Shown here: positions 1 through 64,000 of the stretch, one piece after another
Numbering within the stretch: position 1 is the first letter of the stretch
Layout of the letters: every line of letters begins with the position of its first letter
DNA from: Roseicyclus mahoneyensis
Lineage (GTDB): Bacteria > Pseudomonadota > Alphaproteobacteria > Rhodobacterales > Rhodobacteraceae
Assembly (NCBI RefSeq): GCF_003148775.1
Contig: NZ_QGGW01000001.1
Span: 248,001-312,000, forward strand
Direction of reading: 5' to 3'
Length of the DNA stretch: 64,000 bases
The notes under the pieces: model-generated
What the model saw: only the letters and a program-made list of their open reading frames with translations
Database searches by the model: none
What the model was told of the DNA's origin: nothing
Made by a program: the position numbers and the translations under genes

Positions 1-56
1 GCACCGAAGGCGCGGCGCTGTTCCGGTCGCTGGCGGAGGCCTTGGTGGCGGCCTGA
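1..56 (+). CDS. 3' end of an unidentified gene
   Basis: An open frame enters from the left edge and stops at TGA 54-56. Only 17 residues are visible (TEGAALFRSLAEALVAA), an alanine-rich amphipathic helix of the kind that ends many globular proteins. The codon choice (G or C at almost every third position) matches the neighbouring genes. It lies on the same strand as dctB and ends about 75 bases before that start, so the two may share a transcript. No family can be named from this fragment. Confidence 0.5.
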   Translation, partial: TEGAALFRSLAEALVAA

Positions 57-129
57 GCGACCACCGTCGCCGCTGAGCGGCGCGGGATCGCCCTTGAGCG
101 CGGGCGCGGGCCTGTCTACCTTTGCGGCC

Positions 130-1896
130 ATGAGCCTTGTGGACACCCAGATTTCCGCCGATCGGCGCCGACGCCGTTTTGCCTGGGTGCTCCGGGCCTT
201 CATGGTCGTGTTTCTGGCGGCCGCCGTGGCGGTGATATGGGTCTCGAACGCGTGGCTGACGCAACAGTTCACCGAGACCACGCGCAACCGCGCCGAGATC
301 CGGCTGGCGATCTATTCCGGGACTATCCAATCCGAATTGCAGCGCCATTCCGTGGTGCCCCTGCTTTTGGCCCGCGACCCGGTTCTGATCCGGTCGCTGG
401 AAACCGCCAGCTATGTGGACACCACGGCGCGGCTGATTTCCTATGTCGACGAGATCGGCGCGGCCTCGCTGGTGTTGCTGGACCGGGACGGGCGGATCGT
501 GGCGGCGACCGACCGTGAGCGTCTGGGGCAATTGCGCAGCGCCGATCCCTTCTTTGTCGAGGCCAGCCGGTCGCCCGACACTGTTTTCACCTCGAACGAG
601 CCGGAAACGGGGCGGTTCGACTTCACCTTCTCGCGGGCGATGCGGTCGTCGGACAACCGGCTTTTGGGGGTGATCTTGGTCGAGGTCGATCTGGCACGCA
701 TCGTCGATCGCTGGCGCGGCACCACCGAGGCGATCTTTCTGACCAACAGTCAGGGCGCCATCATCTTGTCGACCGAACCACGCTGGCGCGGCCGCACCGA
801 GGTCGAGGCGCTGGCCCTTCAACCACCGCAAAGCGCGATCCAGCGCGCCTTGCGGGCGACGGGCGATTTTGCCTTCGGCGAGGCCGACAGCCGGTTTTTC
901 GGCAACGAGACGATCCGGCTGGAAAGCCGCATCCCGTTCCGGGGATGGCGCATCGTCAGCTATACCGCCTACACCTCGGTGCGCGAGCGGGTGAATGCGG
1001 TCTTGGCCCTGCAGATCATGGGATTCGCCCTCGCACTCGCCGGGGGATTCTACCTCATCAGCCGCAGGGCGCGGCTCAGGTCGGACCGGCTGGCACGGGA
1101 ATCGGCAGAGCTTCGCCGGTTGAACGGTCGCCTGCAGCGGGAAATCGCCGAGCGCCAGAGGGTCGAGCGCACGCTGGAGGAGGCCGAGCAAAGCCTTGCG
1201 CAGAGCCAGAAACTGGCCGCTTTGGGCGAGATGTCGGCAGCCGTCAGTCATGAACTGAACCAGCCGCTGGCCGCGATGAAGACGTATCTGGCCGGTGCGC
1301 GCCTGCTCTTGCAGCGCAAGCGGATCGAGGAGGCGGCGTCGAGCTTCCAGCGCATCGACGACCTGATCGACCGGATGGGCGCCATCACGCGACAGCTGAA
1401 ATCTTATGCCAGAAAGGGTGGTGACGCGCTGGAACCCGTCGATCTGCGCGATGCGCTGAAGGGCGCGCTGACGATGATGGAGCCGCAATTGCGCACCACC
1501 AAGGTCGAGATCACGCGCAACCTGCCGCGCCAGCCGGTGATGGTGTTGGCGGACCGGCTGCGGCTGGAACAGGTCATCATCAACCTGCTCAGGAACGCGC
1601 TCGATGCGATGAAGGATGTGCCCAAGCGCGAGCTGGACCTGCTGATCTCGGAAGGGGAGGAGGCGGTGCTGACGGTGCGCGACAACGGCAACGGAATTGA
1701 CGATCTCGACGCGCTGTTCGAGCCATTCTACACCACCAAGAAGCCCGGCGAGGGGGTCGGTCTTGGTCTTGCGATATCGTCGGGGATCGTCACCGATCTG
1801 GGCGGGCGGCTGACGGCCCGCAACGGCGAGACCGGCGGCGCGGTGTTCGAGATCCGGATGCCGCTGATCGAGGGTGGCGTGCGTGCGGCGCAGTGA
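130..1896 (+). CDS. dctB: DctB-type sensor histidine kinase (C4-dicarboxylate)
   Basis: Inner-membrane sensor kinase of about 588 residues. Transmembrane helices lie near residues 19-42 and 290-312 and bracket a periplasmic sensor region of dCache/DctB size. A cytoplasmic coiled coil follows, then a HisKA domain with phospho-acceptor His374 (SHELNQPLAA) and a HATPase domain with N box NLLRNALDAM near 485 and glycine box GEGVGLGLAI near 540. The SHELNQP box and layout are typical of DctB, which senses C4-dicarboxylates and phosphorylates DctD. DctD is encoded next, 96 bases downstream, which supports the pairing. The ATG at 130 was preferred to an upstream in-frame TTG at 94; neither has a clear ribosome-binding site. 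No dctPQM transporter is visible, so the target genes lie elsewhere. Confidence 0.85.
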   Translation: MSLVDTQISADRRRRRFAWVLRAFMVVFLAAAVAVIWVSNAWLTQQFTETTRNRAEIRLAIYSGTIQSELQRHSVVPLLLARDPVLIRSLETASYVDTTARLISYVDEIGAASLVLLDRDGRIVAATDRERLGQLRSADPFFVEASRSPDTVFTSNEPETGRFDFTFSRAMRSSDNRLLGVILVEVDLARIVDRWRGTTEAIFLTNSQGAIILSTEPRWRGRTEVEALALQPPQSAIQRALRATGDFAFGEADSRFFGNETIRLESRIPFRGWRIVSYTAYTSVRERVNAVLALQIMGFALALAGGFYLISRRARLRSDRLARESAELRRLNGRLQREIAERQRVERTLEEAEQSLAQSQKLAALGEMSAAVSHELNQPLAAMKTYLAGARLLLQRKRIEEAASSFQRIDDLIDRMGAITRQLKSYARKGGDALEPVDLRDALKGALTMMEPQLRTTKVEITRNLPRQPVMVLADRLRLEQVIINLLRNALDAMKDVPKRELDLLISEGEEAVLTVRDNGNGIDDLDALFEPFYTTKKPGEGVGLGLAISSGIVTDLGGRLTARNGETGGAVFEIRMPLIEGGVRAAQ

Positions 1897-1907
1897 GGGG
1901 ACGATAG

Positions 1908-1969
1908 GCGCCTCAGGCGCGACCAGGATGCACGCCTCCGGCGCTGCAAGAGGGCACGCCTCGGGCGTG
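1908..1969. repeat. Three imperfect short palindromes between dctB and dctD
   Basis: Three copies of the theme CGCCTC-N-GGCG occur in the 96-base dctB-dctD gap. The first is GCGCCTCAGGCGC at 1908-1920, the second is centred near 1939 (ACGCCTCCGGCGC), and the third is CACGCCTCGGGCGTG at 1955-1969. Copies 1 and 3 are palindromic and could fold as small hairpins in the mRNA. No T-run follows, so they are unlikely to be terminators. They may tune dctD translation or mRNA stability; this is inference. Confidence 0.5.
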
Positions 1970-1992
1970 ACGAAACGAAAGGATGGCCCGCG

Positions 1993-3309
1993 ATGAAGAT
2001 TGCGATCGTGGATGACGAACAGGACATGCGGCAGTCGATCAGCCAGTGGCTGGCGCTGTCGGGGTTCGAGACGCAGACCTTCGCCTCGGCCGAGGAGGCG
2101 CTGAAAGCCATTGGCGCCGACTGGCCCGGCGTGGTCGTGACCGACGTCAAGATGCCCGGTATGGACGGCATGGCCTTTCTCAAGCGGCTGATGGGCGTGG
2201 ACAGCGGTTTGCCGGTGATCTTGATCACAGGGCATGGCGATGTGCCCATGGCGGTCGAGGCGATGCGGATCGGGGCCTATGATTTCCTCGAAAAGCCCTT
2301 CAACCCTGACCGGATGACCGAACTGGCCAAGCGCGCAAGCCAGCAGCGGCGCCTGACGCTCGACAACCGGGCACTGCGCCGCGAACTGTCGGACGGCACT
2401 GTCTTGATGCGCAAGCTGATCGGTACGAGTTCGGTGATGGAACGCCTGCGTGAGGATATCCTCGATCTGGGTCAGGCCGATGGCCATGTGCTGATCGTGG
2501 GCGAGACCGGCACGGGCAAGACGCTTGTCGCGCATGCGCTGCACGCCGTGGGCCCGCGCGCAGGCAAAAGCTTTGTCACCACGTCTTGCGCCGCCCATGA
2601 CGAGGCGACGCTGGCCGCCATGCTCTTCGGCCCGGTGGGCGAGGATCAGGACAAGCCGCTGGTCGAACAGGCGCGCGGCGGCACGCTGGTGCTCGAGGAT
2701 ATCGAGAGCCTGCCCGGTCCGTTGCAGGCCCGCCTTCTGACCACGATCAACGAACAGGGCACGCCCGCCGAGACCCGGATCGTGGCGATCTGCAACGCGC
2801 CCGAACCCGAGATGTGCGAGGCCTCGCTGCGCCCGGACCTGTTCTACCGGCTGGCCGCCATGCGCATCGACCTGCCGCCCCTGCGCCAGCGGGGCGAGGA
2901 TATCTTGACGCTTTTCACCCGCTTTGGCGAACAGTTTGGCGAGGAATACGGCACCGAGGCACCCCAGGTGACCGCGCAAGAAGCGGCGCAACTGTTGCAG
3001 GCGCCCTGGCCGGGCAATGTCCGCCAGCTGATCAACATCGCCGAACGCGCGATCTTGCAGCAGCGCCGCGGCTCGGGCTCCATCGCGTCGTTGCTCATGG
3101 CCGACAACGCCGAGATTGCCCCGCAACAGATCGGTGAGGGAAAGCCGCTCAAGGAATACGTCGAGGCCTTCGAGCGGATGCTGATCGACAACACCATGCG
3201 GCGCCATCGCGGCTCGATCTCGAACGTGATGGACGAGCTGTGCCTGCCGCGCCGGACCCTGAACGAGAAGATGGCGAAATACGGCCTCAGCCGGTCGGAT
3301 TATCTTTGA
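1993..3309 (+). CDS. dctD: DctD-type NtrC-family response regulator lacking the GAFTGA loop
   Basis: Response regulator of 438 residues and partner of the preceding DctB. The N-terminal receiver domain has phospho-acceptor Asp51 (TDVKMPG). The central AAA+ domain has Walker A GETGTGKT near 170-177 and the arginine-finger region LRPDLFYRL. The C-terminal Fis-type helix-turn-helix covers about the last 45 residues. Oddly, the stretch between LFG and GGTLVLEDIE, where sigma54 activators carry GAFTGA, is short and has no such motif, and the Walker B acidic pair reads ED instead of DE. Rhodobacter capsulatus NtrC also lacks GAFTGA and works with the housekeeping polymerase, so this DctD may be independent of sigma54. 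A purine-rich stretch (GAAAGGA) precedes the ATG. Confidence 0.85.
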   Translation: MKIAIVDDEQDMRQSISQWLALSGFETQTFASAEEALKAIGADWPGVVVTDVKMPGMDGMAFLKRLMGVDSGLPVILITGHGDVPMAVEAMRIGAYDFLEKPFNPDRMTELAKRASQQRRLTLDNRALRRELSDGTVLMRKLIGTSSVMERLREDILDLGQADGHVLIVGETGTGKTLVAHALHAVGPRAGKSFVTTSCAAHDEATLAAMLFGPVGEDQDKPLVEQARGGTLVLEDIESLPGPLQARLLTTINEQGTPAETRIVAICNAPEPEMCEASLRPDLFYRLAAMRIDLPPLRQRGEDILTLFTRFGEQFGEEYGTEAPQVTAQEAAQLLQAPWPGNVRQLINIAERAILQQRRGSGSIASLLMADNAEIAPQQIGEGKPLKEYVEAFERMLIDNTMRRHRGSISNVMDELCLPRRTLNEKMAKYGLSRSDYL

Positions 3310-3498
3310 ACGGTGACACGGCCTGTCGTCTTCCGTCTATCTGAACGGGGCTGGCAGGGGCGGCGGGCTGGCATGCGTGGGCCAGCCGGGGCCTGAGGAA
3401 ATCCTGCCTTTAGAATGCCGGGCACGGCGTTTACCGTCGGTCGCGTGATGCCCTGCCGGGGGGTGCTCCGGCGCTCCGGCCCTGAATGCGGGAATGTG

Positions 3499-4389
3499 AT
3501 GCTGTTGCCGCCTCTGTTCATTCGTCTCGATCCTTTCGAAATTGCGGTCCTCATCGGTCTGGGGCTTGGCTACCTCGGGCTTTTGCTGGGGCTGTTCGGT
3601 CTTGGCCTTTGGCTGCTGCGCCGCCGCCCGGTGATCGGCGTGGCGCTGATGGTTGCGGTTCTGGGGTGGTGTTTCGGCCCCACGCTGGCGGCCAATCTGC
3701 GGGGTGCCGGTTTCGCCGCCCTTGTCGAGACGTGGCAGATCGAGCCGGATGACCTGCCTGTGTCGCAGGGACGGGTTCTGGTTCTGGAATTCGACGGGGT
3801 CGAGGCGTCTTACGGGGATTTCAATCGCTGCTGGAATGTCTGTTCCGCGCTGCTTCACGACGCCGATCTGGCCGAGGTTCATGTTCTGATACTGCCACCC
3901 GATGCGATGGCACAGGGCAGCATGTCCATCGCGTTTGCCGCGCTTGCCCGCGAGGGGCGCCTGTATCGTATCACGCTCGACGCCCCCGAGATCGGGATGG
4001 ACGGGTATCGCCCCATGGTGGTCGCATCCGTGGAGATGCTGCCCGCGGTCGATCTCGTGATCCTCGAGGATCGCTACGGCAGTCTTGTGACGCGGGCCTG
4101 GTCCGCCCTGATGCCCGATCTTCCCCGGCCTGGCGCGATCGGGACCGAGCCGGGAACGGGCGCCTTGACGATCATCGACAGCCTTCATGTCTGGTCGCAA
4201 TGGCCCGAACCGGGGCAAGACGCCCGACCGCTCGCCCGCCGCCTCCGGGCGATGCATGAGGTGCCGCAGCCGATCCTTTGGCCCGCCGGTGTGGCCGATC
4301 CGCGCTATTATCCGGATTTCGGCAGATCACCCTATCTTGCCGACTGGCTCTGCGATGTCGGGGTCGGGGCGACCTGTCCGCCGCCTTGA
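3499..4389 (+). CDS. Hypothetical membrane-anchored protein
   Basis: A protein of about 296 residues with no recognised family. Two closely spaced hydrophobic helices occupy roughly residues 12-58 (FEIAVLIGLGLGYLGLLLGL and a second after the RRR motif). A soluble domain of about 230 residues follows, ending with a possible disulfide pair (WLCDVGVGATC). The ATG at 3499 was chosen because it sits just before the first membrane helix; upstream ATG and GTG codons in frame would add an unconvincing arginine-rich leader. An antisense open frame covers most of the gene but encodes a low-complexity Arg/Gln/His protein and is probably a shadow. It stands alone between dctD and the rne leader. Confidence 0.55.
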   Translation: MLLPPLFIRLDPFEIAVLIGLGLGYLGLLLGLFGLGLWLLRRRPVIGVALMVAVLGWCFGPTLAANLRGAGFAALVETWQIEPDDLPVSQGRVLVLEFDGVEASYGDFNRCWNVCSALLHDADLAEVHVLILPPDAMAQGSMSIAFAALAREGRLYRITLDAPEIGMDGYRPMVVASVEMLPAVDLVILEDRYGSLVTRAWSALMPDLPRPGAIGTEPGTGALTIIDSLHVWSQWPEPGQDARPLARRLRAMHEVPQPILWPAGVADPRYYPDFGRSPYLADWLCDVGVGATCPPP

Positions 4390-4786
4390 CGAATTGCCAT
4401 TGCCATTCGCGCGTGCAGCCCCTTAAGGTAGTCAGGCTGGCCTATTGCCAGTCGAACCAGTTTCTCTGCATCCCCGATCCGCGCCGGAATCCGAGCGCGA
4501 CAGGGAAGGCAGGTCACTCGGGCCGCAAGCGCGACATGCCTTCCGGCCCATCCCGAACCGCCCCCGCAACGGGGCAGAATTGGCCGATCCGGAACCGTCC
4601 GGCACGGTCGGAGTCAGACGCGATGCACCGCATGGGCGCACAGAAGGCAAGACGGACAGGGGCGACAGCCCCGACCGCTGCCGCGCCCCCGGTGCTCGCC
4701 TTCATCATCAATCGTGACACATCCACTTTCGCCCGGTGCCTTGCACCGCAGGGGCGGCATGGGCCTGTGTCGCGGGCAAGGACACA
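4390..4786 (+). promoter_or_regulatory. Long leader region of rne
   Basis: About 400 bases without a convincing gene precede the RNase E start. A tight hairpin (CGGTGC-CTT-GCACCG) lies at 4734-4748, about 40 bases before the ATG. AAGGA at 4778-4782 is the likely ribosome-binding site. In enterobacteria the rne mRNA has a long 5' leader through which RNase E controls its own level, and this stretch is a candidate for the same role. No promoter could be placed with confidence. In-frame GTG or ATG codons upstream of 4787 do not extend the conserved protein. Confidence 0.4.
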
Positions 4787-7411
4787 ATGGCAAAGACGAT
4801 GCTCATCGATGCCACCCATCCCGAGGAAACCCGGGTTGTCGTGGCAGACGGAACCAAGGTCGAGGAATTCGATTTCGAGTCGCTGAACAAGCGGCAACTG
4901 GCAGGAAACATCTATCTGGCAAAGGTCACGCGGGTCGAACCCTCGTTGCAGGCCGCCTTTGTCGATTACGGCGGAAACCGCCACGGCTTTCTGGCTTTCT
5001 CGGAAATCCATCCCGATTATTACCAGATCCCCGTCGCCGACCGTGAAGCGCTCTTGCGCGAGGAACGCGAATACGCCGAGGCCATGGCCGAAGAAGCCGA
5101 AGACGAAGAGGCCAAGCCCAAGCGTGGCCGACGCCCGCGTCGCCGCAAGGCGACCGACAGCAAGCCCGAGGCAACCAATGGCGATGCCGTGACCACGGGT
5201 GCGGCCAGCGCGCCATCGGGCATGGATGTGGTCGATCTGGGCGATGACGAGGCCGCGGCCGATGACATGACCGCAACCGATGTGGCGGGCGATGGCGGCG
5301 GCTGGGACGATGACCTGCGCGACCGTGCCGCCGAAGACGCCGAAGACGCCGAGGCCGACGAGGCCGAGGAGGCAGAAGCCACCCCGGTGGCCGAGACGGT
5401 CGCTGATGACGACACCGAGGAAGACATCCGCCCGGTGCGCAAACCCCGTGCCCGCAAATACAAGATCCAGGAGGTCGTGAAGGTCCGCCAGATCATGCTG
5501 GTGCAGGTCGTCAAGGAGGAGCGCGGCAACAAGGGTGCGGCGCTGACCACCTACCTGAGCCTTGCCGGGCGCTATTGCGTGCTGATGCCCAACACCGCGC
5601 GCGGCGGCGGCATCTCGCGCAAGATCACCAATGCGGCCGACCGCAAGAAGCTCAAGGAAATCGCCGAGGAAATCGACGTGCCGCAGGGCGCTGGTCTGAT
5701 CATCCGCACCGCCGGAAGCCAGCGCACCAAGACCGAGATCAAGCGCGACTACGAATACCTCCAGCGCCAGTGGGAACAGATCCGCGACCTGACGCTGAAA
5801 TCCATCGCGCCGGCGCCCATCTACGAGGAAGGCGATCTGATCCACCGCACGATCCGCGACCTCTACACCCGCGAGATCGAGGAGGTTCTTGTCGAAGGCG
5901 ATGCCGGCTATCGGCATGCCAAGGACTTCATGAAGATGATCATGCCGTCCCACGCCAAGAACGTGAAGCATTACACCGACCCCACGCCCTTGTTCGCGAA
6001 ATACAAGGTCGAGGGCTATCTGGCCGACATGTTCAACCCGACCGTCCAGCTCAAGTCGGGCGGCTACATCGTGATCGGCATCACCGAGGCGCTGGTGGCG
6101 ATCGACGTGAACTCCGGCCGGGCCACCAAGGAAGGCTCGATCGAGGAAACCGCGCTCAAGACCAACATCGAGGCCGCCGAGGAAGTTGCCCGTCAGGTCC
6201 GCCTGCGTGACCTTGCGGGCCTTATCGTCATCGACTTCATCGACATGGACGAGCGGCGCAACAACCTTGCGGTGGAAAAGCGCCTCAAGGACAAGCTCAA
6301 GACCGACCGCGCCCGCATTCAGGTGGGCCGCATCTCGGCCTTTGGCCTTCTGGAAATGTCGCGCCAGCGCCTGCGCCCCGGCATGCTGGAGGCCACGACA
6401 CAGCCCTGCAAGGCCTGCCACGGCACCGGCCTGATCCGGTCCGACGACAGCCTTGCGCTCTCGATCCTGCGCCAGCTGGAAGAAGAAGGGCCCAAGGGCC
6501 GCGCCAAGGAGGTCAAGGTCGTGGCCCCTGTGGCCATCGTGAACTACCTGATGAACGACAAGCGCGAATACCTTGCCGCGATCGAGCTGCGCTACGGCAT
6601 GGCGATCCGGATCGAGGCCGATGCCGCGATGGTCTCGCCCGAGTACAAGATCGAGCGATTCAAGACCGCAACCCGCAAGATCGTGGCGGTCTCGCCCGTG
6701 ATCTCGATGGATGCGTCCCTGATGGACGATCTGGATGAGGATGTGGTCGAGGCCGAAGAGCTGGAGGCCGATGAGGCCGAGGTCGAAGAGGTGGCGCAGC
6801 CGAAGGCTCAGCCGGCCCGCCCCGCGTCCGAAGGCGACGAGCAGCCCAAGAAGAAACGCCGCCGCCGTCGCGGTGGCCGCGGTCGTCGCAAGAAGGCCGA
6901 TGGCACCGGCTACGAGGATGGTCCGGTCGAGGGTGACGAGGACGACACGGATGGCGACGACGACGAGAACGGGGCCGACAGCGACGGGGACGACACCGTG
7001 GCCGAGGTGGCCGCCGCGCCCGAAGCCATGACCGAGGCCGAGGTCGCGCCCGTGATCGAGGCCGTGATCGCGCCCGAAGCCCCGGCCACCGAAGAGCCGC
7101 CCGCCAAGCCCAAGCGCGTGCGTGCAAGCCGCAGCAAGAAGACCACCAAGCCCGCGGCCGAAGAGGCGGAGGTTGCTTCCGACGCGCCTCAGGCTGACAG
7201 CGTCGCGCCCGAGGCAGAAGCCGTGGCCGTCCCTGCAGCTGCACCGGCCCCTGCGCCCACGCCCGAGCCTGTGGCCGAACCGCAAGCTCCCGAGGCAGTG
7301 CCGGAACCTGCACCGATCGCCGCCTCTGAACCCGCCGCGGAACCCGTCTCCGAACCCGCTAACGGCGAGGCTCCCAAGCCTAAGCGCCGTGGCTGGTGGC
7401 TGGGCGGCTGA
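4787..7411 (+). CDS. rne: Ribonuclease E
   Basis: Essential endoribonuclease of 874 residues that starts most mRNA decay, processes rRNA and tRNA, and scaffolds the degradosome. The conserved start MAKTMLIDATHPEE fixes the ATG at 4787. An S1 domain follows, interrupted by an acidic and basic low-complexity insert of about 130 residues (roughly 95-225). Next come the 5'-sensor and the DNase I-like catalytic part, with metal aspartates in AIDVNSGRATKEGS and IDFIDMDERRN. The Zn-link is CKACHGTG. The last 230 residues are a disordered Glu/Lys/Pro/Ala tail with an RNA-binding KKKRRRRRGGRGRRKK block, ending GWWLGG. An S1 insert of this kind is a known alphaproteobacterial trait. A rho-independent terminator follows. 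Confidence 0.95.
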   Translation: MAKTMLIDATHPEETRVVVADGTKVEEFDFESLNKRQLAGNIYLAKVTRVEPSLQAAFVDYGGNRHGFLAFSEIHPDYYQIPVADREALLREEREYAEAMAEEAEDEEAKPKRGRRPRRRKATDSKPEATNGDAVTTGAASAPSGMDVVDLGDDEAAADDMTATDVAGDGGGWDDDLRDRAAEDAEDAEADEAEEAEATPVAETVADDDTEEDIRPVRKPRARKYKIQEVVKVRQIMLVQVVKEERGNKGAALTTYLSLAGRYCVLMPNTARGGGISRKITNAADRKKLKEIAEEIDVPQGAGLIIRTAGSQRTKTEIKRDYEYLQRQWEQIRDLTLKSIAPAPIYEEGDLIHRTIRDLYTREIEEVLVEGDAGYRHAKDFMKMIMPSHAKNVKHYTDPTPLFAKYKVEGYLADMFNPTVQLKSGGYIVIGITEALVAIDVNSGRATKEGSIEETALKTNIEAAEEVARQVRLRDLAGLIVIDFIDMDERRNNLAVEKRLKDKLKTDRARIQVGRISAFGLLEMSRQRLRPGMLEATTQPCKACHGTGLIRSDDSLALSILRQLEEEGPKGRAKEVKVVAPVAIVNYLMNDKREYLAAIELRYGMAIRIEADAAMVSPEYKIERFKTATRKIVAVSPVISMDASLMDDLDEDVVEAEELEADEAEVEEVAQPKAQPARPASEGDEQPKKKRRRRRGGRGRRKKADGTGYEDGPVEGDEDDTDGDDDENGADSDGDDTVAEVAAAPEAMTEAEVAPVIEAVIAPEAPATEEPPAKPKRVRASRSKKTTKPAAEEAEVASDAPQADSVAPEAEAVAVPAAAPAPAPTPEPVAEPQAPEAVPEPAPIAASEPAAEPVSEPANGEAPKPKRRGWWLGG

Positions 7412-7430
7412 CCGTCCCGGACACAACGAC

Positions 7431-7460
7431 AAAAGGCGCCCCGCGGGGCGCCTTTTTTGT
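7431..7460. terminator. Bidirectional rho-independent terminator after rne
   Basis: An inverted repeat GGCGCCCC/GGGGCGCC (7435-7442 and 7445-7452) is flanked by AAAA on the left and TTTTTT on the right. The T-run serves rne on the plus strand. The A-run becomes a short T-run for the convergent DsbA-like gene on the minus strand, whose stop lies about 20 bases away. Confidence 0.9.
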
Positions 7461-7480
7461 TTCTCTTCAGAATCTTGCGG

Positions 7481-8233
7481 TCAGTTGGCGGTTTCGCGCA
7501 GCATCGCAACGATCTGCTGCATCCCGTCGATCGGCACATAGCCCCGCACAAGCTGGTCGCCAAAGACGAAGCTCGGTGTGCCCGAGATGGCCATCCGTTG
7601 CGCCAAGGCGTGGTTGTATTCGATCGTCTGCATCACCAGCGGATCATTGATCGCGCCCATGATCGCCGCCCCGTCAAGGCCAAGGTCCGCCGCCAGCACC
7701 TGCAATGCCGGCTCGGTCACATCGCCGCGCATCTCCATCAGCGCGTCATGGACGCTCACGTAGGCCTCGTCCCCCAGCGCGATGCGGGTGGCGATGGCAA
7801 AGCGGGACGCCAGCACCGATTGCTCGCCCAGGATCGGGAATTCCTTGACGATCACGCGGATGTTGCCGTCAAATTCCACCAGATCGGCCACCTCGGGATG
7901 CGCGCGCCGGCAGTAGCCGCAGCGGTAATCCATGAATTCCACGATGGTGATGTCGCCCTCGGGATTGCCGAAGCTCACGTCGAAGGCCGAGGAAAACAGC
8001 GCATCCGCATTGGCCGCGACCATCATTGCGTCGCGTTCCAGTTCGGCCGCGCCCTGACGCTGTTCCAGAACCGCGATGGCCTCCATCAGCACCTCGGGGT
8101 TTTCCAGCAGATAGGCCCGCACCTCGGCGCGGAAGGCGTCGCGCTCGGCCGCGCTGAGGTTGTCCAGATCGGTGGCGGCGGCGGGCAGGGCAAGGCCAAG
8201 CGCAAGGCCAAGGGCGGCAAGGTTTTTCAGCAC
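7481..8233 (-). CDS. DsbA-family thiol:disulfide oxidoreductase
   Basis: Exported thioredoxin-fold protein of 250 residues. A signal peptide (about 1-20, cut after LPAAA) is followed by a helical N-terminal segment of the DsbA/Com1-like type with ENPEVLMEAI. The thioredoxin domain has active site Cys105-Gly-Tyr-Cys108 (YRCGYCRRAHPE), an inserted helical region, and the cis-proline loop GTPSFVFG near the C-terminus. Proteins of this group oxidise or isomerise disulfides in periplasmic proteins. It is monocistronic, convergent with rne, and divergent from the aminotransferase at 8402. It is not adjacent to the Sox thioredoxins later in the window. Confidence 0.85.
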   Translation of the reverse strand: MLKNLAALGLALGLALPAAATDLDNLSAAERDAFRAEVRAYLLENPEVLMEAIAVLEQRQGAAELERDAMMVAANADALFSSAFDVSFGNPEGDITIVEFMDYRCGYCRRAHPEVADLVEFDGNIRVIVKEFPILGEQSVLASRFAIATRIALGDEAYVSVHDALMEMRGDVTEPALQVLAADLGLDGAAIMGAINDPLVMQTIEYNHALAQRMAISGTPSFVFGDQLVRGYVPIDGMQQIVAMLRETAN

Positions 8234-8401
8234 GGCAACATTCTTTCACAAGGTGTTTGGACCTGACTACCACATCCCCCCGGTGCCAAGCCAGCCGCGA
8301 CGCGCGCGACACGCTCTCACAGACGCGTGAGCGCGCAGGGCCGTTGACGGGAGGGGCAGGGGCTGGTTGAAGGCGCGCATCCCATGCCCGGAGACCCCGA
8401 G

Positions 8402-9550
8402 ATGCGCCTTTCCGCCCGCAGCGCCGTCGATCCCTTCATCGTCATGGATGTGATGGAGGCCGCGCGCGCCGCCGAAGAGGCGGGCCGCCACATCATCCAC
8501 ATGGAAGTGGGCCAGCCCGGCACAGGCGCGCCCAAGGCCGCCCGCGCGCGTCTGGCCGCCGAGATGGAGGCGGGGCCGCTGGGCTATACCGTAGCGCTTG
8601 GCCGCCCCGACCTGCGCGCGGCCATCGCGGCGCTTTACGGCGAATGGTATGACGTGGACCTTGATCCGGGCCGCGTGATCCTGACCTCGGGCGCGTCGGG
8701 CGGCTTCATCCTTGCCTTTTCGGCGCTGTTTGACGCCGGTGACCGCGTGGGTCTGGGCGAGCCCTGCTACCCGTCCTACCGCCAGATCCTGACCGCGATG
8801 AGCCTGACGCCCGTGGGCCTGCCCACCACGCTCGATACCCGCTACCAGCCCACGCCCGCCCATCTGGACGCAAGCCTTGCCGGCCTGATCGTGGCCAGCC
8901 CCGCCAATCCGACAGGCACGATGCTGGACCGCCCCGCGCTCGCCGCGCTGTCGCAGGCTGTGGCCGATCGCGGCATCGCGCTGATTTCCGACGAGATCTA
9001 TCACGGCCTGCACTATGCCGAACGCGCCACCAGCGCGCTGGAAGTCACCGATGACGTCTATGTCATCAATTCCTTCTCCAAGTATTTCTCGATGACCGGC
9101 TGGCGGCTGGGCTGGATGGTCGTGCCGCCGGATCATGTGCGCGTGATCGAGCGGCTGGCGCAGAACCTCTTCATCTGTCCCAGCCATGCCAGCCAGATCG
9201 CGGCCCTTGGCGCGATGTCGCCCGAGGGGCGGCGCGAGCTTGACGGTCACCGCGCGGTCTACGCGAAGAACCGCGAGATCGTGCTGGCGGGGCTGGCGCG
9301 CGCGGGGCTGACCAAGATTGCCCCCGCCGATGGGGCCTTTTACGTCTATGTCGATGTCTCGGCCTTCACCGACGATGCGCTCGCGCTCTCGGGTCAGATT
9401 CTCGCCGAAGCGGGCGTGGCCGTGACGCCCGGCCTCGATTTCGACAAGACGCGGGGCGGCGGCTTCTTGCGCCTGTCCTATGCCCGCGCGACCGCCGATA
9501 TCGAAGAGGGGATGGACCGCCTTGGCGCATTTTTCGCGGGCAGGGGCTAG
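8402..9550 (+). CDS. PLP-dependent aminotransferase, class I/II
   Basis: Cytoplasmic fold-type I aminotransferase of about 382 residues. The Schiff-base lysine is Lys227 in NSFSKYFSMTGWRLGW. Other landmarks are the ASPANPTGTML loop, SDEIYHGLHY (phosphate and pyridine contacts), and the C-terminal arginine in FLRLSYARA that binds the substrate carboxylate. The family moves amino groups between an amino acid and a 2-oxo acid; the sequence does not fix the substrate. The start at 8402 is supported by GGAG eight bases upstream. An ATG at 8384 would add six residues. It is probably transcribed alone, since the amidase gene that follows has its own export signal. Confidence 0.85.
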   Translation: MRLSARSAVDPFIVMDVMEAARAAEEAGRHIIHMEVGQPGTGAPKAARARLAAEMEAGPLGYTVALGRPDLRAAIAALYGEWYDVDLDPGRVILTSGASGGFILAFSALFDAGDRVGLGEPCYPSYRQILTAMSLTPVGLPTTLDTRYQPTPAHLDASLAGLIVASPANPTGTMLDRPALAALSQAVADRGIALISDEIYHGLHYAERATSALEVTDDVYVINSFSKYFSMTGWRLGWMVVPPDHVRVIERLAQNLFICPSHASQIAALGAMSPEGRRELDGHRAVYAKNREIVLAGLARAGLTKIAPADGAFYVYVDVSAFTDDALALSGQILAEAGVAVTPGLDFDKTRGGGFLRLSYARATADIEEGMDRLGAFFAGRG

Positions 9551-9610
9551 GGCTGTGCGGTGCGGTCTGCTAGACTTGCCGCCAACCAAACCACAACCGG
9601 GACCAACCCC

Positions 9611-10831
9611 GTGATCCGAGCAGTTCTTACCCCGTTTCTTGCGGCGCTTGCCGTCCTTTTCCTGTCAGTTGTCGTCCATGCGCAGGGCTTTGGCGCGCTG
9701 GCCCGGTTGATCCCCGAGGAGAGCCGCATCACGGCCGACGAAGAGGGCGTGACGCTGACCCTGTCGCTCAGCCAGCCGGTGCCCTTCCGCGTCTTCACGC
9801 TGGCCGATCCGATGCGGCTCGTGGTCGACTTCCGCGAGGTGGCCTTTGGCGATTGGACAGCCGCGCAGCCTTTGCCGCAAGGCTTGGCGACCCTGACGGC
9901 GGGTGCGGCGCGCGAGGCGGGCTGGTCGCGTCTGGTGCTGCAGCTTGCCACGCCGATGACGCCCGAGACGGCTGCGATGACGACCGATGCCGCCACCGGA
10001 CGCGCCACCGTCACGCTGCAGCTTGCGCCCGCCACCGAGGCGGCGTTTCTGGCGCGCATCGGCACCCCGCCCGAGGCAGCCGGCCCCTTGCCGACCCTGC
10101 CCGAGGTCGTCATGCGGCCCCGAGACGGCCGCATCACAGTGGTGCTCGACCCCGGCCATGGTGGTGTCGATCCCGGCGCGGTGCGGGGCGACCATACCGA
10201 GGCCGATCTGGTCCTGACCTTTGCGCGCGAATTGCGCGACGCGCTGCGCCTGACCGGCCGGGTGGAGGTCGTGCTGACGCGCGATGCCGATGTCTTCGTG
10301 CCCTTGCCGACCCGCGTGACGCTGGCGCGTGCGGCAGGCGCGGACCTGTTCTTGTCGATCCATGCCGATGCGCTGGCCGAAGGGCGGGCGCAGGGCGCCA
10401 CGATCTACACGCTCTCCGACACGGCGTCAGATGCCGCCGCCGAGGCGCTGGCCGAACAGCATGACCGCGCCGATCTGCTGGCGGGCATCGATCTGCGGGG
10501 GTCTGACGATGTGGTGGCGGGCGTGCTGATGGACCTTGCCCGCCTCGACACCGCGCCGAGGGCAGAGGCTTTTGCCACGACGCTGGTCGAGACCTTCGGC
10601 GCGCAGGGCGTGCGGATGCACCCCCAGCCCTGGGGCGAGGCGGGTTTCACCGTGCTGCGCGCCGCCGACATCCCCTCGGCCCTGCTGGAGATCGGGTTCA
10701 TCTCGGATGACCGCGATCTTGCCAATATCCTCGATGCCGAATGGCGCGCACGGATGCAGGGGGCGGCGGTGACGGCGATTCTCGCATGGGCCGATGCCGA
10801 TGCCGCCCGGATGGCGCGGGCGCGGCAATAG
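9611..10831 (+). CDS. amiC: N-acetylmuramoyl-L-alanine amidase (AmiC type)
   Basis: Periplasmic zinc amidase of about 406 residues that cleaves the bond between MurNAc and the stem peptide during cell separation. The GTG at 9611 is preferred over GTG 9560 because it leads straight into a signal peptide (about 1-24, ending VVHA). An N-terminal AMIN-like domain precedes the amidase_3 domain, whose zinc ligands are His183 (DPGHGG), Glu197 (HTEADL) and His251 (SIHAD); catalytic Glu360 is in ALLEIGF. It converges on the methyltransferase gene with only a few bases between stops. PBP1A lies just beyond, and rne, amidase, PBP1A, prfB is a common Rhodobacteraceae order. Confidence 0.9.
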   Translation: MIRAVLTPFLAALAVLFLSVVVHAQGFGALARLIPEESRITADEEGVTLTLSLSQPVPFRVFTLADPMRLVVDFREVAFGDWTAAQPLPQGLATLTAGAAREAGWSRLVLQLATPMTPETAAMTTDAATGRATVTLQLAPATEAAFLARIGTPPEAAGPLPTLPEVVMRPRDGRITVVLDPGHGGVDPGAVRGDHTEADLVLTFARELRDALRLTGRVEVVLTRDADVFVPLPTRVTLARAAGADLFLSIHADALAEGRAQGATIYTLSDTASDAAAEALAEQHDRADLLAGIDLRGSDDVVAGVLMDLARLDTAPRAEAFATTLVETFGAQGVRMHPQPWGEAGFTVLRAADIPSALLEIGFISDDRDLANILDAEWRARMQGAAVTAILAWADADAARMARARQ

Positions 10832-10834
10832 CGA

Positions 10835-11434
10835 TCAGGTCGCCACGGCCAGCCTGACCGAATGCCCCATCAGACCGGGATCCTCGGGGCGAAACCAGAC
10901 CACCGAGAACCCGTTCGCCGACAAGAGGTCGCGATACTCATGGGGGGAGAGGCTGGCGTGATAAACCGGGCTGCCGCCCACTCGTCCCACCGCCTCACCT
11001 GCCGACGGGCCGCTTGTGAACAAAAGGCGCGCAGCGGGCGCGGAATGGGCCGCAAAGACAGGAAACATCGCGCGTTGATCTGCCGGGCAGAGATGAAAAA
11101 ACGAATTGAAGCCGAGGATCACGTCGAACCGTCGCCCAAGGTTCAGCCCCCGCATGTCTGCATGGATTGCCTCGGTCTGCGGCACCCTTGCGCGCAATTG
11201 GGCGATCATCGCCGCCGCGCCGTCCACCGCCGTCACCCGGTCTGCGCGCGCCACATACCACGCCGCGATCGGTTCACCCGATCCGCAGCCGAGGTCCAGC
11301 ACCGACAGCCCCGGCGGGCGACCGGCGACCGTCGCCAACAGGGCCGGTTCCTCCCACAGGGTGCGGTTGCGTTCGCGGGCCCAGCGGGCGGCCTCGGTCT
11401 CGTAAGCGGGCAAGATGTCGTCGGGGCCGGACAT
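10835..11434 (-). CDS. Class I SAM-dependent methyltransferase
   Basis: Small methyltransferase of about 199 residues. Motif I VLDLGCGSGEP binds S-adenosylmethionine, the acidic end of strand 2 is VTAVDGA, and motif II is RRFDVILGFNSFFHLC. The substrate cannot be told. The ATG at 11434 (MSGPDDILPAYE) was preferred; the longer frame up to 11536 would run into the start region of the divergent PBP1A gene. It inserts on the opposite strand into the amidase-PBP1A pair, so its promoter must overlap that of mrcA. Confidence 0.75.
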   Translation of the reverse strand: MSGPDDILPAYETEAARWARERNRTLWEEPALLATVAGRPPGLSVLDLGCGSGEPIAAWYVARADRVTAVDGAAAMIAQLRARVPQTEAIHADMRGLNLGRRFDVILGFNSFFHLCPADQRAMFPVFAAHSAPAARLLFTSGPSAGEAVGRVGGSPVYHASLSPHEYRDLLSANGFSVVWFRPEDPGLMGHSVRLAVAT

Positions 11435-11538
11435 CCGCACAATATGGTGAAGCAATCGCGGGGCGAAAACCCGCCCATCCCATTTGATCGGCGCGGGTGA
11501 GAAGAGTATAGACTGTCCACCAGACACGGGCGGCACTC

Positions 11539-14103
11539 ATGATCCGATTCATCATTGGCATTTTCGGCGCCATTTTCAGCGCCGTCACACTTGGCATCGT
11601 CGCCATGGCCATTGCGGTGGGCGGCGTCTTGTTCATGTATTCGCATGACCTGCCCAGCACCGAGGCGCTGTCGTCCTACACGCCCCCCACGATCAGTCGG
11701 ATCTATTCCCGTGAGGGGATGATCGTCGATGAATTTGCGGCCGAACGGCGCCTGTTCGTGCCGGCCGACGAAATTCCCGATCTGGTCGCCCAAGCCTTCA
11801 TCAGCGCCGAGGACAGGAATTTCTACGAGCACGGCGGCTATGACCCGCGCGCCATCGCGGCTGCTTTTGTCGAAGCGGTGCAAAGTCGCGGACGCGACGT
11901 GCGCGGCGCCTCGACCATCACGCAGCAGGTGATGAAGAACTTCCTGCTCGACGGTTCGCGCACCATCGAACGCAAGGTGCGCGAGATCATCCTCGCCGCG
12001 CGGATCGAACAGGCCCTCAGCAAGGAGCGCATCCTTGAACTCTATCTCAACGAGATCTTTCTCGGGCAGAACTCCTACGGAGTGGCCGCCGCCGCCCAGA
12101 CTTACTTCAACGCCAATCTTGAGGATCTGCGGCTTGAGCAGGTAGCCTATCTGGCGGCCCTGCCGCAGGCACCGTCGAACTTCCACCCGGTGCGCGACTA
12201 TGATCGCGCCATCAGCCGCCGCAACTACGTTCTGCGCGAGATGTTCGAGAATGGCTACATCTCCCGGGAGGAGATGGAACAGACCACCGCGATGCCGCTC
12301 GAGACCGTGCAGGGTGGCCATATCGAGCCCTTCCGCAGTGCCATGCCGCCGCGCGACTATTTCACCGACGAGATCCGCCGCCAGCTCTCCGTTCAATACG
12401 GCGAGGACGAGTTCTTTTCCGGTGGCTATACCGTGCGCGCCACCATGGACGAGAGCCTGCAGGTGGTGGCGGCCCGCGCGCTGCGCCGCGCGCTGGAACG
12501 CTACGATCGCAACCTCGGCCTCTGGCGCGGCCCAGTGGACACGGTGGACCCGGGCCTTCTGACCGACGAGGCCAGCTGGCGCGAGGCGCTCGCCGATGCC
12601 GAGATCGCGCGCGATATCGACGGCTGGTATGCCGCCGTGGTGCTGGAGGTTGGCGCGACCTCCGCCCGGATCGGGATCGAGGGCGTGGAGGAGGATGACG
12701 ACGGCCATTTCATCCCCGCCGAGGATGTGACCTGGGCCCGGCCTGTCGATGCCGATGGCAACCGCGGCGCGCAGGCCCGTGTCGCGGGCGATCTGTTGTC
12801 GGTCGGTGATGTGGTGCATGTGCGCGCGATGACGCGTGACAGCGACGGGTCCTTCCTGCGCTGGACGCTGCGGCAGGTGCCCGCCGTGCAGGGTGGGTTC
12901 ATGGCGATGGACGTGAACACCGGCCGGGTTCTGGCGATGCAAGGCGGGTTCTCCTACCAGCATTCGAGCTTCAACCGCGCGACGCAAGCGACCCGCCAGC
13001 CCGGGTCAAGCTTCAAGCCCTTTGTCTTTGCCGCGGCACTGGACAGTGGCTATTCGCCCAACACCATCGTTCTGGACGCGCCCATCGAGATCGAGACGGG
13101 CGCGGGCATCTGGCGGCCGACCAACGCGTCGAACCGCTTTTACGGCCCGTCGCCCCTGCGCACCGGGATCGAGATGTCGCGCAACCTGATGACGGTGCGG
13201 CTGGCGCAAGATGTCGGCATGGAAACGGTCGCGCGCTATGCCGAACGTTTCGGCGTCTATGACGACATGCAGCCCTTCCTCGCCAATTCGCTGGGCAGCC
13301 AGGAAACGACGTTGTTCCGCATGGTCGCGGCCTATTCCATGTTCGCCAATGGCGGCGAGCGGGTGGAACCGACGCTGGTCGACCGCATTCAGGATCGCTG
13401 GGGCAACACCGTCTACCGCCATGACCAGCGCACCTGCCCCGATTGTCAGGTCGCTTCGCTCGAGGCAGGCTTCGCGCCTGCGATCATGTCCAACCGCGAG
13501 CGGGTGATCGACCCGATCACGGCCTATCAGATGACCTCGATGATGCGGGGCGTGGTGGATCGGGGCACGGCATCCTCGACCGTCAACCTGCCGGTTCCGG
13601 CCGCAGGCAAGACCGGCACCACCAACGACGCGCGCGACGTGTGGTTCGTGGGCTTCACCTCGACCATAGCCGCGGGCTGCTATATCGGCTACGACCAGCC
13701 GCAACCGCTGGGGTCGGGCGCGTCGGGTGGCGGCATGTGCGGCCCGGTGTTCAACGAATTCATGCTGGAAGCGACCCGTGAATATGGCGGCGGCCCCTTT
13801 GCCGTGCCCGAGGGCGGCGTCTTCTACCCGATCGACCGCTTTTCGGGCCAGCGCCTGCCTGACGGCGCGCAGGGCGGAAATGTGGTCTATGAATTGTTCC
13901 GCGACGGCGAGGAGCCTTATTTCGGAATCCTCTCGATCATCGACGGCGGCTGGGGCATGGGGTCGGACCTGCCCTTGTTCGGGCAGGGCGAGACAGGCGA
14001 GGCCGGCGACGGCGACCAGACCGTGACCACCTCGACCGGCGAGGCCGCGCGGGTGCCGACGCAATCGGGTTTTGGCACGCTGAGTTCGGGCGGGCTTTAC
14101 TGA
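11539..14103 (+). CDS. mrcA: Penicillin-binding protein 1A, bifunctional transglycosylase/transpeptidase
   Basis: Class A PBP of 854 residues that polymerises and cross-links peptidoglycan. A single N-terminal transmembrane helix (about 5-33) is followed by a GT51 domain with catalytic Glu91 in EDRNFYEH and the STITQQ motif. A linker/OB-like segment precedes the transpeptidase domain, with nucleophile Ser490 (SSFK), the SRN motif in MSRNLMT, and Lys691 in KTGTTND. The family length is about 800-850, so the gene is complete. The start codon comes shortly after the divergent methyltransferase region. The partner hydrolase AmiC is encoded just upstream. Confidence 0.95.
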   Translation: MIRFIIGIFGAIFSAVTLGIVAMAIAVGGVLFMYSHDLPSTEALSSYTPPTISRIYSREGMIVDEFAAERRLFVPADEIPDLVAQAFISAEDRNFYEHGGYDPRAIAAAFVEAVQSRGRDVRGASTITQQVMKNFLLDGSRTIERKVREIILAARIEQALSKERILELYLNEIFLGQNSYGVAAAAQTYFNANLEDLRLEQVAYLAALPQAPSNFHPVRDYDRAISRRNYVLREMFENGYISREEMEQTTAMPLETVQGGHIEPFRSAMPPRDYFTDEIRRQLSVQYGEDEFFSGGYTVRATMDESLQVVAARALRRALERYDRNLGLWRGPVDTVDPGLLTDEASWREALADAEIARDIDGWYAAVVLEVGATSARIGIEGVEEDDDGHFIPAEDVTWARPVDADGNRGAQARVAGDLLSVGDVVHVRAMTRDSDGSFLRWTLRQVPAVQGGFMAMDVNTGRVLAMQGGFSYQHSSFNRATQATRQPGSSFKPFVFAAALDSGYSPNTIVLDAPIEIETGAGIWRPTNASNRFYGPSPLRTGIEMSRNLMTVRLAQDVGMETVARYAERFGVYDDMQPFLANSLGSQETTLFRMVAAYSMFANGGERVEPTLVDRIQDRWGNTVYRHDQRTCPDCQVASLEAGFAPAIMSNRERVIDPITAYQMTSMMRGVVDRGTASSTVNLPVPAAGKTGTTNDARDVWFVGFTSTIAAGCYIGYDQPQPLGSGASGGGMCGPVFNEFMLEATREYGGGPFAVPEGGVFYPIDRFSGQRLPDGAQGGNVVYELFRDGEEPYFGILSIIDGGWGMGSDLPLFGQGETGEAGDGDQTVTTSTGEAARVPTQSGFGTLSSGGLY

Positions 14104-14164
14104 CACAGGGCGCTGGTGGGCACGATGGCCCACCCTAAGCTGCGGCCTGGCCGGGCGCGTGACC

Positions 14165-14192
14165 TTGTGGTGCGGCGCGGGGCTGGTATATC
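14165..14192 (+). promoter_or_regulatory. Possible promoter of prfB
   Basis: TTGTGG (14165-14170) and TATATC (14187-14192) are spaced by 16 bases and end about 30 bases before the prfB ATG. The match to the sigma70 consensus is moderate; this is a sequence-only guess. Confidence 0.3.
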
Positions 14193-14222
14193 ACCCCCGA
14201 ACGAACCCGAAAGGCCCTGACC

Positions 14223-15347
14223 ATGCGCGCCGAGACGCAATCGCATATCGAGAAGATCCGCAAATCCCTTACCCTGCTGGGTCAGAGACTGGGGCTCGAT
14301 ACCGCGAAGCACCGGCTTGAGGAATTCAACGCCCGCGTAGAGGACCCTTCGCTGTGGAACGACCCGGCCCGCGCGCAAAAGCTGATGCGCGACCGGCAGG
14401 CGCTGGTCGACAAGCTGGGGACCTACGAGGCGATCAAGGCAGGGCTGACCGACAATGTCGAGCTGATCGAACTGGGCGAGGCCGAGGGCGATGCCGAGGT
14501 GGTGGCCGAGGCCGAGGCGGCACTGGCCGATCTGGTGAAGTCGGCCGCCACCAAGGAGCTTGAGGCGCTCCTCGATGGGGAGGCCGATGGCAATGATGCC
14601 TTCCTCGAGATCAACGCAGGTGCCGGCGGCACGGAGGCCTGCGACTGGGCGCTGATGCTGAGCCGGATGTATGTCCGCTGGGCCGAGGCGCATGGCTACG
14701 AGGTCGACCAGCAGGACCGCAGCGAGGGCACCGAGGCCGGGATCAAGTCGGTGGTCTACCAGATCAAGGGCCCTAATGCCTACGGCTGGCTGAAATCGGA
14801 ATCGGGCGTGCACCGGCTGGTCCGGATCAGCCCGTTCGGCAAGGGCACGCGCGAGACCAGCTTCGCCAGCGTGTGGGTCTATCCGGTGATCGACGACAAT
14901 ATCGAGATCGAGGTGAACCCCTCCGATATCCGCATCGACACCTACCGGTCCTCGGGCGCGGGCGGACAGCACGTCAACACGACGGATTCGGCCGTGCGGA
15001 TCACCCACATGCCGTCAGGCATCGTGGTGACAAGCTCCGAGAAATCGCAGCACCAGAACCGCGACATCGCCATGAAGGCCCTGAAATCGCGGCTTTACCA
15101 GATGGAACTGGACCGCCGGAACGCCGCCATCAACGAGGCGCATGAGAACAAGGGCGATGCAGGCTGGGGCAACCAGATCCGGTCCTACGTGCTGCAGCCC
15201 TACCAGATGGTCAAGGACCTGCGCACCGGGTTCGAGACCAGCGATACGGGCGGCGTGCTGGACGGCGATCTGGACGGGCTGATGGCCAGCGTTCTGGCGA
15301 TGGATGTCTCGGGCAAGAGCCGGGCGGACGCGCGCGCCGAGGGGTGA
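14223..15347 (+). CDS. prfB: Peptide chain release factor 2
   Basis: Cytoplasmic release factor of 374 residues that recognises UGA and UAA stop codons. The codon-reading tripeptide Ser203-Pro-Phe205 (RISPFGKG) is the RF2 type, and Gly-Gly-Gln247-249 (GAGGQHVN) triggers peptide release in the ribosomal peptidyl-transferase centre. The N-terminal helical domain is complete. The reading frame is continuous from ATG to stop, so there is no programmed +1 frameshift of the kind used in Escherichia coli prfB. GAAAGG about ten bases upstream can serve as ribosome-binding site. Confidence 0.95.
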   Translation: MRAETQSHIEKIRKSLTLLGQRLGLDTAKHRLEEFNARVEDPSLWNDPARAQKLMRDRQALVDKLGTYEAIKAGLTDNVELIELGEAEGDAEVVAEAEAALADLVKSAATKELEALLDGEADGNDAFLEINAGAGGTEACDWALMLSRMYVRWAEAHGYEVDQQDRSEGTEAGIKSVVYQIKGPNAYGWLKSESGVHRLVRISPFGKGTRETSFASVWVYPVIDDNIEIEVNPSDIRIDTYRSSGAGGQHVNTTDSAVRITHMPSGIVVTSSEKSQHQNRDIAMKALKSRLYQMELDRRNAAINEAHENKGDAGWGNQIRSYVLQPYQMVKDLRTGFETSDTGGVLDGDLDGLMASVLAMDVSGKSRADARAEG

Positions 15348-15391
15348 TTTGGGCGCCATGATCCGGCGGTGTGCAGTCGGAGGGTGCGGGA

Positions 15392-15424
15392 GCCTCCGGC
15401 GGGGATATTTTTGAAACGAAGAAG
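15392..15424 (+). repeat. Intergenic repeat element, copy 1
   Basis: The stretch GCCTCCGGCGGGGATATTTT at 15392-15411, followed by a purine-rich tail (TGAAACGAAGAAG), lies in the leader of the amidase gene and ends 15 bases before its ATG. A related stretch with CATATTTGGGG and AAGATGAAG occurs at 38111-38142 before the patatin gene. From general knowledge, sequences of the form GGCGGGGATATTT...AAGATGAAG recur between genes in many Rhodobacteraceae. The function is unknown. Confidence 0.5.
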
Positions 15425-15439
15425 CGGGGAGGGTGCGCT

Positions 15440-16825
15440 ATGACCGATCTTTGGCGGCTGGGAGCGCGGGATCTGGGCGCGCGGATCGCGCGGCGTGAGG
15501 TCTCACCGGTCGAGGTGATGCGCGAAGTGCTGGGCCGGATCGAGGCGGCCAACGGGCCGGTCAATGCCATCGTGTCATTGCGTGACCGCGAGGCGTTGAT
15601 GGGCGAGGCGCGGCTGGCCGAGGCGATGGCGCCCGAGGGCTGGCTGCACGGTGTGCCTGTGGCAATCAAGGATCTGGTCGATGTGCGGGGTGTGCGGTCG
15701 ACGCGGGGCTCGCCGATCCTCAAGGACCATGTGCCGCTGGCCGATGATGGTCTGGCGCGGCGGCTGAGGGCGGCAGGCGCCATCGTGATCGGCAAGACCA
15801 ATGTGCCGGCCTTTGGCCTCGGCTCTCACACGGTCAACCCGGTGTTTGGCGCAACGCGCAATCCCTATGACCTGTCGCGCAGCGCGGGCGGGTCCTCGGG
15901 CGGGGCGGCGGTGGCGCTGGCGCTCCGGATGCTGCCGGTGGCGGATGGCTCGGACATGATGGGGTCGCTGCGCAACCCGGCTGCCTGGAACAATGTCTAC
16001 GGGTTCCGCCCGACCGCGGGCCTCGTGCCGGGCGAGGCGCGCGACGGCGTGGTGCAGCACCGGCTGTCGACCGATGGGCCGATGGCGCGCGACATCGATG
16101 ATCTGGAGGCGCTGCTTGGCACGCTGTCGGATGGTGCTTACCGGCCCGGTTCGGGCAAGCTGCCCCGCCGGCCGCGCATTGGCTGGTTGGGCAACTGGGG
16201 CGGGGCCTATGCGATGGAGCCGGGCCTTGTGACGCAATCCGAGGCGGCGCTGAGGGTGATGGAAAGCCTTGGTTGGGCGGTAGAACCTGTCGCGCCGCCC
16301 TTTCCCGCCGCCGCCCTGTGGGAGGCTTGGGTGACGCTGCGCCAGTTCGCGGTGGCGATGAACCTTGGCCCTTACTGGCGCGTAGAGGCGCATCAGGCGC
16401 TGTTGCCCGCGCAGGCCAAGTGGGAGGTGAGCCACGGCTTCGCCCTCAAGGTAGCAGAGGTGGAATGGGCCGCCGAGACGCGTCTGGCATGGCGAGCGGC
16501 GGCGCGCGAGATTTTCGCGCGCTTCGACGCGGTGGTGTTGCCCTCGACGCAGGTCTGGCCTTTCGCCGTGGAGGCGCGCTGGCCGGAAACGATCGACGGC
16601 ACGGTCATGGACACCTATCACCGCTGGATGGAGGTGGTGGCGCCCGCAAGCCTTGGCGGATTGCCCGCATTGGCCTTGCCCGCCGGATTTGGCGCAGAGG
16701 GGCTGCCCGCAGGGGTGCAGTTGATCGGCGCGCCGGGGGCGGATGCCGCTCTGATGGCGCTGGGGCAGGCGTATCATGTGGCGACCGACTGGCCGGACAA
16801 GCACCCGCCGCCGGGCATGATCTAG
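15440..16825 (+). CDS. Amidase signature family enzyme
   Basis: Amidohydrolase of about 461 residues with the Ser-cisSer-Lys triad of the amidase signature family: Lys77 (VAIKDLVD), the GGSSGG segment at 150-155 and nucleophile Ser176. The nucleophile loop reads GSDMMGSLRNPA instead of the usual GTDTGGSIRIPA, which marks a distinct subgroup. Substrates in this family range from aryl amides and ureido acids to Gln-tRNA; none can be assigned. It is unlikely to be GatA, because the gatCAB context is absent. The ATG at 15440 is supported by GGGGAGGG upstream and by alignment of the first helix; an upstream ATG in the same frame would translate the intergenic repeat. Confidence 0.85.
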   Translation: MTDLWRLGARDLGARIARREVSPVEVMREVLGRIEAANGPVNAIVSLRDREALMGEARLAEAMAPEGWLHGVPVAIKDLVDVRGVRSTRGSPILKDHVPLADDGLARRLRAAGAIVIGKTNVPAFGLGSHTVNPVFGATRNPYDLSRSAGGSSGGAAVALALRMLPVADGSDMMGSLRNPAAWNNVYGFRPTAGLVPGEARDGVVQHRLSTDGPMARDIDDLEALLGTLSDGAYRPGSGKLPRRPRIGWLGNWGGAYAMEPGLVTQSEAALRVMESLGWAVEPVAPPFPAAALWEAWVTLRQFAVAMNLGPYWRVEAHQALLPAQAKWEVSHGFALKVAEVEWAAETRLAWRAAAREIFARFDAVVLPSTQVWPFAVEARWPETIDGTVMDTYHRWMEVVAPASLGGLPALALPAGFGAEGLPAGVQLIGAPGADAALMALGQAYHVATDWPDKHPPPGMI

Positions 16826-16912
16826 GCGCGCGTCAAGGCGCTTGGCGCGGGGGCGGTGCCTCGGCTAGGCTTGGCTGCGGAGACGTGCCGGGCCCGCAGG
16901 AGGAAACGGGGG

Positions 16913-17728
16913 ATGCGCGAGGCGATCGAGGTCGAGGCGGACAGCGGCGAGGCGCCTCTTGCGGCCAGCAAGGTGCCCGCCGTGCGCGACATGGTCTTGG
17001 ATGACATCGGCTTTGCCCTGCGCGCGGGGCTCCGCGATTACAGGACCAAGCCGATGATGGGGCTGTTCTTTTCCCATGTCTATGTGGTCGGCGGGTGGTT
17101 GCTTTACGTGTTTTTCTTCGTGACCGACCAGATCTGGTGGGCGATCCCAATCACGCTGGGCTTTCCGCTTTTGGGGCCATTCCTTGCCGTCGGCCTTTAC
17201 GAGGTGTCGCGGCGGCTGGAGGCGGGGCAAAAGGAATGGCGGCGCAATGACATCTTCGGCGTGATCTGGCGCCAGCGGCTGCGGCAATTGCCCTCAATCG
17301 CCTGGATCATCATCGTCTATTTCCTGTTTTGGTCCTTTTTTGCCCACATGCTTTTCGCGCTGTTCCTGGGACCTTCGGCGCTGACCAATGTGACAAGCTC
17401 GTATGCCTACCTGCTGGAGCCCGAGGGGCTGGCGATGTTGATGGTTGGCACTGGGTTCGGGGCGGTCTTCGCCTTCGCGCTGTTTTGTCTGACGGCGGTG
17501 TCACTGCCGCTTCTTCTGGACAAGGAGCTGGATTTCGTCACCGCGATGCTGACCTCGATCGCGGTGGTGCGGCGCAACCCCGGGGTGATGCTGGCCTGGG
17601 GTTTCGTGATTGCCGGGCTGACATTTCTGGGGATGTTGCCGGGGTTGTTGGGCCTGTTCGTCGTGCTGCCGGTGCTCGGGCATGCGACATGGCATATCTA
17701 CCGTCGGGCCTTGCTGTCGCAAGATTGA
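16913..17728 (+). CDS. DUF2189 family membrane protein
   Basis: Integral membrane protein of about 271 residues. After a 50-residue cytoplasmic N-terminus come roughly six hydrophobic helices, including HVYVVGGWLLYVFFFVTDQ, WAIPITLGFPLLGPFLAVGL, and a C-terminal pair ending in a short polar tail. The early segment FALRAGLRDY and the motif LLGPFLAVGLYEVSRRLE are typical of DUF2189, a family of unknown function. The start at 16913 has a strong AGGAGG ribosome-binding site nine bases upstream, so the GTG at 16856 is not needed. It is followed by a clear terminator and may be cotranscribed with the amidase. Confidence 0.8.
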   Translation: MREAIEVEADSGEAPLAASKVPAVRDMVLDDIGFALRAGLRDYRTKPMMGLFFSHVYVVGGWLLYVFFFVTDQIWWAIPITLGFPLLGPFLAVGLYEVSRRLEAGQKEWRRNDIFGVIWRQRLRQLPSIAWIIIVYFLFWSFFAHMLFALFLGPSALTNVTSSYAYLLEPEGLAMLMVGTGFGAVFAFALFCLTAVSLPLLLDKELDFVTAMLTSIAVVRRNPGVMLAWGFVIAGLTFLGMLPGLLGLFVVLPVLGHATWHIYRRALLSQD

Positions 17729-17748
17729 GTTGCGCCGGGTCGGGCATG

Positions 17749-17780
17749 AAAAAGCCGGGCGCAGCGGCCCGGCTTTTTTA
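17749..17780. terminator. Bidirectional rho-independent terminator
   Basis: GCCGGGC (17754-17760) pairs with GCCCGGC (17767-17773) around the loop GCAGCG, flanked by AAAA and TTTTTT. It lies between the convergent DUF2189 and bactofilin genes and can end both transcripts. Confidence 0.9.
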
Positions 17781-17801
17781 TTTCGGATCGGTTGGCAGCG
17801 A

Positions 17802-18383
17802 TCAGGACGACTTGGCCTCGGACATCGGCGCGGGGCCGGCGGCAGCCGGGCGCGGCACGGCGGGGGCCGGGGACGAGGGCGAGCGGGGGGCCATGCCACC
17901 CGAGGACTGGCCGCCGGTCGACAGAGGATCTTCGGCGCGCTGGACGGAGCCTTCGAAATGGGCACCGCTCTCGATGGCGATGGTCTTGTGGATGATGTCA
18001 CCCTCGACCCGGGCGGTGGAGGTCAGGCGGACCTTGAGACCGCGCACCTTGCCTACGACGCGCCCCGTGACGACGATGTCATCGGCGACGATCTCACCTT
18101 CGATGTTGGCGGTTTCGCCGACCGTCAGCAGATGGGCGCGGATGTCACCCTGAACCGTTCCCTCGACCTGAATGTCACCGGTGGTGCGCAGGTTGCCCGT
18201 GATCGTCAGATCCGAGCTGAGGATCGACGGATTGGGCTTTGTTTTCGGGGACGAAGAAGGGGTGGTCGACATGTCTGCTCCCGGCTTGGGGCTGGATTTC
18301 GGATCGGAGGAAGTCGCGGCGGCGCCGCTTTCGGCACCGGAGGACTTCGGCCCGGGTTCATTTATCTTTGATTTAGAAAACAT
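17802..18383 (-). CDS. Bactofilin (polymer-forming cytoskeletal protein)
   Basis: Cytoskeletal protein of 193 residues. A disordered Ser/Pro/Lys-rich N-terminus (about 1-50) is followed by a right-handed beta-helix of repeated short strands (SSDLTITGNLRTTGDIQVEG and onward, roughly 53-150) and a disordered Pro/Ala tail. Bactofilins form non-nucleotide filaments at the membrane that localise cell-wall enzymes. The start overlaps the 3' end of the upstream M23 peptidase gene by 11 bases, so the two are translationally linked. Bactofilin-M23 pairs are a widespread arrangement that ties the filament to a peptidoglycan hydrolase. Confidence 0.9.
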   Translation of the reverse strand: MFSKSKINEPGPKSSGAESGAAATSSDPKSSPKPGADMSTTPSSSPKTKPNPSILSSDLTITGNLRTTGDIQVEGTVQGDIRAHLLTVGETANIEGEIVADDIVVTGRVVGKVRGLKVRLTSTARVEGDIIHKTIAIESGAHFEGSVQRAEDPLSTGGQSSGGMAPRSPSSPAPAVPRPAAAGPAPMSEAKSS

Positions 18384-19713
18384 CGCGTCCTGCCGTGATG
18401 AAGGTCATCGGGTTCACCGGGTCGCCGTTGCGCCGCACCTCATAATGTAGGTGGGTCCCTGTGCACCGCCCTGTGCAGCCCATATCACCGATGTGTTCCC
18501 CGCGCGAGACCCTTTCGCCCTCGGAGACGTGAAGACGGGTCATGTGGGCGTAGCGGGTGGTGATGCCAAAGCCGTGGTCGATCTCGACCATGAGGCCGTA
18601 ACCGCTTTGCCTGCCTGCGAAAACCACCCTGCCATCGCCGCCCGCGACGATGTGAGTGCCGCGCGCGCCGGCAAAGTCGACACCGGCGTGAAGCCGCCGA
18701 CCGCCGTTGAACGGATCGTTGCGGTAGCCGAAGCCAGAGGTGTTGCGATAGGTGCCGCGGACCGGGACAGTAAAGGGCAGACGTTCGGCGGCGATGCGGT
18801 GCAGGTTCATGACGTCCAGCTCTGCGAGCAGTTCATTGGCGCGCAGCGACAGGGCGTCGGGCTCCTCGCCCATGGTCGATACGGCGATGGGCATCAAGGG
18901 TCCGCCTTGCCCGGAATAGGTGGCGCGCACCTGCCCGATCAGGCGGTCGGTCGACACGCCCGAGGCCGACAACATCCGGTCGAGCGGTTCCATCGACATG
19001 GCGACGGCTTCCTCGAGCTGGCGGAACACGCGGTCTTGCCGTTCTTCGGCCAGCGCTGCCTCGTAGCGCATGCGGTCAATCTCGGCGGCGGCTTCGGCCA
19101 CCAGAGTGGCAGAACCGTCGCGCTGGTCGGCGGTCGCCTCAAGGGCGGCGGCCAGCCGGTCCACGGCGCGGGTCAATTCGGCCTCGCGCGCGGCGGCAGT
19201 CTGGATCGTGCCGGTGTCGGCGCTCAACTCGCTGCGCAGCGTCGCCACTTCGCCCCGCGCGGTGTCACGCTCGCCGATTGTGCGCCTGAGCGTCGCCTGG
19301 ATCACATCGACGGCGGTTTCCAGTTCGCGACGCCGTTCTTCGCTGTCGAGCAGGCGCACCTGCATCGCGGCGACCTGGTTCATCGCGCTGGCAAAGCGTT
19401 CTTGCGCCAGCACGGCCTCGTTGGTGCGCAGTTCAACCTGGTCGGACAGCGCGTTGAGGCGGGTCTGGAACATGATCTGTTCGCGCTGTGCCTGCTCGCG
19501 GGAATTGCCGGCTGACACCATGTCGATCAGGAAGACCGAGGTGATGATCACCGTCCAGGCGACAACGACACCAAAGCCCGTCAGGATGGCTGCCTGCGTC
19601 ACCGGCCGAAGGCGGACAAAGCGCGTTCCCTCGTCCGATTTCAGAAACAGGCGTTGTTCGGGAAACCGTCGTTCAAGCGTCGCATTCAGGCGACCGATCA
19701 GCCGTGCTGTCAC
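18373..19713 (-). CDS. Membrane-anchored M23 family metallopeptidase
   Basis: Putative peptidoglycan endopeptidase of about 446 residues. A short cytoplasmic part is followed by a transmembrane helix (ILTGFGVVVAWTVIITSVFL) near 45-65, a long periplasmic coiled coil of roughly 170 residues rich in Glu, Arg and Ala, and a C-terminal LytM domain. The zinc-site motifs are HAGVDFAG and THLHYEV, with GFGYRNDPFNGGRRLH leading in. The complete motifs suggest an active enzyme. The GTG at 19713 is preferred because it begins the conserved segment TARLIGRLNATLE; an ATG at 19806 would add 31 unusual residues and remains possible. It is followed, with overlap, by bactofilin. Confidence 0.85.
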   Translation of the reverse strand: MTARLIGRLNATLERRFPEQRLFLKSDEGTRFVRLRPVTQAAILTGFGVVVAWTVIITSVFLIDMVSAGNSREQAQREQIMFQTRLNALSDQVELRTNEAVLAQERFASAMNQVAAMQVRLLDSEERRRELETAVDVIQATLRRTIGERDTARGEVATLRSELSADTGTIQTAAAREAELTRAVDRLAAALEATADQRDGSATLVAEAAAEIDRMRYEAALAEERQDRVFRQLEEAVAMSMEPLDRMLSASGVSTDRLIGQVRATYSGQGGPLMPIAVSTMGEEPDALSLRANELLAELDVMNLHRIAAERLPFTVPVRGTYRNTSGFGYRNDPFNGGRRLHAGVDFAGARGTHIVAGGDGRVVFAGRQSGYGLMVEIDHGFGITTRYAHMTRLHVSEGERVSRGEHIGDMGCTGRCTGTHLHYEVRRNGDPVNPMTFITAGRDVF

Positions 19714-19900
19714 GTTTCTTGCCCCATCTTCCCCTCGTTTTTTGAACCGAACCGGGTTGTCCCGCACCGGCAACGGCTTCCTCGGGGATACAAGGGACCG
19801 CACCACGTCTCAACATTCTATCGTCGAAGGGATGATGCGGCACCGTAAATCCGCCTATTCCGGCGGGAATCCGCCGATGGCAGCGGTGCGGAGAGGGCGA

Positions 19901-20725
19901 TCACTCTGACAGTGGCCAGTAGAAATCGGGCGGCAGGCCCGCCTCGGCGCGTTTTTCCTCGTTGAAAGGCGGCTTGAGCGCGCCGTGAAAATAGCGCCGG
20001 ACAAGATCGTGAAAGGCGTCCTTTGGGTCCAGCTCGTGGCGGCCGCACAGGAAATGGAACCATTTCGACCCGTAGGCGACGTGATGCACTTCCTCGGCAT
20101 AGATGACCTGCATCGCTGCAACGGCCTGCGTGGCGGCCGGGTCTTTGCCCGCGCGCCGGAAGACCTCGATCATGCCCGGCGTCACGTCGAGGCCACGCGC
20201 CTCCAGCACCATCGGCACGACTGCCAGCCGCCCCATCAGGTCATGCGCCGTATCCTCGGCCGCGCGCCACATTCCGGCATGGGCGGGCAGGGCACCGTAA
20301 TGGCTGCCCATCGTCTCAAGACAATCGGCGATCAGGTTGAAATGCTTGGATTCCTCGTCCGCCGCGCGCACCCAGTCATCGTAGAATCCGATCGGCATCG
20401 GCGTGGCGGTGAAACGCGCGATGATGTCCCAGTGAAGGTCCACGGCATTCAGCTCGATATGCGCCACCGCATGCAAGATGGCCGCGCGCCCCTCGGGCGT
20501 TCCGGGGCGACGGCGCGGCACATCGCGCGGGTCGAGCAGCGCGGGTGCGTCGGGTCGGGCGGGGCGGTCGGGTGGGCTGGCCGTGCCGATCTCGGGCACG
20601 GCACCCGTGGCCCGCGCGGCTTGCCACAGCCCGGCATAGCGGCGCGACAGCGCGGTCTTTTCGCGCGCGTCAGAGGTGGTCAGGACGGCCTCGGCCATCT
20701 GCGCAAGGGGGATCAGGTCACTCAT
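19901..20725 (-). CDS. DUF455 family ferritin-like protein
   Basis: Helical protein of 274 residues with the four metal-binding signatures of a ferritin-like di-iron fold: AHIELNAVDL, DEESKHFNL, LEARGLDVTP and YAEEVHHVAYG. DUF455 proteins are related to the MiaE (tRNA hydroxylase) group, but their reaction is unknown. The ends look complete (MSDLIPLAQMAEAVL at the start, FYWPLSE at the end). It lies between bcp and the M23 peptidase on the same strand, with about 60 bases to bcp, so it may be cotranscribed with the peroxiredoxin. An oxidative-stress link is only inference. Confidence 0.8.
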   Translation of the reverse strand: MSDLIPLAQMAEAVLTTSDAREKTALSRRYAGLWQAARATGAVPEIGTASPPDRPARPDAPALLDPRDVPRRRPGTPEGRAAILHAVAHIELNAVDLHWDIIARFTATPMPIGFYDDWVRAADEESKHFNLIADCLETMGSHYGALPAHAGMWRAAEDTAHDLMGRLAVVPMVLEARGLDVTPGMIEVFRRAGKDPAATQAVAAMQVIYAEEVHHVAYGSKWFHFLCGRHELDPKDAFHDLVRRYFHGALKPPFNEEKRAEAGLPPDFYWPLSE

Positions 20726-20785
20726 GCAGGGGGCATGCGGGCCCCGCGCCCCGCCGTCAAGCGAAACGCGGGCCGGTGGCTTGGC

Positions 20786-21247
<462 letters not shown>

Positions 21248-21374
21248 GGGAACCTCACGCTGGGGCATCGGAAAATCATTTCGGCGCAGTCGCGCCGGCC
21301 GGTTTGCAAGCTAGCCGGTTTGCGGCGAAGATAAAGCCCTGAGGCGGCAAGACCAAAGGGCGGACAGGCGCGTC

Positions 21375-24300
21375 ATGGCGACGACGGACATCACAGGCGG
21401 CGCGGGCGGTGACGACCCGCCCCGGCGCAGACGAAGGATCTGGCCGGCGCTGGCGCTTGCCGGGCTGGTCGTTGGCGTCGTGCCGCTGTCCGCGGCGGGG
21501 GCGCTGTGGCTTCGGCTGGCGGCCGGACCGCTGGAATTGCCCGCGTCTGTCACGATGCGGGTCGAAGCCGCGCTCGACGCGGCCATGCCCGCCAATGGCG
21601 TCACGCTGGAGCGGCTTGCCGTCAGCCGCGCCGAAGGTGCCGCCCGCTTTGACGTGCAGCTGATCAACCTGCGGCTGACCGATCCCGATGGCAGCTTGCG
21701 CGCCGCCTTTCCTGAGGTGTCCGTGACGCTCTCGGCACAGGCTCTGGCGCGGGGCGAGATCAGGCCGATCAGCGTGGATCTGGACAATGCGGGATTGGGG
21801 CTCAGCCGCGACGCGGACGGGCAGATCGACCTTGCCTTGACCGGAGGCGGCGAGATCGGACGCCAGAGCCTGCCCGATACGCTGGCACGGCTGGACCAGA
21901 TGTTCGCCGCGCCAGCCTTTGCCGAGCTGGGCGAGGTGACGGCCAGCGGCCTGTCGCTGGCCATGGCCGACGCGGTCACCGGACAGGTGATGCGGGTCAG
22001 CGACGCGCGGATGCGGCTGGAACGCAAGAACAACGTGCTGACCGTCACGCTGGGCGGCGCGCTGTCGGGCAGCCGGGATGCCACCATCGACATTGCGCTC
22101 AGCCGCGCGGCGGCAACGGGCGCCACCAACATCGGTTTTGCCTTCACCAATCTTTCTGCGCGTGACGTGGCGACGGTGGGGCCCGTGCTGGCCTGGGTCG
22201 ATCTGATGCGCGCGCCGATCTCGGGGTTCATGGGCGGCGCGTTGAACGACGACGGATCGGTCGGCGATCTGCGCGCCACGCTCGACATCGGGGCCGGGCA
22301 GGTGACGCTGGACGGGGCCGCGACGCCCCTGCGGTTCGACAGCCTGACGGCCGCCATGCGCTATGATGCAAGTGCCGGGCGGATCGTCTTCGACAGCGTG
22401 GCCCTGCGCGCGCCCGACCTGTCGCTCGATGCGGCAGGCCATGCCGATGTGTCGCCCGATGGCACCCGCTACACCGCGCAGTTCCGGATGACCGACATCA
22501 TTGTGGCCCGCACCGATCTCTATCCCGAGCCCTTGGAACTGGACGGGGCGATGGCCGACCTGCGTCTGACGCTTTCGCCCGAGGTGGTGATCGAGATCGG
22601 GCAGGCGGTGATCCATGACGCCGGGCTGGAACTGCACGCCCGTGGCCGGATCGCATCGCACGAGGAGGGCTTGGATATCGCTTTCGATGCGCATGTCCCC
22701 GAGGCGCGCGCGCGCGAGGCGCTGACCTATTGGCCCCCCGCAATGTTGCCCGACACCCGCGGCTGGATCGCCGAGCGGCTGACCGAGGGGCGGCTGTCGG
22801 GCGTCGATCTGGCGGTAAGGGCCCGGCCCGGCGCTGCCCCTGTCCATGACCTCAGCTTCGACTTCGACGGCGTGCGGTTGCTTGTCTTGCCAGATCTGCC
22901 CCCGATCGAGGGCGGGGTGGGTTATCTGTCACTATCGGGCCCGCGTCTGATCTTGCAGCTGGACGAGGGGGCCTTGATCGCGCCGGGCGGGGCAGCGGTG
23001 GCGATCGACGGCTCGCGCATGGTCATTGCCGACACAAGCCAGCGCGGCCCCGAGGCGGTGATCGATCTCGCGGTGGCGGGCGAATTGACCGATGTTCTGA
23101 CGCTGCTGACACGCCCGCCTGTGCGCCTGTTCGCGGGCGGAGCGATGACGCCCGCCCAGATCGGCAGCGGCGGTCTGAGCGCCGAGGGGCACATCACAAC
23201 GCGGCTGATGCGGCACGACGGCACCGGCGGGGTCGACTATGCCTTTGCGGGCGAGATCGGTGGCTTCGCCTCGGACACGCTGGTGCCCGGTCGCAGCCTG
23301 ACCGCCGAGCGGTTGCAGGTGGAGGTAGACCCCTCGATGTTGCGCATCGCGGGGCAGGCGACGTTTGACGGCGTGCCGCTGACGGGCCAATGGACGCGCC
23401 CGCTGGGCGCGCAGGCCGCGCGCGCCAGCCTGCTCGAGGCGCGCACGGGGCTGTCGCGCGACCGGCTAGCGGCGCTGGGCGTGACCCTTCCCGAGTGGAT
23501 GCTGTCGGGCGAGGCGCCCGCCGATATCGTGGTCAGCCTCCCCGATGGCGCCCCGCCGCAGCTTAGGGTGAGCTCGGATCTTGCGGGCGCGGCGCTGGCG
23601 CTGCCGCCTCTGGGCTGGGCCCTGACGGCAGGACAGACGGGGCGGTTCGAGGCAGAGATCCTGCTGGGCCCAGATCCCGCCGTGACGCGGCTGGCGCTGC
23701 AAGGGAACGGGCTGGACATGCTGTGCAGGATCAGCTTAGCGCCCGGCGGCGGGCTGGACCGCTTGACCGCGGACCGGGTCCGGCTTGACGGCTGGCTCGA
23801 TGTCACGGGTGCGTTGGTCGGGCGTGGGGGCGCACGCCCGCCGGGGATTGAGGTGACTGGCGGCACGCTCGACCTGCGTGGCGCGCCGCAGGGCGGCGGG
23901 GTGGGCGGCATCGTGGGCGGGCCGATCAGCGCGACTCTCGACCGACTGCAGATCAGCGAGGGGATCGCGCTGACCGCGCTCAGCGCCGAGATGACCAGCG
24001 ATGGCGGCCTGTCGGGCCAGTTCCGCGGCCGGGTGAACGGAGAGGCGCCGGTCACGGGCACGCTTGTGTCCACGCCCAATGGCTCGGCGGTCCGGGTCCG
24101 GGCCGAGGATGGCGGGGCGGTGCTGCGCGCGGCGGGGGTGTTCCGAACCGCCCATGGCGGCGCGATGGAGCTGATCTTGCAGGCCACAGGCGCGACGGGC
24201 ACCTATGATGGCACGCTCTCGATCGAGAACCCGCGCCTGCGCGACGCGCCCGTGATGGCGGAATTGTTGAACCTGATCTCGGTCGTGGGGCTTTTGGAGC

Positions 24301-24662
24301 AACTGAGCGGCGAGGGGATCAATCTGGGTTCCGTCGATGCCCGCTTCCGCCTGACGCCTGCGCAGGTCATCTTGCAGCAGGGCACCGCGGTCGGCCCGGC
24401 GCTGGGCCTGTCGCTTGACGGTACCTACACTTTGGGCACGCGCGCATTGGATATGCAGGGCGTGGTCTCGCCGCTCTATGTGGTCAACGGGCTGGTGGGA
24501 GCGCTCTTCGCGCCACGCCGCGAGGGGTTGTTCGGGTTTTCCTACCGGTTGACGGGGCGGGCCGATAACCCGCAGGTCTTCGTGAACCCCTTGTCGATTC
24601 TGACGCCCGGCGTGTTCCGCGACATCTTTCGCCGCCCGCCGCCCGAGCTGACTGGCAATTGA
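21375..24662 (+). CDS. Large AsmA/YhdP-like envelope protein (DUF3971 type)
   Basis: Protein of 1095 residues with one N-terminal transmembrane helix (about 23-48, after RRRRRIWPA) and a very long periplasmic part built of repeated beta strands. The N-terminal block (VTLERLAVSRAEG...FDVQLINLRLTD) and the C-terminal block with LSGEGINLGSVDARFRLTP and RREGLFGFSYRLTGRADNP are typical of the AsmA/YhdP/TamB superfamily, whose members form hydrophobic bridges for phospholipid movement between membranes. Its stop codon directly abuts the queA ATG, so both genes share an mRNA. A direct link between their functions is not expected. Confidence 0.8.
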   Translation: MATTDITGGAGGDDPPRRRRRIWPALALAGLVVGVVPLSAAGALWLRLAAGPLELPASVTMRVEAALDAAMPANGVTLERLAVSRAEGAARFDVQLINLRLTDPDGSLRAAFPEVSVTLSAQALARGEIRPISVDLDNAGLGLSRDADGQIDLALTGGGEIGRQSLPDTLARLDQMFAAPAFAELGEVTASGLSLAMADAVTGQVMRVSDARMRLERKNNVLTVTLGGALSGSRDATIDIALSRAAATGATNIGFAFTNLSARDVATVGPVLAWVDLMRAPISGFMGGALNDDGSVGDLRATLDIGAGQVTLDGAATPLRFDSLTAAMRYDASAGRIVFDSVALRAPDLSLDAAGHADVSPDGTRYTAQFRMTDIIVARTDLYPEPLELDGAMADLRLTLSPEVVIEIGQAVIHDAGLELHARGRIASHEEGLDIAFDAHVPEARAREALTYWPPAMLPDTRGWIAERLTEGRLSGVDLAVRARPGAAPVHDLSFDFDGVRLLVLPDLPPIEGGVGYLSLSGPRLILQLDEGALIAPGGAAVAIDGSRMVIADTSQRGPEAVIDLAVAGELTDVLTLLTRPPVRLFAGGAMTPAQIGSGGLSAEGHITTRLMRHDGTGGVDYAFAGEIGGFASDTLVPGRSLTAERLQVEVDPSMLRIAGQATFDGVPLTGQWTRPLGAQAARASLLEARTGLSRDRLAALGVTLPEWMLSGEAPADIVVSLPDGAPPQLRVSSDLAGAALALPPLGWALTAGQTGRFEAEILLGPDPAVTRLALQGNGLDMLCRISLAPGGGLDRLTADRVRLDGWLDVTGALVGRGGARPPGIEVTGGTLDLRGAPQGGGVGGIVGGPISATLDRLQISEGIALTALSAEMTSDGGLSGQFRGRVNGEAPVTGTLVSTPNGSAVRVRAEDGGAVLRAAGVFRTAHGGAMELILQATGATGTYDGTLSIENPRLRDAPVMAELLNLISVVGLLEQLSGEGINLGSVDARFRLTPAQVILQQGTAVGPALGLSLDGTYTLGTRALDMQGVVSPLYVVNGLVGALFAPRREGLFGFSYRLTGRADNPQVFVNPLSILTPGVFRDIFRRPPPELTGN

Positions 24663-25718
24663 ATGAAACTTGAAGATTTCGATTTCGACCTGCCCGAGGC
24701 GCTGATCGCCACGCGGCCCGCGCGGCCGCGGTCCTCGGCGCGGCTTTTGCATGCCGAGGCAGGCGCGACCGGCGACCGCCACGTCTTCGATCTGCCAAAG
24801 ATCTTGCGGCCGGGCGACCGGCTGGTTCTCAACGACACCCGCGTGATCCCTGCGCGGTTGACCGGACAGCGCACGCGGCAAAGCGCGCAAGGGACGGTCA
24901 CCGCCCGGATCGAGGTCACCTTGATGGAACCGCAGGCCGATGGCACATGGTCTGCGCTGGCCAAGCCGCTACGCAAGATCAAGATCGGAGAAAGTATTTT
25001 TTTTTCCAACGATCTGTTGGCTGAAGTTCAGGCATTGGATGAAGGTCTGCGCCTGCGCTTCAACCTTGCGGGAAGCGATTTCGACGCAGCCCTCGACGCC
25101 GCCGGCGCCATGCCCCTGCCGCCTTATATCGCGGGCAAACGCGCGCCGGACGCGCGCGACCGCGAGGATTACCAGACGGTCTGGGCCAAACGCGCGGGCG
25201 CGGTGGCTGCGCCCACGGCATCCTTGCATTTCGACGAGCCGCTGATCGCGGCGCTGACGCACAGGGGCGTCGATTTCACCTTTGTCACGCTGCATGTCGG
25301 CGCGGGGACATTTCTGCCCGTGACGGTCGAGGATGTGACCACCCACAAGATGCACGCCGAATGGGGCGAGGTGCGCGCGGCCGCCGCCGCCGAGATCAAC
25401 GCCACGCGGGCGGGCGGCGGACGGATCATTCCCGTCGGCACCACGGCGCTGCGCCTGATCGAAAGCGCGACCGCCGCCGATGGCACGGTGCACCCCTTCG
25501 AGGGCGATACCGACATCTTCATCTATCCCGGTTACCGCTTTCGCGTGACGGATGGATTGATGACAAATTTCCATCTGCCGAAATCGACGCTGATGATGCT
25601 GGTATCGGCCCTGATGGGCGAGGCGCGCGTCCGGCAAGTTTACGCCCATGCCATCGCGGAAGGCTACCGCTTCTTCTCCTACGGTGACGCGTCCTTGCTT
25701 ATACCGTCGCACCCGTGA
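24663..25718 (+). CDS. queA: S-adenosylmethionine:tRNA ribosyltransferase-isomerase
   Basis: Cytoplasmic enzyme of 351 residues that moves the ribosyl part of S-adenosylmethionine to 7-aminomethyl-7-deazaguanine in tRNA, giving epoxyqueuosine. Family landmarks are the start [40 protein letters not shown], the segment [20 protein letters not shown], and [20 protein letters not shown] near the end. The gene begins directly after the AsmA-like stop. A run of nine T at 24997-25005 (coding IFF) is unusual in this GC-rich DNA and could cause slippage; the frame is intact as read. Confidence 0.95.
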
Positions 25719-25779
25719 CAGACGGGGGGTCCTTCCGCCCCCACCGTTCCGCGGACCAGCCAGGGAAAGGCAACCTGAC

Positions 25780-27111
25780 ATGATCCACGTTCTCCGCTCC
25801 TCCTGGGCGCTTTTGCTCGGCATGTTCCTGCTGCAGATCGGCAACGGTCTGCAAAGCTCGATGATGGGCGTGCGCGGCGCGATCGAAGGGTTTTCGACCT
25901 TTCAGATCTCGCTGATCGCGTCATGCTATTTCCTTGGTTTTCTGGGTGGCTCGCGGTTTGCGCCGGTCTTCATCGCCAAGGTGGGGCATGTGCGGGTGTT
26001 CGCGGCGCTGGGCTCGCTCATTTCCGCGACGCTGATCTCCTACCCTCTTCTGGCCGATCCCTATGCGTGGATGGTTCTGCGGGTGATCCTCGGCTTCTCC
26101 ATCTCGGGCGTCTATGTCTCGGCGGAGAGCTGGCTCAACGATGCCTCGACCAACACCACGCGGGGCCAGGCCTTGTCGGCCTATGTGCTGGTGCAGATGG
26201 TGGGCCTCGTGGCCGCGCAGGGCATCTTGTCGGCGGGTGATCCGACGGGGTGGCTGTTGTTCGTCATCCCCTCGATCCTCGTGTCGATCAGTTTTGCGCC
26301 GATCTTGCTGTCGGTGCAGCCCGCGCCTGCCTTTGGTGCGACCCGCACGATGAGCCTCGGCGCGCTTTACCGCGCCTCGCCCTTCGGGGTCGTCGGCATG
26401 GCATTGCTGGGGGCGGTCTTCGCCGGGCAGTACGGCATGACGGCGGTTTATGCGACCGAGATGGGCCTGAGTCTTGGGGAATTGTCGGCCTTCGTCTCGT
26501 CGATCTTCATCGGCGGCATCATCTTGCAATATCCCATCGGCTGGCTGTCGGACCGGATGGACCGGCGCACACTGATCGTGGTTTGCGCGGGCCTGTCGGG
26601 GTTGGTGTGCCTGATCGGGCTGTTTTTCGGCGACATTTACCCGGTCCTTCTGGCCGTCGGCGTCTTGTCGGGCGGCTTGGCACAGCCGCTTTACGCGCTG
26701 CTGATCGCCTATACCAATGACTATCTCGCCCCGGAGGACATGCCTGCAGCCTCGGGCGGTCTGTTGTTCGTGAACGGTCTGGGGGCCGTGGCCGGGCCGC
26801 CGGTGATTGGTCTGGCGATGGGGCGGTTCGGGCCGGGCGCGTTCTGGCTGGTCTTGGCCACGATTCTCTTCGTCACCGTGCTTTACGGGATCTGGCGGAT
26901 GACGCAGCGTGTGTCGGCCTATGCTGAGGAGGGCGATTACGACGCCGTGCCCTATGCCAACCTGTTGCCGGGGGCGGCATCCCCGGTTGCGGTCGCCGCC
27001 GCGCAGGAGTTGTATGTGGAGGCGGCCGAAGGCATGGCCGATGCGCATGACGCTACAGATGCGCGACCGGCACGACAGGCCGACCTGCGGGCGGCAAACA
27101 AAGGGGTGTGA
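25780..27111 (+). CDS. MFS transporter (YcaD-like)
   Basis: Major facilitator of about 443 residues with 12 predicted helices. The first is SSWALLLGMFLLQIGNGLQS, and the central loop after helix 6 is short. The segment GWLSDRMDRRTLIVV is the MFS motif between helices 8 and 9. The C-terminal 60 residues are cytoplasmic and acidic. The overall look (GLQSSMMGVRGAIEGFS) matches the YcaD-like group, whose substrates are unknown. The ATG at 25780 has GGGAAAGG upstream and begins just before helix 1; an in-frame earlier start would read back into queA. It is followed within a few bases by the DUF924 gene, indicating an operon. Confidence 0.85.
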   Translation: MIHVLRSSWALLLGMFLLQIGNGLQSSMMGVRGAIEGFSTFQISLIASCYFLGFLGGSRFAPVFIAKVGHVRVFAALGSLISATLISYPLLADPYAWMVLRVILGFSISGVYVSAESWLNDASTNTTRGQALSAYVLVQMVGLVAAQGILSAGDPTGWLLFVIPSILVSISFAPILLSVQPAPAFGATRTMSLGALYRASPFGVVGMALLGAVFAGQYGMTAVYATEMGLSLGELSAFVSSIFIGGIILQYPIGWLSDRMDRRTLIVVCAGLSGLVCLIGLFFGDIYPVLLAVGVLSGGLAQPLYALLIAYTNDYLAPEDMPAASGGLLFVNGLGAVAGPPVIGLAMGRFGPGAFWLVLATILFVTVLYGIWRMTQRVSAYAEEGDYDAVPYANLLPGAASPVAVAAAQELYVEAAEGMADAHDATDARPARQADLRAANKGV

Positions 27112-27115
27112 GGCG

Positions 27116-27703
27116 ATGGTCAAACCGATGGCAAACCGCGCGGGCGAAGTGCTGACCTTCTGGGAAGAGGCCGGCCCCGAGATGTGGTACAAGCAAGACG
27201 ACAGCTTCGACCGCACGATCCGTGACCGGTTCGGCGCGCTATGGGATACGGCTGCGGCGGGCGAATGCGACCGCTGGGCAGTGGGGCCGCGGACTTCGCT
27301 GGCGCTGATTGTGCTTCTGGACCAGTTTCCGCGCAACATGTTCCGCGGCAGCGCCTTGGCCTTTGCCACAGATGACCGCGCGCTTCTGGCCGCGCATCTG
27401 GCGCTGTCGAATGGCTGGGACCTGCGCATCGACCCGCCGCTCAGGCAATTCTTCTATCTGCCCTTCATGCATTCCGAACAACTGACCCATCAGGACCGCA
27501 GCGTGCGGCTCTTCAAGGCGCGGATGGAGGAGGGCGACAACCTGCTGCATGCCCGCGCCCACCGTGAGATCATCCGCCGTTTCGGCCGCTTTCCCTATCG
27601 CAACGCGGCGCTCGGGCGGGTGTCCACCCCGGCCGAGGAGGTGTTTTTGTCGGGCGGTGGGTACGCTGCGATCTTGGGCGAGCTTGCGTCGACAGCGGCG
27701 TAA
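27116..27703 (+). CDS. DUF924 family protein
   Basis: Soluble helical protein of 195 residues. Hallmarks of DUF924 are VLTFWEEAGPEMWYKQDDSFD at the start, LIVLLDQFPRNMFRG in the middle, and FFYLPFMHSEQLTHQDRSV further on. The fold resembles tetratricopeptide-like helical bundles; no biochemical role is established. The ATG at 27116 follows the MFS stop by four bases; a second ATG at 27128 is possible. Downstream, AAAACGG and CCGTTTT near 27714-27739 could form a weak terminator hairpin. Confidence 0.8.
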   Translation: MVKPMANRAGEVLTFWEEAGPEMWYKQDDSFDRTIRDRFGALWDTAAAGECDRWAVGPRTSLALIVLLDQFPRNMFRGSALAFATDDRALLAAHLALSNGWDLRIDPPLRQFFYLPFMHSEQLTHQDRSVRLFKARMEEGDNLLHARAHREIIRRFGRFPYRNAALGRVSTPAEEVFLSGGGYAAILGELASTAA

Positions 27704-27773
27704 GGGCGGCGGAAAACGGCAGGTTTCTGATCCGTTTTGCGGCCACAAGGCGCGCCAGCCCCGTCAGCAAGCC

Positions 27774-27788
27774 TTGCATCCCATGCAA
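27774..27788. promoter_or_regulatory. Inverted repeat TTGCAT-CCC-ATGCAA upstream of lpdA
   Basis: A perfect six-base inverted repeat with a three-base centre lies about 90 bases before the lpdA start, in the region where a promoter would be expected. It may be a regulator-binding site; no known regulator can be named from it. Confidence 0.35.
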
Positions 27789-27830
27789 TCCCGCCTGCGA
27801 CCCGACGGCGATTGCCCGCGGCGCCGGAAT

Positions 27831-27848
27831 TTGTTTAACGTTGAACAA
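27831..27848. promoter_or_regulatory. 18-base near-palindrome before lpdA
   Basis: TTGTTTAACGTTGAACAA pairs with itself at eight of nine positions. It is AT-rich against a GC-rich background and ends ten bases before the lpdA ribosome-binding site. It is a candidate operator or the core of the promoter region. Confidence 0.4.
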
Positions 27849-27874
27849 ATGGAATTCCGGGAGGAGAGTGACCC

Positions 27875-29266
27875 GTGGCAGACACATTCGACGTCATCGT
27901 GATCGGCGCGGGCCCCGGCGGCTATGTCGCCGCCATCCGTGCCAGCCAGCTTGGCCTGAAGGTCGCCATCGTGGAACGCGAGCACATGGGGGGCATCTGC
28001 CTCAACTGGGGCTGCATCCCCACCAAGGCGATGCTGCGGTCATCGGAAGTGTTCCATCTGATGCACCGGGCCAAGGAATTCGGCCTGTCGGCTGACAATA
28101 TCGCCTTTGACCTCGATGCCGTGGTGAAACGCTCGCGCGGCGTGGCCAAGCAGCTCAATTCCGGAGTTGGCCACCTGATGAAGAAGAACAAGGTGACGGT
28201 GTTCATGGGCGCAGCCACGCTGCCCGCCAAGGGCAAGGTTTCGGTCAAGACCGATAAGGGCACAGAGGTGCTGACGGCCAAGAACATCATCCTTGCCACC
28301 GGCGCCCGGGCCCGCGAATTGCCGGGGCTGGAGGCGGATGGCAAGCGGGTCTGGACCTACAAGCACGCCCTTGTGCCGCCGCATATGCCCAAGAAACTCC
28401 TCGTGATAGGCTCGGGCGCCATCGGGATCGAGTTCGCCAGCTTCTACAACACGCTGGGCGCTGACACGACCGTGGTCGAGGTGCTGGACCGCATCTTGCC
28501 GGTGGAAGACGCCGAGATTTCGGCCTTTGCCGAAAAGTCGTTCAAGAAACAGGGGATGAAGATCATGGCCAAAGCCATGGTCAAAAAGCTTGATCGCGCG
28601 GCCGACAAGGTGACGGCCCATATCGAGGTGGGCGGCAAGATCGAGACGCATGAGTTCGACACGGTGATTTCCGCAGTCGGGATCGTCGCCAATTCCGAAG
28701 GTCTGGGGCTGGAGGCGCTGGGCGCAAAGATCGACCGCAGTTTCGTGGTGACGGACGAGTATTGCCGCTCGGGTGCCGAGGGGCTTTACGTCATCGGCGA
28801 TGCCACCAACGGGCCGTGGCTGGCGCATAAGGCGAGCCATGAGGGCGTGATGGTGGCCGAACTAATCGCAGGCGGACATCCGCATGCCGTGAAGCCCGAA
28901 CAGATCGCGGGCTGCACCTATTGCCATCCGCAGGTCGCAAGCGTGGGGCTGACGGAGGCCAAGGCCAAGGAACGGGGCTATCAGGTCAAGGTCGGCCGTT
29001 TCCCCTTCATCGGCAACGGCAAGGCCATCGCACTGGGCGAGCCCGAGGGGATGATCAAGACCGTGTTCGACGCCAAGACCGGCGAGTTGCTGGGGGCACA
29101 CATGATCGGGGCGGAAGTGACGGAGCTGATCCAGGGCTATGTGATCGGCCAAAAGCTGGAAACGACAGAGGCCGACTTGATGGAAACGGTGTTCCCGCAT
29201 CCGACCCTGTCGGAGATGATGCACGAAAGCGTGCTCGACGCTTATGGGCGGGTCATCCACCTCTGA
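27875..29266 (+). CDS. lpdA: Dihydrolipoamide dehydrogenase (E3)
   Basis: FAD-dependent disulfide oxidoreductase of 463 residues that reoxidises lipoyl groups of 2-oxo acid dehydrogenase complexes or the glycine cleavage system and makes NADH. FAD-binding GAGPGGYVAA is at 11-20, the redox-active disulfide Cys42/Cys47 in GGICLNWGCIPTK, the NAD-binding motif GSGAIGIEFAS, the FAD motif YVIGDATNG, and the catalytic pair His442/Glu447 in HPTLSEMMHES. The GTG at 27875 is the start, with GGGAGGAG upstream. No E1 or E2 gene is adjacent, so this copy is an orphan that could serve any of those complexes. A terminator follows. Confidence 0.95.
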   Translation: MADTFDVIVIGAGPGGYVAAIRASQLGLKVAIVEREHMGGICLNWGCIPTKAMLRSSEVFHLMHRAKEFGLSADNIAFDLDAVVKRSRGVAKQLNSGVGHLMKKNKVTVFMGAATLPAKGKVSVKTDKGTEVLTAKNIILATGARARELPGLEADGKRVWTYKHALVPPHMPKKLLVIGSGAIGIEFASFYNTLGADTTVVEVLDRILPVEDAEISAFAEKSFKKQGMKIMAKAMVKKLDRAADKVTAHIEVGGKIETHEFDTVISAVGIVANSEGLGLEALGAKIDRSFVVTDEYCRSGAEGLYVIGDATNGPWLAHKASHEGVMVAELIAGGHPHAVKPEQIAGCTYCHPQVASVGLTEAKAKERGYQVKVGRFPFIGNGKAIALGEPEGMIKTVFDAKTGELLGAHMIGAEVTELIQGYVIGQKLETTEADLMETVFPHPTLSEMMHESVLDAYGRVIHL

Positions 29267-29286
29267 CCGATTGCCGCATCGGCATG

Positions 29287-29320
29287 AAAAAAGGGCGGCC
29301 CCGGCGGGCCGCCCTTTCGT
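29287..29320. terminator. Bidirectional terminator between lpdA and the VWA gene
   Basis: GGGCGGCC (29293-29300) pairs with GGCCGCCC (29307-29314) across CCGGCG. Six A on the left give a good T-run for the minus-strand VWA gene; TTT on the right gives a weaker tail for lpdA. Confidence 0.85.
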
Positions 29321-29336
29321 GTCTTGGACCCTGCAC

Positions 29337-32300
29337 CTATTGCAATGTGATCGGCACTTCGGCGATGGGCGTGCTGCCCTGGCCCAGGAAGTAGCGGATG
29401 ACATACTGGCCCGGCGCGTCGGGCATTTCCAGTCGCAGCGGGTTGCCCGCCTCGGTGTAGGTGTAGCGTTCCCACTGTGCCCCATCGGTTGCGCCCGCGC
29501 GGCCTACTCCGATGAAGTCGCTCTGGTAATTCGGGCCGGTCCAGCCCAATTCCACGGTCGACCCGGCGGCTGCCGTCGCCGGCGCGGTGATCGAGGCTGC
29601 CACTGCGCTGACGCTCAGGGGCACTTCGGCGATGGACGTGGCCTCCTGATTCAGGAAGTAGCGGATTACGTAGTCGCCCGGTTCGGTCGGGACCACGAGG
29701 CGAAGGGGCGAGCCGTCGCGGGTGTAGGTGTAGTTCTGCCACTGTGCCCCGTCGGTCGCGCCCGCACGGCCGATGCCGATATAGTCCAGTGGGTAATCCG
29801 GGCCGGTCCAGCCCACCTCGATCGTTTGGCCAGCGACGGCGCTTGCCGGTGCGGTCAGGCTGGCGGCAACAGGCGTGATCGTGATCGGAACGGAGGTGAG
29901 CGGCGTGGTGTCCTGGCTGAGGAAGTAGGTGATGAGGTAGTTGCCGGGCTCTGCGGGCATTTCCAGCCGCGCGGGGTTCCCCTCGCGCGTCCAGACGTAG
30001 TTTTCCCAGCGTGCGCCATCCTGCGCGCCGACCCGTCCGATGCCGATGTAATCGCCATCGGTGCCCGGCCCGGTCCAGCCCACCTCGATGGTGGCGCCGG
30101 CCATGGCGTTGGCGGGGGCGGTCAGGCTGGCCTCGACCTGCGTGATGGTGATCTCGGCCACGGCGAGGGGGGTGCGGTCCTGCCCTTCGATGTATTCGAT
30201 CAGGTAGGTGCCGGGCTCGGCCGGCATCTCGAGCCGGGCGGGGTTGCCACGGTTGGTGCGGGCCGAATCCTCGAAGCGGTGGAAGCCTTCGCTGTCAGGG
30301 GCGCGGATTGCGATGAAGTCGTTGTTGTAATCGGGGCCGGTCCAGCCGACCTCAATCGTGCTGCCGATGCTGGCGGTCGCGGGGGCTGTGACGCTGGCCG
30401 AGACGGCGGAGATCTCGATCATCACCGCGGCCAGCGGAGAACGGTCCTGCGCCTCGATGTACTCGATGACATAGGTTCCGGGAACCGAGGGCATTTCCAG
30501 CCGCGCGGGGTTGCCCCGGTCTGTGCGGATGGTGTTGACGAATCGGTGGAAGCCCTCGCTGTCGGGCGCGCGGACCGAGATGAAGTCGTTTTGATAGTCC
30601 GGGCCGGTCCAGCCCACCTCGATGGTGGCGCCCGCGGGGGCAGTTGCGGGCGCGGTCAAGCTGGCCGAGACGGCGGAGATCTCGATCATCACTGCGGCGA
30701 GCGGAGAACGATCCTGCGCCTCGATATATTCGATGACATAGGTGCCTGGTTCTGTCGGCATCTGCAGACGCGCGGGGTTGCCGCGATCCGTGCGAATGGT
30801 GTTGACGAATCGGTGGAAGCCCTCGCTGTCGGGCGCACGGACCGAGATGAAGTCGTTTTGATAGTCGGGGCCGGTCCAGCCCACCTCGATGGTGGAACCC
30901 GCGACGGCGGTGGCCGGGGCGGTCAGGCTGGCCTGCACCGCTGTCACCTCGATCGGAACGGCGGCCAAGGCCACACGCCCGTCGTTGCGGATGTATTCCA
31001 CAAGGTAGCTGCCCGGCTCGGAGGGCATCAGCAGTTGCACGGGGTTGCCCCGGTCGGTTCGGGTGCTGTTGACGAAACGGTGGAAGCCTTCGCTGTCGGG
31101 CGCGCGCACGGCGATGAAGTCATTTTGTTCGTTCGGGCCGGTCCAACCCACCTCGATGGTCGATCCCGCCACGGCGGTCGCGGGCGCGGTGACGGTGGCC
31201 CGCGGCAGCGGCGCCTCGAACACCAGAACGATCTCGCGCGGTTGATCGACGATCACGAAATCGGCGCTTTGTTCTACCTCCTGCGCGGTCCAGTAGCCGG
31301 TGACGCGGTAGGCGCCGCGGCCAAGGGGCACGGTGGCGGGGTTGGCAGGCTGGATCGCCCCGCCGTCGCCCATCGGCGTGACCTCCCAGATCACGGGTTC
31401 AGTGATCAGCACGCCATCGGCCGAATCCAGCCGGGCCGAGAAGGTGACATCGACCAGAAGCGCGGGCAGGGGGATGATGACCTCTTGCGGGGTCATTGCG
31501 GCGACGGTGAAACGCGCCTCATGGACGGTGCCCTGGCTCAGGCGTTCCACGCTGAGGCGATAATCGCCGGGCAAAAGCTGCACGTTGCCGCCAGGCGCAT
31601 CGACCGGGCCCAACAGGGTCGCGCCGCTTGCGTCGAAAAGCGTCCAGCGCAAGGGCGAGGCGGGCACCGTCATGTCCGGCTCGACCCGGGCGGTGAAGGT
31701 GACGGCGACCGTGTCGATGATCTGCGGCATCGGCACCAGCACGGGGGCGGCCATGCCCTCGACCACGGTGAATGCGGTCTGGTAGGCGGCGGGGCCGGTC
31801 GGCTCCAGCCGGGTGGCGCGGGCGACATAGGCGCCGGGCACCAGTTGCGCGGTGATCGCGGGGCCGGGGGTGCCGTCGGACAGGACCGTGCCATCTTGCG
31901 TCAGCAGTGTCCACGTGATGGGCCGCGTGGGGGGCGTGTTGCCGGGCACGACGACGGCCTGCAGCGTCACGGTTTCCGCGATGGGCGCCTGCACCACCTG
32001 TTGCAGCGCGCTCGACAGTTCGGCTGCGTTGTCGGCGGTCAGGAAGAGCCCGCCGGTGTTTTCGGCGATGCACTGCATCTGGGCGCGCGCCTCGGGTTCG
32101 GCGGCGACGTCAAAGCCCACAACATGGGCGGTGAAATTCACCCCGGCCTCTTCCAGCGCGCGGGCCATGGCGCAGGGGTCGGGATTGCAGTTCTCTATCC
32201 CGTCCGACACGAGGATGACGGTCGCGGCCTCTTCGGTGTAGCGCAGGGATTGCGCGGCGGCCACGACCGCATCGGTCATCGGCGTGCGCCCGCGCGGGTT

Positions 32301-32615
32301 GATCGTGTTCACCGCCTGCAAGATGCGGTCCCGGGTGAAGGGCGCGGGGGACACGATGGTCTCGATATCGGTGCAGGACCCACGTTCGCGGTGGCCGTAG
32401 ACGGTCAGGCCGAGCGAGGTATCCTCGGGCAGGTCGGCCAGCAATTCGGCGATGACATTGCGCGCGATGACGATCTTGTTAATTCCGTCGATCTGCCCCC
32501 ACATCGAGCCAGAGGCGTCGAGCACAAGGATCGTATTGGGCCTGTCCACCTGTTGCGCCAGCGCGGCGATGGGAAGGAGGGCGAGGGTCAAAAGGGCGAA
32601 AAGAAATGCGCGCAT
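29337..32615 (-). CDS. Secreted VWA-domain protein with seven tandem 89-residue units
   Basis: Exported protein of 1092 residues. A signal peptide (1-20, ending AALA) is followed by a von Willebrand A domain (about 27-205) with a complete metal site: Asp33-x-Ser35-x-Ser37 in LDASGSMWG and the later GRTPMTDAV. About 270 residues of Ig-like strands follow, then seven consecutive units of 89 residues, each with TAPAxAxAGxTIEVGWTGP and a PGxYxIxY strand. Such proteins bind metal-dependent ligands at the cell surface or in the periplasm. The ATG at 32615 is set by the signal peptide; the open frame continues upstream only into the Hint gene. The ligand is unknown. Confidence 0.85.
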   Translation of the reverse strand: MRAFLFALLTLALLPIAALAQQVDRPNTILVLDASGSMWGQIDGINKIVIARNVIAELLADLPEDTSLGLTVYGHRERGSCTDIETIVSPAPFTRDRILQAVNTINPRGRTPMTDAVVAAAQSLRYTEEAATVILVSDGIENCNPDPCAMARALEEAGVNFTAHVVGFDVAAEPEARAQMQCIAENTGGLFLTADNAAELSSALQQVVQAPIAETVTLQAVVVPGNTPPTRPITWTLLTQDGTVLSDGTPGPAITAQLVPGAYVARATRLEPTGPAAYQTAFTVVEGMAAPVLVPMPQIIDTVAVTFTARVEPDMTVPASPLRWTLFDASGATLLGPVDAPGGNVQLLPGDYRLSVERLSQGTVHEARFTVAAMTPQEVIIPLPALLVDVTFSARLDSADGVLITEPVIWEVTPMGDGGAIQPANPATVPLGRGAYRVTGYWTAQEVEQSADFVIVDQPREIVLVFEAPLPRATVTAPATAVAGSTIEVGWTGPNEQNDFIAVRAPDSEGFHRFVNSTRTDRGNPVQLLMPSEPGSYLVEYIRNDGRVALAAVPIEVTAVQASLTAPATAVAGSTIEVGWTGPDYQNDFISVRAPDSEGFHRFVNTIRTDRGNPARLQMPTEPGTYVIEYIEAQDRSPLAAVMIEISAVSASLTAPATAPAGATIEVGWTGPDYQNDFISVRAPDSEGFHRFVNTIRTDRGNPARLEMPSVPGTYVIEYIEAQDRSPLAAVMIEISAVSASVTAPATASIGSTIEVGWTGPDYNNDFIAIRAPDSEGFHRFEDSARTNRGNPARLEMPAEPGTYLIEYIEGQDRTPLAVAEITITQVEASLTAPANAMAGATIEVGWTGPGTDGDYIGIGRVGAQDGARWENYVWTREGNPARLEMPAEPGNYLITYFLSQDTTPLTSVPITITPVAASLTAPASAVAGQTIEVGWTGPDYPLDYIGIGRAGATDGAQWQNYTYTRDGSPLRLVVPTEPGDYVIRYFLNQEATSIAEVPLSVSAVAASITAPATAAAGSTVELGWTGPNYQSDFIGVGRAGATDGAQWERYTYTEAGNPLRLEMPDAPGQYVIRYFLGQGSTPIAEVPITLQ
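29340..31199 (-). repeat. Seven tandem 267-bp units inside the VWA gene
   Basis: The same codon of each unit recurs at plus-strand positions 31188, 30921, 30654, 30387, 30120, 29853 and 29586, an exact period of 267 bases without insertion or deletion. Units 1-4 (read on the minus strand) share RAPDSEGFHRF; units 5-7 have a related GRxGAxDGAxW instead. Units 2 and 3 are almost identical in DNA, which points to recent duplication or gene conversion. Confidence 0.9.
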
Positions 32616-32773
32616 CGGGTCAATGTCCTGTCGATAAGTCTTGGGCAGAAGGGATTCGCCGCCAAGGCTAAAGCAGGACGGTCTTTTTCCAAAGGGCGGG
32701 TTTCCCGCAGGCGGGCGGGGAATGCGGTCGCGGACAGGGCCGGGCGCGCCACGCCCTGCCCGCGGGTGCTGCG

Positions 32774-33670
32774 TCAGGCGACGCGGGAGCGGTCTGCGGT
32801 CAGGGTGTCGCGGCCAAGGCGGGCCCGGATCGCCGCCGGCACCTGCCGCGCGGAGGTGATGCGGGGCAGGGGAAGTTCGGCCATCCCGTGATCGGTGCCG
32901 TAAAGCGCAAGATATTCGGCATGATTGTCGAAGGCGGCGCGGCCCGCGTAATCGACGAAGGTCTCGGCGGGGGCGCCGTTGGCGAGGATCACATCGTGGT
33001 CGGCGGTCTCGACATGGTAATAGGTCACGCGCGCGGGCAACGCGGCCAGCGGCACCAGCGTGATCGTCGTGCCGTTCACCAGCGCGCCCGCGTTGACCAC
33101 CAGCCCATCGAGGATCATGCCGTGATCGGCGGTCACCGTCAGGTCGGCATGCGGCACCCCATCGCCAAGGGCACCCGCGCGGATGCGCACGGGCTGCGCG
33201 CGATGCCCGGCAAAGCGGGTCGACAGGGTCTGGCGGCCGATCCACTTGACGGCGACGGTGCGGCCATCGGCGGTCAGGATCCGCTCGCCGATGCGCAGGC
33301 TCTCGACTGCGGTTGATCCGCCCGCGCAGGCGATCTGGGTGCCGGCGGCGAAGCAATAGGCGTAGACCCCCTCGGTGGTGAAGCCGATGTCGGCGCCAAT
33401 TTCCAAGTCGGCACTGTCCGAGACAAGGTAGTAGCCTCTACCGTTTTCCCAATCGACAACCGGATCACCCGTCGAGGAAAAACCAACCAGTCTGACAATG
33501 CCATAGTTCCAATTCGTGGTTTCACCAACAATGGTTTCCCCATCAGCCGCGCCATCCGCAGTGTCCTGCAGGCTCGTGGTGTCGAGAAAACTGGTGTCTA
33601 TCGTAAAGGCGGAGTCCTCGCTCCCCGCCAAGAGGTAAACAAATTTGTAAGTTGCAGTAAGTTCGGCCAT
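32774..33670 (-). CDS. Hint-domain protein
   Basis: Protein of about 298 residues. The N-terminal 105 residues are Asp/Thr/Ser-rich beta-like sequence with no recognised family. A Hint (hedgehog/intein) domain starts at Cys106 in CFAAGTQIAC and contains VKWIGRQTL, TADHGMILDGLVVNAGALVNG and HVETADHDVILANG. In Rhodobacteraceae such Hint_2 domains often sit on secreted, Ca-binding-type proteins. No classical signal peptide is present, so export by type I secretion is conceivable but not shown. The N-terminal third is richer in A and T than the Hint part, suggesting a mosaic. The 281 bases between it and the divergent MFS gene hold no gene that can be supported. Confidence 0.8.
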   Translation of the reverse strand: MAELTATYKFVYLLAGSEDSAFTIDTSFLDTTSLQDTADGAADGETIVGETTNWNYGIVRLVGFSSTGDPVVDWENGRGYYLVSDSADLEIGADIGFTTEGVYAYCFAAGTQIACAGGSTAVESLRIGERILTADGRTVAVKWIGRQTLSTRFAGHRAQPVRIRAGALGDGVPHADLTVTADHGMILDGLVVNAGALVNGTTITLVPLAALPARVTYYHVETADHDVILANGAPAETFVDYAGRAAFDNHAEYLALYGTDHGMAELPLPRITSARQVPAAIRARLGRDTLTADRSRVA

Positions 33671-33951
33671 GAGGCTGGTTCCGTTCGCGCTGGCGTGAAA
33701 GCAGATGCTCGTCGTTGGCCAGCGTCGTCCTGCTACTGCCACCGCGAAGGTCGCCACCCCTAGGGACTGTGGTGTACATAGTCAACTTGAGAATCATGCG
33801 GCAGTCTGGGCGGTCCTGCCGCCTGCGCTTGCGTGCCATGCATGACACCATGTTCCGGAAGAGCACGACATCCGAGCCGGCCCCGGCTGGACCCAGCCGG
33901 CCCGGCCCATTTCGCTTGACCCTGCCTGCGGCCTTGGCGAAAGCCTACGCC

Positions 33952-35112
33952 ATGTCCCCCGTGTCCGCCATGTCCGCCATGTCCGCCGTTTCCCTCTCGC
34001 CCACCCGCACGCCTTGGGCGCTGATCGCGGCGCTCTATGCTGCCGGGTTGATCGCGGCGGGGCAGTTCGCCAAGGTCTCGCTGACGCTGGGGCCGCTGGC
34101 GCTGGACTATCCCGGCTGGCCGGTGGCCTTCGCGGTCTCGGGCGTGGCGGTCGTGGGCATCGTTTTCGGCGTCTACGCCGGCGGCATCACCGCCAGCATC
34201 GGACCGCGCAAGGCGATCTTGCTCGCGCTGGTGATCTCGGCGCTGGCCGGGGCGGGGCAGGCGGTCTTGCCGCCGTTCCCGGTGCTGATGGCGTTGCGCG
34301 TGGTCGAGGGTGCCGGGCATCTGGTGCTGGTGGTGGCGATCCCGACGCTGATGGCGGCGCTGGCGGCGCCGCGCGACCGTGGGCTGGTGATGGGGCTCTG
34401 GGCGACCTTTTTCGGCGTCGGCTTCGCGCTGGCGGCGCTGCTGGTGGGCGAGGGCGCCGCCCCGGTCTACGGCGTGCACGCGGCGCTGGCGGCGGCGATG
34501 GGCGCGGTGTTGTGGAAGATGCTGCCGCGGGGCGTTGCCGGTGAACGGCGGCCCTTGCCACGGCTGGCCGATCACCTGACCATCTACACCACGCCGCGCC
34601 TCATTGCCCCCGCGCTGGGCCATGGCATCTATGCCTTCGCCTTTCTGGCGCTGGTGACCTACTTGCCGGTGGCGCTCGAGGCCGCATGGCTTGCGCCCGT
34701 GCTGCCGGTGGTGGGGATCGCTGGGTCGCTGTTGGCGGGCGCATTGGCGCGCTGGATCGCGCCCGGCGCCTTGGTTGCGGGCGGATTTCTGGCAATGGCC
34801 GTTATCTTTGCCGGTGCCTTGGCGCTGCCGGCTCTCGCTGCGCCCTTGTCGGTCGTGGCGATGCTGGTCTCGGGCGTGGTGGCGGGCGGGGGATTTGCTG
34901 CCGTGCCCGCGCTGAACGGGGCGGATGCCGACCGTGCGCTGGCCAATGGCGCACTGGCGCAACTGGGCAACATCGGCACCTTCGCGGGCACGCCCGTTCT
35001 GGCCGCGCTGGGGGTCGGAGCAAGCCTGCCCATGGCCATCGCGGTGGGCGTTTTCGGGGCGATTGCCACGGCTTTGGCCTATCGCGCCGCGGCGCAGATG
35101 AATGTTCGCTGA
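33952..35112 (+). CDS. MFS transporter
   Basis: Major facilitator of about 386 residues with 12 hydrophobic helices that are very rich in Ala, Gly, Leu and Val. The sequence fits the large MFS_1 group of exporters; [18 protein letters not shown] corresponds to the helix 2-3 loop. The start is uncertain: three in-frame ATG codons (33952, 33970, 33979) lie in a small tandem repeat of ATGTCCGCC, and upstream frame extension reads an unlikely Pro/Arg-rich leader. The stop overlaps the uvrA SOS box. Substrate unknown. Confidence 0.8.
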
Positions 35113-35118
35113 ACGTTC
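35104..35118. promoter_or_regulatory. SOS box (LexA site) of uvrA
   Basis: GTTCGCTGAACGTTC is an exact match to the alphaproteobacterial LexA operator GTTC-N7-GTTC. It lies 68 bases before the uvrA ATG and overlaps the last codon and stop of the upstream MFS gene. LexA bound here would repress uvrA until DNA damage activates RecA. Confidence 0.85.
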
Positions 35119-35186
35119 CGATTTTTGGGTTGGAGACTCGGGCCGGCGCCACTATCTGTTGCCGGACGGTTAACAGGGGTCGGTCC

Positions 35187-38075
<2,889 letters not shown>

Positions 38076-38110
38076 CGGGCGATCTGGTCCCCATGGCTGG
38101 CCCGGCGGGT

Positions 38111-38142
38111 GCCGGGATTTGCATATTTGGGGAAAGATGAAG
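38111..38142 (+). repeat. Intergenic repeat element, copy 2
   Basis: GCCGGGATTTGCATATTTGG (38111-38130) followed by GGAAAGATGAAG ends 20 bases before the patatin ATG. It resembles the element at 15392-15424 in order and position: a GC block, then ATATTT, then a purine tail just upstream of the ribosome-binding site of the next gene. Confidence 0.5.
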
Positions 38143-38162
38143 GTAGGGGCGGGGAGAGGTTC

Positions 38163-39050
38163 ATGAGCCGGTCACCGAAACTGGGGCTCGCGCTGGGATC
38201 GGGCGGCGCGCGCGGCTGGGCGCATCTGGGCGTCTTGTCGGTGCTGGACGAGATGGGCCTGAAGCCCGACATCATCGCGGGCTGTTCGATGGGCGCGCTT
38301 GTGGGCGCGGCCGAGGCGGGCGGGGTCAGGGCCGAGCTGGAGGCGTGGGCGCGTGATCTGACGCAGGCGCGATTTCTCGGGCTGGTCGATCTGCGGCTGT
38401 CGTCCGGCGGGCTGGTGGCGGGGCGCGAGATCGCGTCGGTTCTGGGGGACTGGGGGCTGGACTGCGAGATCGGGTCGCTGGCTGTGCCCTTCACGGCAGT
38501 CGCCACCCATCTGGAGACGGGCCGCGAGGTCTGGCTGGACGAGGGGCCGCTCTTGCCGGCCGTGCGCGCCTCGCTGTCGATACCGGGTCTGTTCGCGCCG
38601 CAGCACCTCAAGGGGCGCTGGCTGGTCGATGGCGGTTTGACCAACCCCGTGCCGATTTCCGTGGCGCGGGCCAAGGGTGCCGACGTGATCTTCGCGGTCA
38701 ACCCCAACGCCAAGCCTTCGGGGCGGGTCTGGGTGCCCGAACCCGCTGCGGCCAGTCTCTGGACTCGGTTGGCCGCCAGCCTGCCCGGCGCGCTGAAGCC
38801 CGAGGTGTTGGACGATGTCGTGCGCCCGCAAGGCGGTGACGTGGTGGCGGCCGCGATCGACATGCTGACCGAATACCTGCGCCGCACGCGCGCCGCGGCC
38901 GACCCGCCCGACGTCATGATCGACATCGACCTGTCGGATTTTTCCACCATGGCCTTTTTCGAGGCCAAGACCGCCATCGAAGCTGGTCGCAAAGCCGCCG
39001 AGGATGCGCGGCCCCGGATCGAGGCCGCGCTGGAGGCCGCCGGCGCCTAG
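38163..39050 (+). CDS. Patatin-like phospholipase
   Basis: Serine lipid hydrolase of about 295 residues of the RssA/patatin type. The oxyanion loop GSGGARGWAHLG is at 12-23, nucleophile Ser42 in GCSMG, and the catalytic dyad Asp156 in VDGGLTNP. These make a complete Ser-Asp active site, so activity on lysophospholipids or acyl esters is likely. No signal peptide is visible. The ATG at 38163 has GGGGAGAGG upstream. The stop shares a CTAG with the stop of the convergent universal stress gene. Confidence 0.9.
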   Translation: MSRSPKLGLALGSGGARGWAHLGVLSVLDEMGLKPDIIAGCSMGALVGAAEAGGVRAELEAWARDLTQARFLGLVDLRLSSGGLVAGREIASVLGDWGLDCEIGSLAVPFTAVATHLETGREVWLDEGPLLPAVRASLSIPGLFAPQHLKGRWLVDGGLTNPVPISVARAKGADVIFAVNPNAKPSGRVWVPEPAAASLWTRLAASLPGALKPEVLDDVVRPQGGDVVAAAIDMLTEYLRRTRAAADPPDVMIDIDLSDFSTMAFFEAKTAIEAGRKAAEDARPRIEAALEAAGA

Positions 39051-39874
39051 TGCGACAGAAGAACCGGCAGCGGCGCGTCCTTCATCACGTCGCGGGTGAC
39101 GCCGCCGAACAGGTCCTCCATCGTGCGGCTGTGGCCATAGGCCCCCATCACCAGAAGGCCCGCGCCCATCTCTGTGCAGGCCGCAAGGATCGTGCGCGAG
39201 ACGCCGCCCCGGTCAGCGGTCCGGGCGACGTGATCGGCGCGGATGCCGTGGCGCTGCAGAAGGGCGACCACGTCTTGTGGCTGCGGCAGGCCGCGGTTGA
39301 TCTCGCCCACGCTCAGGACAGTCACGCTTTCCTTGGTTTCCAAGATGTGCATCGCGTCGCCAAGGGCGCGGGCGGCGGCGCGGCTGCCGTCCCAGGCGAC
39401 CACGGCATGCTCATTGATCGCGTCACGGTCATAGCCGTGCTGAACCAAGATCACAGGGCGGCCGCTGTTGATCGCGACATCCTCGGGCGCCTCGCCGAAA
39501 TGCTCACGGCCGGGTTCGGTGGCGCGACGGCCCATCACGAGGATGTCGTGGCTGCGCGCCTGTTCGGCGATGGAAAAGCCGCGCCGCATCTGCAGGTCGA
39601 GAAAGCTTGCGTCGATCCCCGGACCATTGGCGGCCACAACGGTCTCGAAGTTCGCGCGGATTTCGGCCACGGCGTCGATGTCGCGGCTGCGGATGATCTT
39701 GAGCAGATCGTCCGACAGGACGCGGCTGTATTCGCGTTCGAGGAATGCGGGCCCATGCGAGACCACACCGGTCAGATGCGCGCCGTATTTGCGCGCCATC
39801 TGCACGGCGAGGCGCAGGCCCCCCGAACTGGTCGCATCGCCGGAATAGGCGACGAGGATGCTCTTGATGGCCAT
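39047..39874 (-). CDS. Universal stress protein, tandem UspA domains
   Basis: Protein of 275 residues with two UspA domains. The first starts MAIKSILVAYSGDATSSGG; the second carries the nucleotide-type motif VMGAYGHSRTMEDLFGGVTR near the C-terminus. The USP family binds ATP or works as a signalling chaperone under stress; the target is unknown. AGAGGAAA upstream of the ATG at 39874 is a good ribosome-binding site. Its stop overlaps that of the patatin gene by three bases. Confidence 0.85.
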   Translation of the reverse strand: MAIKSILVAYSGDATSSGGLRLAVQMARKYGAHLTGVVSHGPAFLEREYSRVLSDDLLKIIRSRDIDAVAEIRANFETVVAANGPGIDASFLDLQMRRGFSIAEQARSHDILVMGRRATEPGREHFGEAPEDVAINSGRPVILVQHGYDRDAINEHAVVAWDGSRAAARALGDAMHILETKESVTVLSVGEINRGLPQPQDVVALLQRHGIRADHVARTADRGGVSRTILAACTEMGAGLLVMGAYGHSRTMEDLFGGVTRDVMKDAPLPVLLSH

Positions 39875-39914
39875 GGATCTTTTCCTCTCGATCTGGCTTG
39901 GGGTGTGGCGCGCT

Positions 39915-40509
39915 TCAGGTGGTGTGCACCGACGGATGGAATACCTCGTCGGGGATGACGGGGCGCGCCGCAAGATGCTGTTTGATGGAATAGCGGCAAA
40001 TCGCGGCGATCTCGGCTCGGTTGGCGGCAAAGCCGTCGCTCCAGCAATCCGGCCCCATGGCGGCGATCCTCCGTTCCATCGACGCGCCTATCGACCGCAG
40101 GGTCATGCGGTTGGCCGATCCCAGCCAGATGTCGCGCAAGCGCTCGACGGCGATGGCCTTGGCAGTCGAGACCCCGTTGCAGAGCCCGCGCCAGCCCCGG
40201 TTGGACCCTGATGGGGCTTTGGCGGATCGCCACGACATGCATGATCGGGAAACCCCCGATGCGGCGGAATGCGCGCGACAAGAAGACCGGGATGGCGGTG
40301 CAGGGCGTCGTGACTGGGGATATTCGCAAGGTGTAGGTCGAGAGCGACATTTCCGTGGCGTCGAACCGCGCCTCTTGGGCGGCGATGGGAAAGAGCTTGC
40401 CGGGGCGCAGGATGGTTGCCGCGATCACGACGTCGGGGATGGTCACTGTGCCGTCATCAAGCGTCAGGGCGCGATCAGGGTCCCGGGTGGCAGGCGTCGG
40501 GCGGGTCAT
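39915..40509 (-). pseudogene. Remnant of a 4,5-dihydroxyphthalate decarboxylase-like gene
   Basis: The start is intact (ATG 40509 with AAGGA upstream), and the first 75 or so residues match the family: FDATEMSLSTYTLRIS and TAIPVFLSRAFRR. About 150 central residues are missing. The 3' part continues in another frame with AKAIAVERLRD, DCWSDGFAANRAEIAAICRY and HLAARPVIPDEVF, which match the family C-terminus, and stops at 39917. Complete members are about 330 residues, so one internal deletion plus one frameshift near 40195 has destroyed the gene. Intact members decarboxylate dihydroxylated aromatic dicarboxylates. It sits 10 bases downstream of a GntR regulator on the same strand and next to a catabolic island. 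Confidence 0.75.
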
Positions 40510-40519
40510 GGTCGGTCCT

Positions 40520-41254
40520 TCAAGGCGCGGCGGAGCGGCGGGCCGCGGCACGGGGTGGGGTTGGCACCTGTGCCTCTGCCGACAGGTCCGACAGGGCGGC
40601 GGCGGTGCGGGCAAAATGGTGGGTGATCAGGTCGCAGGCGCGGTCGGCGTCGCGGGCCAGCACGGCCTTTGCGATGGCGGCGTGTTCCGCGCCAAGGTCC
40701 CGCGTGCCGATCTTCTGGTAGACCGAGGCGCGGCGGTAGCGTTCGCACAGGTCATGCAGCTGTGCGCGCACCCGGAGCAGCCATCGCGACCCGCAGGCCG
40801 AGACGATGGCGTCGTGAAAGGCGGCGTTGGCGTTTTCCCAGCGGTCCGTGACGGGTCCCGCGGCCGCCGCGAGCGCGGCATCTTCCTTTTGCATGATGTA
40901 GCTGGCGGCGACGACGCGCGCCTCCCATGCATCATCGCCGCGTACGATCGACAGGCGGATGGCCTCGGTCTCGATGGCGGTGCGTGCGGTGTTGAGGTCG
41001 TCGAATTCGATCGGGTCGAGGCCCGCCACGGCAAAGCCGCGGTTGTCCTCGACCATCACCAGCCCGTCCTGCCCGAGTTTTTGCAACGCCTCGCGCAGGG
41101 GCGTGGGGCCAACACCGTAAAGCGTCGTCAGCATGGCGATGCGCAGCCGTTCGCCAGGTCGGCGCTGTCCGGTGATGATGTCATGGCGCAAGGCGCGGTA
41201 GGCGGCCTGCGCCAGAGTTTCGCCTTCGGCGGGATCAATCTCGGTTCTGGTCAT
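40520..41254 (-). CDS. GntR-family regulator, FadR/FCD type
   Basis: DNA-binding regulator of about 244 residues. The winged helix-turn-helix (LRHDIITGQRRPGERL to GPTPLREALQKLGQDGLVMV) is followed by an all-helical FCD domain with the metal/ligand residues of the family (Asp in TARTAIETEA-type helix, His in NAAFHDAIV, Asp/His in GAEHAAIAKAV). Such proteins bind carboxylic acids and lose affinity for DNA. The start at 41254 has GGAG upstream. It is divergent from the first FAH gene, and an AT-rich palindrome lies between them. The downstream gene on its strand is the broken decarboxylase. Probable local regulator of the catabolic island. Confidence 0.85.
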   Translation of the reverse strand: MTRTEIDPAEGETLAQAAYRALRHDIITGQRRPGERLRIAMLTTLYGVGPTPLREALQKLGQDGLVMVEDNRGFAVAGLDPIEFDDLNTARTAIETEAIRLSIVRGDDAWEARVVAASYIMQKEDAALAAAAGPVTDRWENANAAFHDAIVSACGSRWLLRVRAQLHDLCERYRRASVYQKIGTRDLGAEHAAIAKAVLARDADRACDLITHHFARTAAALSDLSAEAQVPTPPRAAARRSAAP

Positions 41255-41319
41255 GCCGCGCTCCGGCTCTTGGTCTTTTCGCTTGCATTTGACAGGCTGT
41301 TTCATATTTGATTTCATAC

Positions 41320-41331
41320 ATTATCGATAAT
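41320..41331. promoter_or_regulatory. Palindromic operator candidate ATTATCGATAAT
   Basis: A perfect 12-base palindrome lies in the divergent region between the GntR gene and the first FAH gene. The extended form TTATCGATAATTA recurs with two changes (TTGTCGATAATTT) at 43108 before the second FAH gene. It is a good candidate binding site for the adjacent GntR protein. Confidence 0.5.
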
Positions 41332-41339
41332 TAACGGAG

Positions 41340-42218
41340 ATGTCGACGTTGAAGATCATCAGTTTCGTAACCGCAGACGGGCCTGCGGCAGGGTTTCTGG
41401 ACGGCAGCGATGCCGTCGTCTGTGTCGAGGGGGCGGCCGCGCGTTCAGCGGTTCTTGACGTGATCGCCTCCGGGCCCGAGGCGCTGTCGCGCTGGCGGGA
41501 CGGGGCGTTGCGGCGGGTGCCGCTGTCGCAGGTTCGTTTGTTGTCACCCATTCCCGAACCTTGCCGCGACATCTTTTGCATCGGCAAGAATTACCATGCG
41601 CACGCAGCCGAATTCCACTCCAGCGGGTTCGATTCCTCGGCGAAAGAGGCTGTTCCGTCGCATCCCGTGGTCTTCACCAAGCCCACGACCAGTGTCTGCG
41701 GGCCGGGCGATGTGGTGCGCGCCTCGCTCGATCCGACGCAGAGCGTGGATTACGAGGGCGAGTTGGGCGTGGTGATCGGCACGCGCTGTTTCGGGGTAAA
41801 GGCGGCGGACGCCTTTGACCATGTGTTCGGCTATGTCATCGTGAACGATGTCACGTCGCGCGAATTGCAAAGGCGCCACAACCAGTGGGTCATCGGCAAG
41901 GGGATCGACACGTTTTGCCCGATGGGTCCATGGATCGCGACAGCCGACGAGGTTTCCGATGTGACCGCGCTGGAGCTGGTGACCGAGATCAACGGCGAGG
42001 TGCGGCAGCACGCGCAGGTCGCGGACCTGATCTTTGACATTCCGACCCTGATCGAGACGATGTCGGCCACAATGACGCTGCTTCCGGGCGACATCATCGC
42101 CACCGGCACGCCGGTCGGCGTCGGCATCGGGTTCAAGCCGCCGCGCTACCTGGGGCCGGGCGACATGATGCGGGTGTCGATCACAGGGCTCGGCGTGCTC
42201 GAGAACCCGGTGGGGTGA
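41340..42218 (+). CDS. Fumarylacetoacetate hydrolase-family enzyme 1
   Basis: Metal-dependent hydrolase of 292 residues of the FAH superfamily, which cleaves carbon-carbon bonds in, or decarboxylates, 2-oxo/acylpyruvate-type ring-cleavage products. Visible marks: CIGKNYHAHAAEF, the metal ligands in VDYEGELGVVIG, VNDVTSRELQ, and PGDIIATGTPVGVG. The N-terminal 75 residues form the extra domain found in longer members. ATG 41340 directly follows GGAG, which is too close; a TTG at 41349, nine bases from GGAG, could be the real start (MKIISF). First gene of the catabolic island, probably regulated by the divergent GntR. Confidence 0.85.
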   Translation: MSTLKIISFVTADGPAAGFLDGSDAVVCVEGAAARSAVLDVIASGPEALSRWRDGALRRVPLSQVRLLSPIPEPCRDIFCIGKNYHAHAAEFHSSGFDSSAKEAVPSHPVVFTKPTTSVCGPGDVVRASLDPTQSVDYEGELGVVIGTRCFGVKAADAFDHVFGYVIVNDVTSRELQRRHNQWVIGKGIDTFCPMGPWIATADEVSDVTALELVTEINGEVRQHAQVADLIFDIPTLIETMSATMTLLPGDIIATGTPVGVGIGFKPPRYLGPGDMMRVSITGLGVLENPVG

Positions 42219-42244
42219 TGGCGGATGCGGGGTGTGGCCGGGCA

Positions 42245-42262
42245 GGGCGGGGCACCCCGCCC
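42245..42262 (+). other. Strong hairpin between FAH 1 and the TSUP permease
   Basis: GGGCGGGG-CA-CCCCGCCC is a perfect 8-base inverted repeat ending 17 bases before the permease ATG. No T-run follows, so it is more likely an mRNA stability or translation element than a terminator. Confidence 0.5.
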
Positions 42263-42279
42263 AAGGGCAAGGCGGCGCG

Positions 42280-43023
42280 ATGAGCGGCGGCATCCTTGCG
42301 CTCTTTGCCGCCACCGTTCTGGCGACCACGTTTCTGGCGGGTCTCTTCGGCATGGCGGGCGGCGTGCTGCTGATGGGGGCTTTGCTTTTTTTGGTGCCTG
42401 TCGCGGATGCGATGGTGCTGCACGGGATCACGATGATCGTGGCCAACGGTTGGCGCGGCGTGCTGTGGCGGCGCTACATCTTGTGGGATGTGCTGGCGCG
42501 CTATGTGCTGGGGCTGGTGCTGGCGGGCGCGCTGTTCACCGGCCTGATGATCGTGCCCGACGAACGGGTGATCTTGTTGATGCTTGGGGTGATGGCCTAT
42601 CTGGGCCTGATCTTGCCCGATCGGATGGTGCCGCAGGCAGATCGTCCCTTCGGGGCCGAGCTGTGCGGGTTCCTGTGCACCGGGTTTCAGCTTTTGTCGG
42701 GCGTGTCCGGCCCGATGTTCGACGTCTTTTTCGTGCGCACGACGCTGGACCGGCGCGCCGTGGTGGCGACGAAATCGGCCTGCCAGCTCATCACCCATAT
42801 CGCCAAGCTGGTCTATTTCGGCGTGCTGGTCGGGGGCGTTACGGCCATCAGCGGCGATCCGGTGGTGATCGGCGCGGCCATCCTCATGGCGATTGCCGGC
42901 ACCTCGCTGGCGCGCCCGCTGCTGGAGCGGATGAGCGACGCCGCCTTTCGCCGCTACACCAGCCGCATCCTGATGGGGGTCGGGGCCGTCTTTTTGCTGC
43001 GCGGTATCATCGGATTTTTCTAA
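42280..43023 (+). CDS. TSUP family permease (TauE/SafE)
   Basis: Membrane protein of about 247 residues with roughly eight helices. The paired motifs FLAGLFGMAGGVLLMGALL and FQLLSGVSGPMFDVFFV are the two halves of the TSUP (sulfite exporter TauE/SafE) fold. Members move small anions such as sulfite, sulfoacetate or carboxylates. The start at 42280 has AAGGCGG upstream; an in-frame ATG at 42232 is less likely. Its place between two FAH genes suggests it exports or imports an intermediate of the same pathway rather than serving the Sox system 16 kb away. Confidence 0.8.
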   Translation: MSGGILALFAATVLATTFLAGLFGMAGGVLLMGALLFLVPVADAMVLHGITMIVANGWRGVLWRRYILWDVLARYVLGLVLAGALFTGLMIVPDERVILLMLGVMAYLGLILPDRMVPQADRPFGAELCGFLCTGFQLLSGVSGPMFDVFFVRTTLDRRAVVATKSACQLITHIAKLVYFGVLVGGVTAISGDPVVIGAAILMAIAGTSLARPLLERMSDAAFRRYTSRILMGVGAVFLLRGIIGFF

Positions 43024-43107
43024 TATGTTGTTTTTTATTATAAAATCCCGCCGCCCCGCCCGTCTCGGCCGTGACATGACGGAAATTGATTTGACGTGGC
43101 GGCTGTT

Positions 43108-43120
43108 TTGTCGATAATTT
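43108..43120. promoter_or_regulatory. Second copy of the CGATAAT operator motif
   Basis: TTGTCGATAATTT matches the extended site at 41322 (TTATCGATAATTA) at 11 of 13 bases and lies 30 bases before the second FAH gene. The surrounding 128-base gap (43024-43151) is unusually AT-rich and holds no gene; it should contain the promoter of the FAH2-tct operon. Confidence 0.45.
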
Positions 43121-43151
43121 TGGGGAAAGACGAAATTTAGCGGGGGAATCG

Positions 43152-43976
43152 ATGAGGCTTGCGGCGTATCGTCAGAATGGAGCCACAAGGCTGGGGCTGC
43201 GCGACAGCGGAACGCTGCGAGACATCGGGCCCTTTCCCGCCTCGTCGCAGGGCTTTGAGCGGCTTGCGCAAGATGCCGCCACGGGCGCGATCACGCCCGG
43301 TGCCGTGGTCGAGGGTGCCGTCGATCCTGCCATGCCGGTCGTCCAAGATGCGCGCATCATCTGCATCGGGCTGAACTACGCTGAACATGCCCGTGAGGGT
43401 GGGCGCGAACCGCCGGCCTATCCGGGCATCTTCTTCCGGGTCGACACCTCGCTGGCGGCCGCGGGTGCCACCGTGTCCTCGGGAGGGATCAGCGACAAGC
43501 TCGATTACGAGGCCGAGCTGCTGGTCGTGATCGGCAAGGGCGGTCGTCACATCCCCGAGGATCAGGCGCTGGACCATGTGTTCGGCTACGGGGTGTTCAA
43601 CGACATCTCGGTGCGTGACTACCAGCAAAAGGGCGCGCAGTGGACACCGGGCAAGAATGTCGACGGCACCGGCATCGTCGGTGACGAGATCGTGACGCCC
43701 GAAGACCTGCCGCCGGGTGCCACCGGCCTTCAGGTCCGCGCAATCCTGAACGGTCAGGTGATGCAGGACGCCAATACCGACATCATGATCTTTCCCGTCG
43801 CCCGCGCCATCGCGATCATCAGCGATTTCATGACGCTGCGCCCGGGCGACCTGATCGCCACCGGCACGCCCTCGGGCGTGGGGTATGCCCGCACGCCGCC
43901 GGTCTGGATGCGTCCGGGCGACGAGATCGTGGTCGAGGTCGAACAGGTTGGCCGCGTGTCGGCAAGGATTGGATGA
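43152..43976 (+). CDS. Fumarylacetoacetate hydrolase-family enzyme 2
   Basis: FAH-superfamily enzyme of 274 residues. The core motifs are CIGLNYAEHAREGGREPP, the metal-binding KLDYEAELLVVIG, the lid segment SVRDYQQKGAQWTPGKNVD, and PGDLIATGTPSGVGYARTP. This form resembles enzymes acting on 2-hydroxy-diene-dioates and 2,4-diketo acids; the substrate is not known. It heads a compact run of genes (tctB starts five bases after its stop), so a role in breaking down the compound taken up by the Tct transporter is likely. Confidence 0.85.
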   Translation: MRLAAYRQNGATRLGLRDSGTLRDIGPFPASSQGFERLAQDAATGAITPGAVVEGAVDPAMPVVQDARIICIGLNYAEHAREGGREPPAYPGIFFRVDTSLAAAGATVSSGGISDKLDYEAELLVVIGKGGRHIPEDQALDHVFGYGVFNDISVRDYQQKGAQWTPGKNVDGTGIVGDEIVTPEDLPPGATGLQVRAILNGQVMQDANTDIMIFPVARAIAIISDFMTLRPGDLIATGTPSGVGYARTPPVWMRPGDEIVVEVEQVGRVSARIG

Positions 43977-43980
43977 CATC

Positions 43981-44472
43981 ATGGACAAGCGACCGGGCCT
44001 TCTTCCGGAACTGATCATCCCCATCGGGACGATCGCATTCGCCATCTACTATCTTTCGACGGTCTGGGACCTGCCGTTTCAGGCCAAGGTCGTGGGCATT
44101 TACGTCGCCTCGGCCATCGGCATACTGAGCTTTCTTCTGGCCATCCGCTTCGGGCGCGAGATCCTGACGGGCGCAAAAAGCCTCGGCTTTGCGGGGTTCT
44201 TTTCGGACCCTGTCTCGGAGGGACGGCGCTGGGGCGTTCTGGCGCTGTCGATCGGCTTCATCTTGCTGATGCCGGTGCTGGGCTTTGTGGTGACGATCTT
44301 CGCCTTCGTCTTCTCGACCGTGATCGTGATCGGGGGCGTGCAGCGCCTTAAGGCCGCGTTTTTCACGGCGCTGGGCATGTCGACGGTCGCCTTCCTCGTC
44401 TTCCTCGTGTTGGTGCAGGTCCGTTTCCCCACCAACATCATCGATCAAACCCTCAAGGGACTGTTCATCTGA
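43981..44472 (+). CDS. tctB: Tripartite tricarboxylate transporter, small membrane subunit TctB
   Basis: Small membrane protein of 163 residues with four helices (LIIPIGTIAFAIYYLSTVW, IYVASAIGILSFLLAI, VLALSIGFILLMPVLGFVV and the last pair before RFPTNIID). It fits the TctB/DUF1468 family in length and helix layout. It assists the large permease TctA, encoded next with a one-base gap. The ATG at 43981 lies just inside the operon after FAH 2. Confidence 0.85.
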   Translation: MDKRPGLLPELIIPIGTIAFAIYYLSTVWDLPFQAKVVGIYVASAIGILSFLLAIRFGREILTGAKSLGFAGFFSDPVSEGRRWGVLALSIGFILLMPVLGFVVTIFAFVFSTVIVIGGVQRLKAAFFTALGMSTVAFLVFLVLVQVRFPTNIIDQTLKGLFI

Positions 44473-44473
44473 C

Positions 44474-45985
44474 ATGGACCAGTTTTCCACAATCGTCGGG
44501 CTATTCGGATACTCGCTGAGCTACTGGTGGGTCATGATCCCCGCGGTCCTGCTGGGCAATCTCGTGGGCGCCATCCCGGGATTCAGCGCTGCCAATACGA
44601 TCATCATCTTGCTGCCGCTGACGCTGTCGGTGGATGTCGAGGTCGCGCTCATCTTCATGATGGCGCTCTATTCCGCTTCGCAGCTTGGCAACGGCATCCC
44701 CGCCATTCTGGTGAACATCCCCGGCACCGGCGGAGCGGCGGCGACCACGCTTGATGGCTACCCGATGGCGCAAAAAGGCGAGGGGCAGCGCGCGCTTGTC
44801 TATTGTTTCGTCGCCTCGATCTTCGGCGGGCTGATCGGCACGATGTTCGTGCTGGCGCTGCTGCCGGTGCTGTCTCAGGTCGGCAACTACCTGCATTCGG
44901 TCGAGATGGTGGTGATCATCCTGTTCGGTCTGACGCTGATCGCGGTGATCGCGGCCGCCGACATGATCAAGGGCCTGCTGGCCGGCATGCTGGGGCTGTT
45001 GATCGGCGCCATCGGCACCGATTTCATCTATTCCGAACCGCGCGCCACCTTCGGCCTGCTGGAACTTTACGACGGCATCCCGCTGGTGCCAGCGCTGATC
45101 GGTCTTTTCGCGATTTCCGAGGTTTTCGTGCTGATCGAACGGGGCCGCGTGCTCAAGGACGAGTACATGGATGTCGTGGTCAGCTCCAAACTGTCGGACG
45201 TCTGGGTATTGGTGAAGGAATCGCTCGGAAGCTGGTTCTTGATGACATGGACCGCGCTGATCGGTGTCATCATCGGCATCATCCCCGGGGCGGGCGCCTC
45301 CATCGCGTCTTTCGTGGCCTACCAGCAGGCGCGCACCTTCTCCAAGACGCCCGAACTGTTCGGCACCGGTGTGCCCGAAGGCGTGGCGGCCCCCGAATCC
45401 GCCAACAACGGCGTCACCTCGGGCACGCTGGTGCCCTTGATGGCGATCGGTGTTCCCGGCGGCAGCACGGCCGCGATCATGATGGTGGTCTTGCAGTATC
45501 ACGGCGTCACGCTCGGCCCGCGGCTGTTCATCGACAACCCTGAACTGGCCTATGGCATCTTTACCGCGGCCTTCATCACCTATCTCTTGATGATCCCGCT
45601 GATGTTCCCGATGGCGATGTACATGTCGCGCGTGACCACGGTGCCGGCCTTCTTCCTTGTGCCGATGATCCTGGCTTTCACGCTTCTGGGCGCCTTCGTG
45701 CCGCGCGGTTACATGTTCGACATGGGGCTGGCCATCGCCTTCGGGGTGCTGGGCTATCTGGCGCGCAAGACGGGCTACCATGTCACCGCGATCTTGATCG
45801 GCATCATCCTTGGCCCGTTGATGGAGCAATACCTGATGCGCGCGCTGCGCATCTCGCGCGGCGACGTCGGCATCCTGTTCAGCTCGAACCTCGGCAACAT
45901 CTTGTGGGTGTTCCTGATCATCACTTTGCTGCTGCCCGTCTACAAAAGCTGGCAGGCCCGCAAAAACCAAGGGGAGGCGGCCTGA
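44474..45985 (+). CDS. tctA: Tripartite tricarboxylate transporter, large permease TctA
   Basis: Permease of 503 residues with about 12 helices. Signature stretches are GNLVGAIPGFSAANTIIILL (conserved PG motif), ILVNIPGTGGAAATTLDGYP, GIIPGAGASIASFVAYQQ, and LMAIGVPGGSTAAIMM. TctA uses the proton or sodium gradient to import carboxylates delivered by TctC. Length is normal for the family. It sits between tctB and the propeller gene in a tight operon. Confidence 0.95.
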   Translation: MDQFSTIVGLFGYSLSYWWVMIPAVLLGNLVGAIPGFSAANTIIILLPLTLSVDVEVALIFMMALYSASQLGNGIPAILVNIPGTGGAAATTLDGYPMAQKGEGQRALVYCFVASIFGGLIGTMFVLALLPVLSQVGNYLHSVEMVVIILFGLTLIAVIAAADMIKGLLAGMLGLLIGAIGTDFIYSEPRATFGLLELYDGIPLVPALIGLFAISEVFVLIERGRVLKDEYMDVVVSSKLSDVWVLVKESLGSWFLMTWTALIGVIIGIIPGAGASIASFVAYQQARTFSKTPELFGTGVPEGVAAPESANNGVTSGTLVPLMAIGVPGGSTAAIMMVVLQYHGVTLGPRLFIDNPELAYGIFTAAFITYLLMIPLMFPMAMYMSRVTTVPAFFLVPMILAFTLLGAFVPRGYMFDMGLAIAFGVLGYLARKTGYHVTAILIGIILGPLMEQYLMRALRISRGDVGILFSSNLGNILWVFLIITLLLPVYKSWQARKNQGEAA

Positions 45986-45986
45986 C

Positions 45987-47258
45987 ATGGACGCGAACTT
46001 GTCCAAGAACTTCACACGGCTGGCGCGGCTCGACATTCCGGGCGGCGGGCAGGTCAGGGTCGAAGACGGCTATTGCTACATCGGTCACATGGATGCACCG
46101 AACGGCACCACCATCATCGACGTGTCCGACCCGCGCGATCCCAAGATCGTGGCAAAGGTCATGCTCGACGATCTGTGGTCGCACAGCCACAAGGTGCGCG
46201 TCTGTGGCGATCTGATGATCGTCAACCACGAGCAAAACAAGCGCCATTTCCACCGCAAGGGCGAAGGCTTGCTGGAATACGAGGCGCATATGCGCGCCCA
46301 TGAAGGGCGCGACCCCACCGATGCTGAGCTGGCCGCGTTCCTTGCCGTGACGGTGGCCGACATCCCGACGCTGCGCAAAAGTGCGGCGCGCGGCTATCAC
46401 GACGGCGGGTTCCGCATCTACGACATCAAGGACCGCGCCAACCCGCGCCTGTTGTGCCACCACAAGACGCATGGCTTCGGCGTGCACCGCTTCGACATCG
46501 ACGAAAACTATCTCTACATGTCGACAGAGATGCCGGGGTTCGTCGGCAACATCTTGATGGTCTACGAATACAGCGATCCGACCAACCCCACCAAGGTCGG
46601 CCGCTGGTGGATGCCCCAGCAGGAAAATTTCGACAATGCCCGCCCGACGTGGAAGGGCTACGCCAACCGCCTGCACCACACGCAGCGCGTCGGCAACGAG
46701 CTTTGGGCCTCGTGCTGGCACGCGGGCTTCAGCGTCATCGACGCGACAGATATTCGTGCGATGAAGACCATCACCAGCTTCGACTACCATCCGCCCAGCA
46801 AGCATCCGACCCATACGATCAAGCCCTTGCCGGGCCTGATCGGCGGGCGGCGCTATGCGGTCGCGGCCGACGAGGAGCATGCCCACAAGCAGGGGCAGCT
46901 GGCCGCGCATATGTGGGTCTTCGACGTCACCGACCTGTCGGACATCCGCTACACCTCGACCTTCCATGTCGGCGAGCTGGACACGCCCTATGCCGCCGGC
47001 AACGGCCGCTTCGGCTGCCACCAATATGCCGAGACGCTTTATGACACGACAGTTTTCGCGGCATGGTTCTCGGGCGGGCTGCGGGCCATCGACCTGTCGA
47101 AACCGTCCGATCCGACCGAGGTGGGCCATTTCATCCCCACCCCCACCGGCGGGCACCCCGTGCCGCAAAGCAATGACGTCTACGTCGATGATCGCGGGCT
47201 GGTCTATCTGCTCGACCGGCTCGAAGGTCTCGACATTCTCGAATTCCATCCGGGCTGA
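45987..47258 (+). CDS. LVIVD-type beta-propeller protein, histidine-rich
   Basis: Soluble protein of 423 residues built from repeats of the form (I/V)xDVSDPxxPxxV (for example TIIDVSDPRDPKIVAKV and VFDVTDLSDIRY), which mark LVIVD-repeat propellers. It is unusual for conserved-looking histidines spread over all blades: HSHKVR, NHEQNKRHFH, HHKTHGFGVHRFD, HHTQR, HPTHT, EEHAHK, RFGCHQY. This pattern recalls metal-binding propellers such as selenium-binding protein/methanethiol oxidase, so an enzyme role (lactonase or oxidase) is conceivable. There is no signal peptide. One base separates it from tctA and about 50 from tctC; it is clearly part of the operon. Function unknown. Confidence 0.7.
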   Translation: MDANLSKNFTRLARLDIPGGGQVRVEDGYCYIGHMDAPNGTTIIDVSDPRDPKIVAKVMLDDLWSHSHKVRVCGDLMIVNHEQNKRHFHRKGEGLLEYEAHMRAHEGRDPTDAELAAFLAVTVADIPTLRKSAARGYHDGGFRIYDIKDRANPRLLCHHKTHGFGVHRFDIDENYLYMSTEMPGFVGNILMVYEYSDPTNPTKVGRWWMPQQENFDNARPTWKGYANRLHHTQRVGNELWASCWHAGFSVIDATDIRAMKTITSFDYHPPSKHPTHTIKPLPGLIGGRRYAVAADEEHAHKQGQLAAHMWVFDVTDLSDIRYTSTFHVGELDTPYAAGNGRFGCHQYAETLYDTTVFAAWFSGGLRAIDLSKPSDPTEVGHFIPTPTGGHPVPQSNDVYVDDRGLVYLLDRLEGLDILEFHPG

Positions 47259-47306
47259 GGGGGCCCGGGCGGAAGGATGCAAAGCCATCACATCAGGGAG
47301 GATACC

Positions 47307-48320
47307 ATGACCAACAAACTTCACACCATCAGCCGCCGCGGGCTCTTGCGGACCGGTGCCGCCGTGGGCGCGGCAAGCCTGTTCACCCCCGCGATCTTGC
47401 GGGCGCAGGGCACATACCCGACCCGCAACATCAACGTGGTCATCGCCACGGGGCAGGGCGGCGGGGCGGAAACCACCGCGCGCGCCTTCACCAACGTGAT
47501 GCGCACCGATCTGGGCGTGGATTTCGAGTTCGAATTCCATCCCGGCGCAGGCGGGCAGGTGGGCTACGAGCTCTACAACAGCCGCCGCGACAAGGACGGC
47601 TACAACCTGCTCTTCAGCAACATGCACCCCGAGATCATCACCTACGCCACGCAGGAAACGAACTACAACCTGCCGGGCGACATCATCCATTTCGCCAAGA
47701 CCGGCGGCACGCCGATCGTGTGCTATGTCGGCGCCAACAGCCCGATCCAATCGATCGAACAACTGGTCGAGATGGGCCGTCAGAACACTGTGACGATCGC
47801 CTGCAGCCGCCTGCCGCACCCCGGCACCATCGGGATGCTGTCGCTGGCCGAGGCGACCGGGGCCGATTTCAACATGATCCCCTATGGCGGCGGCAACCCG
47901 ACCTCGATGGCGACGATCACGGGGGAAACCGACGCGGCTGTTCTGACGGCCGGCGTTGCGATCAGCCTTGGCGAACAGGTGCGCGTGCTGGGCACCTTCC
48001 GCTCGATGGAGGCGTTCAACGTCCAGATGGGCAACCCGCCCTTGGTCAACGACGTCTTCGGCACGTCCATCCCCGAACTGGAACTGGCGCAGGGCTGGGC
48101 GATGCATACCGAGGTCTGGGAAAACATGCCCGAGGTGCGCGAGCGGCTGGTCGGCTCGATCCGCGCCGCCTTCGACAACCCCGAACTGCGCGCGCAGCAC
48201 GAGGCGGTGAACTATCCCTTCGACGGCGTGGAATATGGCGATGAAACGGTCTGCGCGCAGATCGTGGCCGATACGACGGCGCTTGCGCGGCAGTTTGCGG
48301 ACCGCATCCGCGACAGCTGA
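47307..48320 (+). CDS. tctC: Tripartite tricarboxylate transporter substrate-binding protein TctC
   Basis: Periplasmic binding protein of 337 residues. The N-terminus SRRGLLRTGAAVGAASLF with cleavage near LRAQG looks like a twin-arginine export signal. The mature part has the family pattern YPTRNINVVIATGQGGGAETTAR and FHPGAGGQVGYELYNSRRDKDGYNLL. It captures a carboxylate for TctA/TctB. GGGAGGAT upstream of the ATG at 47307 is a strong ribosome-binding site, fitting the need for high expression. A stem-loop follows the stop. Confidence 0.9.
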   Translation: MTNKLHTISRRGLLRTGAAVGAASLFTPAILRAQGTYPTRNINVVIATGQGGGAETTARAFTNVMRTDLGVDFEFEFHPGAGGQVGYELYNSRRDKDGYNLLFSNMHPEIITYATQETNYNLPGDIIHFAKTGGTPIVCYVGANSPIQSIEQLVEMGRQNTVTIACSRLPHPGTIGMLSLAEATGADFNMIPYGGGNPTSMATITGETDAAVLTAGVAISLGEQVRVLGTFRSMEAFNVQMGNPPLVNDVFGTSIPELELAQGWAMHTEVWENMPEVRERLVGSIRAAFDNPELRAQHEAVNYPFDGVEYGDETVCAQIVADTTALARQFADRIRDS

Positions 48321-48332
48321 AGACATCTCAAG

Positions 48333-48358
48333 GCCCCCGGCGCCATCTTGCCGGGGGC
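48333..48358 (+). other. Stem-loop after tctC
   Basis: GCCCCCGGC (48333-48341) pairs perfectly with GCCGGGGGC (48350-48358) around GCCATCTT, between tctC and the second GntR gene. Without a T-run it may protect the tctC 3' end or attenuate read-through into the downstream genes. Confidence 0.55.
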
Positions 48359-48364
48359 ACGACC

Positions 48365-49113
48365 ATGGGGAAGGCCATGCCGAACGCGCCTCAATCGATG
48401 GGCATTTCCCTCGTGGAAACGATCCGCGGCGACATCCTGGCCGCGCGCCTGACGCCCGGAACGAAACTGACGGTGAAGATGCTGAGCGATATCTACGACT
48501 GCGGCGCCTCGCCCGTGCGCGAGGCGCTGAACCGTCTGACATCCGAAGGGCTGGTCGACCGCATCGACCGGCGCGGATTTTTCGTGTCCGGCATTTCGGC
48601 CGATGATCTGGCCGATATCCTTTTCAACCGATGCTTGCTGGAAGGCGAGGCGTTGCGTCGGTCCATCGCGCGAGGCGGGGCCGAGTGGGAGGAGGCTGTG
48701 CTGATCTCGCACTACCGGCTGAGCGTGCTGCCCCGCCAGATCGAGGAGGGTGCAGGCCCGCGCCCCAACCCGGTCTGGGAGGTGGCGCACAAGCGGTTCC
48801 ACATGGCGCTTTTGTCGGCTTGCGGGTCGCGCCTGCTGCTCGAGAGCTGTGAGCGGCTGCACGAGTTGAACAACCGCTACCGCCATTTCAGCCGCATCGC
48901 CGGGGGGCCGGTCCGTTCGATCGAGACGGAACACCGGCGGTTGTGCGACCTTGTTCTTGCGCGCCGCGCAGAGGATGCCGTGCAGGCCCTGACCGAGCAT
49001 TACCAGCGCACCGGAGACGCCGTCCTCAAGGCCCGGATCGAAACCCGGCCCGAAGCCCACGGCACTCCGGCGGAGCGTCCGCACTTCCCGCCAACAGATG
49101 GAGCAAACGCCCT

Positions 49114-49117
<4 letters not shown>
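48365..49117 (+). CDS. GntR-family regulator 2, FadR/FCD type
   Basis: Regulator of 250 residues. Its winged helix ([18 protein letters not shown] to [20 protein letters not shown]) and FCD domain ([24 protein letters not shown]) match the FadR/FCD group. The last 30 residues are a disordered tail. ATG 48365 was taken; ATG 48377 is also possible, and neither has a strong ribosome-binding site. Its stop overlaps the first aldo/keto reductase start by four bases (ATGA), so it is translated together with the downstream enzymes. This is the second regulator of the island and differs clearly from the one at 40520. Confidence 0.85.
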
Positions 49118-50087
<970 letters not shown>

Positions 50088-50091
<4 letters not shown>

Positions 50092-51089
50092 CCGGCGCGG
50101 GGCTGGCGCAGCGCAGGATCGGCGCGCAGGGGCTCACCGTCTCGAGCGTGGGATTGGGGTGTTCGGGCATGACGTCCGATTACGGGCTGCCGGACGACGT
50201 GGAATCCGTGGCGACGATCCATCGCGCCATCGAGTTGGGCGTGACGCTCTTCGACACGTCGGACGCCTATGGCGCGGGCCGCAACGAAGAGCTGATCGCA
50301 GGGGCCATCAAGGGGCGGCGCGACGGCATCGCGCTGGCGTCGAAATTCGGCAACATCCGGGGCCCCAACGGGGAACGCGGCGGCACCAACGGCCATCCCG
50401 ATTACGTGCCGCAAGCCTGCGAGGCGAGCCTCAAGCGCTTGGGCGTCGATGTGATCGACCTCTATTACGTCCACCGCATCGACCCCAATGTGCCGATCGA
50501 GGATACGGTCGGCGCCATGGCGCGCTTGGTCGAAGCAGGCAAGGTGCGGTATCTGGGCCTGTGCGAGGCCGGTCCGCAGACCATTCGCCGCGCCCATGCC
50601 ACCCATCCGCTGTCGGCCGTGCAGATGGAATATTCCCTCTGGACCCGTGACGCCGAGGCGGAAATCCTGCCCACGCTCAAGGAGTTGGGCATCGGCCTTG
50701 TACCTTACAGCCCGCTCGGGCGCGGCTTCCTGACCGGCGCGTTTTCCAGCCGTGACGACCTGATCTCAACCGACCGCCGCCATGCCCATCCCCGCTTTCA
50801 GGAGGGGAATTTCGAGGAAAACCTGCGCCTTCTCGCCCCGGTCGAGGCCATCGCCACCGCGCGCGGGTTGGCCAAGGGGCAGGTCGCTCTCGCCTGGCTT
50901 CTGGCGCAATGGGACGGCCTTGTGCCGATCCCCGGCACCAAGCGCCGCCGCTGGCTTGAGGAAAACATCGCGGCCGTCGATGTCACCCTGACCGCCGACG
51001 AGATCGCGCGTCTGTCCGACGCCTTTCCCCCCGGCGCGGCCTCGGGTCTGCGCTACCCGGAATTCCAGCTCAAGAAGATGGGCATCTGA
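50088..51089 (+). CDS. Aldo/keto reductase 2
   Basis: Paralogue of the preceding gene, 333 residues, with the same tetrad: Asp56 and Tyr61 ([11 protein letters not shown]), Lys86 (LASKFGN), His129 (YYVHRIDP), and [13 protein letters not shown]. The two share long identical segments (for example [12 protein letters not shown]), which points to tandem duplication. It starts with GTG inside the stop of reductase 1. Different starts and internal loops suggest different substrates or stereochemistry. Confidence 0.9.
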
Positions 51090-51127
51090 CGCCCGTCCCC
51101 CCATCCGACACGAAAGGACCCCCACCG

Positions 51128-52060
51128 ATGGTAACCCCAGTCATGCCCGAACAGACCTTTGCAGGCGTTGAGCATTGGACCAAAAAGGGCGATGTGACCC
51201 TGTTCCTGTGGCAAAAAAAGGTGCCGCAAGGCAACCCCAAGGGCACGGTGCTTTTCGTGCATGGCTCGTCCATGGCCTCGACCCCGACCTTCGACCTGCA
51301 TGTCGACGGGCGGCCCTATTCCTCGGCGATGGACTGGTTCGTGAGCCAGGGCTTCGACACCTGGTGCGTCGACATGGAGGGCTATGGCCGCTCCGACAAG
51401 GACCCGTCGGTCACCGCCAACATCAAGGCGGGCGGCGATGACCTGATCGCGGCGACCGATTACATCATGGCGCTGACCGGCGTGAAATCGTTCCTTGTCT
51501 ACGGGATTTCCTCGGGCGCGCTGCGCGCCGCCAATTTCGCCGAACGCAAGCCTGAACGGGTGGCGAAACTGGCGCTCGATGCGATGGTCTGGACCGGCGA
51601 GGGCAGTCCGACGCTGGAACAGCGCGCCAAGAACCTTGCGCGCTGGCAGACCGGCGAACGCCGCCCGATCGACCGCGAGTTCGTCTGGTCGATCTTCAAC
51701 CGCGACCATCCCGGCTGCGCCGACGCCAATGTGGTCGAAGCCTTTGCCGAGGCCATAGTGGCGCTCGACGACAGCGTGCCGACGGGCACCTATCTGGACA
51801 TGTGCGCGAACCTGCCGGTGACGAACCCCGAGAACCTGACCATGCCCACGCTGGTCATGCGCGGCGAGTTTGACGGGATTGCGGGGATCGACGACCTGCT
51901 GGCCTTCTACAAGGCGCTGCCGCACCCGGCCAAACAGTTTTCGGTCATGCAGGGTATCTCGCACGCGTCCTTGCAGCAGAAGAACTACATGATGGTCTAT
52001 CACATCTTGCAGTCCTTTTTCGAACAACCCGACCCGGTCTATACGGGCGACGGCGCCTGA
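51128..52060 (+). CDS. Alpha/beta hydrolase
   Basis: Hydrolase of 310 residues. The oxyanion region FVHGSSMAS is at 43-51, nucleophile Ser128 in GISSG, an acid residue probably in RGEFDGIAGI, and the histidine in GISHASL. These form a full catalytic triad. It may open a lactone or cleave an ester or a carbon-carbon bond of a ring-cleavage product, as several meta-cleavage hydrolases of this fold do. There is no signal peptide. It sits 38 bases after reductase 2 and 49 before FAH 3 in the same run of genes. Confidence 0.85.
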   Translation: MVTPVMPEQTFAGVEHWTKKGDVTLFLWQKKVPQGNPKGTVLFVHGSSMASTPTFDLHVDGRPYSSAMDWFVSQGFDTWCVDMEGYGRSDKDPSVTANIKAGGDDLIAATDYIMALTGVKSFLVYGISSGALRAANFAERKPERVAKLALDAMVWTGEGSPTLEQRAKNLARWQTGERRPIDREFVWSIFNRDHPGCADANVVEAFAEAIVALDDSVPTGTYLDMCANLPVTNPENLTMPTLVMRGEFDGIAGIDDLLAFYKALPHPAKQFSVMQGISHASLQQKNYMMVYHILQSFFEQPDPVYTGDGA

Positions 52061-52109
52061 TCGGGGCGGAGCTACAACCACAAACAAGCCTTAGAACTAG
52101 GAGACCTGA

Positions 52110-52793
52110 ATGTCAGATCTGGTGATCGCAGCGCCGGACACGGTGACCATCCCCGTTGCGGGGGGCGGCCTTTTTCCGGTGCGGCGCGTCTATTGCATCG
52201 GGCGCAACTACGCCGCCCATGCCGTCGAGATGGGCCATGACCCGGACAAGGAACCGCCCTTCTTCTTTCAGAAGAACCCCGACAACCTCGATGCGTCGGG
52301 CGAGTTTCCCTATCCGTCCCACACCTCGGATGTGCACCATGAGGCCGAGGTGGCGGTGATGCTGAAATCGGGCGGCACCAACATCCCCGTCGCGCGTGCG
52401 CTGGACCATGTCTTCGGCTACGCGCTGTCGCTCGACATGACGCGGCGCGATCTGCAGGGCGAGGCGAAAAAGATGGGCCGCCCGTGGGAGATCGGGAAAG
52501 CCTTTGAACGCTCCGCCCCCGTCGGGCCGATCCACCGCGTCGAGGAGGTGGGGCATCTGTCGGAAGGCAAGATGACCTTCACCGTCAACGGCGAGTTGCG
52601 GCAGGAGGGGGACCTGAACCAGATGATTTGGAAGGTTCCGGAAATGATCTCCTACCTCTCGGAGTATTTCGAGCTGAAGCCGGGCGACGTGATCTTGTCG
52701 GGCACGCCCGCGGGCGTGAACGCTGTCGTGACGGGCGACATCATGGTGCTGGAGGTCGAGGGTCTGGGCTCCATGACCGTCAAGGTCGTCTGA
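52110..52793 (+). CDS. Fumarylpyruvate hydrolase-like FAH enzyme 3
   Basis: Short FAH-superfamily enzyme of 227 residues, the size of fumarylpyruvate hydrolases of the gentisate pathway. Motifs: YCIGRNYAAHAVEMGHDP, PFFFQKNPDNL, the metal site DVHHEAEVAVMLKSGG, LDMTRRDLQ, and PGDVILSGTPAGVNAV. AGGAGA lies just upstream of the ATG. It closes the island and is followed by a strong hairpin. A gentisate-type or related ring-cleavage product is a plausible substrate, but no ring-cleaving dioxygenase is visible in the window. Confidence 0.85.
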   Translation: MSDLVIAAPDTVTIPVAGGGLFPVRRVYCIGRNYAAHAVEMGHDPDKEPPFFFQKNPDNLDASGEFPYPSHTSDVHHEAEVAVMLKSGGTNIPVARALDHVFGYALSLDMTRRDLQGEAKKMGRPWEIGKAFERSAPVGPIHRVEEVGHLSEGKMTFTVNGELRQEGDLNQMIWKVPEMISYLSEYFELKPGDVILSGTPAGVNAVVTGDIMVLEVEGLGSMTVKVV

Positions 52794-52803
52794 AAACACT
52801 GGC

Positions 52804-52834
52804 GCGCGCGGGCGAAACGACCCCGCCCGCGCGC
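52804..52834 (+). terminator. Hairpin ending the catabolic island
   Basis: GCGCGCGGGCG (52804-52814) pairs perfectly with CGCCCGCGCGC (52824-52834) around a nine-base loop, ten bases after the FAH 3 stop. The T-rich tail is weak (TTGTCC), so it is a probable but not classical terminator. Confidence 0.6.
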
Positions 52835-53412
52835 TTGTCCGGCAAACCGATCCCGCGATGGCGCGACCAGTCCCGACGCTACAACTAGTTTCCTGTGGCC
52901 CAAATGCGCCACAAATCTTGATATTGATGTCGCAAGGCGCAAATCTCCGATTCACTTGCGGGGGCCAATCAAGTATGGTCTGAGCATAGCCATGCCGCGC
53001 GGGACGTGTTTCGGGTGGCGGCGGCGCAGGTTTCGTCCTGTCGCGATGTGGTAACGAGAGTTGGGCCGTGTTGAGGCATTGACGATGGGCACAGAAACAG
53101 CGGACAAAATCGGGTTTCTTGCAGCTCTTTGCCCCGATACGGGGCCCGCGACTGGCTTGGTCGCGCGCAATGTGATCGCCTGCGACTGCAGTGTTGCGAC
53201 AGCCGGTTCCACCACGCCCTCCCTGACCTTGACGGGTGCAATCGTCGGGCGGTCGGTTCTTTCCTCAGTCCTTGCGGTCCAGACACGCCTCGGCATCGTG
53301 CGCGCTTTTGCGGCACAGGCCGTCGCGACTGCCGCCCTTTCCCCTTGCGTCGGGGTGGTGTCGTGCCGCCTTGATTGCGCGGCGCAAACCTGAAGCAAGA
53401 AAATTGGACGTC
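52835..53412. other. Stretch without a confident gene
   Basis: Open frames of about 100-150 codons exist on both strands (for example plus-strand 53085-53393 and minus-strand 52952-53398), but neither resembles a known protein or has a good ribosome-binding site. TGTGGC and GCCACA near 52900 can form a small hairpin. TTCACT (52951) and TATGGT (52974), 17 bases apart, are a weak promoter candidate on the plus strand. The stretch probably holds the promoter of the lipoprotein genes that follow, and perhaps a decayed gene. Confidence 0.35.
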
Positions 53413-54084
53413 ATGAAGATAGCTCTCCCCCTGATCCTCTGCGTCGGCTTTCTGTCCGCTTGCACGCCTTCGACCGTCTCTGCCCCGGTCGAGGCGACGT
53501 CGGCCAATTCTGCGCTGCACGGACCCGGGGCATCCGAGTTGCTGTCCGAGCGCGATGCGATGTATCGCGAGGTGTTCGAGCAGGCGCAATTGCAAGGCTT
53601 CCTTTCGGGCGCACTGCGCGGGTTGCTGTTGGGCGCCTTGATCGATGGCGAGCGCGGGGCAGTTTTCGGTATGGCGGCAGGTGCGGTTTTCGGGTCGCTC
53701 TATGCCACGACGGCGGCCGAGCAATTGCTCGAAGAGCGTGAAGAGTTTCTCAACCGGCAACAGATTATCGAGAATATTCTGGACGCCTCGCGCGGGGCGG
53801 CCGCGCGCAGTGCGGAAGATGCCGCGCTGGTCAGCCGCGCCGTCACTGAATTCACCAGTCTCGCGCCAACGGGCGAAAGCGCGGGCGAGGTTTTGGGCGA
53901 ACAGATCGGCACGCTGCGCCGTGCGGTGGAAATGCGCGCGGTGCTGATCGAGGAGCTATTGCACGAGGCGAGCCTGACGCCCGAGCAGCAGGCGGAGGTG
54001 CGTGCGCAGATCGACGCGCAGCGCGGGTCCTTGCGTGTCATTCGCGCGCAACAAGATGCATGGAGGGCACGCAGCGATGGTTGA
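53413..54084 (+). CDS. Lipoprotein with glycine-zipper segment
   Basis: Putative lipoprotein of 223 residues. The signal peptide ends in lipobox LSAC with lipid-carrying Cys17. A hydrophobic, glycine-spaced stretch (GALRGLLLGALIDG followed by GAVFGMAAGAVFGSLYA, about 65-100) looks like a glycine zipper able to enter or pore a membrane. The rest is helical, charged and coiled-coil-like (LLEEREEFLNRQQIIENIL to the C-terminus). The family is not recognised. The ATG at 53413 is set by the signal peptide. It overlaps the next lipoprotein gene by eight bases, so they form an operon. Confidence 0.65.
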   Translation: MKIALPLILCVGFLSACTPSTVSAPVEATSANSALHGPGASELLSERDAMYREVFEQAQLQGFLSGALRGLLLGALIDGERGAVFGMAAGAVFGSLYATTAAEQLLEEREEFLNRQQIIENILDASRGAAARSAEDAALVSRAVTEFTSLAPTGESAGEVLGEQIGTLRRAVEMRAVLIEELLHEASLTPEQQAEVRAQIDAQRGSLRVIRAQQDAWRARSDG

Positions 54085-54307
54085 TTGCGCCAAGGGTCCG
54101 ACCGGCGTGAAGCGCGCCTTGGTTCTGGGATGTGTCTGCGTCGCCCTGAACGGCTGCGGATCGCTTGTCGCCGCCGACGATCCCTGCGCGACGGCCAATC
54201 GGGACGTGAGCTTTTCCGTCTTGATGCAAAACAGCATCTCGAATGTCTACAACATGTGCCTAGAAAACATGAGACAAGAAATTGTGGCAGAATGGGGCGA
54301 GCAATGA
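54077..54307 (+). CDS. Small lipoprotein
   Basis: Protein of 76 residues. A hydrophobic leader (ALVLGCVCVALNGC) ends in a lipobox-like LNGC with the lipidated cysteine near residue 27. About 50 mature residues follow with two further cysteines (DPCATAN and YNMCLENM), which could form a disulfide. No family recognised. It overlaps both neighbours (eight bases upstream, ATGA downstream), which is the strongest support that it is translated. Confidence 0.5.
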   Translation: MVDCAKGPTGVKRALVLGCVCVALNGCGSLVAADDPCATANRDVSFSVLMQNSISNVYNMCLENMRQEIVAEWGEQ

Positions 54308-54555
54308 AAACAACAAGAATTGCCCTTCTGATCGGAATATGGGCCCTCGCAGCTTGCGGGACTTCGATCGGAATGGAAGAGCAATTGACGAATACCGCGG
54401 TTGAGGCCACCCACGCAGCAGGCGTCTCCCCTGCAATCGCAGGGCATGCCGGGGATATGGAATTCGTTCTCGACGAGGACGTCTTTACCGTGGAACGCAA
54501 CCGGTTCCCATTTCTCATCGCGTTGGTCTTGTACCTGCCATTCCTTCTGATCTGA
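54304..54555 (+). CDS. Small lipoprotein with C-terminal membrane helix
   Basis: Protein of 83 residues with a lipoprotein signal (lipobox LAAC, Cys18), a short polar middle, and a C-terminal hydrophobic helix (FPFLIALVLYLPFLLI) that runs to the last residue. A lipid anchor at one end and a membrane helix at the other is unusual: both ends would sit in membrane, perhaps the same inner membrane or two different ones. It overlaps the preceding gene by ATGA. No family recognised. Confidence 0.55.
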   Translation: MKTTRIALLIGIWALAACGTSIGMEEQLTNTAVEATHAAGVSPAIAGHAGDMEFVLDEDVFTVERNRFPFLIALVLYLPFLLI

Positions 54556-54642
54556 CGCCGTGCCCCGGCCCCGGAGGCACCGGGCCCGAGAGGTCGATTG
54601 CAAAGGTTCACGAATGTTCTCGTCGAGAAAGTGGTATATGCC

Positions 54643-57039
54643 ATGCAGATACAGGCAAGACTGTATTTCACGTCCGATGATGTGACTTGTGTGCCGGTCG
54701 ATCCGGCGTTGTCGCAGTATGAAGACCGTATCGGATTCGAAGATCCCGCCCTCGGGTTTCGCATGCGGCTGTTTTCTGCCCGGGTCAGCAAGGCGTCGCT
54801 GACGGCCTGTGTCGCCCTTGTGCTGCCGCCCGATCTGGTCACGCGCAACGAGGGGCAGGACGTGTCCGGCCTGTCTGATGCGCCCATCGTGCCGGTCGCG
54901 CAGGGGGCTGGCGACCCGCTTCCGCTGATTGTGCCAGCAGGAACGCCGGACCGTCCCTTCGAGCTTTGGGTGGACAGGTCCACGGTCGATGACGTGATCG
55001 GCTTCGCGCGTCAGCACGGCGTTTATCCCGCAATGCTTGAAGTGCCGACGCTTGAGGGCGGCGAGACGATCGCGCTGCCAATTCAGAACGAGGCATCCCC
55101 ACCGCCCATGCGCGCCTTTGGTCAGGCGCAGGCCAACCCAGACAGCATGCGCGCCGAAATCCCTCCGGCGGTGCTGCGCGAGTTGGAAAAGCGCAAGCAG
55201 CAAGAGACGCGCCACGCCGCGCGCAGCCTCCGATCCGCCCCATCCGAAGTCGCCTTTGCCGCAAGCGCCAAGGACGAAGCCGCCGCGCTGGCACTTGCCT
55301 CCCGGATCACGGCGACCTTCTCGGAAAGCGTCGAACCCGTTGCCCGACAGCTCAGGGGTCTCGCCGCGCCGCGCGCCCAAGACGCAGGCCCGCCGGATGC
55401 CCGCCCGGCGCTGCCCGATCAGGTCGCCGCCGCCATGCCGCAAGAAACCGCTGATGACCGGTTCGCGATGAGCGTCGCAGGGGACCCTTTCGTCACCTTC
55501 CCATCCGCAGGGCAGATCGCGCCGCGACCCGATGCGCAGCCTGAAATGATGACGCTCTCTGCCGTCCCTGTCCGGCCGCGGCGCGATATGGGCCCGATGG
55601 TCGCGCAGGCTCTTGACGGTATGGGCCTTGCGCTGCTTGCGCCGGTCCACGCCGTGGCACGCATGTTGCGCATGGTTGCGCGCGGGGCGCAGGGGGTGTG
55701 GTCGCGCAGCGCGTCCGGTCTGTCCGCCCTGCGTAGGCGGGTTCTGGGCGGTTTGATGGACACAACACACGGTCTGCGCCGCAAGCTCCAGCCCGGGCTG
55801 GATGCGGTGTCGGTCATCTTCTTGCGGCCCGTGGTCGGTGCGGCTGCCGTGATCGGGATCGTCGCCACTGGCGCGGTCGCGCTTGTGTTGCCCCTGTTCG
55901 CGCCAGGACAGGCAGAGACCCGTCTCGGTGTTGCCGCCCCCATACACGAAGCATCGCCCGACCGCGATCTCGCCACCGGGACGGACAGGATGCCCTCGGC
56001 CATTCCAACGCATGTTCCCGTCGCCCTTGCCGTCGCCCGTGCCGAGCCGGCCCTCACGCCCTTGTCCCAGCCCGCGCCGCCCGTCGTCACCGAGACGGCG
56101 ACAGCCGAGCCGCCCGATCTGGGTCCGGTCGTGCTGACGCAATCTGCCTCGGTCGAGCACAGTCCACAGTCCCGGGCCGTTCCGGCCGCGCCCCGGCTGA
56201 TGCTGCGCCCGGGATCGGCCTCTGTCCAGACCTCGGTTCCGGCTCCTGTGATTCCGGATGCCGCCACGGCCGCGGTGCTAGCGCCGCAGCCATCAGCGCA
56301 GGGGGAAGCCGCCATCGCAGGCGTTTCATCCCGGGTGGATGTCACCCCCGAGCTAGTTGCCATGGCCCTTTTGTCCGTGCCCGAGATCGACGAGGACCTG
56401 CCCGCGCGTCTGGTCGATACGGACACGGCGCGGCACGAACACGCCCTTTCCGCGCCGCCTGTGGTGCAGTCAGCAGCCCCCGCCGTCGCGGAACCCGTGG
56501 CACAGGATCGACCTGCCATAGGGCTTGACCCCACAGCGGTCGCGGACCCGCCCCCCGTGGTCGCGGCCGCGCCCGCGCGCGCCGTGCCGCAAGCCGACAC
56601 GCCGCCACAGACCCTTCAGGCCGCGGTCGTGAGCCTTGGACCCGACCGGGCGCCACGCCCGCTGCGCCGACCCGAGCTGCGCGCTCCTGCGCGCGTGGTG
56701 GCGGCGGCCGTGGTCGCACCTGCTCCGACCCTGTCTGCCCCGACCCAACCGGTAGCCCGCCCGGTCGCACCGCCCGCCGCCCCGGCACAAGAGGTGGCCC
56801 CGGTGGCGATGGCTCCGACGCTGGAGGTTCTGCCACACTCGCCGTCCAATCCGTTTCGGGTGCTGGCGATCGTCGGGACCGGCGCACAGGGCACTGCGCT
56901 TGTCCGGACCGGACCGAACCAGACCGCGGTCCTTGCTGCAGGCACCACAACGGCCCTTGGGCAGGTCGTCGATGTGCGCCGCGACGGTATCGTCTTTGTG
57001 CAAGATGGGCGGATGCGGCTGTTGCCAATCGGCCAGTAG
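54643..57039 (+). CDS. Large single-pass protein with GspL/PilM-like and GspC/PilP-like ends
   Basis: Protein of about 798 residues. The N-terminal 150 residues (ALVLPPDLVTRNE, VDRSTVDDVIGFARQHGVYP) recall the actin-like region of GspL/PilM assembly proteins. A Pro/Ala-rich linker leads to one transmembrane helix near 400-422 (GIVATGAVALVLPLF). A long disordered Pro/Ala/Val periplasmic linker follows. The last 60 residues (VLAIVGTGAQGTALVRTG and LGQVVDVRRDGIVFVQDGRM) look like the HR/PilP domain of GspC-type proteins. The domain calls are from pattern only. The ATG at 54643 was chosen; TTG 54598 is possible. It follows three lipoproteins on the same strand and may bridge inner and outer membranes with them. 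Confidence 0.55.
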   Translation: MQIQARLYFTSDDVTCVPVDPALSQYEDRIGFEDPALGFRMRLFSARVSKASLTACVALVLPPDLVTRNEGQDVSGLSDAPIVPVAQGAGDPLPLIVPAGTPDRPFELWVDRSTVDDVIGFARQHGVYPAMLEVPTLEGGETIALPIQNEASPPPMRAFGQAQANPDSMRAEIPPAVLRELEKRKQQETRHAARSLRSAPSEVAFAASAKDEAAALALASRITATFSESVEPVARQLRGLAAPRAQDAGPPDARPALPDQVAAAMPQETADDRFAMSVAGDPFVTFPSAGQIAPRPDAQPEMMTLSAVPVRPRRDMGPMVAQALDGMGLALLAPVHAVARMLRMVARGAQGVWSRSASGLSALRRRVLGGLMDTTHGLRRKLQPGLDAVSVIFLRPVVGAAAVIGIVATGAVALVLPLFAPGQAETRLGVAAPIHEASPDRDLATGTDRMPSAIPTHVPVALAVARAEPALTPLSQPAPPVVTETATAEPPDLGPVVLTQSASVEHSPQSRAVPAAPRLMLRPGSASVQTSVPAPVIPDAATAAVLAPQPSAQGEAAIAGVSSRVDVTPELVAMALLSVPEIDEDLPARLVDTDTARHEHALSAPPVVQSAAPAVAEPVAQDRPAIGLDPTAVADPPPVVAAAPARAVPQADTPPQTLQAAVVSLGPDRAPRPLRRPELRAPARVVAAAVVAPAPTLSAPTQPVARPVAPPAAPAQEVAPVAMAPTLEVLPHSPSNPFRVLAIVGTGAQGTALVRTGPNQTAVLAAGTTTALGQVVDVRRDGIVFVQDGRMRLLPIGQ

Positions 57040-57118
57040 GCAGGGCACGCGCAAGGCGGACAACCCGTTCAGGGCACGGGACCGGTCGATCCCGGGACGC
57101 CCGGACCCGCGATGCGGC

Positions 57119-58180
57119 TCAGAACTCCCGTGCGAGCCCATGCCCGAGGATCAGCTGCCGCAGGCCGAGCCATGCGCCTGCCCAGATCGTCAGCGCCACG
57201 ACCGGCGCGTGAAAGGACAGAAGCGACAGCGCCGACAGGCCCTGACCCACCGAACAGCCCGCCGCCAGAACAGCGCCGAAGCCCATCAGCACGGCGCCCC
57301 CCATCTGGCGTTTCAATTCGCGCGCATCCTCGCAGGCCTCCCAGCGAAAGCCGTCACGGATCAGGCTTCCGATGAAGGCGCCGATCAGCACGCCCAGCAC
57401 CGAACCGATGGCGAAATCCGGCTCCAGCCCCGAGGACGCCATGGTGTAGCGTATGGTGTCGCCCACGGGGGCGGTGAAGGTGTGGGAATGCACCAGCCAA
57501 TGCTCGAACCCGGTATTGGCAACCCATGACGTACCCAGAAATCCGCTGCTGATGGCAAGCCCGGCCGCACTGCCCCAGACCAGTTCCTTCCAGCGGCGCG
57601 CGCGCCACAGCGCAAGACCGGCCGACAGCAGCACCACCAGCCCCAGCGCGCCCCCGATGGTCCAGGGTGGCAGGCCGCTGGCCGCGCCGACCAGATGCGC
57701 CCAGCCCTGCGCCGCATCGGGGTGCTGATCGATCGGAAAGAGCCGTTCGCGCAATGCGGCGAGCGGGCCTGACAGCATCGCATAGGCCGCCACCCCCATC
57801 ACCAGCGCAATGACCAAGGCCCGCAGGTCGCCTCCGCCCAACCGCGCCAGCATGCCAAAGCCGCAATTGCCCGCCTGCGCCATGCCGTAGCCGAAGAGCA
57901 ATCCGCCCAGTGCCGCGCCCGCCAGCGTGAACCCGTTGTAGAGATAGATTGCCTGATGCAGCCGGATCAGTCCCGCGCCCTCGGCCACGAAATTGGCCAC
58001 CATCGCCAGTCCCAGCGCAACGGCCCACATCCACAAACGCGACCGGTCATGCCCGTAATGGGCATCCTCGATCATGCCGAGCGTGCAAAACCGCCCCAGC
58101 CGGGCCGCAAGGCCCAAAACAATGCCACCGCCAAGGCCGATCACGGTGATCGACCAGGCTTCTCCCAGGATATCGAGCAT
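57119..58180 (-). CDS. YeeE/YedE-family sulfur transporter (SoxT-like)
   Basis: Membrane protein of about 353 residues with some ten helices and the conserved cysteines of the YeeE (TsuA-type thiosulfate uptake) fold: GRFCTLGMIEDA, AGNCGFGMLARLGGGD, and AAGCSVGQGLSAL. In related proteins such cysteines pass thiosulfate or sulfur through the membrane. It is encoded downstream of soxR and soxS on the same strand, as soxT genes are in several sulfur oxidisers. The ATG at 58180 has GGGAGGG directly upstream. The likely role is import of a sulfur compound that also signals to SoxR. Confidence 0.8.
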   Translation of the reverse strand: MLDILGEAWSITVIGLGGGIVLGLAARLGRFCTLGMIEDAHYGHDRSRLWMWAVALGLAMVANFVAEGAGLIRLHQAIYLYNGFTLAGAALGGLLFGYGMAQAGNCGFGMLARLGGGDLRALVIALVMGVAAYAMLSGPLAALRERLFPIDQHPDAAQGWAHLVGAASGLPPWTIGGALGLVVLLSAGLALWRARRWKELVWGSAAGLAISSGFLGTSWVANTGFEHWLVHSHTFTAPVGDTIRYTMASSGLEPDFAIGSVLGVLIGAFIGSLIRDGFRWEACEDARELKRQMGGAVLMGFGAVLAAGCSVGQGLSALSLLSFHAPVVALTIWAGAWLGLRQLILGHGLAREF

Positions 58181-58226
58181 GTCCCTCCCTTCGACCCGAC
58201 CTGTGCGCCGGTCTGGAGGCGCAAGA

Positions 58227-58616
58227 TCAGGTGCAGAACAACTCGTAGACACGTTCGATGATCAGGCGTGCCCGGTCATCTGTCAAACGGTAATAGATCT
58301 GCTTGCCGTCGCGCCGGGCCGTGACCAGCCCCTCGAGCCTTAGTCGCGACAATTGTTGCGACACCGCAGCCTGTCGCGAGGACAGCATCATCTCGATCTC
58401 GGCCACCGATTTCTCGCCATTGGCCAGCGCGCACAAGATCATCAGCCGCCCCTCGTGGCTGATCGCCTTGAGGAAATCGGAGGCCGTCTGCGCATTAGTA
58501 CGGATCCGGTTCCATGTCGCGTCGTCCATGGGTTCGTCGATCCGGGGCAAGATCGTCGAGATCTGGGCGATCATGTGATCGCGGTCTGTGTCGGATCTGT
58601 CTGGGTGCAGGCTCAT
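58227..58616 (-). CDS. soxR: ArsR-family repressor SoxR (SqrR/BigR-like persulfide sensor)
   Basis: Winged-helix repressor of 129 residues. The DNA-reading helix is in SRQAAVSQQLSRLRLEGLV and the wing in RRDGKQIYYRL. Cys62 (ILCALANGE) and Cys128 (YELFCT) are exactly 66 residues apart, the same spacing as the Cys41/Cys107 pair of Rhodobacter capsulatus SqrR that forms a polysulfide bridge. AAAGGAG lies seven bases before the ATG at 58616. It sits between soxS and the YeeE gene. It should repress the sox genes until reactive sulfur binds its cysteines. Confidence 0.9.
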   Translation of the reverse strand: MSLHPDRSDTDRDHMIAQISTILPRIDEPMDDATWNRIRTNAQTASDFLKAISHEGRLMILCALANGEKSVAEIEMMLSSRQAAVSQQLSRLRLEGLVTARRDGKQIYYRLTDDRARLIIERVYELFCT

Positions 58617-58686
58617 GGCGTGCTCCTTTGCCCCGATCAGACCATGCCGCGATGCGGCAAGGCAAGGGGATGCCGCATCGGGCGTC

Positions 58687-59118
58687 TCATCCCTCGGGCT
58701 CCTGTGACGCCCATGTCGCATCGCCCGCGTCCAGCATGCGGCCCAGAAGGCCCCAGAAGAAATCTTCGCCGGGATAGCCCTCGAGGCGGCTTACCTCGAC
58801 GCCGCCCTGCACAAGGACAAAGGTGGGGGTAAAGACCGGGCGGCTGGCAAAGCTCAAATCTTCCGGCAGGGGCGCGCGCAGGTCGACCCGGCGCAGCGGT
58901 GCGAACCGGCCCTCGGGCGTCAGCGGATATTCCGGCGAGACCTCGGCATTCCAGCGCGCGCAATAGCTGCAGCCCGCCTGTTCGATCATGACCAGCGCCC
59001 AGTCATCGGCTGCAGCGGAGCGGGGCAGGCCGATCAGGGCCAGCGCGACGATCCCGCCCAAAAGGGCAACCGTGACGCGAGTGATCCGTTGAATATGCAA
59101 CGTTGACGAAACTCTCAT
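58687..59118 (-). CDS. soxS: SoxS periplasmic thioredoxin
   Basis: Thioredoxin-like protein of about 143 residues with an N-terminal export/anchor helix (VALLGGIVALALIGL) and active site Cys50-Ser-Tyr-Cys53 (AGCSYCARW). SoxS of Paracoccus keeps the SoxY swinging-arm cysteine reduced and active. It receives electrons through SoxV. The gene is divergent from soxV, with a 61-base gap that carries a candidate SoxR operator. The ATG at 59118 is chosen over one 26 codons earlier, which would lie inside the divergent soxV promoter region. Confidence 0.9.
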   Translation of the reverse strand: MRVSSTLHIQRITRVTVALLGGIVALALIGLPRSAAADDWALVMIEQAGCSYCARWNAEVSPEYPLTPEGRFAPLRRVDLRAPLPEDLSFASRPVFTPTFVLVQGGVEVSRLEGYPGEDFFWGLLGRMLDAGDATWASQEPEG

Positions 59119-59128
59119 GCTCTCTCTA

Positions 59129-59149
59129 ATATGAATTTCTGAATGTGAA
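59129..59149. promoter_or_regulatory. Candidate SoxR operator, soxS-soxV gap
   Basis: ATATGAA (59129-59135) and ATGTGAA (59143-59149) form a direct repeat spaced by seven bases in the 61-base divergent region. The same two heptamers occur as an inverted repeat before soxX. A SoxR-bound operator in the soxS-soxV gap is known from other Sox bacteria. Confidence 0.5.
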
Positions 59150-59179
59150 GTCCACGCAAGCTTAACGCAGGTTTCCCCG

Positions 59180-59920
59180 ATGTTCGACATTTCCATGACC
59201 GGGGCCTTTCTGGCGGGTCTCCTGTCGTTCCTGTCGCCCTGTATCTTGCCGATGGTGCCCTTTTACCTCAGCTACCTTGGCGGCATGAGCGCGGCGGAGG
59301 TGGCGCAAGGCGGGGCCGTCACCCGCGCCACAAGGCTGCGCGCAGTCACGGGCGCCACGGTCTTTGCCGCGGGTGTGCTGACTGTATTCGTGGGCCTTGG
59401 AGCCTCGGCCTCGCTGTTCGGGCAGGTGCTGCGCGACTGGTTCGACGTGCTGCGCTACGTCGCCGCCGCCATGATCATCACCATGGGCCTGCATTTTCTG
59501 GGCGTCATCCGCATCGGGTTTCTCAACCGCTCGCTGCGGGCAGAACCCGGCGATACCGCGAATCTCGGGCTTGGCGGCGCCTATCTGATCGGACTTGCCT
59601 TCGCCTTCGGCTGGACGCCCTGCGTCGGGCCGGTGCTGGCCGCGATCTTGTTCATGGCGGGTTCGACCGGTTCTGCGGGGCAGGGCATGACGCTGCTCTT
59701 TGCCTATGGCATCGGCATGACGCTGCCTTTCGTGCTGGCGGCGGGATTTGTCGGGCCTTTCATGACCATGATGCGGCGGTTCCGGCGGCATCTTGGCACG
59801 GTTGAAAAGGTGATGGGTGGCGCACTGGTCGTGTTCGGCGTGCTGATCGCCACCAATGCGCTGCTTTATGTCGGGCAATGGATGATCGACAATTTCGAGG
59901 TGTTCCGAACGATCGGCTGA
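59180..59920 (+). CDS. soxV: SoxV, CcdA-family electron transporter
   Basis: Membrane protein of 246 residues with six helices of the CcdA/DsbD-beta family. The two redox cysteines are in LSPCILPMVPFYLSYLGG and GWTPCVGPVLAAILF. It carries electrons from cytoplasmic thioredoxin to the periplasmic thioredoxins SoxS and SoxW. The start follows the divergent operator region. SoxW is encoded 37 bases downstream. Length is normal for CcdA/SoxV. Confidence 0.92.
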   Translation: MFDISMTGAFLAGLLSFLSPCILPMVPFYLSYLGGMSAAEVAQGGAVTRATRLRAVTGATVFAAGVLTVFVGLGASASLFGQVLRDWFDVLRYVAAAMIITMGLHFLGVIRIGFLNRSLRAEPGDTANLGLGGAYLIGLAFAFGWTPCVGPVLAAILFMAGSTGSAGQGMTLLFAYGIGMTLPFVLAAGFVGPFMTMMRRFRRHLGTVEKVMGGALVVFGVLIATNALLYVGQWMIDNFEVFRTIG

Positions 59921-59957
59921 CACACCGGAACGGCAACGGCAGGAGGAGGCCAAGGCC

Positions 59958-60536
59958 ATGTTCGCAAGACTGACGGGAATGATCGCGGCAGGGATGCTCA
60001 CGCTGGGCGCGGCGCAGGCCGAGGTGGGCGATGATGGCCTGCACATCGCACCCTGGATCGAGGAGACCTTCCTCGATCTGCGCGAGGATCTGGCCGAGGC
60101 TACGGCCAACAACCAGCGCCTGATGGTGCTGATCGAGCAGCGCGGCTGCATCTATTGCACCCGCATGCACGAGGAGGTCTGGGTCATCCCCGACATCCTC
60201 CAGATGCTGGAGGCAGAGTTCTACATCATCCGCATCAACATGCATGGCTCGACCGAAGTGACCGATTTCGACGGCGAAGTCATGGAGGAGCGCCAGATCG
60301 CCCGGCGCTGGCGCAACATGTTCACGCCGACCATCCTGTTTTTCCCCGAGGAAGTGCCCGAGGGCGTGACCGGGATCGAGGCCGCGGCGGTCGTCATGCC
60401 GGGGGCTTTTGGCCGCTGGACGACGTTCAACATGCTGAACTGGGTGCTGGAACGCGGCTACGCGGGAGAGGAAGATTTCCAGCGATATCATGCCCGTATG
60501 TTCGCCGAACAGGCCGCCGCCGGGGCAACGGAATGA
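59958..60536 (+). CDS. soxW: SoxW periplasmic thioredoxin
   Basis: Exported thioredoxin of 192 residues. Signal peptide about 1-21 (GAAQA), active site Cys64-Ile-Tyr-Cys67 in QRGCIYCTRMHEE, and cis-proline in FTPTILFF. In Paracoccus SoxW is reduced by SoxV. AGGAGGAGG lies upstream of the ATG. It ends shortly before the soxX control region. Confidence 0.9.
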   Translation: MFARLTGMIAAGMLTLGAAQAEVGDDGLHIAPWIEETFLDLREDLAEATANNQRLMVLIEQRGCIYCTRMHEEVWVIPDILQMLEAEFYIIRINMHGSTEVTDFDGEVMEERQIARRWRNMFTPTILFFPEEVPEGVTGIEAAAVVMPGAFGRWTTFNMLNWVLERGYAGEEDFQRYHARMFAEQAAAGATE

Positions 60537-60548
60537 ACCTTTGCTCAA

Positions 60549-60568
60549 TTCACATGCAAAAATATGAA
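60549..60568. promoter_or_regulatory. Candidate SoxR operator, soxW-soxX gap
   Basis: TTCACAT (60549-60555) and ATATGAA (60562-60568) form a near-perfect inverted repeat with a six-base centre, about 80 bases before soxX. The surrounding DNA is strikingly AT-rich for this genome. A SoxR operator in the soxW-soxX gap is known from related Sox clusters. Confidence 0.55.
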
Positions 60569-60645
60569 AGTGTTCTTGCAATCATGAGGCGAGCAATACT
60601 ACGGTATACATAAGGCCAGTGACTCGGCCCAAGGGAGGAAGAACA

Positions 60646-61125
60646 GTGAAGCGCCAGATGCTTTTGGCGGCGGGCTTAGCCTTGGCCGCGACAAGTCTTC
60701 AAGCTGATGTCGTCGCCCCTGACGACGTGACGATGAGCGAATATGGGGAAGTTTTCGAAAGCCTGTCCGGCGAACCGGGCGATCCCGCCCGCGGCGCCGA
60801 GATCTTCGTCAGCCGGGCGCAGGGTAACTGCCTTGCCTGCCACGCGGTGACGTCGCTTGCGGATCAACCCTGGCACGGTGAGGTTGGCCCGTTGCTTGAC
60901 GGTGTCGCGACCCGATGGGAAGAACCGGCCCTGCGCGGCCTGCTCGTCAATGCCGACATGATCTACCCCGACTCGATCATGCCATCCTTCTACAAGGTGT
61001 CTGGGTTCATCCGGCCCGGCGACGCCTTCACCTCGCAGCCCGCCCCCGCGGATCTTCAGCCGATGCTCTCGGCGCAGCAGATCGAGGATGTGGTGGCCTT
61101 TCTCATGACGCTGACCGACTACTGA
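60646..61125 (+). CDS. soxX: SoxX, monoheme cytochrome c subunit
   Basis: Exported c-type cytochrome of 159 residues. Signal peptide about 1-20, heme site Cys62-Leu-Ala-Cys65-His66 and axial Met112 (IMPSFYK). With SoxA it forms the SoxAX cytochrome that couples thiosulfate to SoxY. The GTG at 60646 has AGGGAGGA upstream; a GTG at 60619 and an ATG at 60658 are alternatives. Confidence 0.92.
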   Translation: MKRQMLLAAGLALAATSLQADVVAPDDVTMSEYGEVFESLSGEPGDPARGAEIFVSRAQGNCLACHAVTSLADQPWHGEVGPLLDGVATRWEEPALRGLLVNADMIYPDSIMPSFYKVSGFIRPGDAFTSQPAPADLQPMLSAQQIEDVVAFLMTLTDY

Positions 61126-61167
61126 CGCGGTCCGTGCCCAAACCCCGAGACCAAGGAGACTGATCTC

Positions 61168-61590
61168 ATGACCCAGACACGCAGGCAATTCGTCGGCTCC
61201 GGGCTGGCGGTGGCAGCCGCCTTCTTCGGCTTGCCGCATATCGCATCCGCCGCCCAGCTCGACGAGGCGATCGCCGCCTTCACCGGCGGGTCGGACATGG
61301 CAAACGACGGCATCACCCTGATCGCCCCCGAGATTGCCGAGAACGGCAATACCGTCCCGATCGAAGTCGACGCCCCCGGTGCTGCGGCCATCATGCTGCT
61401 GGCGGCAGGCAATCCCAACGCGGATGTCTGCACCTTCAACTTCGGCCCCGCGGCCGGATCGCATCTGGCGGCCACCCGTATCCGGCTTGCCGGCGAGCAG
61501 GACGTGATCGCCATCGCCCGCATGCCCGACGGCACCTTCAAACAGGCGCGCCAGACCGTGCGCGTGACCATCGGCGGCTGCGGCGGCTGA
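61168..61590 (+). CDS. soxY: SoxY, sulfur-carrier subunit
   Basis: Periplasmic protein of 140 residues with a twin-arginine signal (TRRQFVGSGLAVAAAFFG). The mature domain is an Ig-like fold, and the chain ends in the swinging arm GGCGG with Cys138, to which thiosulfate and its oxidation intermediates are bound. It is exported folded together with SoxZ, which has no signal of its own. Complete. Confidence 0.95.
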   Translation: MTQTRRQFVGSGLAVAAAFFGLPHIASAAQLDEAIAAFTGGSDMANDGITLIAPEIAENGNTVPIEVDAPGAAAIMLLAAGNPNADVCTFNFGPAAGSHLAATRIRLAGEQDVIAIARMPDGTFKQARQTVRVTIGGCGG

Positions 61591-61615
61591 CCCACACAGG
61601 ACAAGGAGAAAGACC

Positions 61616-61945
61616 ATGGCAGAGAATGTTGTTCCCCGCGTCCGCGTTCCGCGTGATGCATCGGCCGGCGAAAGCGTGTCGGTCCGCACCCTCATCAGCC
61701 ACCCGATGGAATCCGGGGCCCGCCGCGGCAGCGACGGCAACCTGATCCCGCGGTCCATCATCAATCGCTTCACCTGCGAATTCAACGGCGAGATGGTGAT
61801 CGATGTCACCATCGAACCCTCGGTGTCCACCAACCCGTATTTCCAGTTCGATGCGGTGGTGAACGAGACCGGCACCTTCGCCTTCACATGGTATGACGAT
61901 GACGGCTCGGTCTACACGGATACGGCGGACATAACGGTCGCCTGA
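61616..61945 (+). CDS. soxZ: SoxZ, partner of SoxY
   Basis: Small Ig-like protein of 109 residues without a signal peptide. Family marks are RTLISHPMESGARR and the start VPRVRVPRDASAGE. It forms the SoxYZ heterodimer and is carried through the Tat pathway by SoxY. Good ribosome-binding site (AAGGAGAAAG) before the ATG. Confidence 0.95.
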   Translation: MAENVVPRVRVPRDASAGESVSVRTLISHPMESGARRGSDGNLIPRSIINRFTCEFNGEMVIDVTIEPSVSTNPYFQFDAVVNETGTFAFTWYDDDGSVYTDTADITVA

Positions 61946-61987
61946 TCCAAGTCAGACCCAGCCGTCGCAAGGGAGGAAGTTACGGCC

Positions 61988-62854
61988 ATGACAAGAAAAG
62001 CGCTTCTCGGCGGGGCTTCGGCGGCGATCATCGCTGCCCTCGCCGCCGGGGTCGGCCTCGCCGACATCCGCACCGGTGACAGCCTCGTGATCAATGGCGA
62101 GATCGAGATCATCACCGAGACCGCCCCGCCCGAACATCTGGCCGGCGTGTTCAACACGATCTATTCGGGCTGGGTCTTCCGCACCGACGAGACCCGGGCG
62201 ATGCAGGCCGATGATTTCGACAACCCCGGCATGCTCTATGTCGAGCAGGGGATCGAGGCCTTCAACACCGCCATGGGCACCGAGGGCAACAGCTGCGCCT
62301 CGTGCCATGAAAATCCCGAAAGCCTGGCAGATGTGCGTTCCACCTACCCGCAATGGGATGAGGCGCATGGCGAGGTGCAGACGGTCGAGATGCAGGTTCT
62401 GGAATGCCAGACCGAGCGGATGGGCGTGGCCGAACCTTATGGCTACGACAGTCAGCAGATGCGCAACATGGTGGCATTGATCGCCTCTGTCGGTCGCGGG
62501 CAGTTGGTCAATGTGGCGATGGATGGGCCTGCGTCGGAGGCGTGGGAACTGGGCCGGGAAATCTACTATACCCAGTATGGCCAGATGGAACTGTCCTGCG
62601 CTCAGTGCCATGAGAACAACTATGGCAACCTGATCCGGGCCGACCACCTGAGCCAAGGCCAGATCAACGGCTTCCCGACCTACCGGTTGAAGAACGCCAA
62701 CATCGTCTCTGTCCATGGCCGGTTCCGCGGCTGCATCCGCGACACGCGCGGCGAACCCTATGCCATCGGCAGCCCCGAGTTCGTGGCGCTGGAGCTTTAC
62801 GTCGCCTCGCGCGGCAACGGCCTGACGGTCGAAGGCCCCGCCGTCCGCAACTGA
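61988..62854 (+). CDS. soxA: SoxA, diheme cytochrome c subunit
   Basis: Exported cytochrome of 288 residues. Signal peptide about 1-25, two heme sites Cys103-Ala-Ser-Cys106-His107 and Cys204-Ala-Gln-Cys207-His208, with Cys140 (LECQTERMG) and Cys249 (RFRGCIRDTR) as likely axial thiolate ligands. Cys249 corresponds to the active-site cysteine that takes up thiosulfate sulfur as a persulfide. This is the diheme type found in Paracoccus and Rhodovulum. A strong stem-loop follows the stop. Confidence 0.95.
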   Translation: MTRKALLGGASAAIIAALAAGVGLADIRTGDSLVINGEIEIITETAPPEHLAGVFNTIYSGWVFRTDETRAMQADDFDNPGMLYVEQGIEAFNTAMGTEGNSCASCHENPESLADVRSTYPQWDEAHGEVQTVEMQVLECQTERMGVAEPYGYDSQQMRNMVALIASVGRGQLVNVAMDGPASEAWELGREIYYTQYGQMELSCAQCHENNYGNLIRADHLSQGQINGFPTYRLKNANIVSVHGRFRGCIRDTRGEPYAIGSPEFVALELYVASRGNGLTVEGPAVRN

Positions 62855-62867
62855 CATCGCATCGACA

Positions 62868-62894
62868 CCCCGCCCGGAGCATTTCCGGGCGGGG
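62868..62894 (+). other. Strong stem-loop between soxA and soxB
   Basis: CCCCGCCCGGA (62868-62878) pairs perfectly with TCCGGGCGGGG (62884-62894) around GCATT, 14 bases after the soxA stop. There is no T-run, so it may protect the upstream mRNA or partly terminate it, setting soxB expression apart from soxXYZA. Confidence 0.6.
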
Positions 62895-62907
62895 GTCTGC
62901 CACAAAA

Positions 62908-62925
62908 TATTCAAATTCCTGAATA
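62908..62925. promoter_or_regulatory. Candidate SoxR operator before soxB
   Basis: TATTCA-AATTCC-TGAATA is a perfect inverted repeat with a six-base centre, 18 bases before the soxB ATG. It has the same half-site spacing as the inverted repeat before soxX and a related TTCA/TGAA core, so soxB may have its own SoxR-controlled promoter. Confidence 0.45.
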
Positions 62926-62943
62926 CCATCTGAGGTTGATCCC

Positions 62944-64000
62944 ATGATCTCTCGTCGTCACTTCGTTCAGGCCGCGCTGGCCACCTCGGCGCTTTACGGC
63001 GCGTCGGGCTTTGGCAACTGGGCGCGTCTGGCGGCCCAGCAGACGCTGAGCCAGGACCAGCTTATCGGCGAGGGCGGGCCGGGCAACGTGACGCTGATCC
63101 ACATCACCGACATCCACGCCCAGACCCAGCCGATCTATTTCCGCGAGCCGGAATTCAACATCGGCGTGGGCATCCATGCGGGCCAGCCGCCGCATCTGGT
63201 GGGCGCAGAGTTCCGCGCGCGTTTCGGGATCGAGGCGGGCAGCGCGCTGGATTACGCGCTGACCTACAGCGATTTCGAGGCGATGGCGCGCAGCTATGGC
63301 CGCATGGGCGGGCTCGACCGTATTTCCACCGTGGTCAAGGCGATCCGCGCACAGGCCCCGCATGCGCTGATCCTCGATGGCGGCGACACGTGGCAGGGCT
63401 CGCTGCCGTCCTTGCGCACGCAAGGCATGGACATGGTCCAGCTTTTCAACGCGCTCGGCGTCGAGGCGATGACCTCTCATTGGGAATTCACGCTGGGGTC
63501 CGCTCGTGTGAACGAGTTGATCGAAAGCCATGTCAACCCGGCCTTCCTCGGCGCCAACATCTTCGATGCCGAATGGGACGAGCCGGTCTATGACGACTAC
63601 AAGATCTTCGAGCGCAACGGCACCTCGATCGGCGTGATCGGTCAGGCCTTTCCCTATATGCCCATCGCCAACCCCGGCTGGATGTTTCCGGAACTGAGCT
63701 TTGGCCTGCGCCGCGAGCGGATCGCCGAAGTGGTGCAGGAGGTGCGTGCGGCGGGCGCCGAGGTGGTCGTGCTTCTGTCGCACAACGGCTTTGACGTCGA
63801 CCGGCAATTCGCCCGCGACATTCCGGGCATCGACGTGATCCTGACCGGGCACACCCATGACGCGCTGCCCGAAGCGGTGCAGGTCAACAACACCTTCCTG
63901 ATCGCAAGCGGCAGCCATGGCAAATTCATCTCACGCGTCGATCTGGACGTTCAGGACGGCGCGATGCGCGGCATCACGCACCGGCTGATCCCGATCTTCT
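62944..64000 (+). CDS. soxB: SoxB, dimanganese sulfate thiohydrolase (5' part)
   Basis: The first 352 residues of a periplasmic enzyme that releases sulfate from thiosulfate bound to SoxY. The N-terminus SRRHFVQAALATSALYG is a twin-arginine signal. Metal-site motifs of the metallophosphatase fold are ITDIHAQTQP, LDGGDTWQGS, LLSHNGFDVDRQ and GHTHDALP. The segment normally read as GHWEFT in this family is SHWEFT here. The gene runs off the right edge; the full protein should be near 560 residues. Confidence 0.95.
   Translation, partial: MISRRHFVQAALATSALYGASGFGNWARLAAQQTLSQDQLIGEGGPGNVTLIHITDIHAQTQPIYFREPEFNIGVGIHAGQPPHLVGAEFRARFGIEAGSALDYALTYSDFEAMARSYGRMGGLDRISTVVKAIRAQAPHALILDGGDTWQGSLPSLRTQGMDMVQLFNALGVEAMTSHWEFTLGSARVNELIESHVNPAFLGANIFDAEWDEPVYDDYKIFERNGTSIGVIGQAFPYMPIANPGWMFPELSFGLRRERIAEVVQEVRAAGAEVVVLLSHNGFDVDRQFARDIPGIDVILTGHTHDALPEAVQVNNTFLIASGSHGKFISRVDLDVQDGAMRGITHRLIPIF

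Follow-up and report, generated by a model that had tools for sequence, protein, structure and literature searches.

Tripartite tricarboxylate transporters (TTT, or Tct systems) are common, and a ligand is known for only a minority of them. The window analysed here – a 64,000-nucleotide stretch of the Roseicyclus mahoneyensis genome – carries one such system within a run of catabolic genes, and raises the question of which acid is imported and which neighbouring protein acts on it. The first-pass annotation of this DNA proposed one pathway for an aromatic or lactone-type acid. We favour, with a probability of about one half, a catabolic operon for a small carboxylic acid, probably acquired laterally, in which an LVIVD-repeat beta-propeller would act early as a cytoplasmic metal-dependent hydrolase or lyase.

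Gene content and genomic setting

The features are as follows, with coordinates in the window:

38080..57118, no strand, block of 19,039 bp whose flanks lie only 133 bp apart in the congeneric genome G749
39918..40497, minus strand, broken 4,5-dihydroxyphthalate-decarboxylase-like gene, in two fragments with most of the middle gone
40520..41317, minus strand, FCD-type GntR regulator 1, divergent from the operon (PF07729, PF00392)
41340..42218, plus strand, FAH1 (PF01557, 244 bits; closest solved relative 8sky)
42280..43023, plus strand, TSUP/TauE-family permease (PF01925, 50.5 bits; ORF 42232-43023, with 42280 the likely start)
43152..43976, plus strand, FAH2 (PF01557, 213 bits; closest solved relative HpaG, 1gtt)
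43981..44472, plus strand, TctB, small membrane subunit of the Tct system (PF07331 at 25.8 bits, short of the 29.1 cut-off; accepted on size and place)
44474..45985, plus strand, TctA, large Tct membrane subunit (PF01970, 413 bits)
45987..47258, plus strand, LVIVD-repeat beta-propeller, proposed metal enzyme (eight His invariant in 59 homologues)
47277..48320, plus strand, TctC, periplasmic binding protein (PF03401, 41.5 bits)
48365..49117, plus strand, FCD-type GntR regulator 2, within the operon (PF07729, PF00392)
49114..50091, plus strand, AKR1, aldo/keto reductase (PF00248; closest solved relative perakine reductase)
50088..51089, plus strand, AKR2, aldo/keto reductase (PF00248; 58% identical to AKR1)
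51128..52060, plus strand, alpha/beta hydrolase (Ser128, Asp249 and His279 conserved without exception across 37 sequences)
52110..52793, plus strand, FAH3, short FAH-fold enzyme (PF01557, 190 bits; best NCBIfam model PRK10691, below its cut-off)

Every gene named in the first-pass annotation is present. Twelve genes follow one another on the plus strand (FAH1, TSUP, FAH2, TctB, TctA, propeller, TctC, GntR, AKR1, AKR2, alpha/beta hydrolase and FAH3), with a 4-bp overlap at two joints and gaps of 1 to 128 bp elsewhere, and beside this run lie the divergent GntR gene and the broken decarboxylase gene. The 19,039-bp block is present here and missing from G749, whose flanks correspond to window positions 34486-38079 and 57119-60345. 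No tRNA was found between positions 30000 and 64000, and none of the eight ORFs scanned over 53-57 kb reached a Pfam cut-off. A promoter scan gave one site (1.9 expected), and terminator-like sites numbered 18 (8.8 expected), nearly all within genes. Against plasmids, FAH1 matched 1,099 records, all below 60% identity.

TctA and TctC both score above their Pfam cut-offs and, with TctB assigned by size and place, make up a TTT system with all three subunits encoded together. The three FAH proteins are members of the FAH superfamily, all far above the PF01557 cut-off of 23.9 bits; they share 33-37% pairwise identity, and the NYxxHxxE motif can be read in each. In family and motif they resemble HpaG/HpcE, YcgM, FAHD1 and L-2,4-diketo-3-deoxyrhamnonate hydrolase, but differ in falling below every curated equivalog cut-off (best scores 198/500 bits for FAH1, 181/500 for FAH2 and 161/201 for FAH3), so that no substrate can be given to any of the three. 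The scores of 198 and 181 of 500 bits are those of NF053535 and fall short of the 2,4-diketo-3-deoxy-acid hydrolase expected in an L-rhamnonate-type non-phosphorylative pathway, which would also call for a sugar-acid dehydratase and a dehydrogenase; no dehydratase family was found among the cluster proteins scanned. The AKR pair is likewise assigned to the aldo/keto reductases by PF00248 (cut-off 24; scores of 261 and 239 bits), and neither these two nor any FAH reached an NCBIfam equivalog or subfamily cut-off. Ser128, Asp249 and His279 of the alpha/beta hydrolase are taken as its catalytic triad; among the Foldseek matches listed there are only generic esterases, lipases, thioesterases and C-C hydrolases at 13-20% identity, which leaves its reaction unfixed.

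FAH, AKR and Tct families are also well established in pathways for sugar acids and hydroxy acids. In the Vibrio sp. C42 alginate locus (PMC13390454) and at Cupriavidus ohpT/ohpA (PMC8449657), as here, genes for a Tct system or a binding protein of Tct type lie beside those for catabolic enzymes, there the enzymes that use its ligand; these enzymes are other than those described here, and the passages on the two loci mention no propeller. We found no published description of the present gene set in the open-access literature, subscription papers and preprints lying outside that search.

Conservation of the neighbourhood

We confirmed 236 propeller loci, and took the best 80 for neighbourhood analysis. 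Because 43 of these 80 lack 7 kb on one side, counts refer to the remaining 37 long-flank loci, not thinned for relatedness; three loci (L109, L110 and L116) were counted by tblastn. TctA lies within 7 kb of the propeller in 36/37, and TctC (35/37), the alpha/beta hydrolase (25/37), FAH (22/37) and AKR (21/37) are also frequent neighbours; the propeller is the part of the cluster most tightly tied to the transporter. Twenty control stretches, each 15.3 kb long and hand-picked at round positions in four genomes, held no query gene at 80 bits or more; relative to these, the clustering is real and above chance. Across 385 genomes of the class, the propeller family occurs in 19 and the hydrolase in 18, and both in 11 (0.89 expected), with 8/19 having a propeller-family match and no hydrolase match and 7/18 the reverse.

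The first-pass annotation had called for a search of the neighbourhood in other Rhodobacteraceae, and named its lack of conservation as grounds for rejection; the gene set in fact recurs beyond that family. Propeller loci occur in genomes and metagenome-assembled genomes whose labels place them in Alphaproteobacteria (among them SAR116), Betaproteobacteria, Gammaproteobacteria, SAR324 and Desulfobulbaceae; bearers of related loci include culturable strains of Lutibaculum baratangense, Pelagibius litoralis and Skermanella. Among the four closest long-flank loci (L039-L042), a nine-gene block from FAH2 to the hydrolase is constant and FAH1, TSUP, FAH3 and the decarboxylase vary, so that these four look like optional modules. 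The nine-gene core is shared with Lutibaculum, a member of another order, with identity above that of UvrA for 7/9 genes, which suggests lateral transfer; the operon has probably been acquired in this way. The Alsobacter locus (L080) has a propeller together with FAH1, FAH3, AKRs and hydrolase, beside ABC-transport genes and with no TctA match, which indicates that the propeller goes with the enzymes.

The beta-propeller and its putative metal site

Eight His and several acidic residues of the propeller are invariant in 59 sequences, including H68, H167, H276, E296 and H345. The predicted model (pLDDT 92.8) gives as its top Foldseek match 5hrm (E 3.9e-16, 16% identity, TM-score 0.64 by query length), the haloalkylphosphorus hydrolase of Sphingobium sp. 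TCM1 (Sb-PTE; PDB 5hrm and 5ioj), a two-metal enzyme; the next protein follows at E 6.6e-8, eight orders of magnitude weaker. The model thus shares the fold of Sb-PTE-like propeller hydrolases, and the two proteins also have LVIVD-like repeats in common. Comparison of the propeller with the phosphotriesterase by hhalign gives a local similarity of 67 aligned columns. A methanethiol-oxidase-like copper propeller was considered and rejected, with no such protein among the best 50 of 550 Foldseek matches (E ≤0.001).

We take the Sb-PTE metal ligands to be E201, H258, H389, E407 and H475. In two of three MAFFT modes, four of these presumed ligands (E201, H389, E407 and H475, in the Sb-PTE copy) align with the invariant propeller residues H68, H276, E296 and H345, and H258 falls one column from H167; in the third mode, only H68 and H276 are still aligned (2/5). 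A two-metal site in the propeller would need His in place of E201. A distant homologue, d157, has Leu at the position of H68; in the same comparison, all four aligned residues are missing from a Tritonibacter protein that was retrieved with the Sb-PTE fragment. Since no signal peptide was seen, the propeller is presumably cytoplasmic, and it would bind metal. It differs from Sb-PTE in other respects: the Sphingobium xenophagum copy is longer, at 583 aa, with no Tct gene within the 8 kb shown, and phosphotriesterase activity has no obvious fit to this operon. To our knowledge, a phosphotriesterase is the only enzyme on this scaffold. More distant LVIVD proteins of Erwinia, Rahnella and Agrobacterium, about 30% identical to the propeller, adjoin sugar-ABC genes.

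A proposed route and its alternatives

In the route that we propose, TctC would bind the acid in the periplasm and TctAB would carry it inward, where the propeller, its His/acid cluster lying where the Sphingobium enzyme has its two-metal centre, would act early as a hydrolase or lyase. The alpha/beta hydrolase would come next, cutting an ester, a lactone or a C-C bond. Reduction (or oxidation) of an aldehyde or a ketone would fall to the two AKRs, and the 2-oxo or diketo acid that results would be turned into central metabolites by the FAH enzymes, through cleavage, decarboxylation or tautomerisation. The FCD GntR proteins would regulate the operon, and the TSUP permease may export an anion. 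We infer the order of these steps, as we do the metal and the cytoplasmic location, and the substrate is most likely a hydroxylated, sugar-like or lactone-forming acid.

One part of the first-pass proposal is supported: the genes make up a single catabolic set that includes an importer for carboxylates, in a conserved neighbourhood. Its aromatic entry compound is not supported. The gene pointing to such a compound was rightly described as decayed: residues 5-87 of an intact 328-aa relative in L039 match 40497-40249 at 67% and residues 238-328 match 40190-39918 at 64%, and the small minus-strand ORF at 39915-40238, with no Pfam match of its own, is the end of the broken gene. Unlike the window's copy, the L039 protein matches a 4,5-dihydroxyphthalate decarboxylase (PDB 9jp7) along its length (264 bits). 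The absence of ring hydroxylases and ring-cleaving dioxygenases from the cluster also holds, with no match to these families by Pfam among the proteins scanned, and together with the pseudogene this makes an aromatic reading weak. We consider unlikely an aromatic-acid pathway in which ring opening takes place elsewhere or precedes uptake, with the FAH enzymes handling ring-cleavage products, even though FAH1 and FAH2 match HpaG-type models and structures (below curated cut-offs), TctC weakly matches a Tct-type terephthalate-binding protein, and decarboxylase-like ORFs are full-length in six related loci (L039, L040, L042, L115, L116 and L117), with a tblastn match in a seventh (L110). Decarboxylase homologues lie near the propeller in just 6/37 long-flank loci. 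The genome does have intradiol dioxygenases (three matches) and a single Ring_hydroxyl_A match, all on other contigs, and LigB has no match in it (glyoxalase-type extradiol enzymes lying outside this search). LigB matched two of the 237 neighbour proteins taken from other loci, and a check of ten further candidates picked out neither; the listing gave the 25 commonest of 164 and of 155 families, beyond which other ring-cleaving families may lie. This tally covered proteins of 140-720 aa that passed a filter on codon composition and were not already labelled as cluster members.

Propellers often serve as binding scaffolds, and many such proteins follow 5hrm in the Foldseek list. The propeller could thus be a non-enzymatic scaffold, sensor or metal-binding partner for the transporter, leaving the pathway to FAH, AKR and hydrolase; its pairing with TctA, the closest in the cluster, and the position of distant LVIVD proteins beside transporter genes would fit. 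The invariant His and acidic residues, the retention of the propeller with enzymes and no TctA match in L080, and a best fold match, by a wide gap, to a metal hydrolase make this quite unlikely. It is improbable, too, that two or more separate modules stand side by side, with the nine-gene core next to unrelated FAH1/TSUP, FAH3 and decarboxylase genes for other substrates: the variation among L039-L042 and the two distinct FCD regulators (36% identical) would be expected, but genes of the FAH1, FAH3 and TSUP types are found again close to the propeller in loci that are only distantly related, among them L068, L073, L080, L085 and L098.

To return to the propeller as an early metal enzyme, we tentatively suggest, as the less probable extension of that reading, that it is the first of a new class of cytoplasmic metal-dependent beta-propeller enzymes acting on imported carboxylic acids, and that its reaction commits them to a widespread Tct-linked pathway not described before. 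A bolder version, in which the propeller is itself the metalloenzyme that cuts a C-C bond or a ring, would explain three FAH enzymes without a known ring cleaver, and seems highly improbable. The tight linkage of a propeller with invariant His offers a handle on one large group of Tct systems. Should it prove to be an enzyme, a new catalytic family would emerge among proteins whose current annotations read 'hypothetical', 'LVIVD repeat' or even 'sigma-70 subunit', and the substrate of a single system, once solved, would allow many loci to be named at once. The downstream chemistry seems to differ between relatives, as suggested by L117 and L159, which have OsmC and a two-subunit molybdenum hydroxylase with no AKR or hydrolase match. 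In L075 and L077, the genes beside OsmC are FGE-sulfatase-like.

Organization and conservation of the gene cluster

The cluster is a real, conserved catabolic gene set, of which no description was found in searches of the open-access literature. In the window (G000:C1:248001-312000 of a 4.03-Mb genome), twelve plus-strand genes follow one another closely, with two joints overlapping by 4 bp and the remaining gaps spanning 1-128 bp:

40520-41317, divergent: second GntR regulator
41340-52793, + strand: FAH1, TSUP, FAH2, TctB, TctA, LVIVD propeller, TctC, GntR, AKR1, AKR2, alpha/beta hydrolase, FAH3 (in this order)
45987-47258, + strand (within the preceding span): LVIVD-repeat beta-propeller

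The gene list of the first-pass annotation was correct for every item. The three FAH-fold proteins share 33-37% identity and the two aldo/keto reductases (AKRs) 58%. All three FAH sequences read NYxxHxxE, which we take to be the motif of the FAH catalytic His/Glu pair, and none of the three reaches an equivalog cut-off; the closest solved relative of FAH1 is 8sky, presumably Bacillus YisK. The hydrolase has a generic fold, and its Ser/Asp/His set does not vary across 37 sequences.

Scanning the collection confirmed 236 propeller loci, of which the best 80 were kept; 37 of these 80 have at least 7 kb of flank on each side. Partners were counted if they lay no more than 7 kb away and scored at least 80 bits. 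Among these 37 loci TctA is near the propeller in 36, TctC in 35, the hydrolase in 25, FAH in 22, AKR in 21, TSUP and TctB (a fast-diverging protein) in 9 each, and GntR and the decarboxylase-like gene in 6 each. Of 20 control stretches taken from four genomes, each 15.3 kb long, none contains a query gene. Across 385 genomes of the class the propeller is present in 19 and the hydrolase in 18, with both in 11 (0.89 expected), the propeller alone in 8 and the hydrolase alone in 7. The nine-gene run from FAH2 to the hydrolase is complete in four of the five closest loci (L039-L042) and present up to the contig end in the fifth (L043), with FAH1, TSUP, FAH3 and the decarboxylase variably present. 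Some partner families return in loci, mostly from metagenome-assembled genomes (MAGs), labelled Burkholderiales (L057), SAR324 (L082, AKR only) and Desulfobulbaceae (L103). Two assemblies hold two distinct propeller loci each: an uncultured Jannaschia (L043 and L090) and a Paracoccaceae MAG (L102 and L115).

Probable lateral movement of the cluster

In the congeneric genome G749, matches to 34486-38079 and 57119-60345 lie only 133 bp apart, and the window carries 19,039 bp between these flanks. Even with one congeneric genome for comparison, gain of the block appears more likely than loss: a strong propeller match occurs in just 17 of 394 family genomes (the window's own genome counted), the other 16 at 48-55% identity. 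Lutibaculum baratangense, a member of the Hyphomicrobiales, carries FAH2-TctB-TctA-propeller-TctC-GntR-AKR1-AKR2-hydrolase as one run, 59-90% identical to the window genes (TctB 59%, GntR 68%, FAH2 74%, the remaining six 82-90%). Set against UvrA identities of 72% for Lutibaculum and 85-95% for the genomes of L039, L040 and L042, and with the L042 propeller, from a Rhodobacteraceae MAG, at 78% falling below that of Lutibaculum at 82%, these values point to lateral transfer, and the set probably moves laterally. The block absent from G749 also contains genes for a patatin-like phospholipase and for a universal stress protein (38109-39874). In its downstream part (53236-57118) none of eight ORFs scanned reaches a Pfam cut-off; a gly-zipper-like match at 53236-54084 is below its own, and an 813-aa frame at 54598-57039 (+) may encode an uncharacterised large protein.

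The propeller as a possible metal enzyme

The most telling part of the set is a possible metal enzyme on the propeller scaffold. Across 59 propeller homologues H34, H66, H68, H167, H230, H231, H276 and H345 are invariant, as are several acids, including D295, E296 and D397. With the AlphaFold model (mean pLDDT 92.8), the top Foldseek match is Sphingobium TCM1 phosphotriesterase (Sb-PTE; PDB 5hrm) with E 3.9e-16, against 6.6e-8 for the protein ranked second; a profile search of PDB sequences likewise places Sb-PTE first, over short repeats only. We take the Sb-PTE metal ligands to be E201, H258, H389, E407 and H475, and these residues have those numbers in the 583-aa plasmid copy used here, which was located by, and matches at 100%, a 33-residue fragment. 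In two of three MAFFT modes with 24 sequences, E201, H389, E407 and H475 align with propeller H68, H276, E296 and H345, and H258 is one column off H167; the third mode retains just H68 and H276. The four aligned residues are kept in four aligned proteins of 29-31% identity (Erwinia, Rahnella, Agrobacterium and Caballeronia); in the distant homologue d157 Leu replaces H68, and a Tritonibacter protein retrieved with the Sb-PTE fragment lacks all four as aligned here. Because the hhalign match to Sb-PTE is local (just 67 columns), the case for a metal site comes from the fold and from residue pairings made by programs with a preference for matching His to His, and not from overall sequence. That the propeller would be an enzyme and not a transporter part is argued mainly by an Alsobacter locus (L080), which keeps it with FAH1, FAH3, AKRs, the hydrolase and ABC-transport genes and has no TctA match.

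Substrate class and variant loci

An aromatic-acid pathway, as first suggested for this region, is a weak reading: the 4,5-dihydroxyphthalate-decarboxylase-like gene is broken, no ring-cleaving family is found among the cluster proteins scanned, and the dioxygenases found in the genome sit on other contigs. The decarboxylase relative in L039 is intact (328 aa; 264 bits against the solved 4,5-dihydroxyphthalate decarboxylase 9jp7), with residues 5-87 matching window positions 40497-40249 and residues 238-328 matching 40190-39918; the window copy lacks most of the middle and is a pseudogene, so this copy does not provide the decarboxylase reaction. LigB matches 2 of 237 neighbour proteins of other loci, and since the families considered are the 25 commonest of 164 and of 155, those neighbourhoods are not cleared of ring-cleaving enzymes. 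Counting for a hydroxy or sugar acid as candidate substrate, not decisively, are the top-scoring NCBIfam model of both FAH1 and FAH2, a sugar-acid one far below its cut-off, and the sugar-ABC genes adjoining distant propellers. Tct ligands named in the literature include citrate, aldarate, glucarate, terephthalate, 2-oxoadipate and alginate oligosaccharides (PMC13390454), a variety such that the transporter indicates no more than 'carboxylate'.

Variant loci add further families, with OsmC in 13 and a hydroxylase pair (2Fe-2S plus molybdopterin) in five. The family genome G154 combines propeller, OsmC and this pair with an AMP-binding enzyme and a ketopantoate-reductase-like gene, and Skermanella plasmids carry an additional CoA ester lyase; AKR and molybdenum hydroxylase could both serve aldehyde removal. 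Ancylobacter polymorphus plasmid pB (L162, 10794-18208) has acetolactate decarboxylase and synthase behind a TctC-TctB-TctA-propeller run. Its propeller is annotated as RNA polymerase subunit sigma-70, which may be explained by a helical insert at propeller residues ~86-135 with weak profile matches to sigma factors.

A further stretch (L150, G113:C16:63000-78882) holds TctB, TctA, OsmC, an asparaginase-like gene, an AMP-binding-enzyme homologue, a molybdenum hydroxylase, two tandem hydrolase homologues, malate synthase and an AKR, with the propellers on another contig (C17), and may show later pathway steps around glyoxylate. Lumazine-synthase-family genes lie near the propeller in Pelagibius-type loci (L048:5114-5818 and L065:4773-5654), where Pfam DMRL_synthase matches 3 of 118 neighbour proteins. 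L044, L045, L050, L094 and L103 have, near the propeller and frequently on the other strand, a gene for a small ModA-like solute-binding protein; in the two sets of neighbour proteins SBP_bac_11 matches 4 of 118 and 6 of 119.
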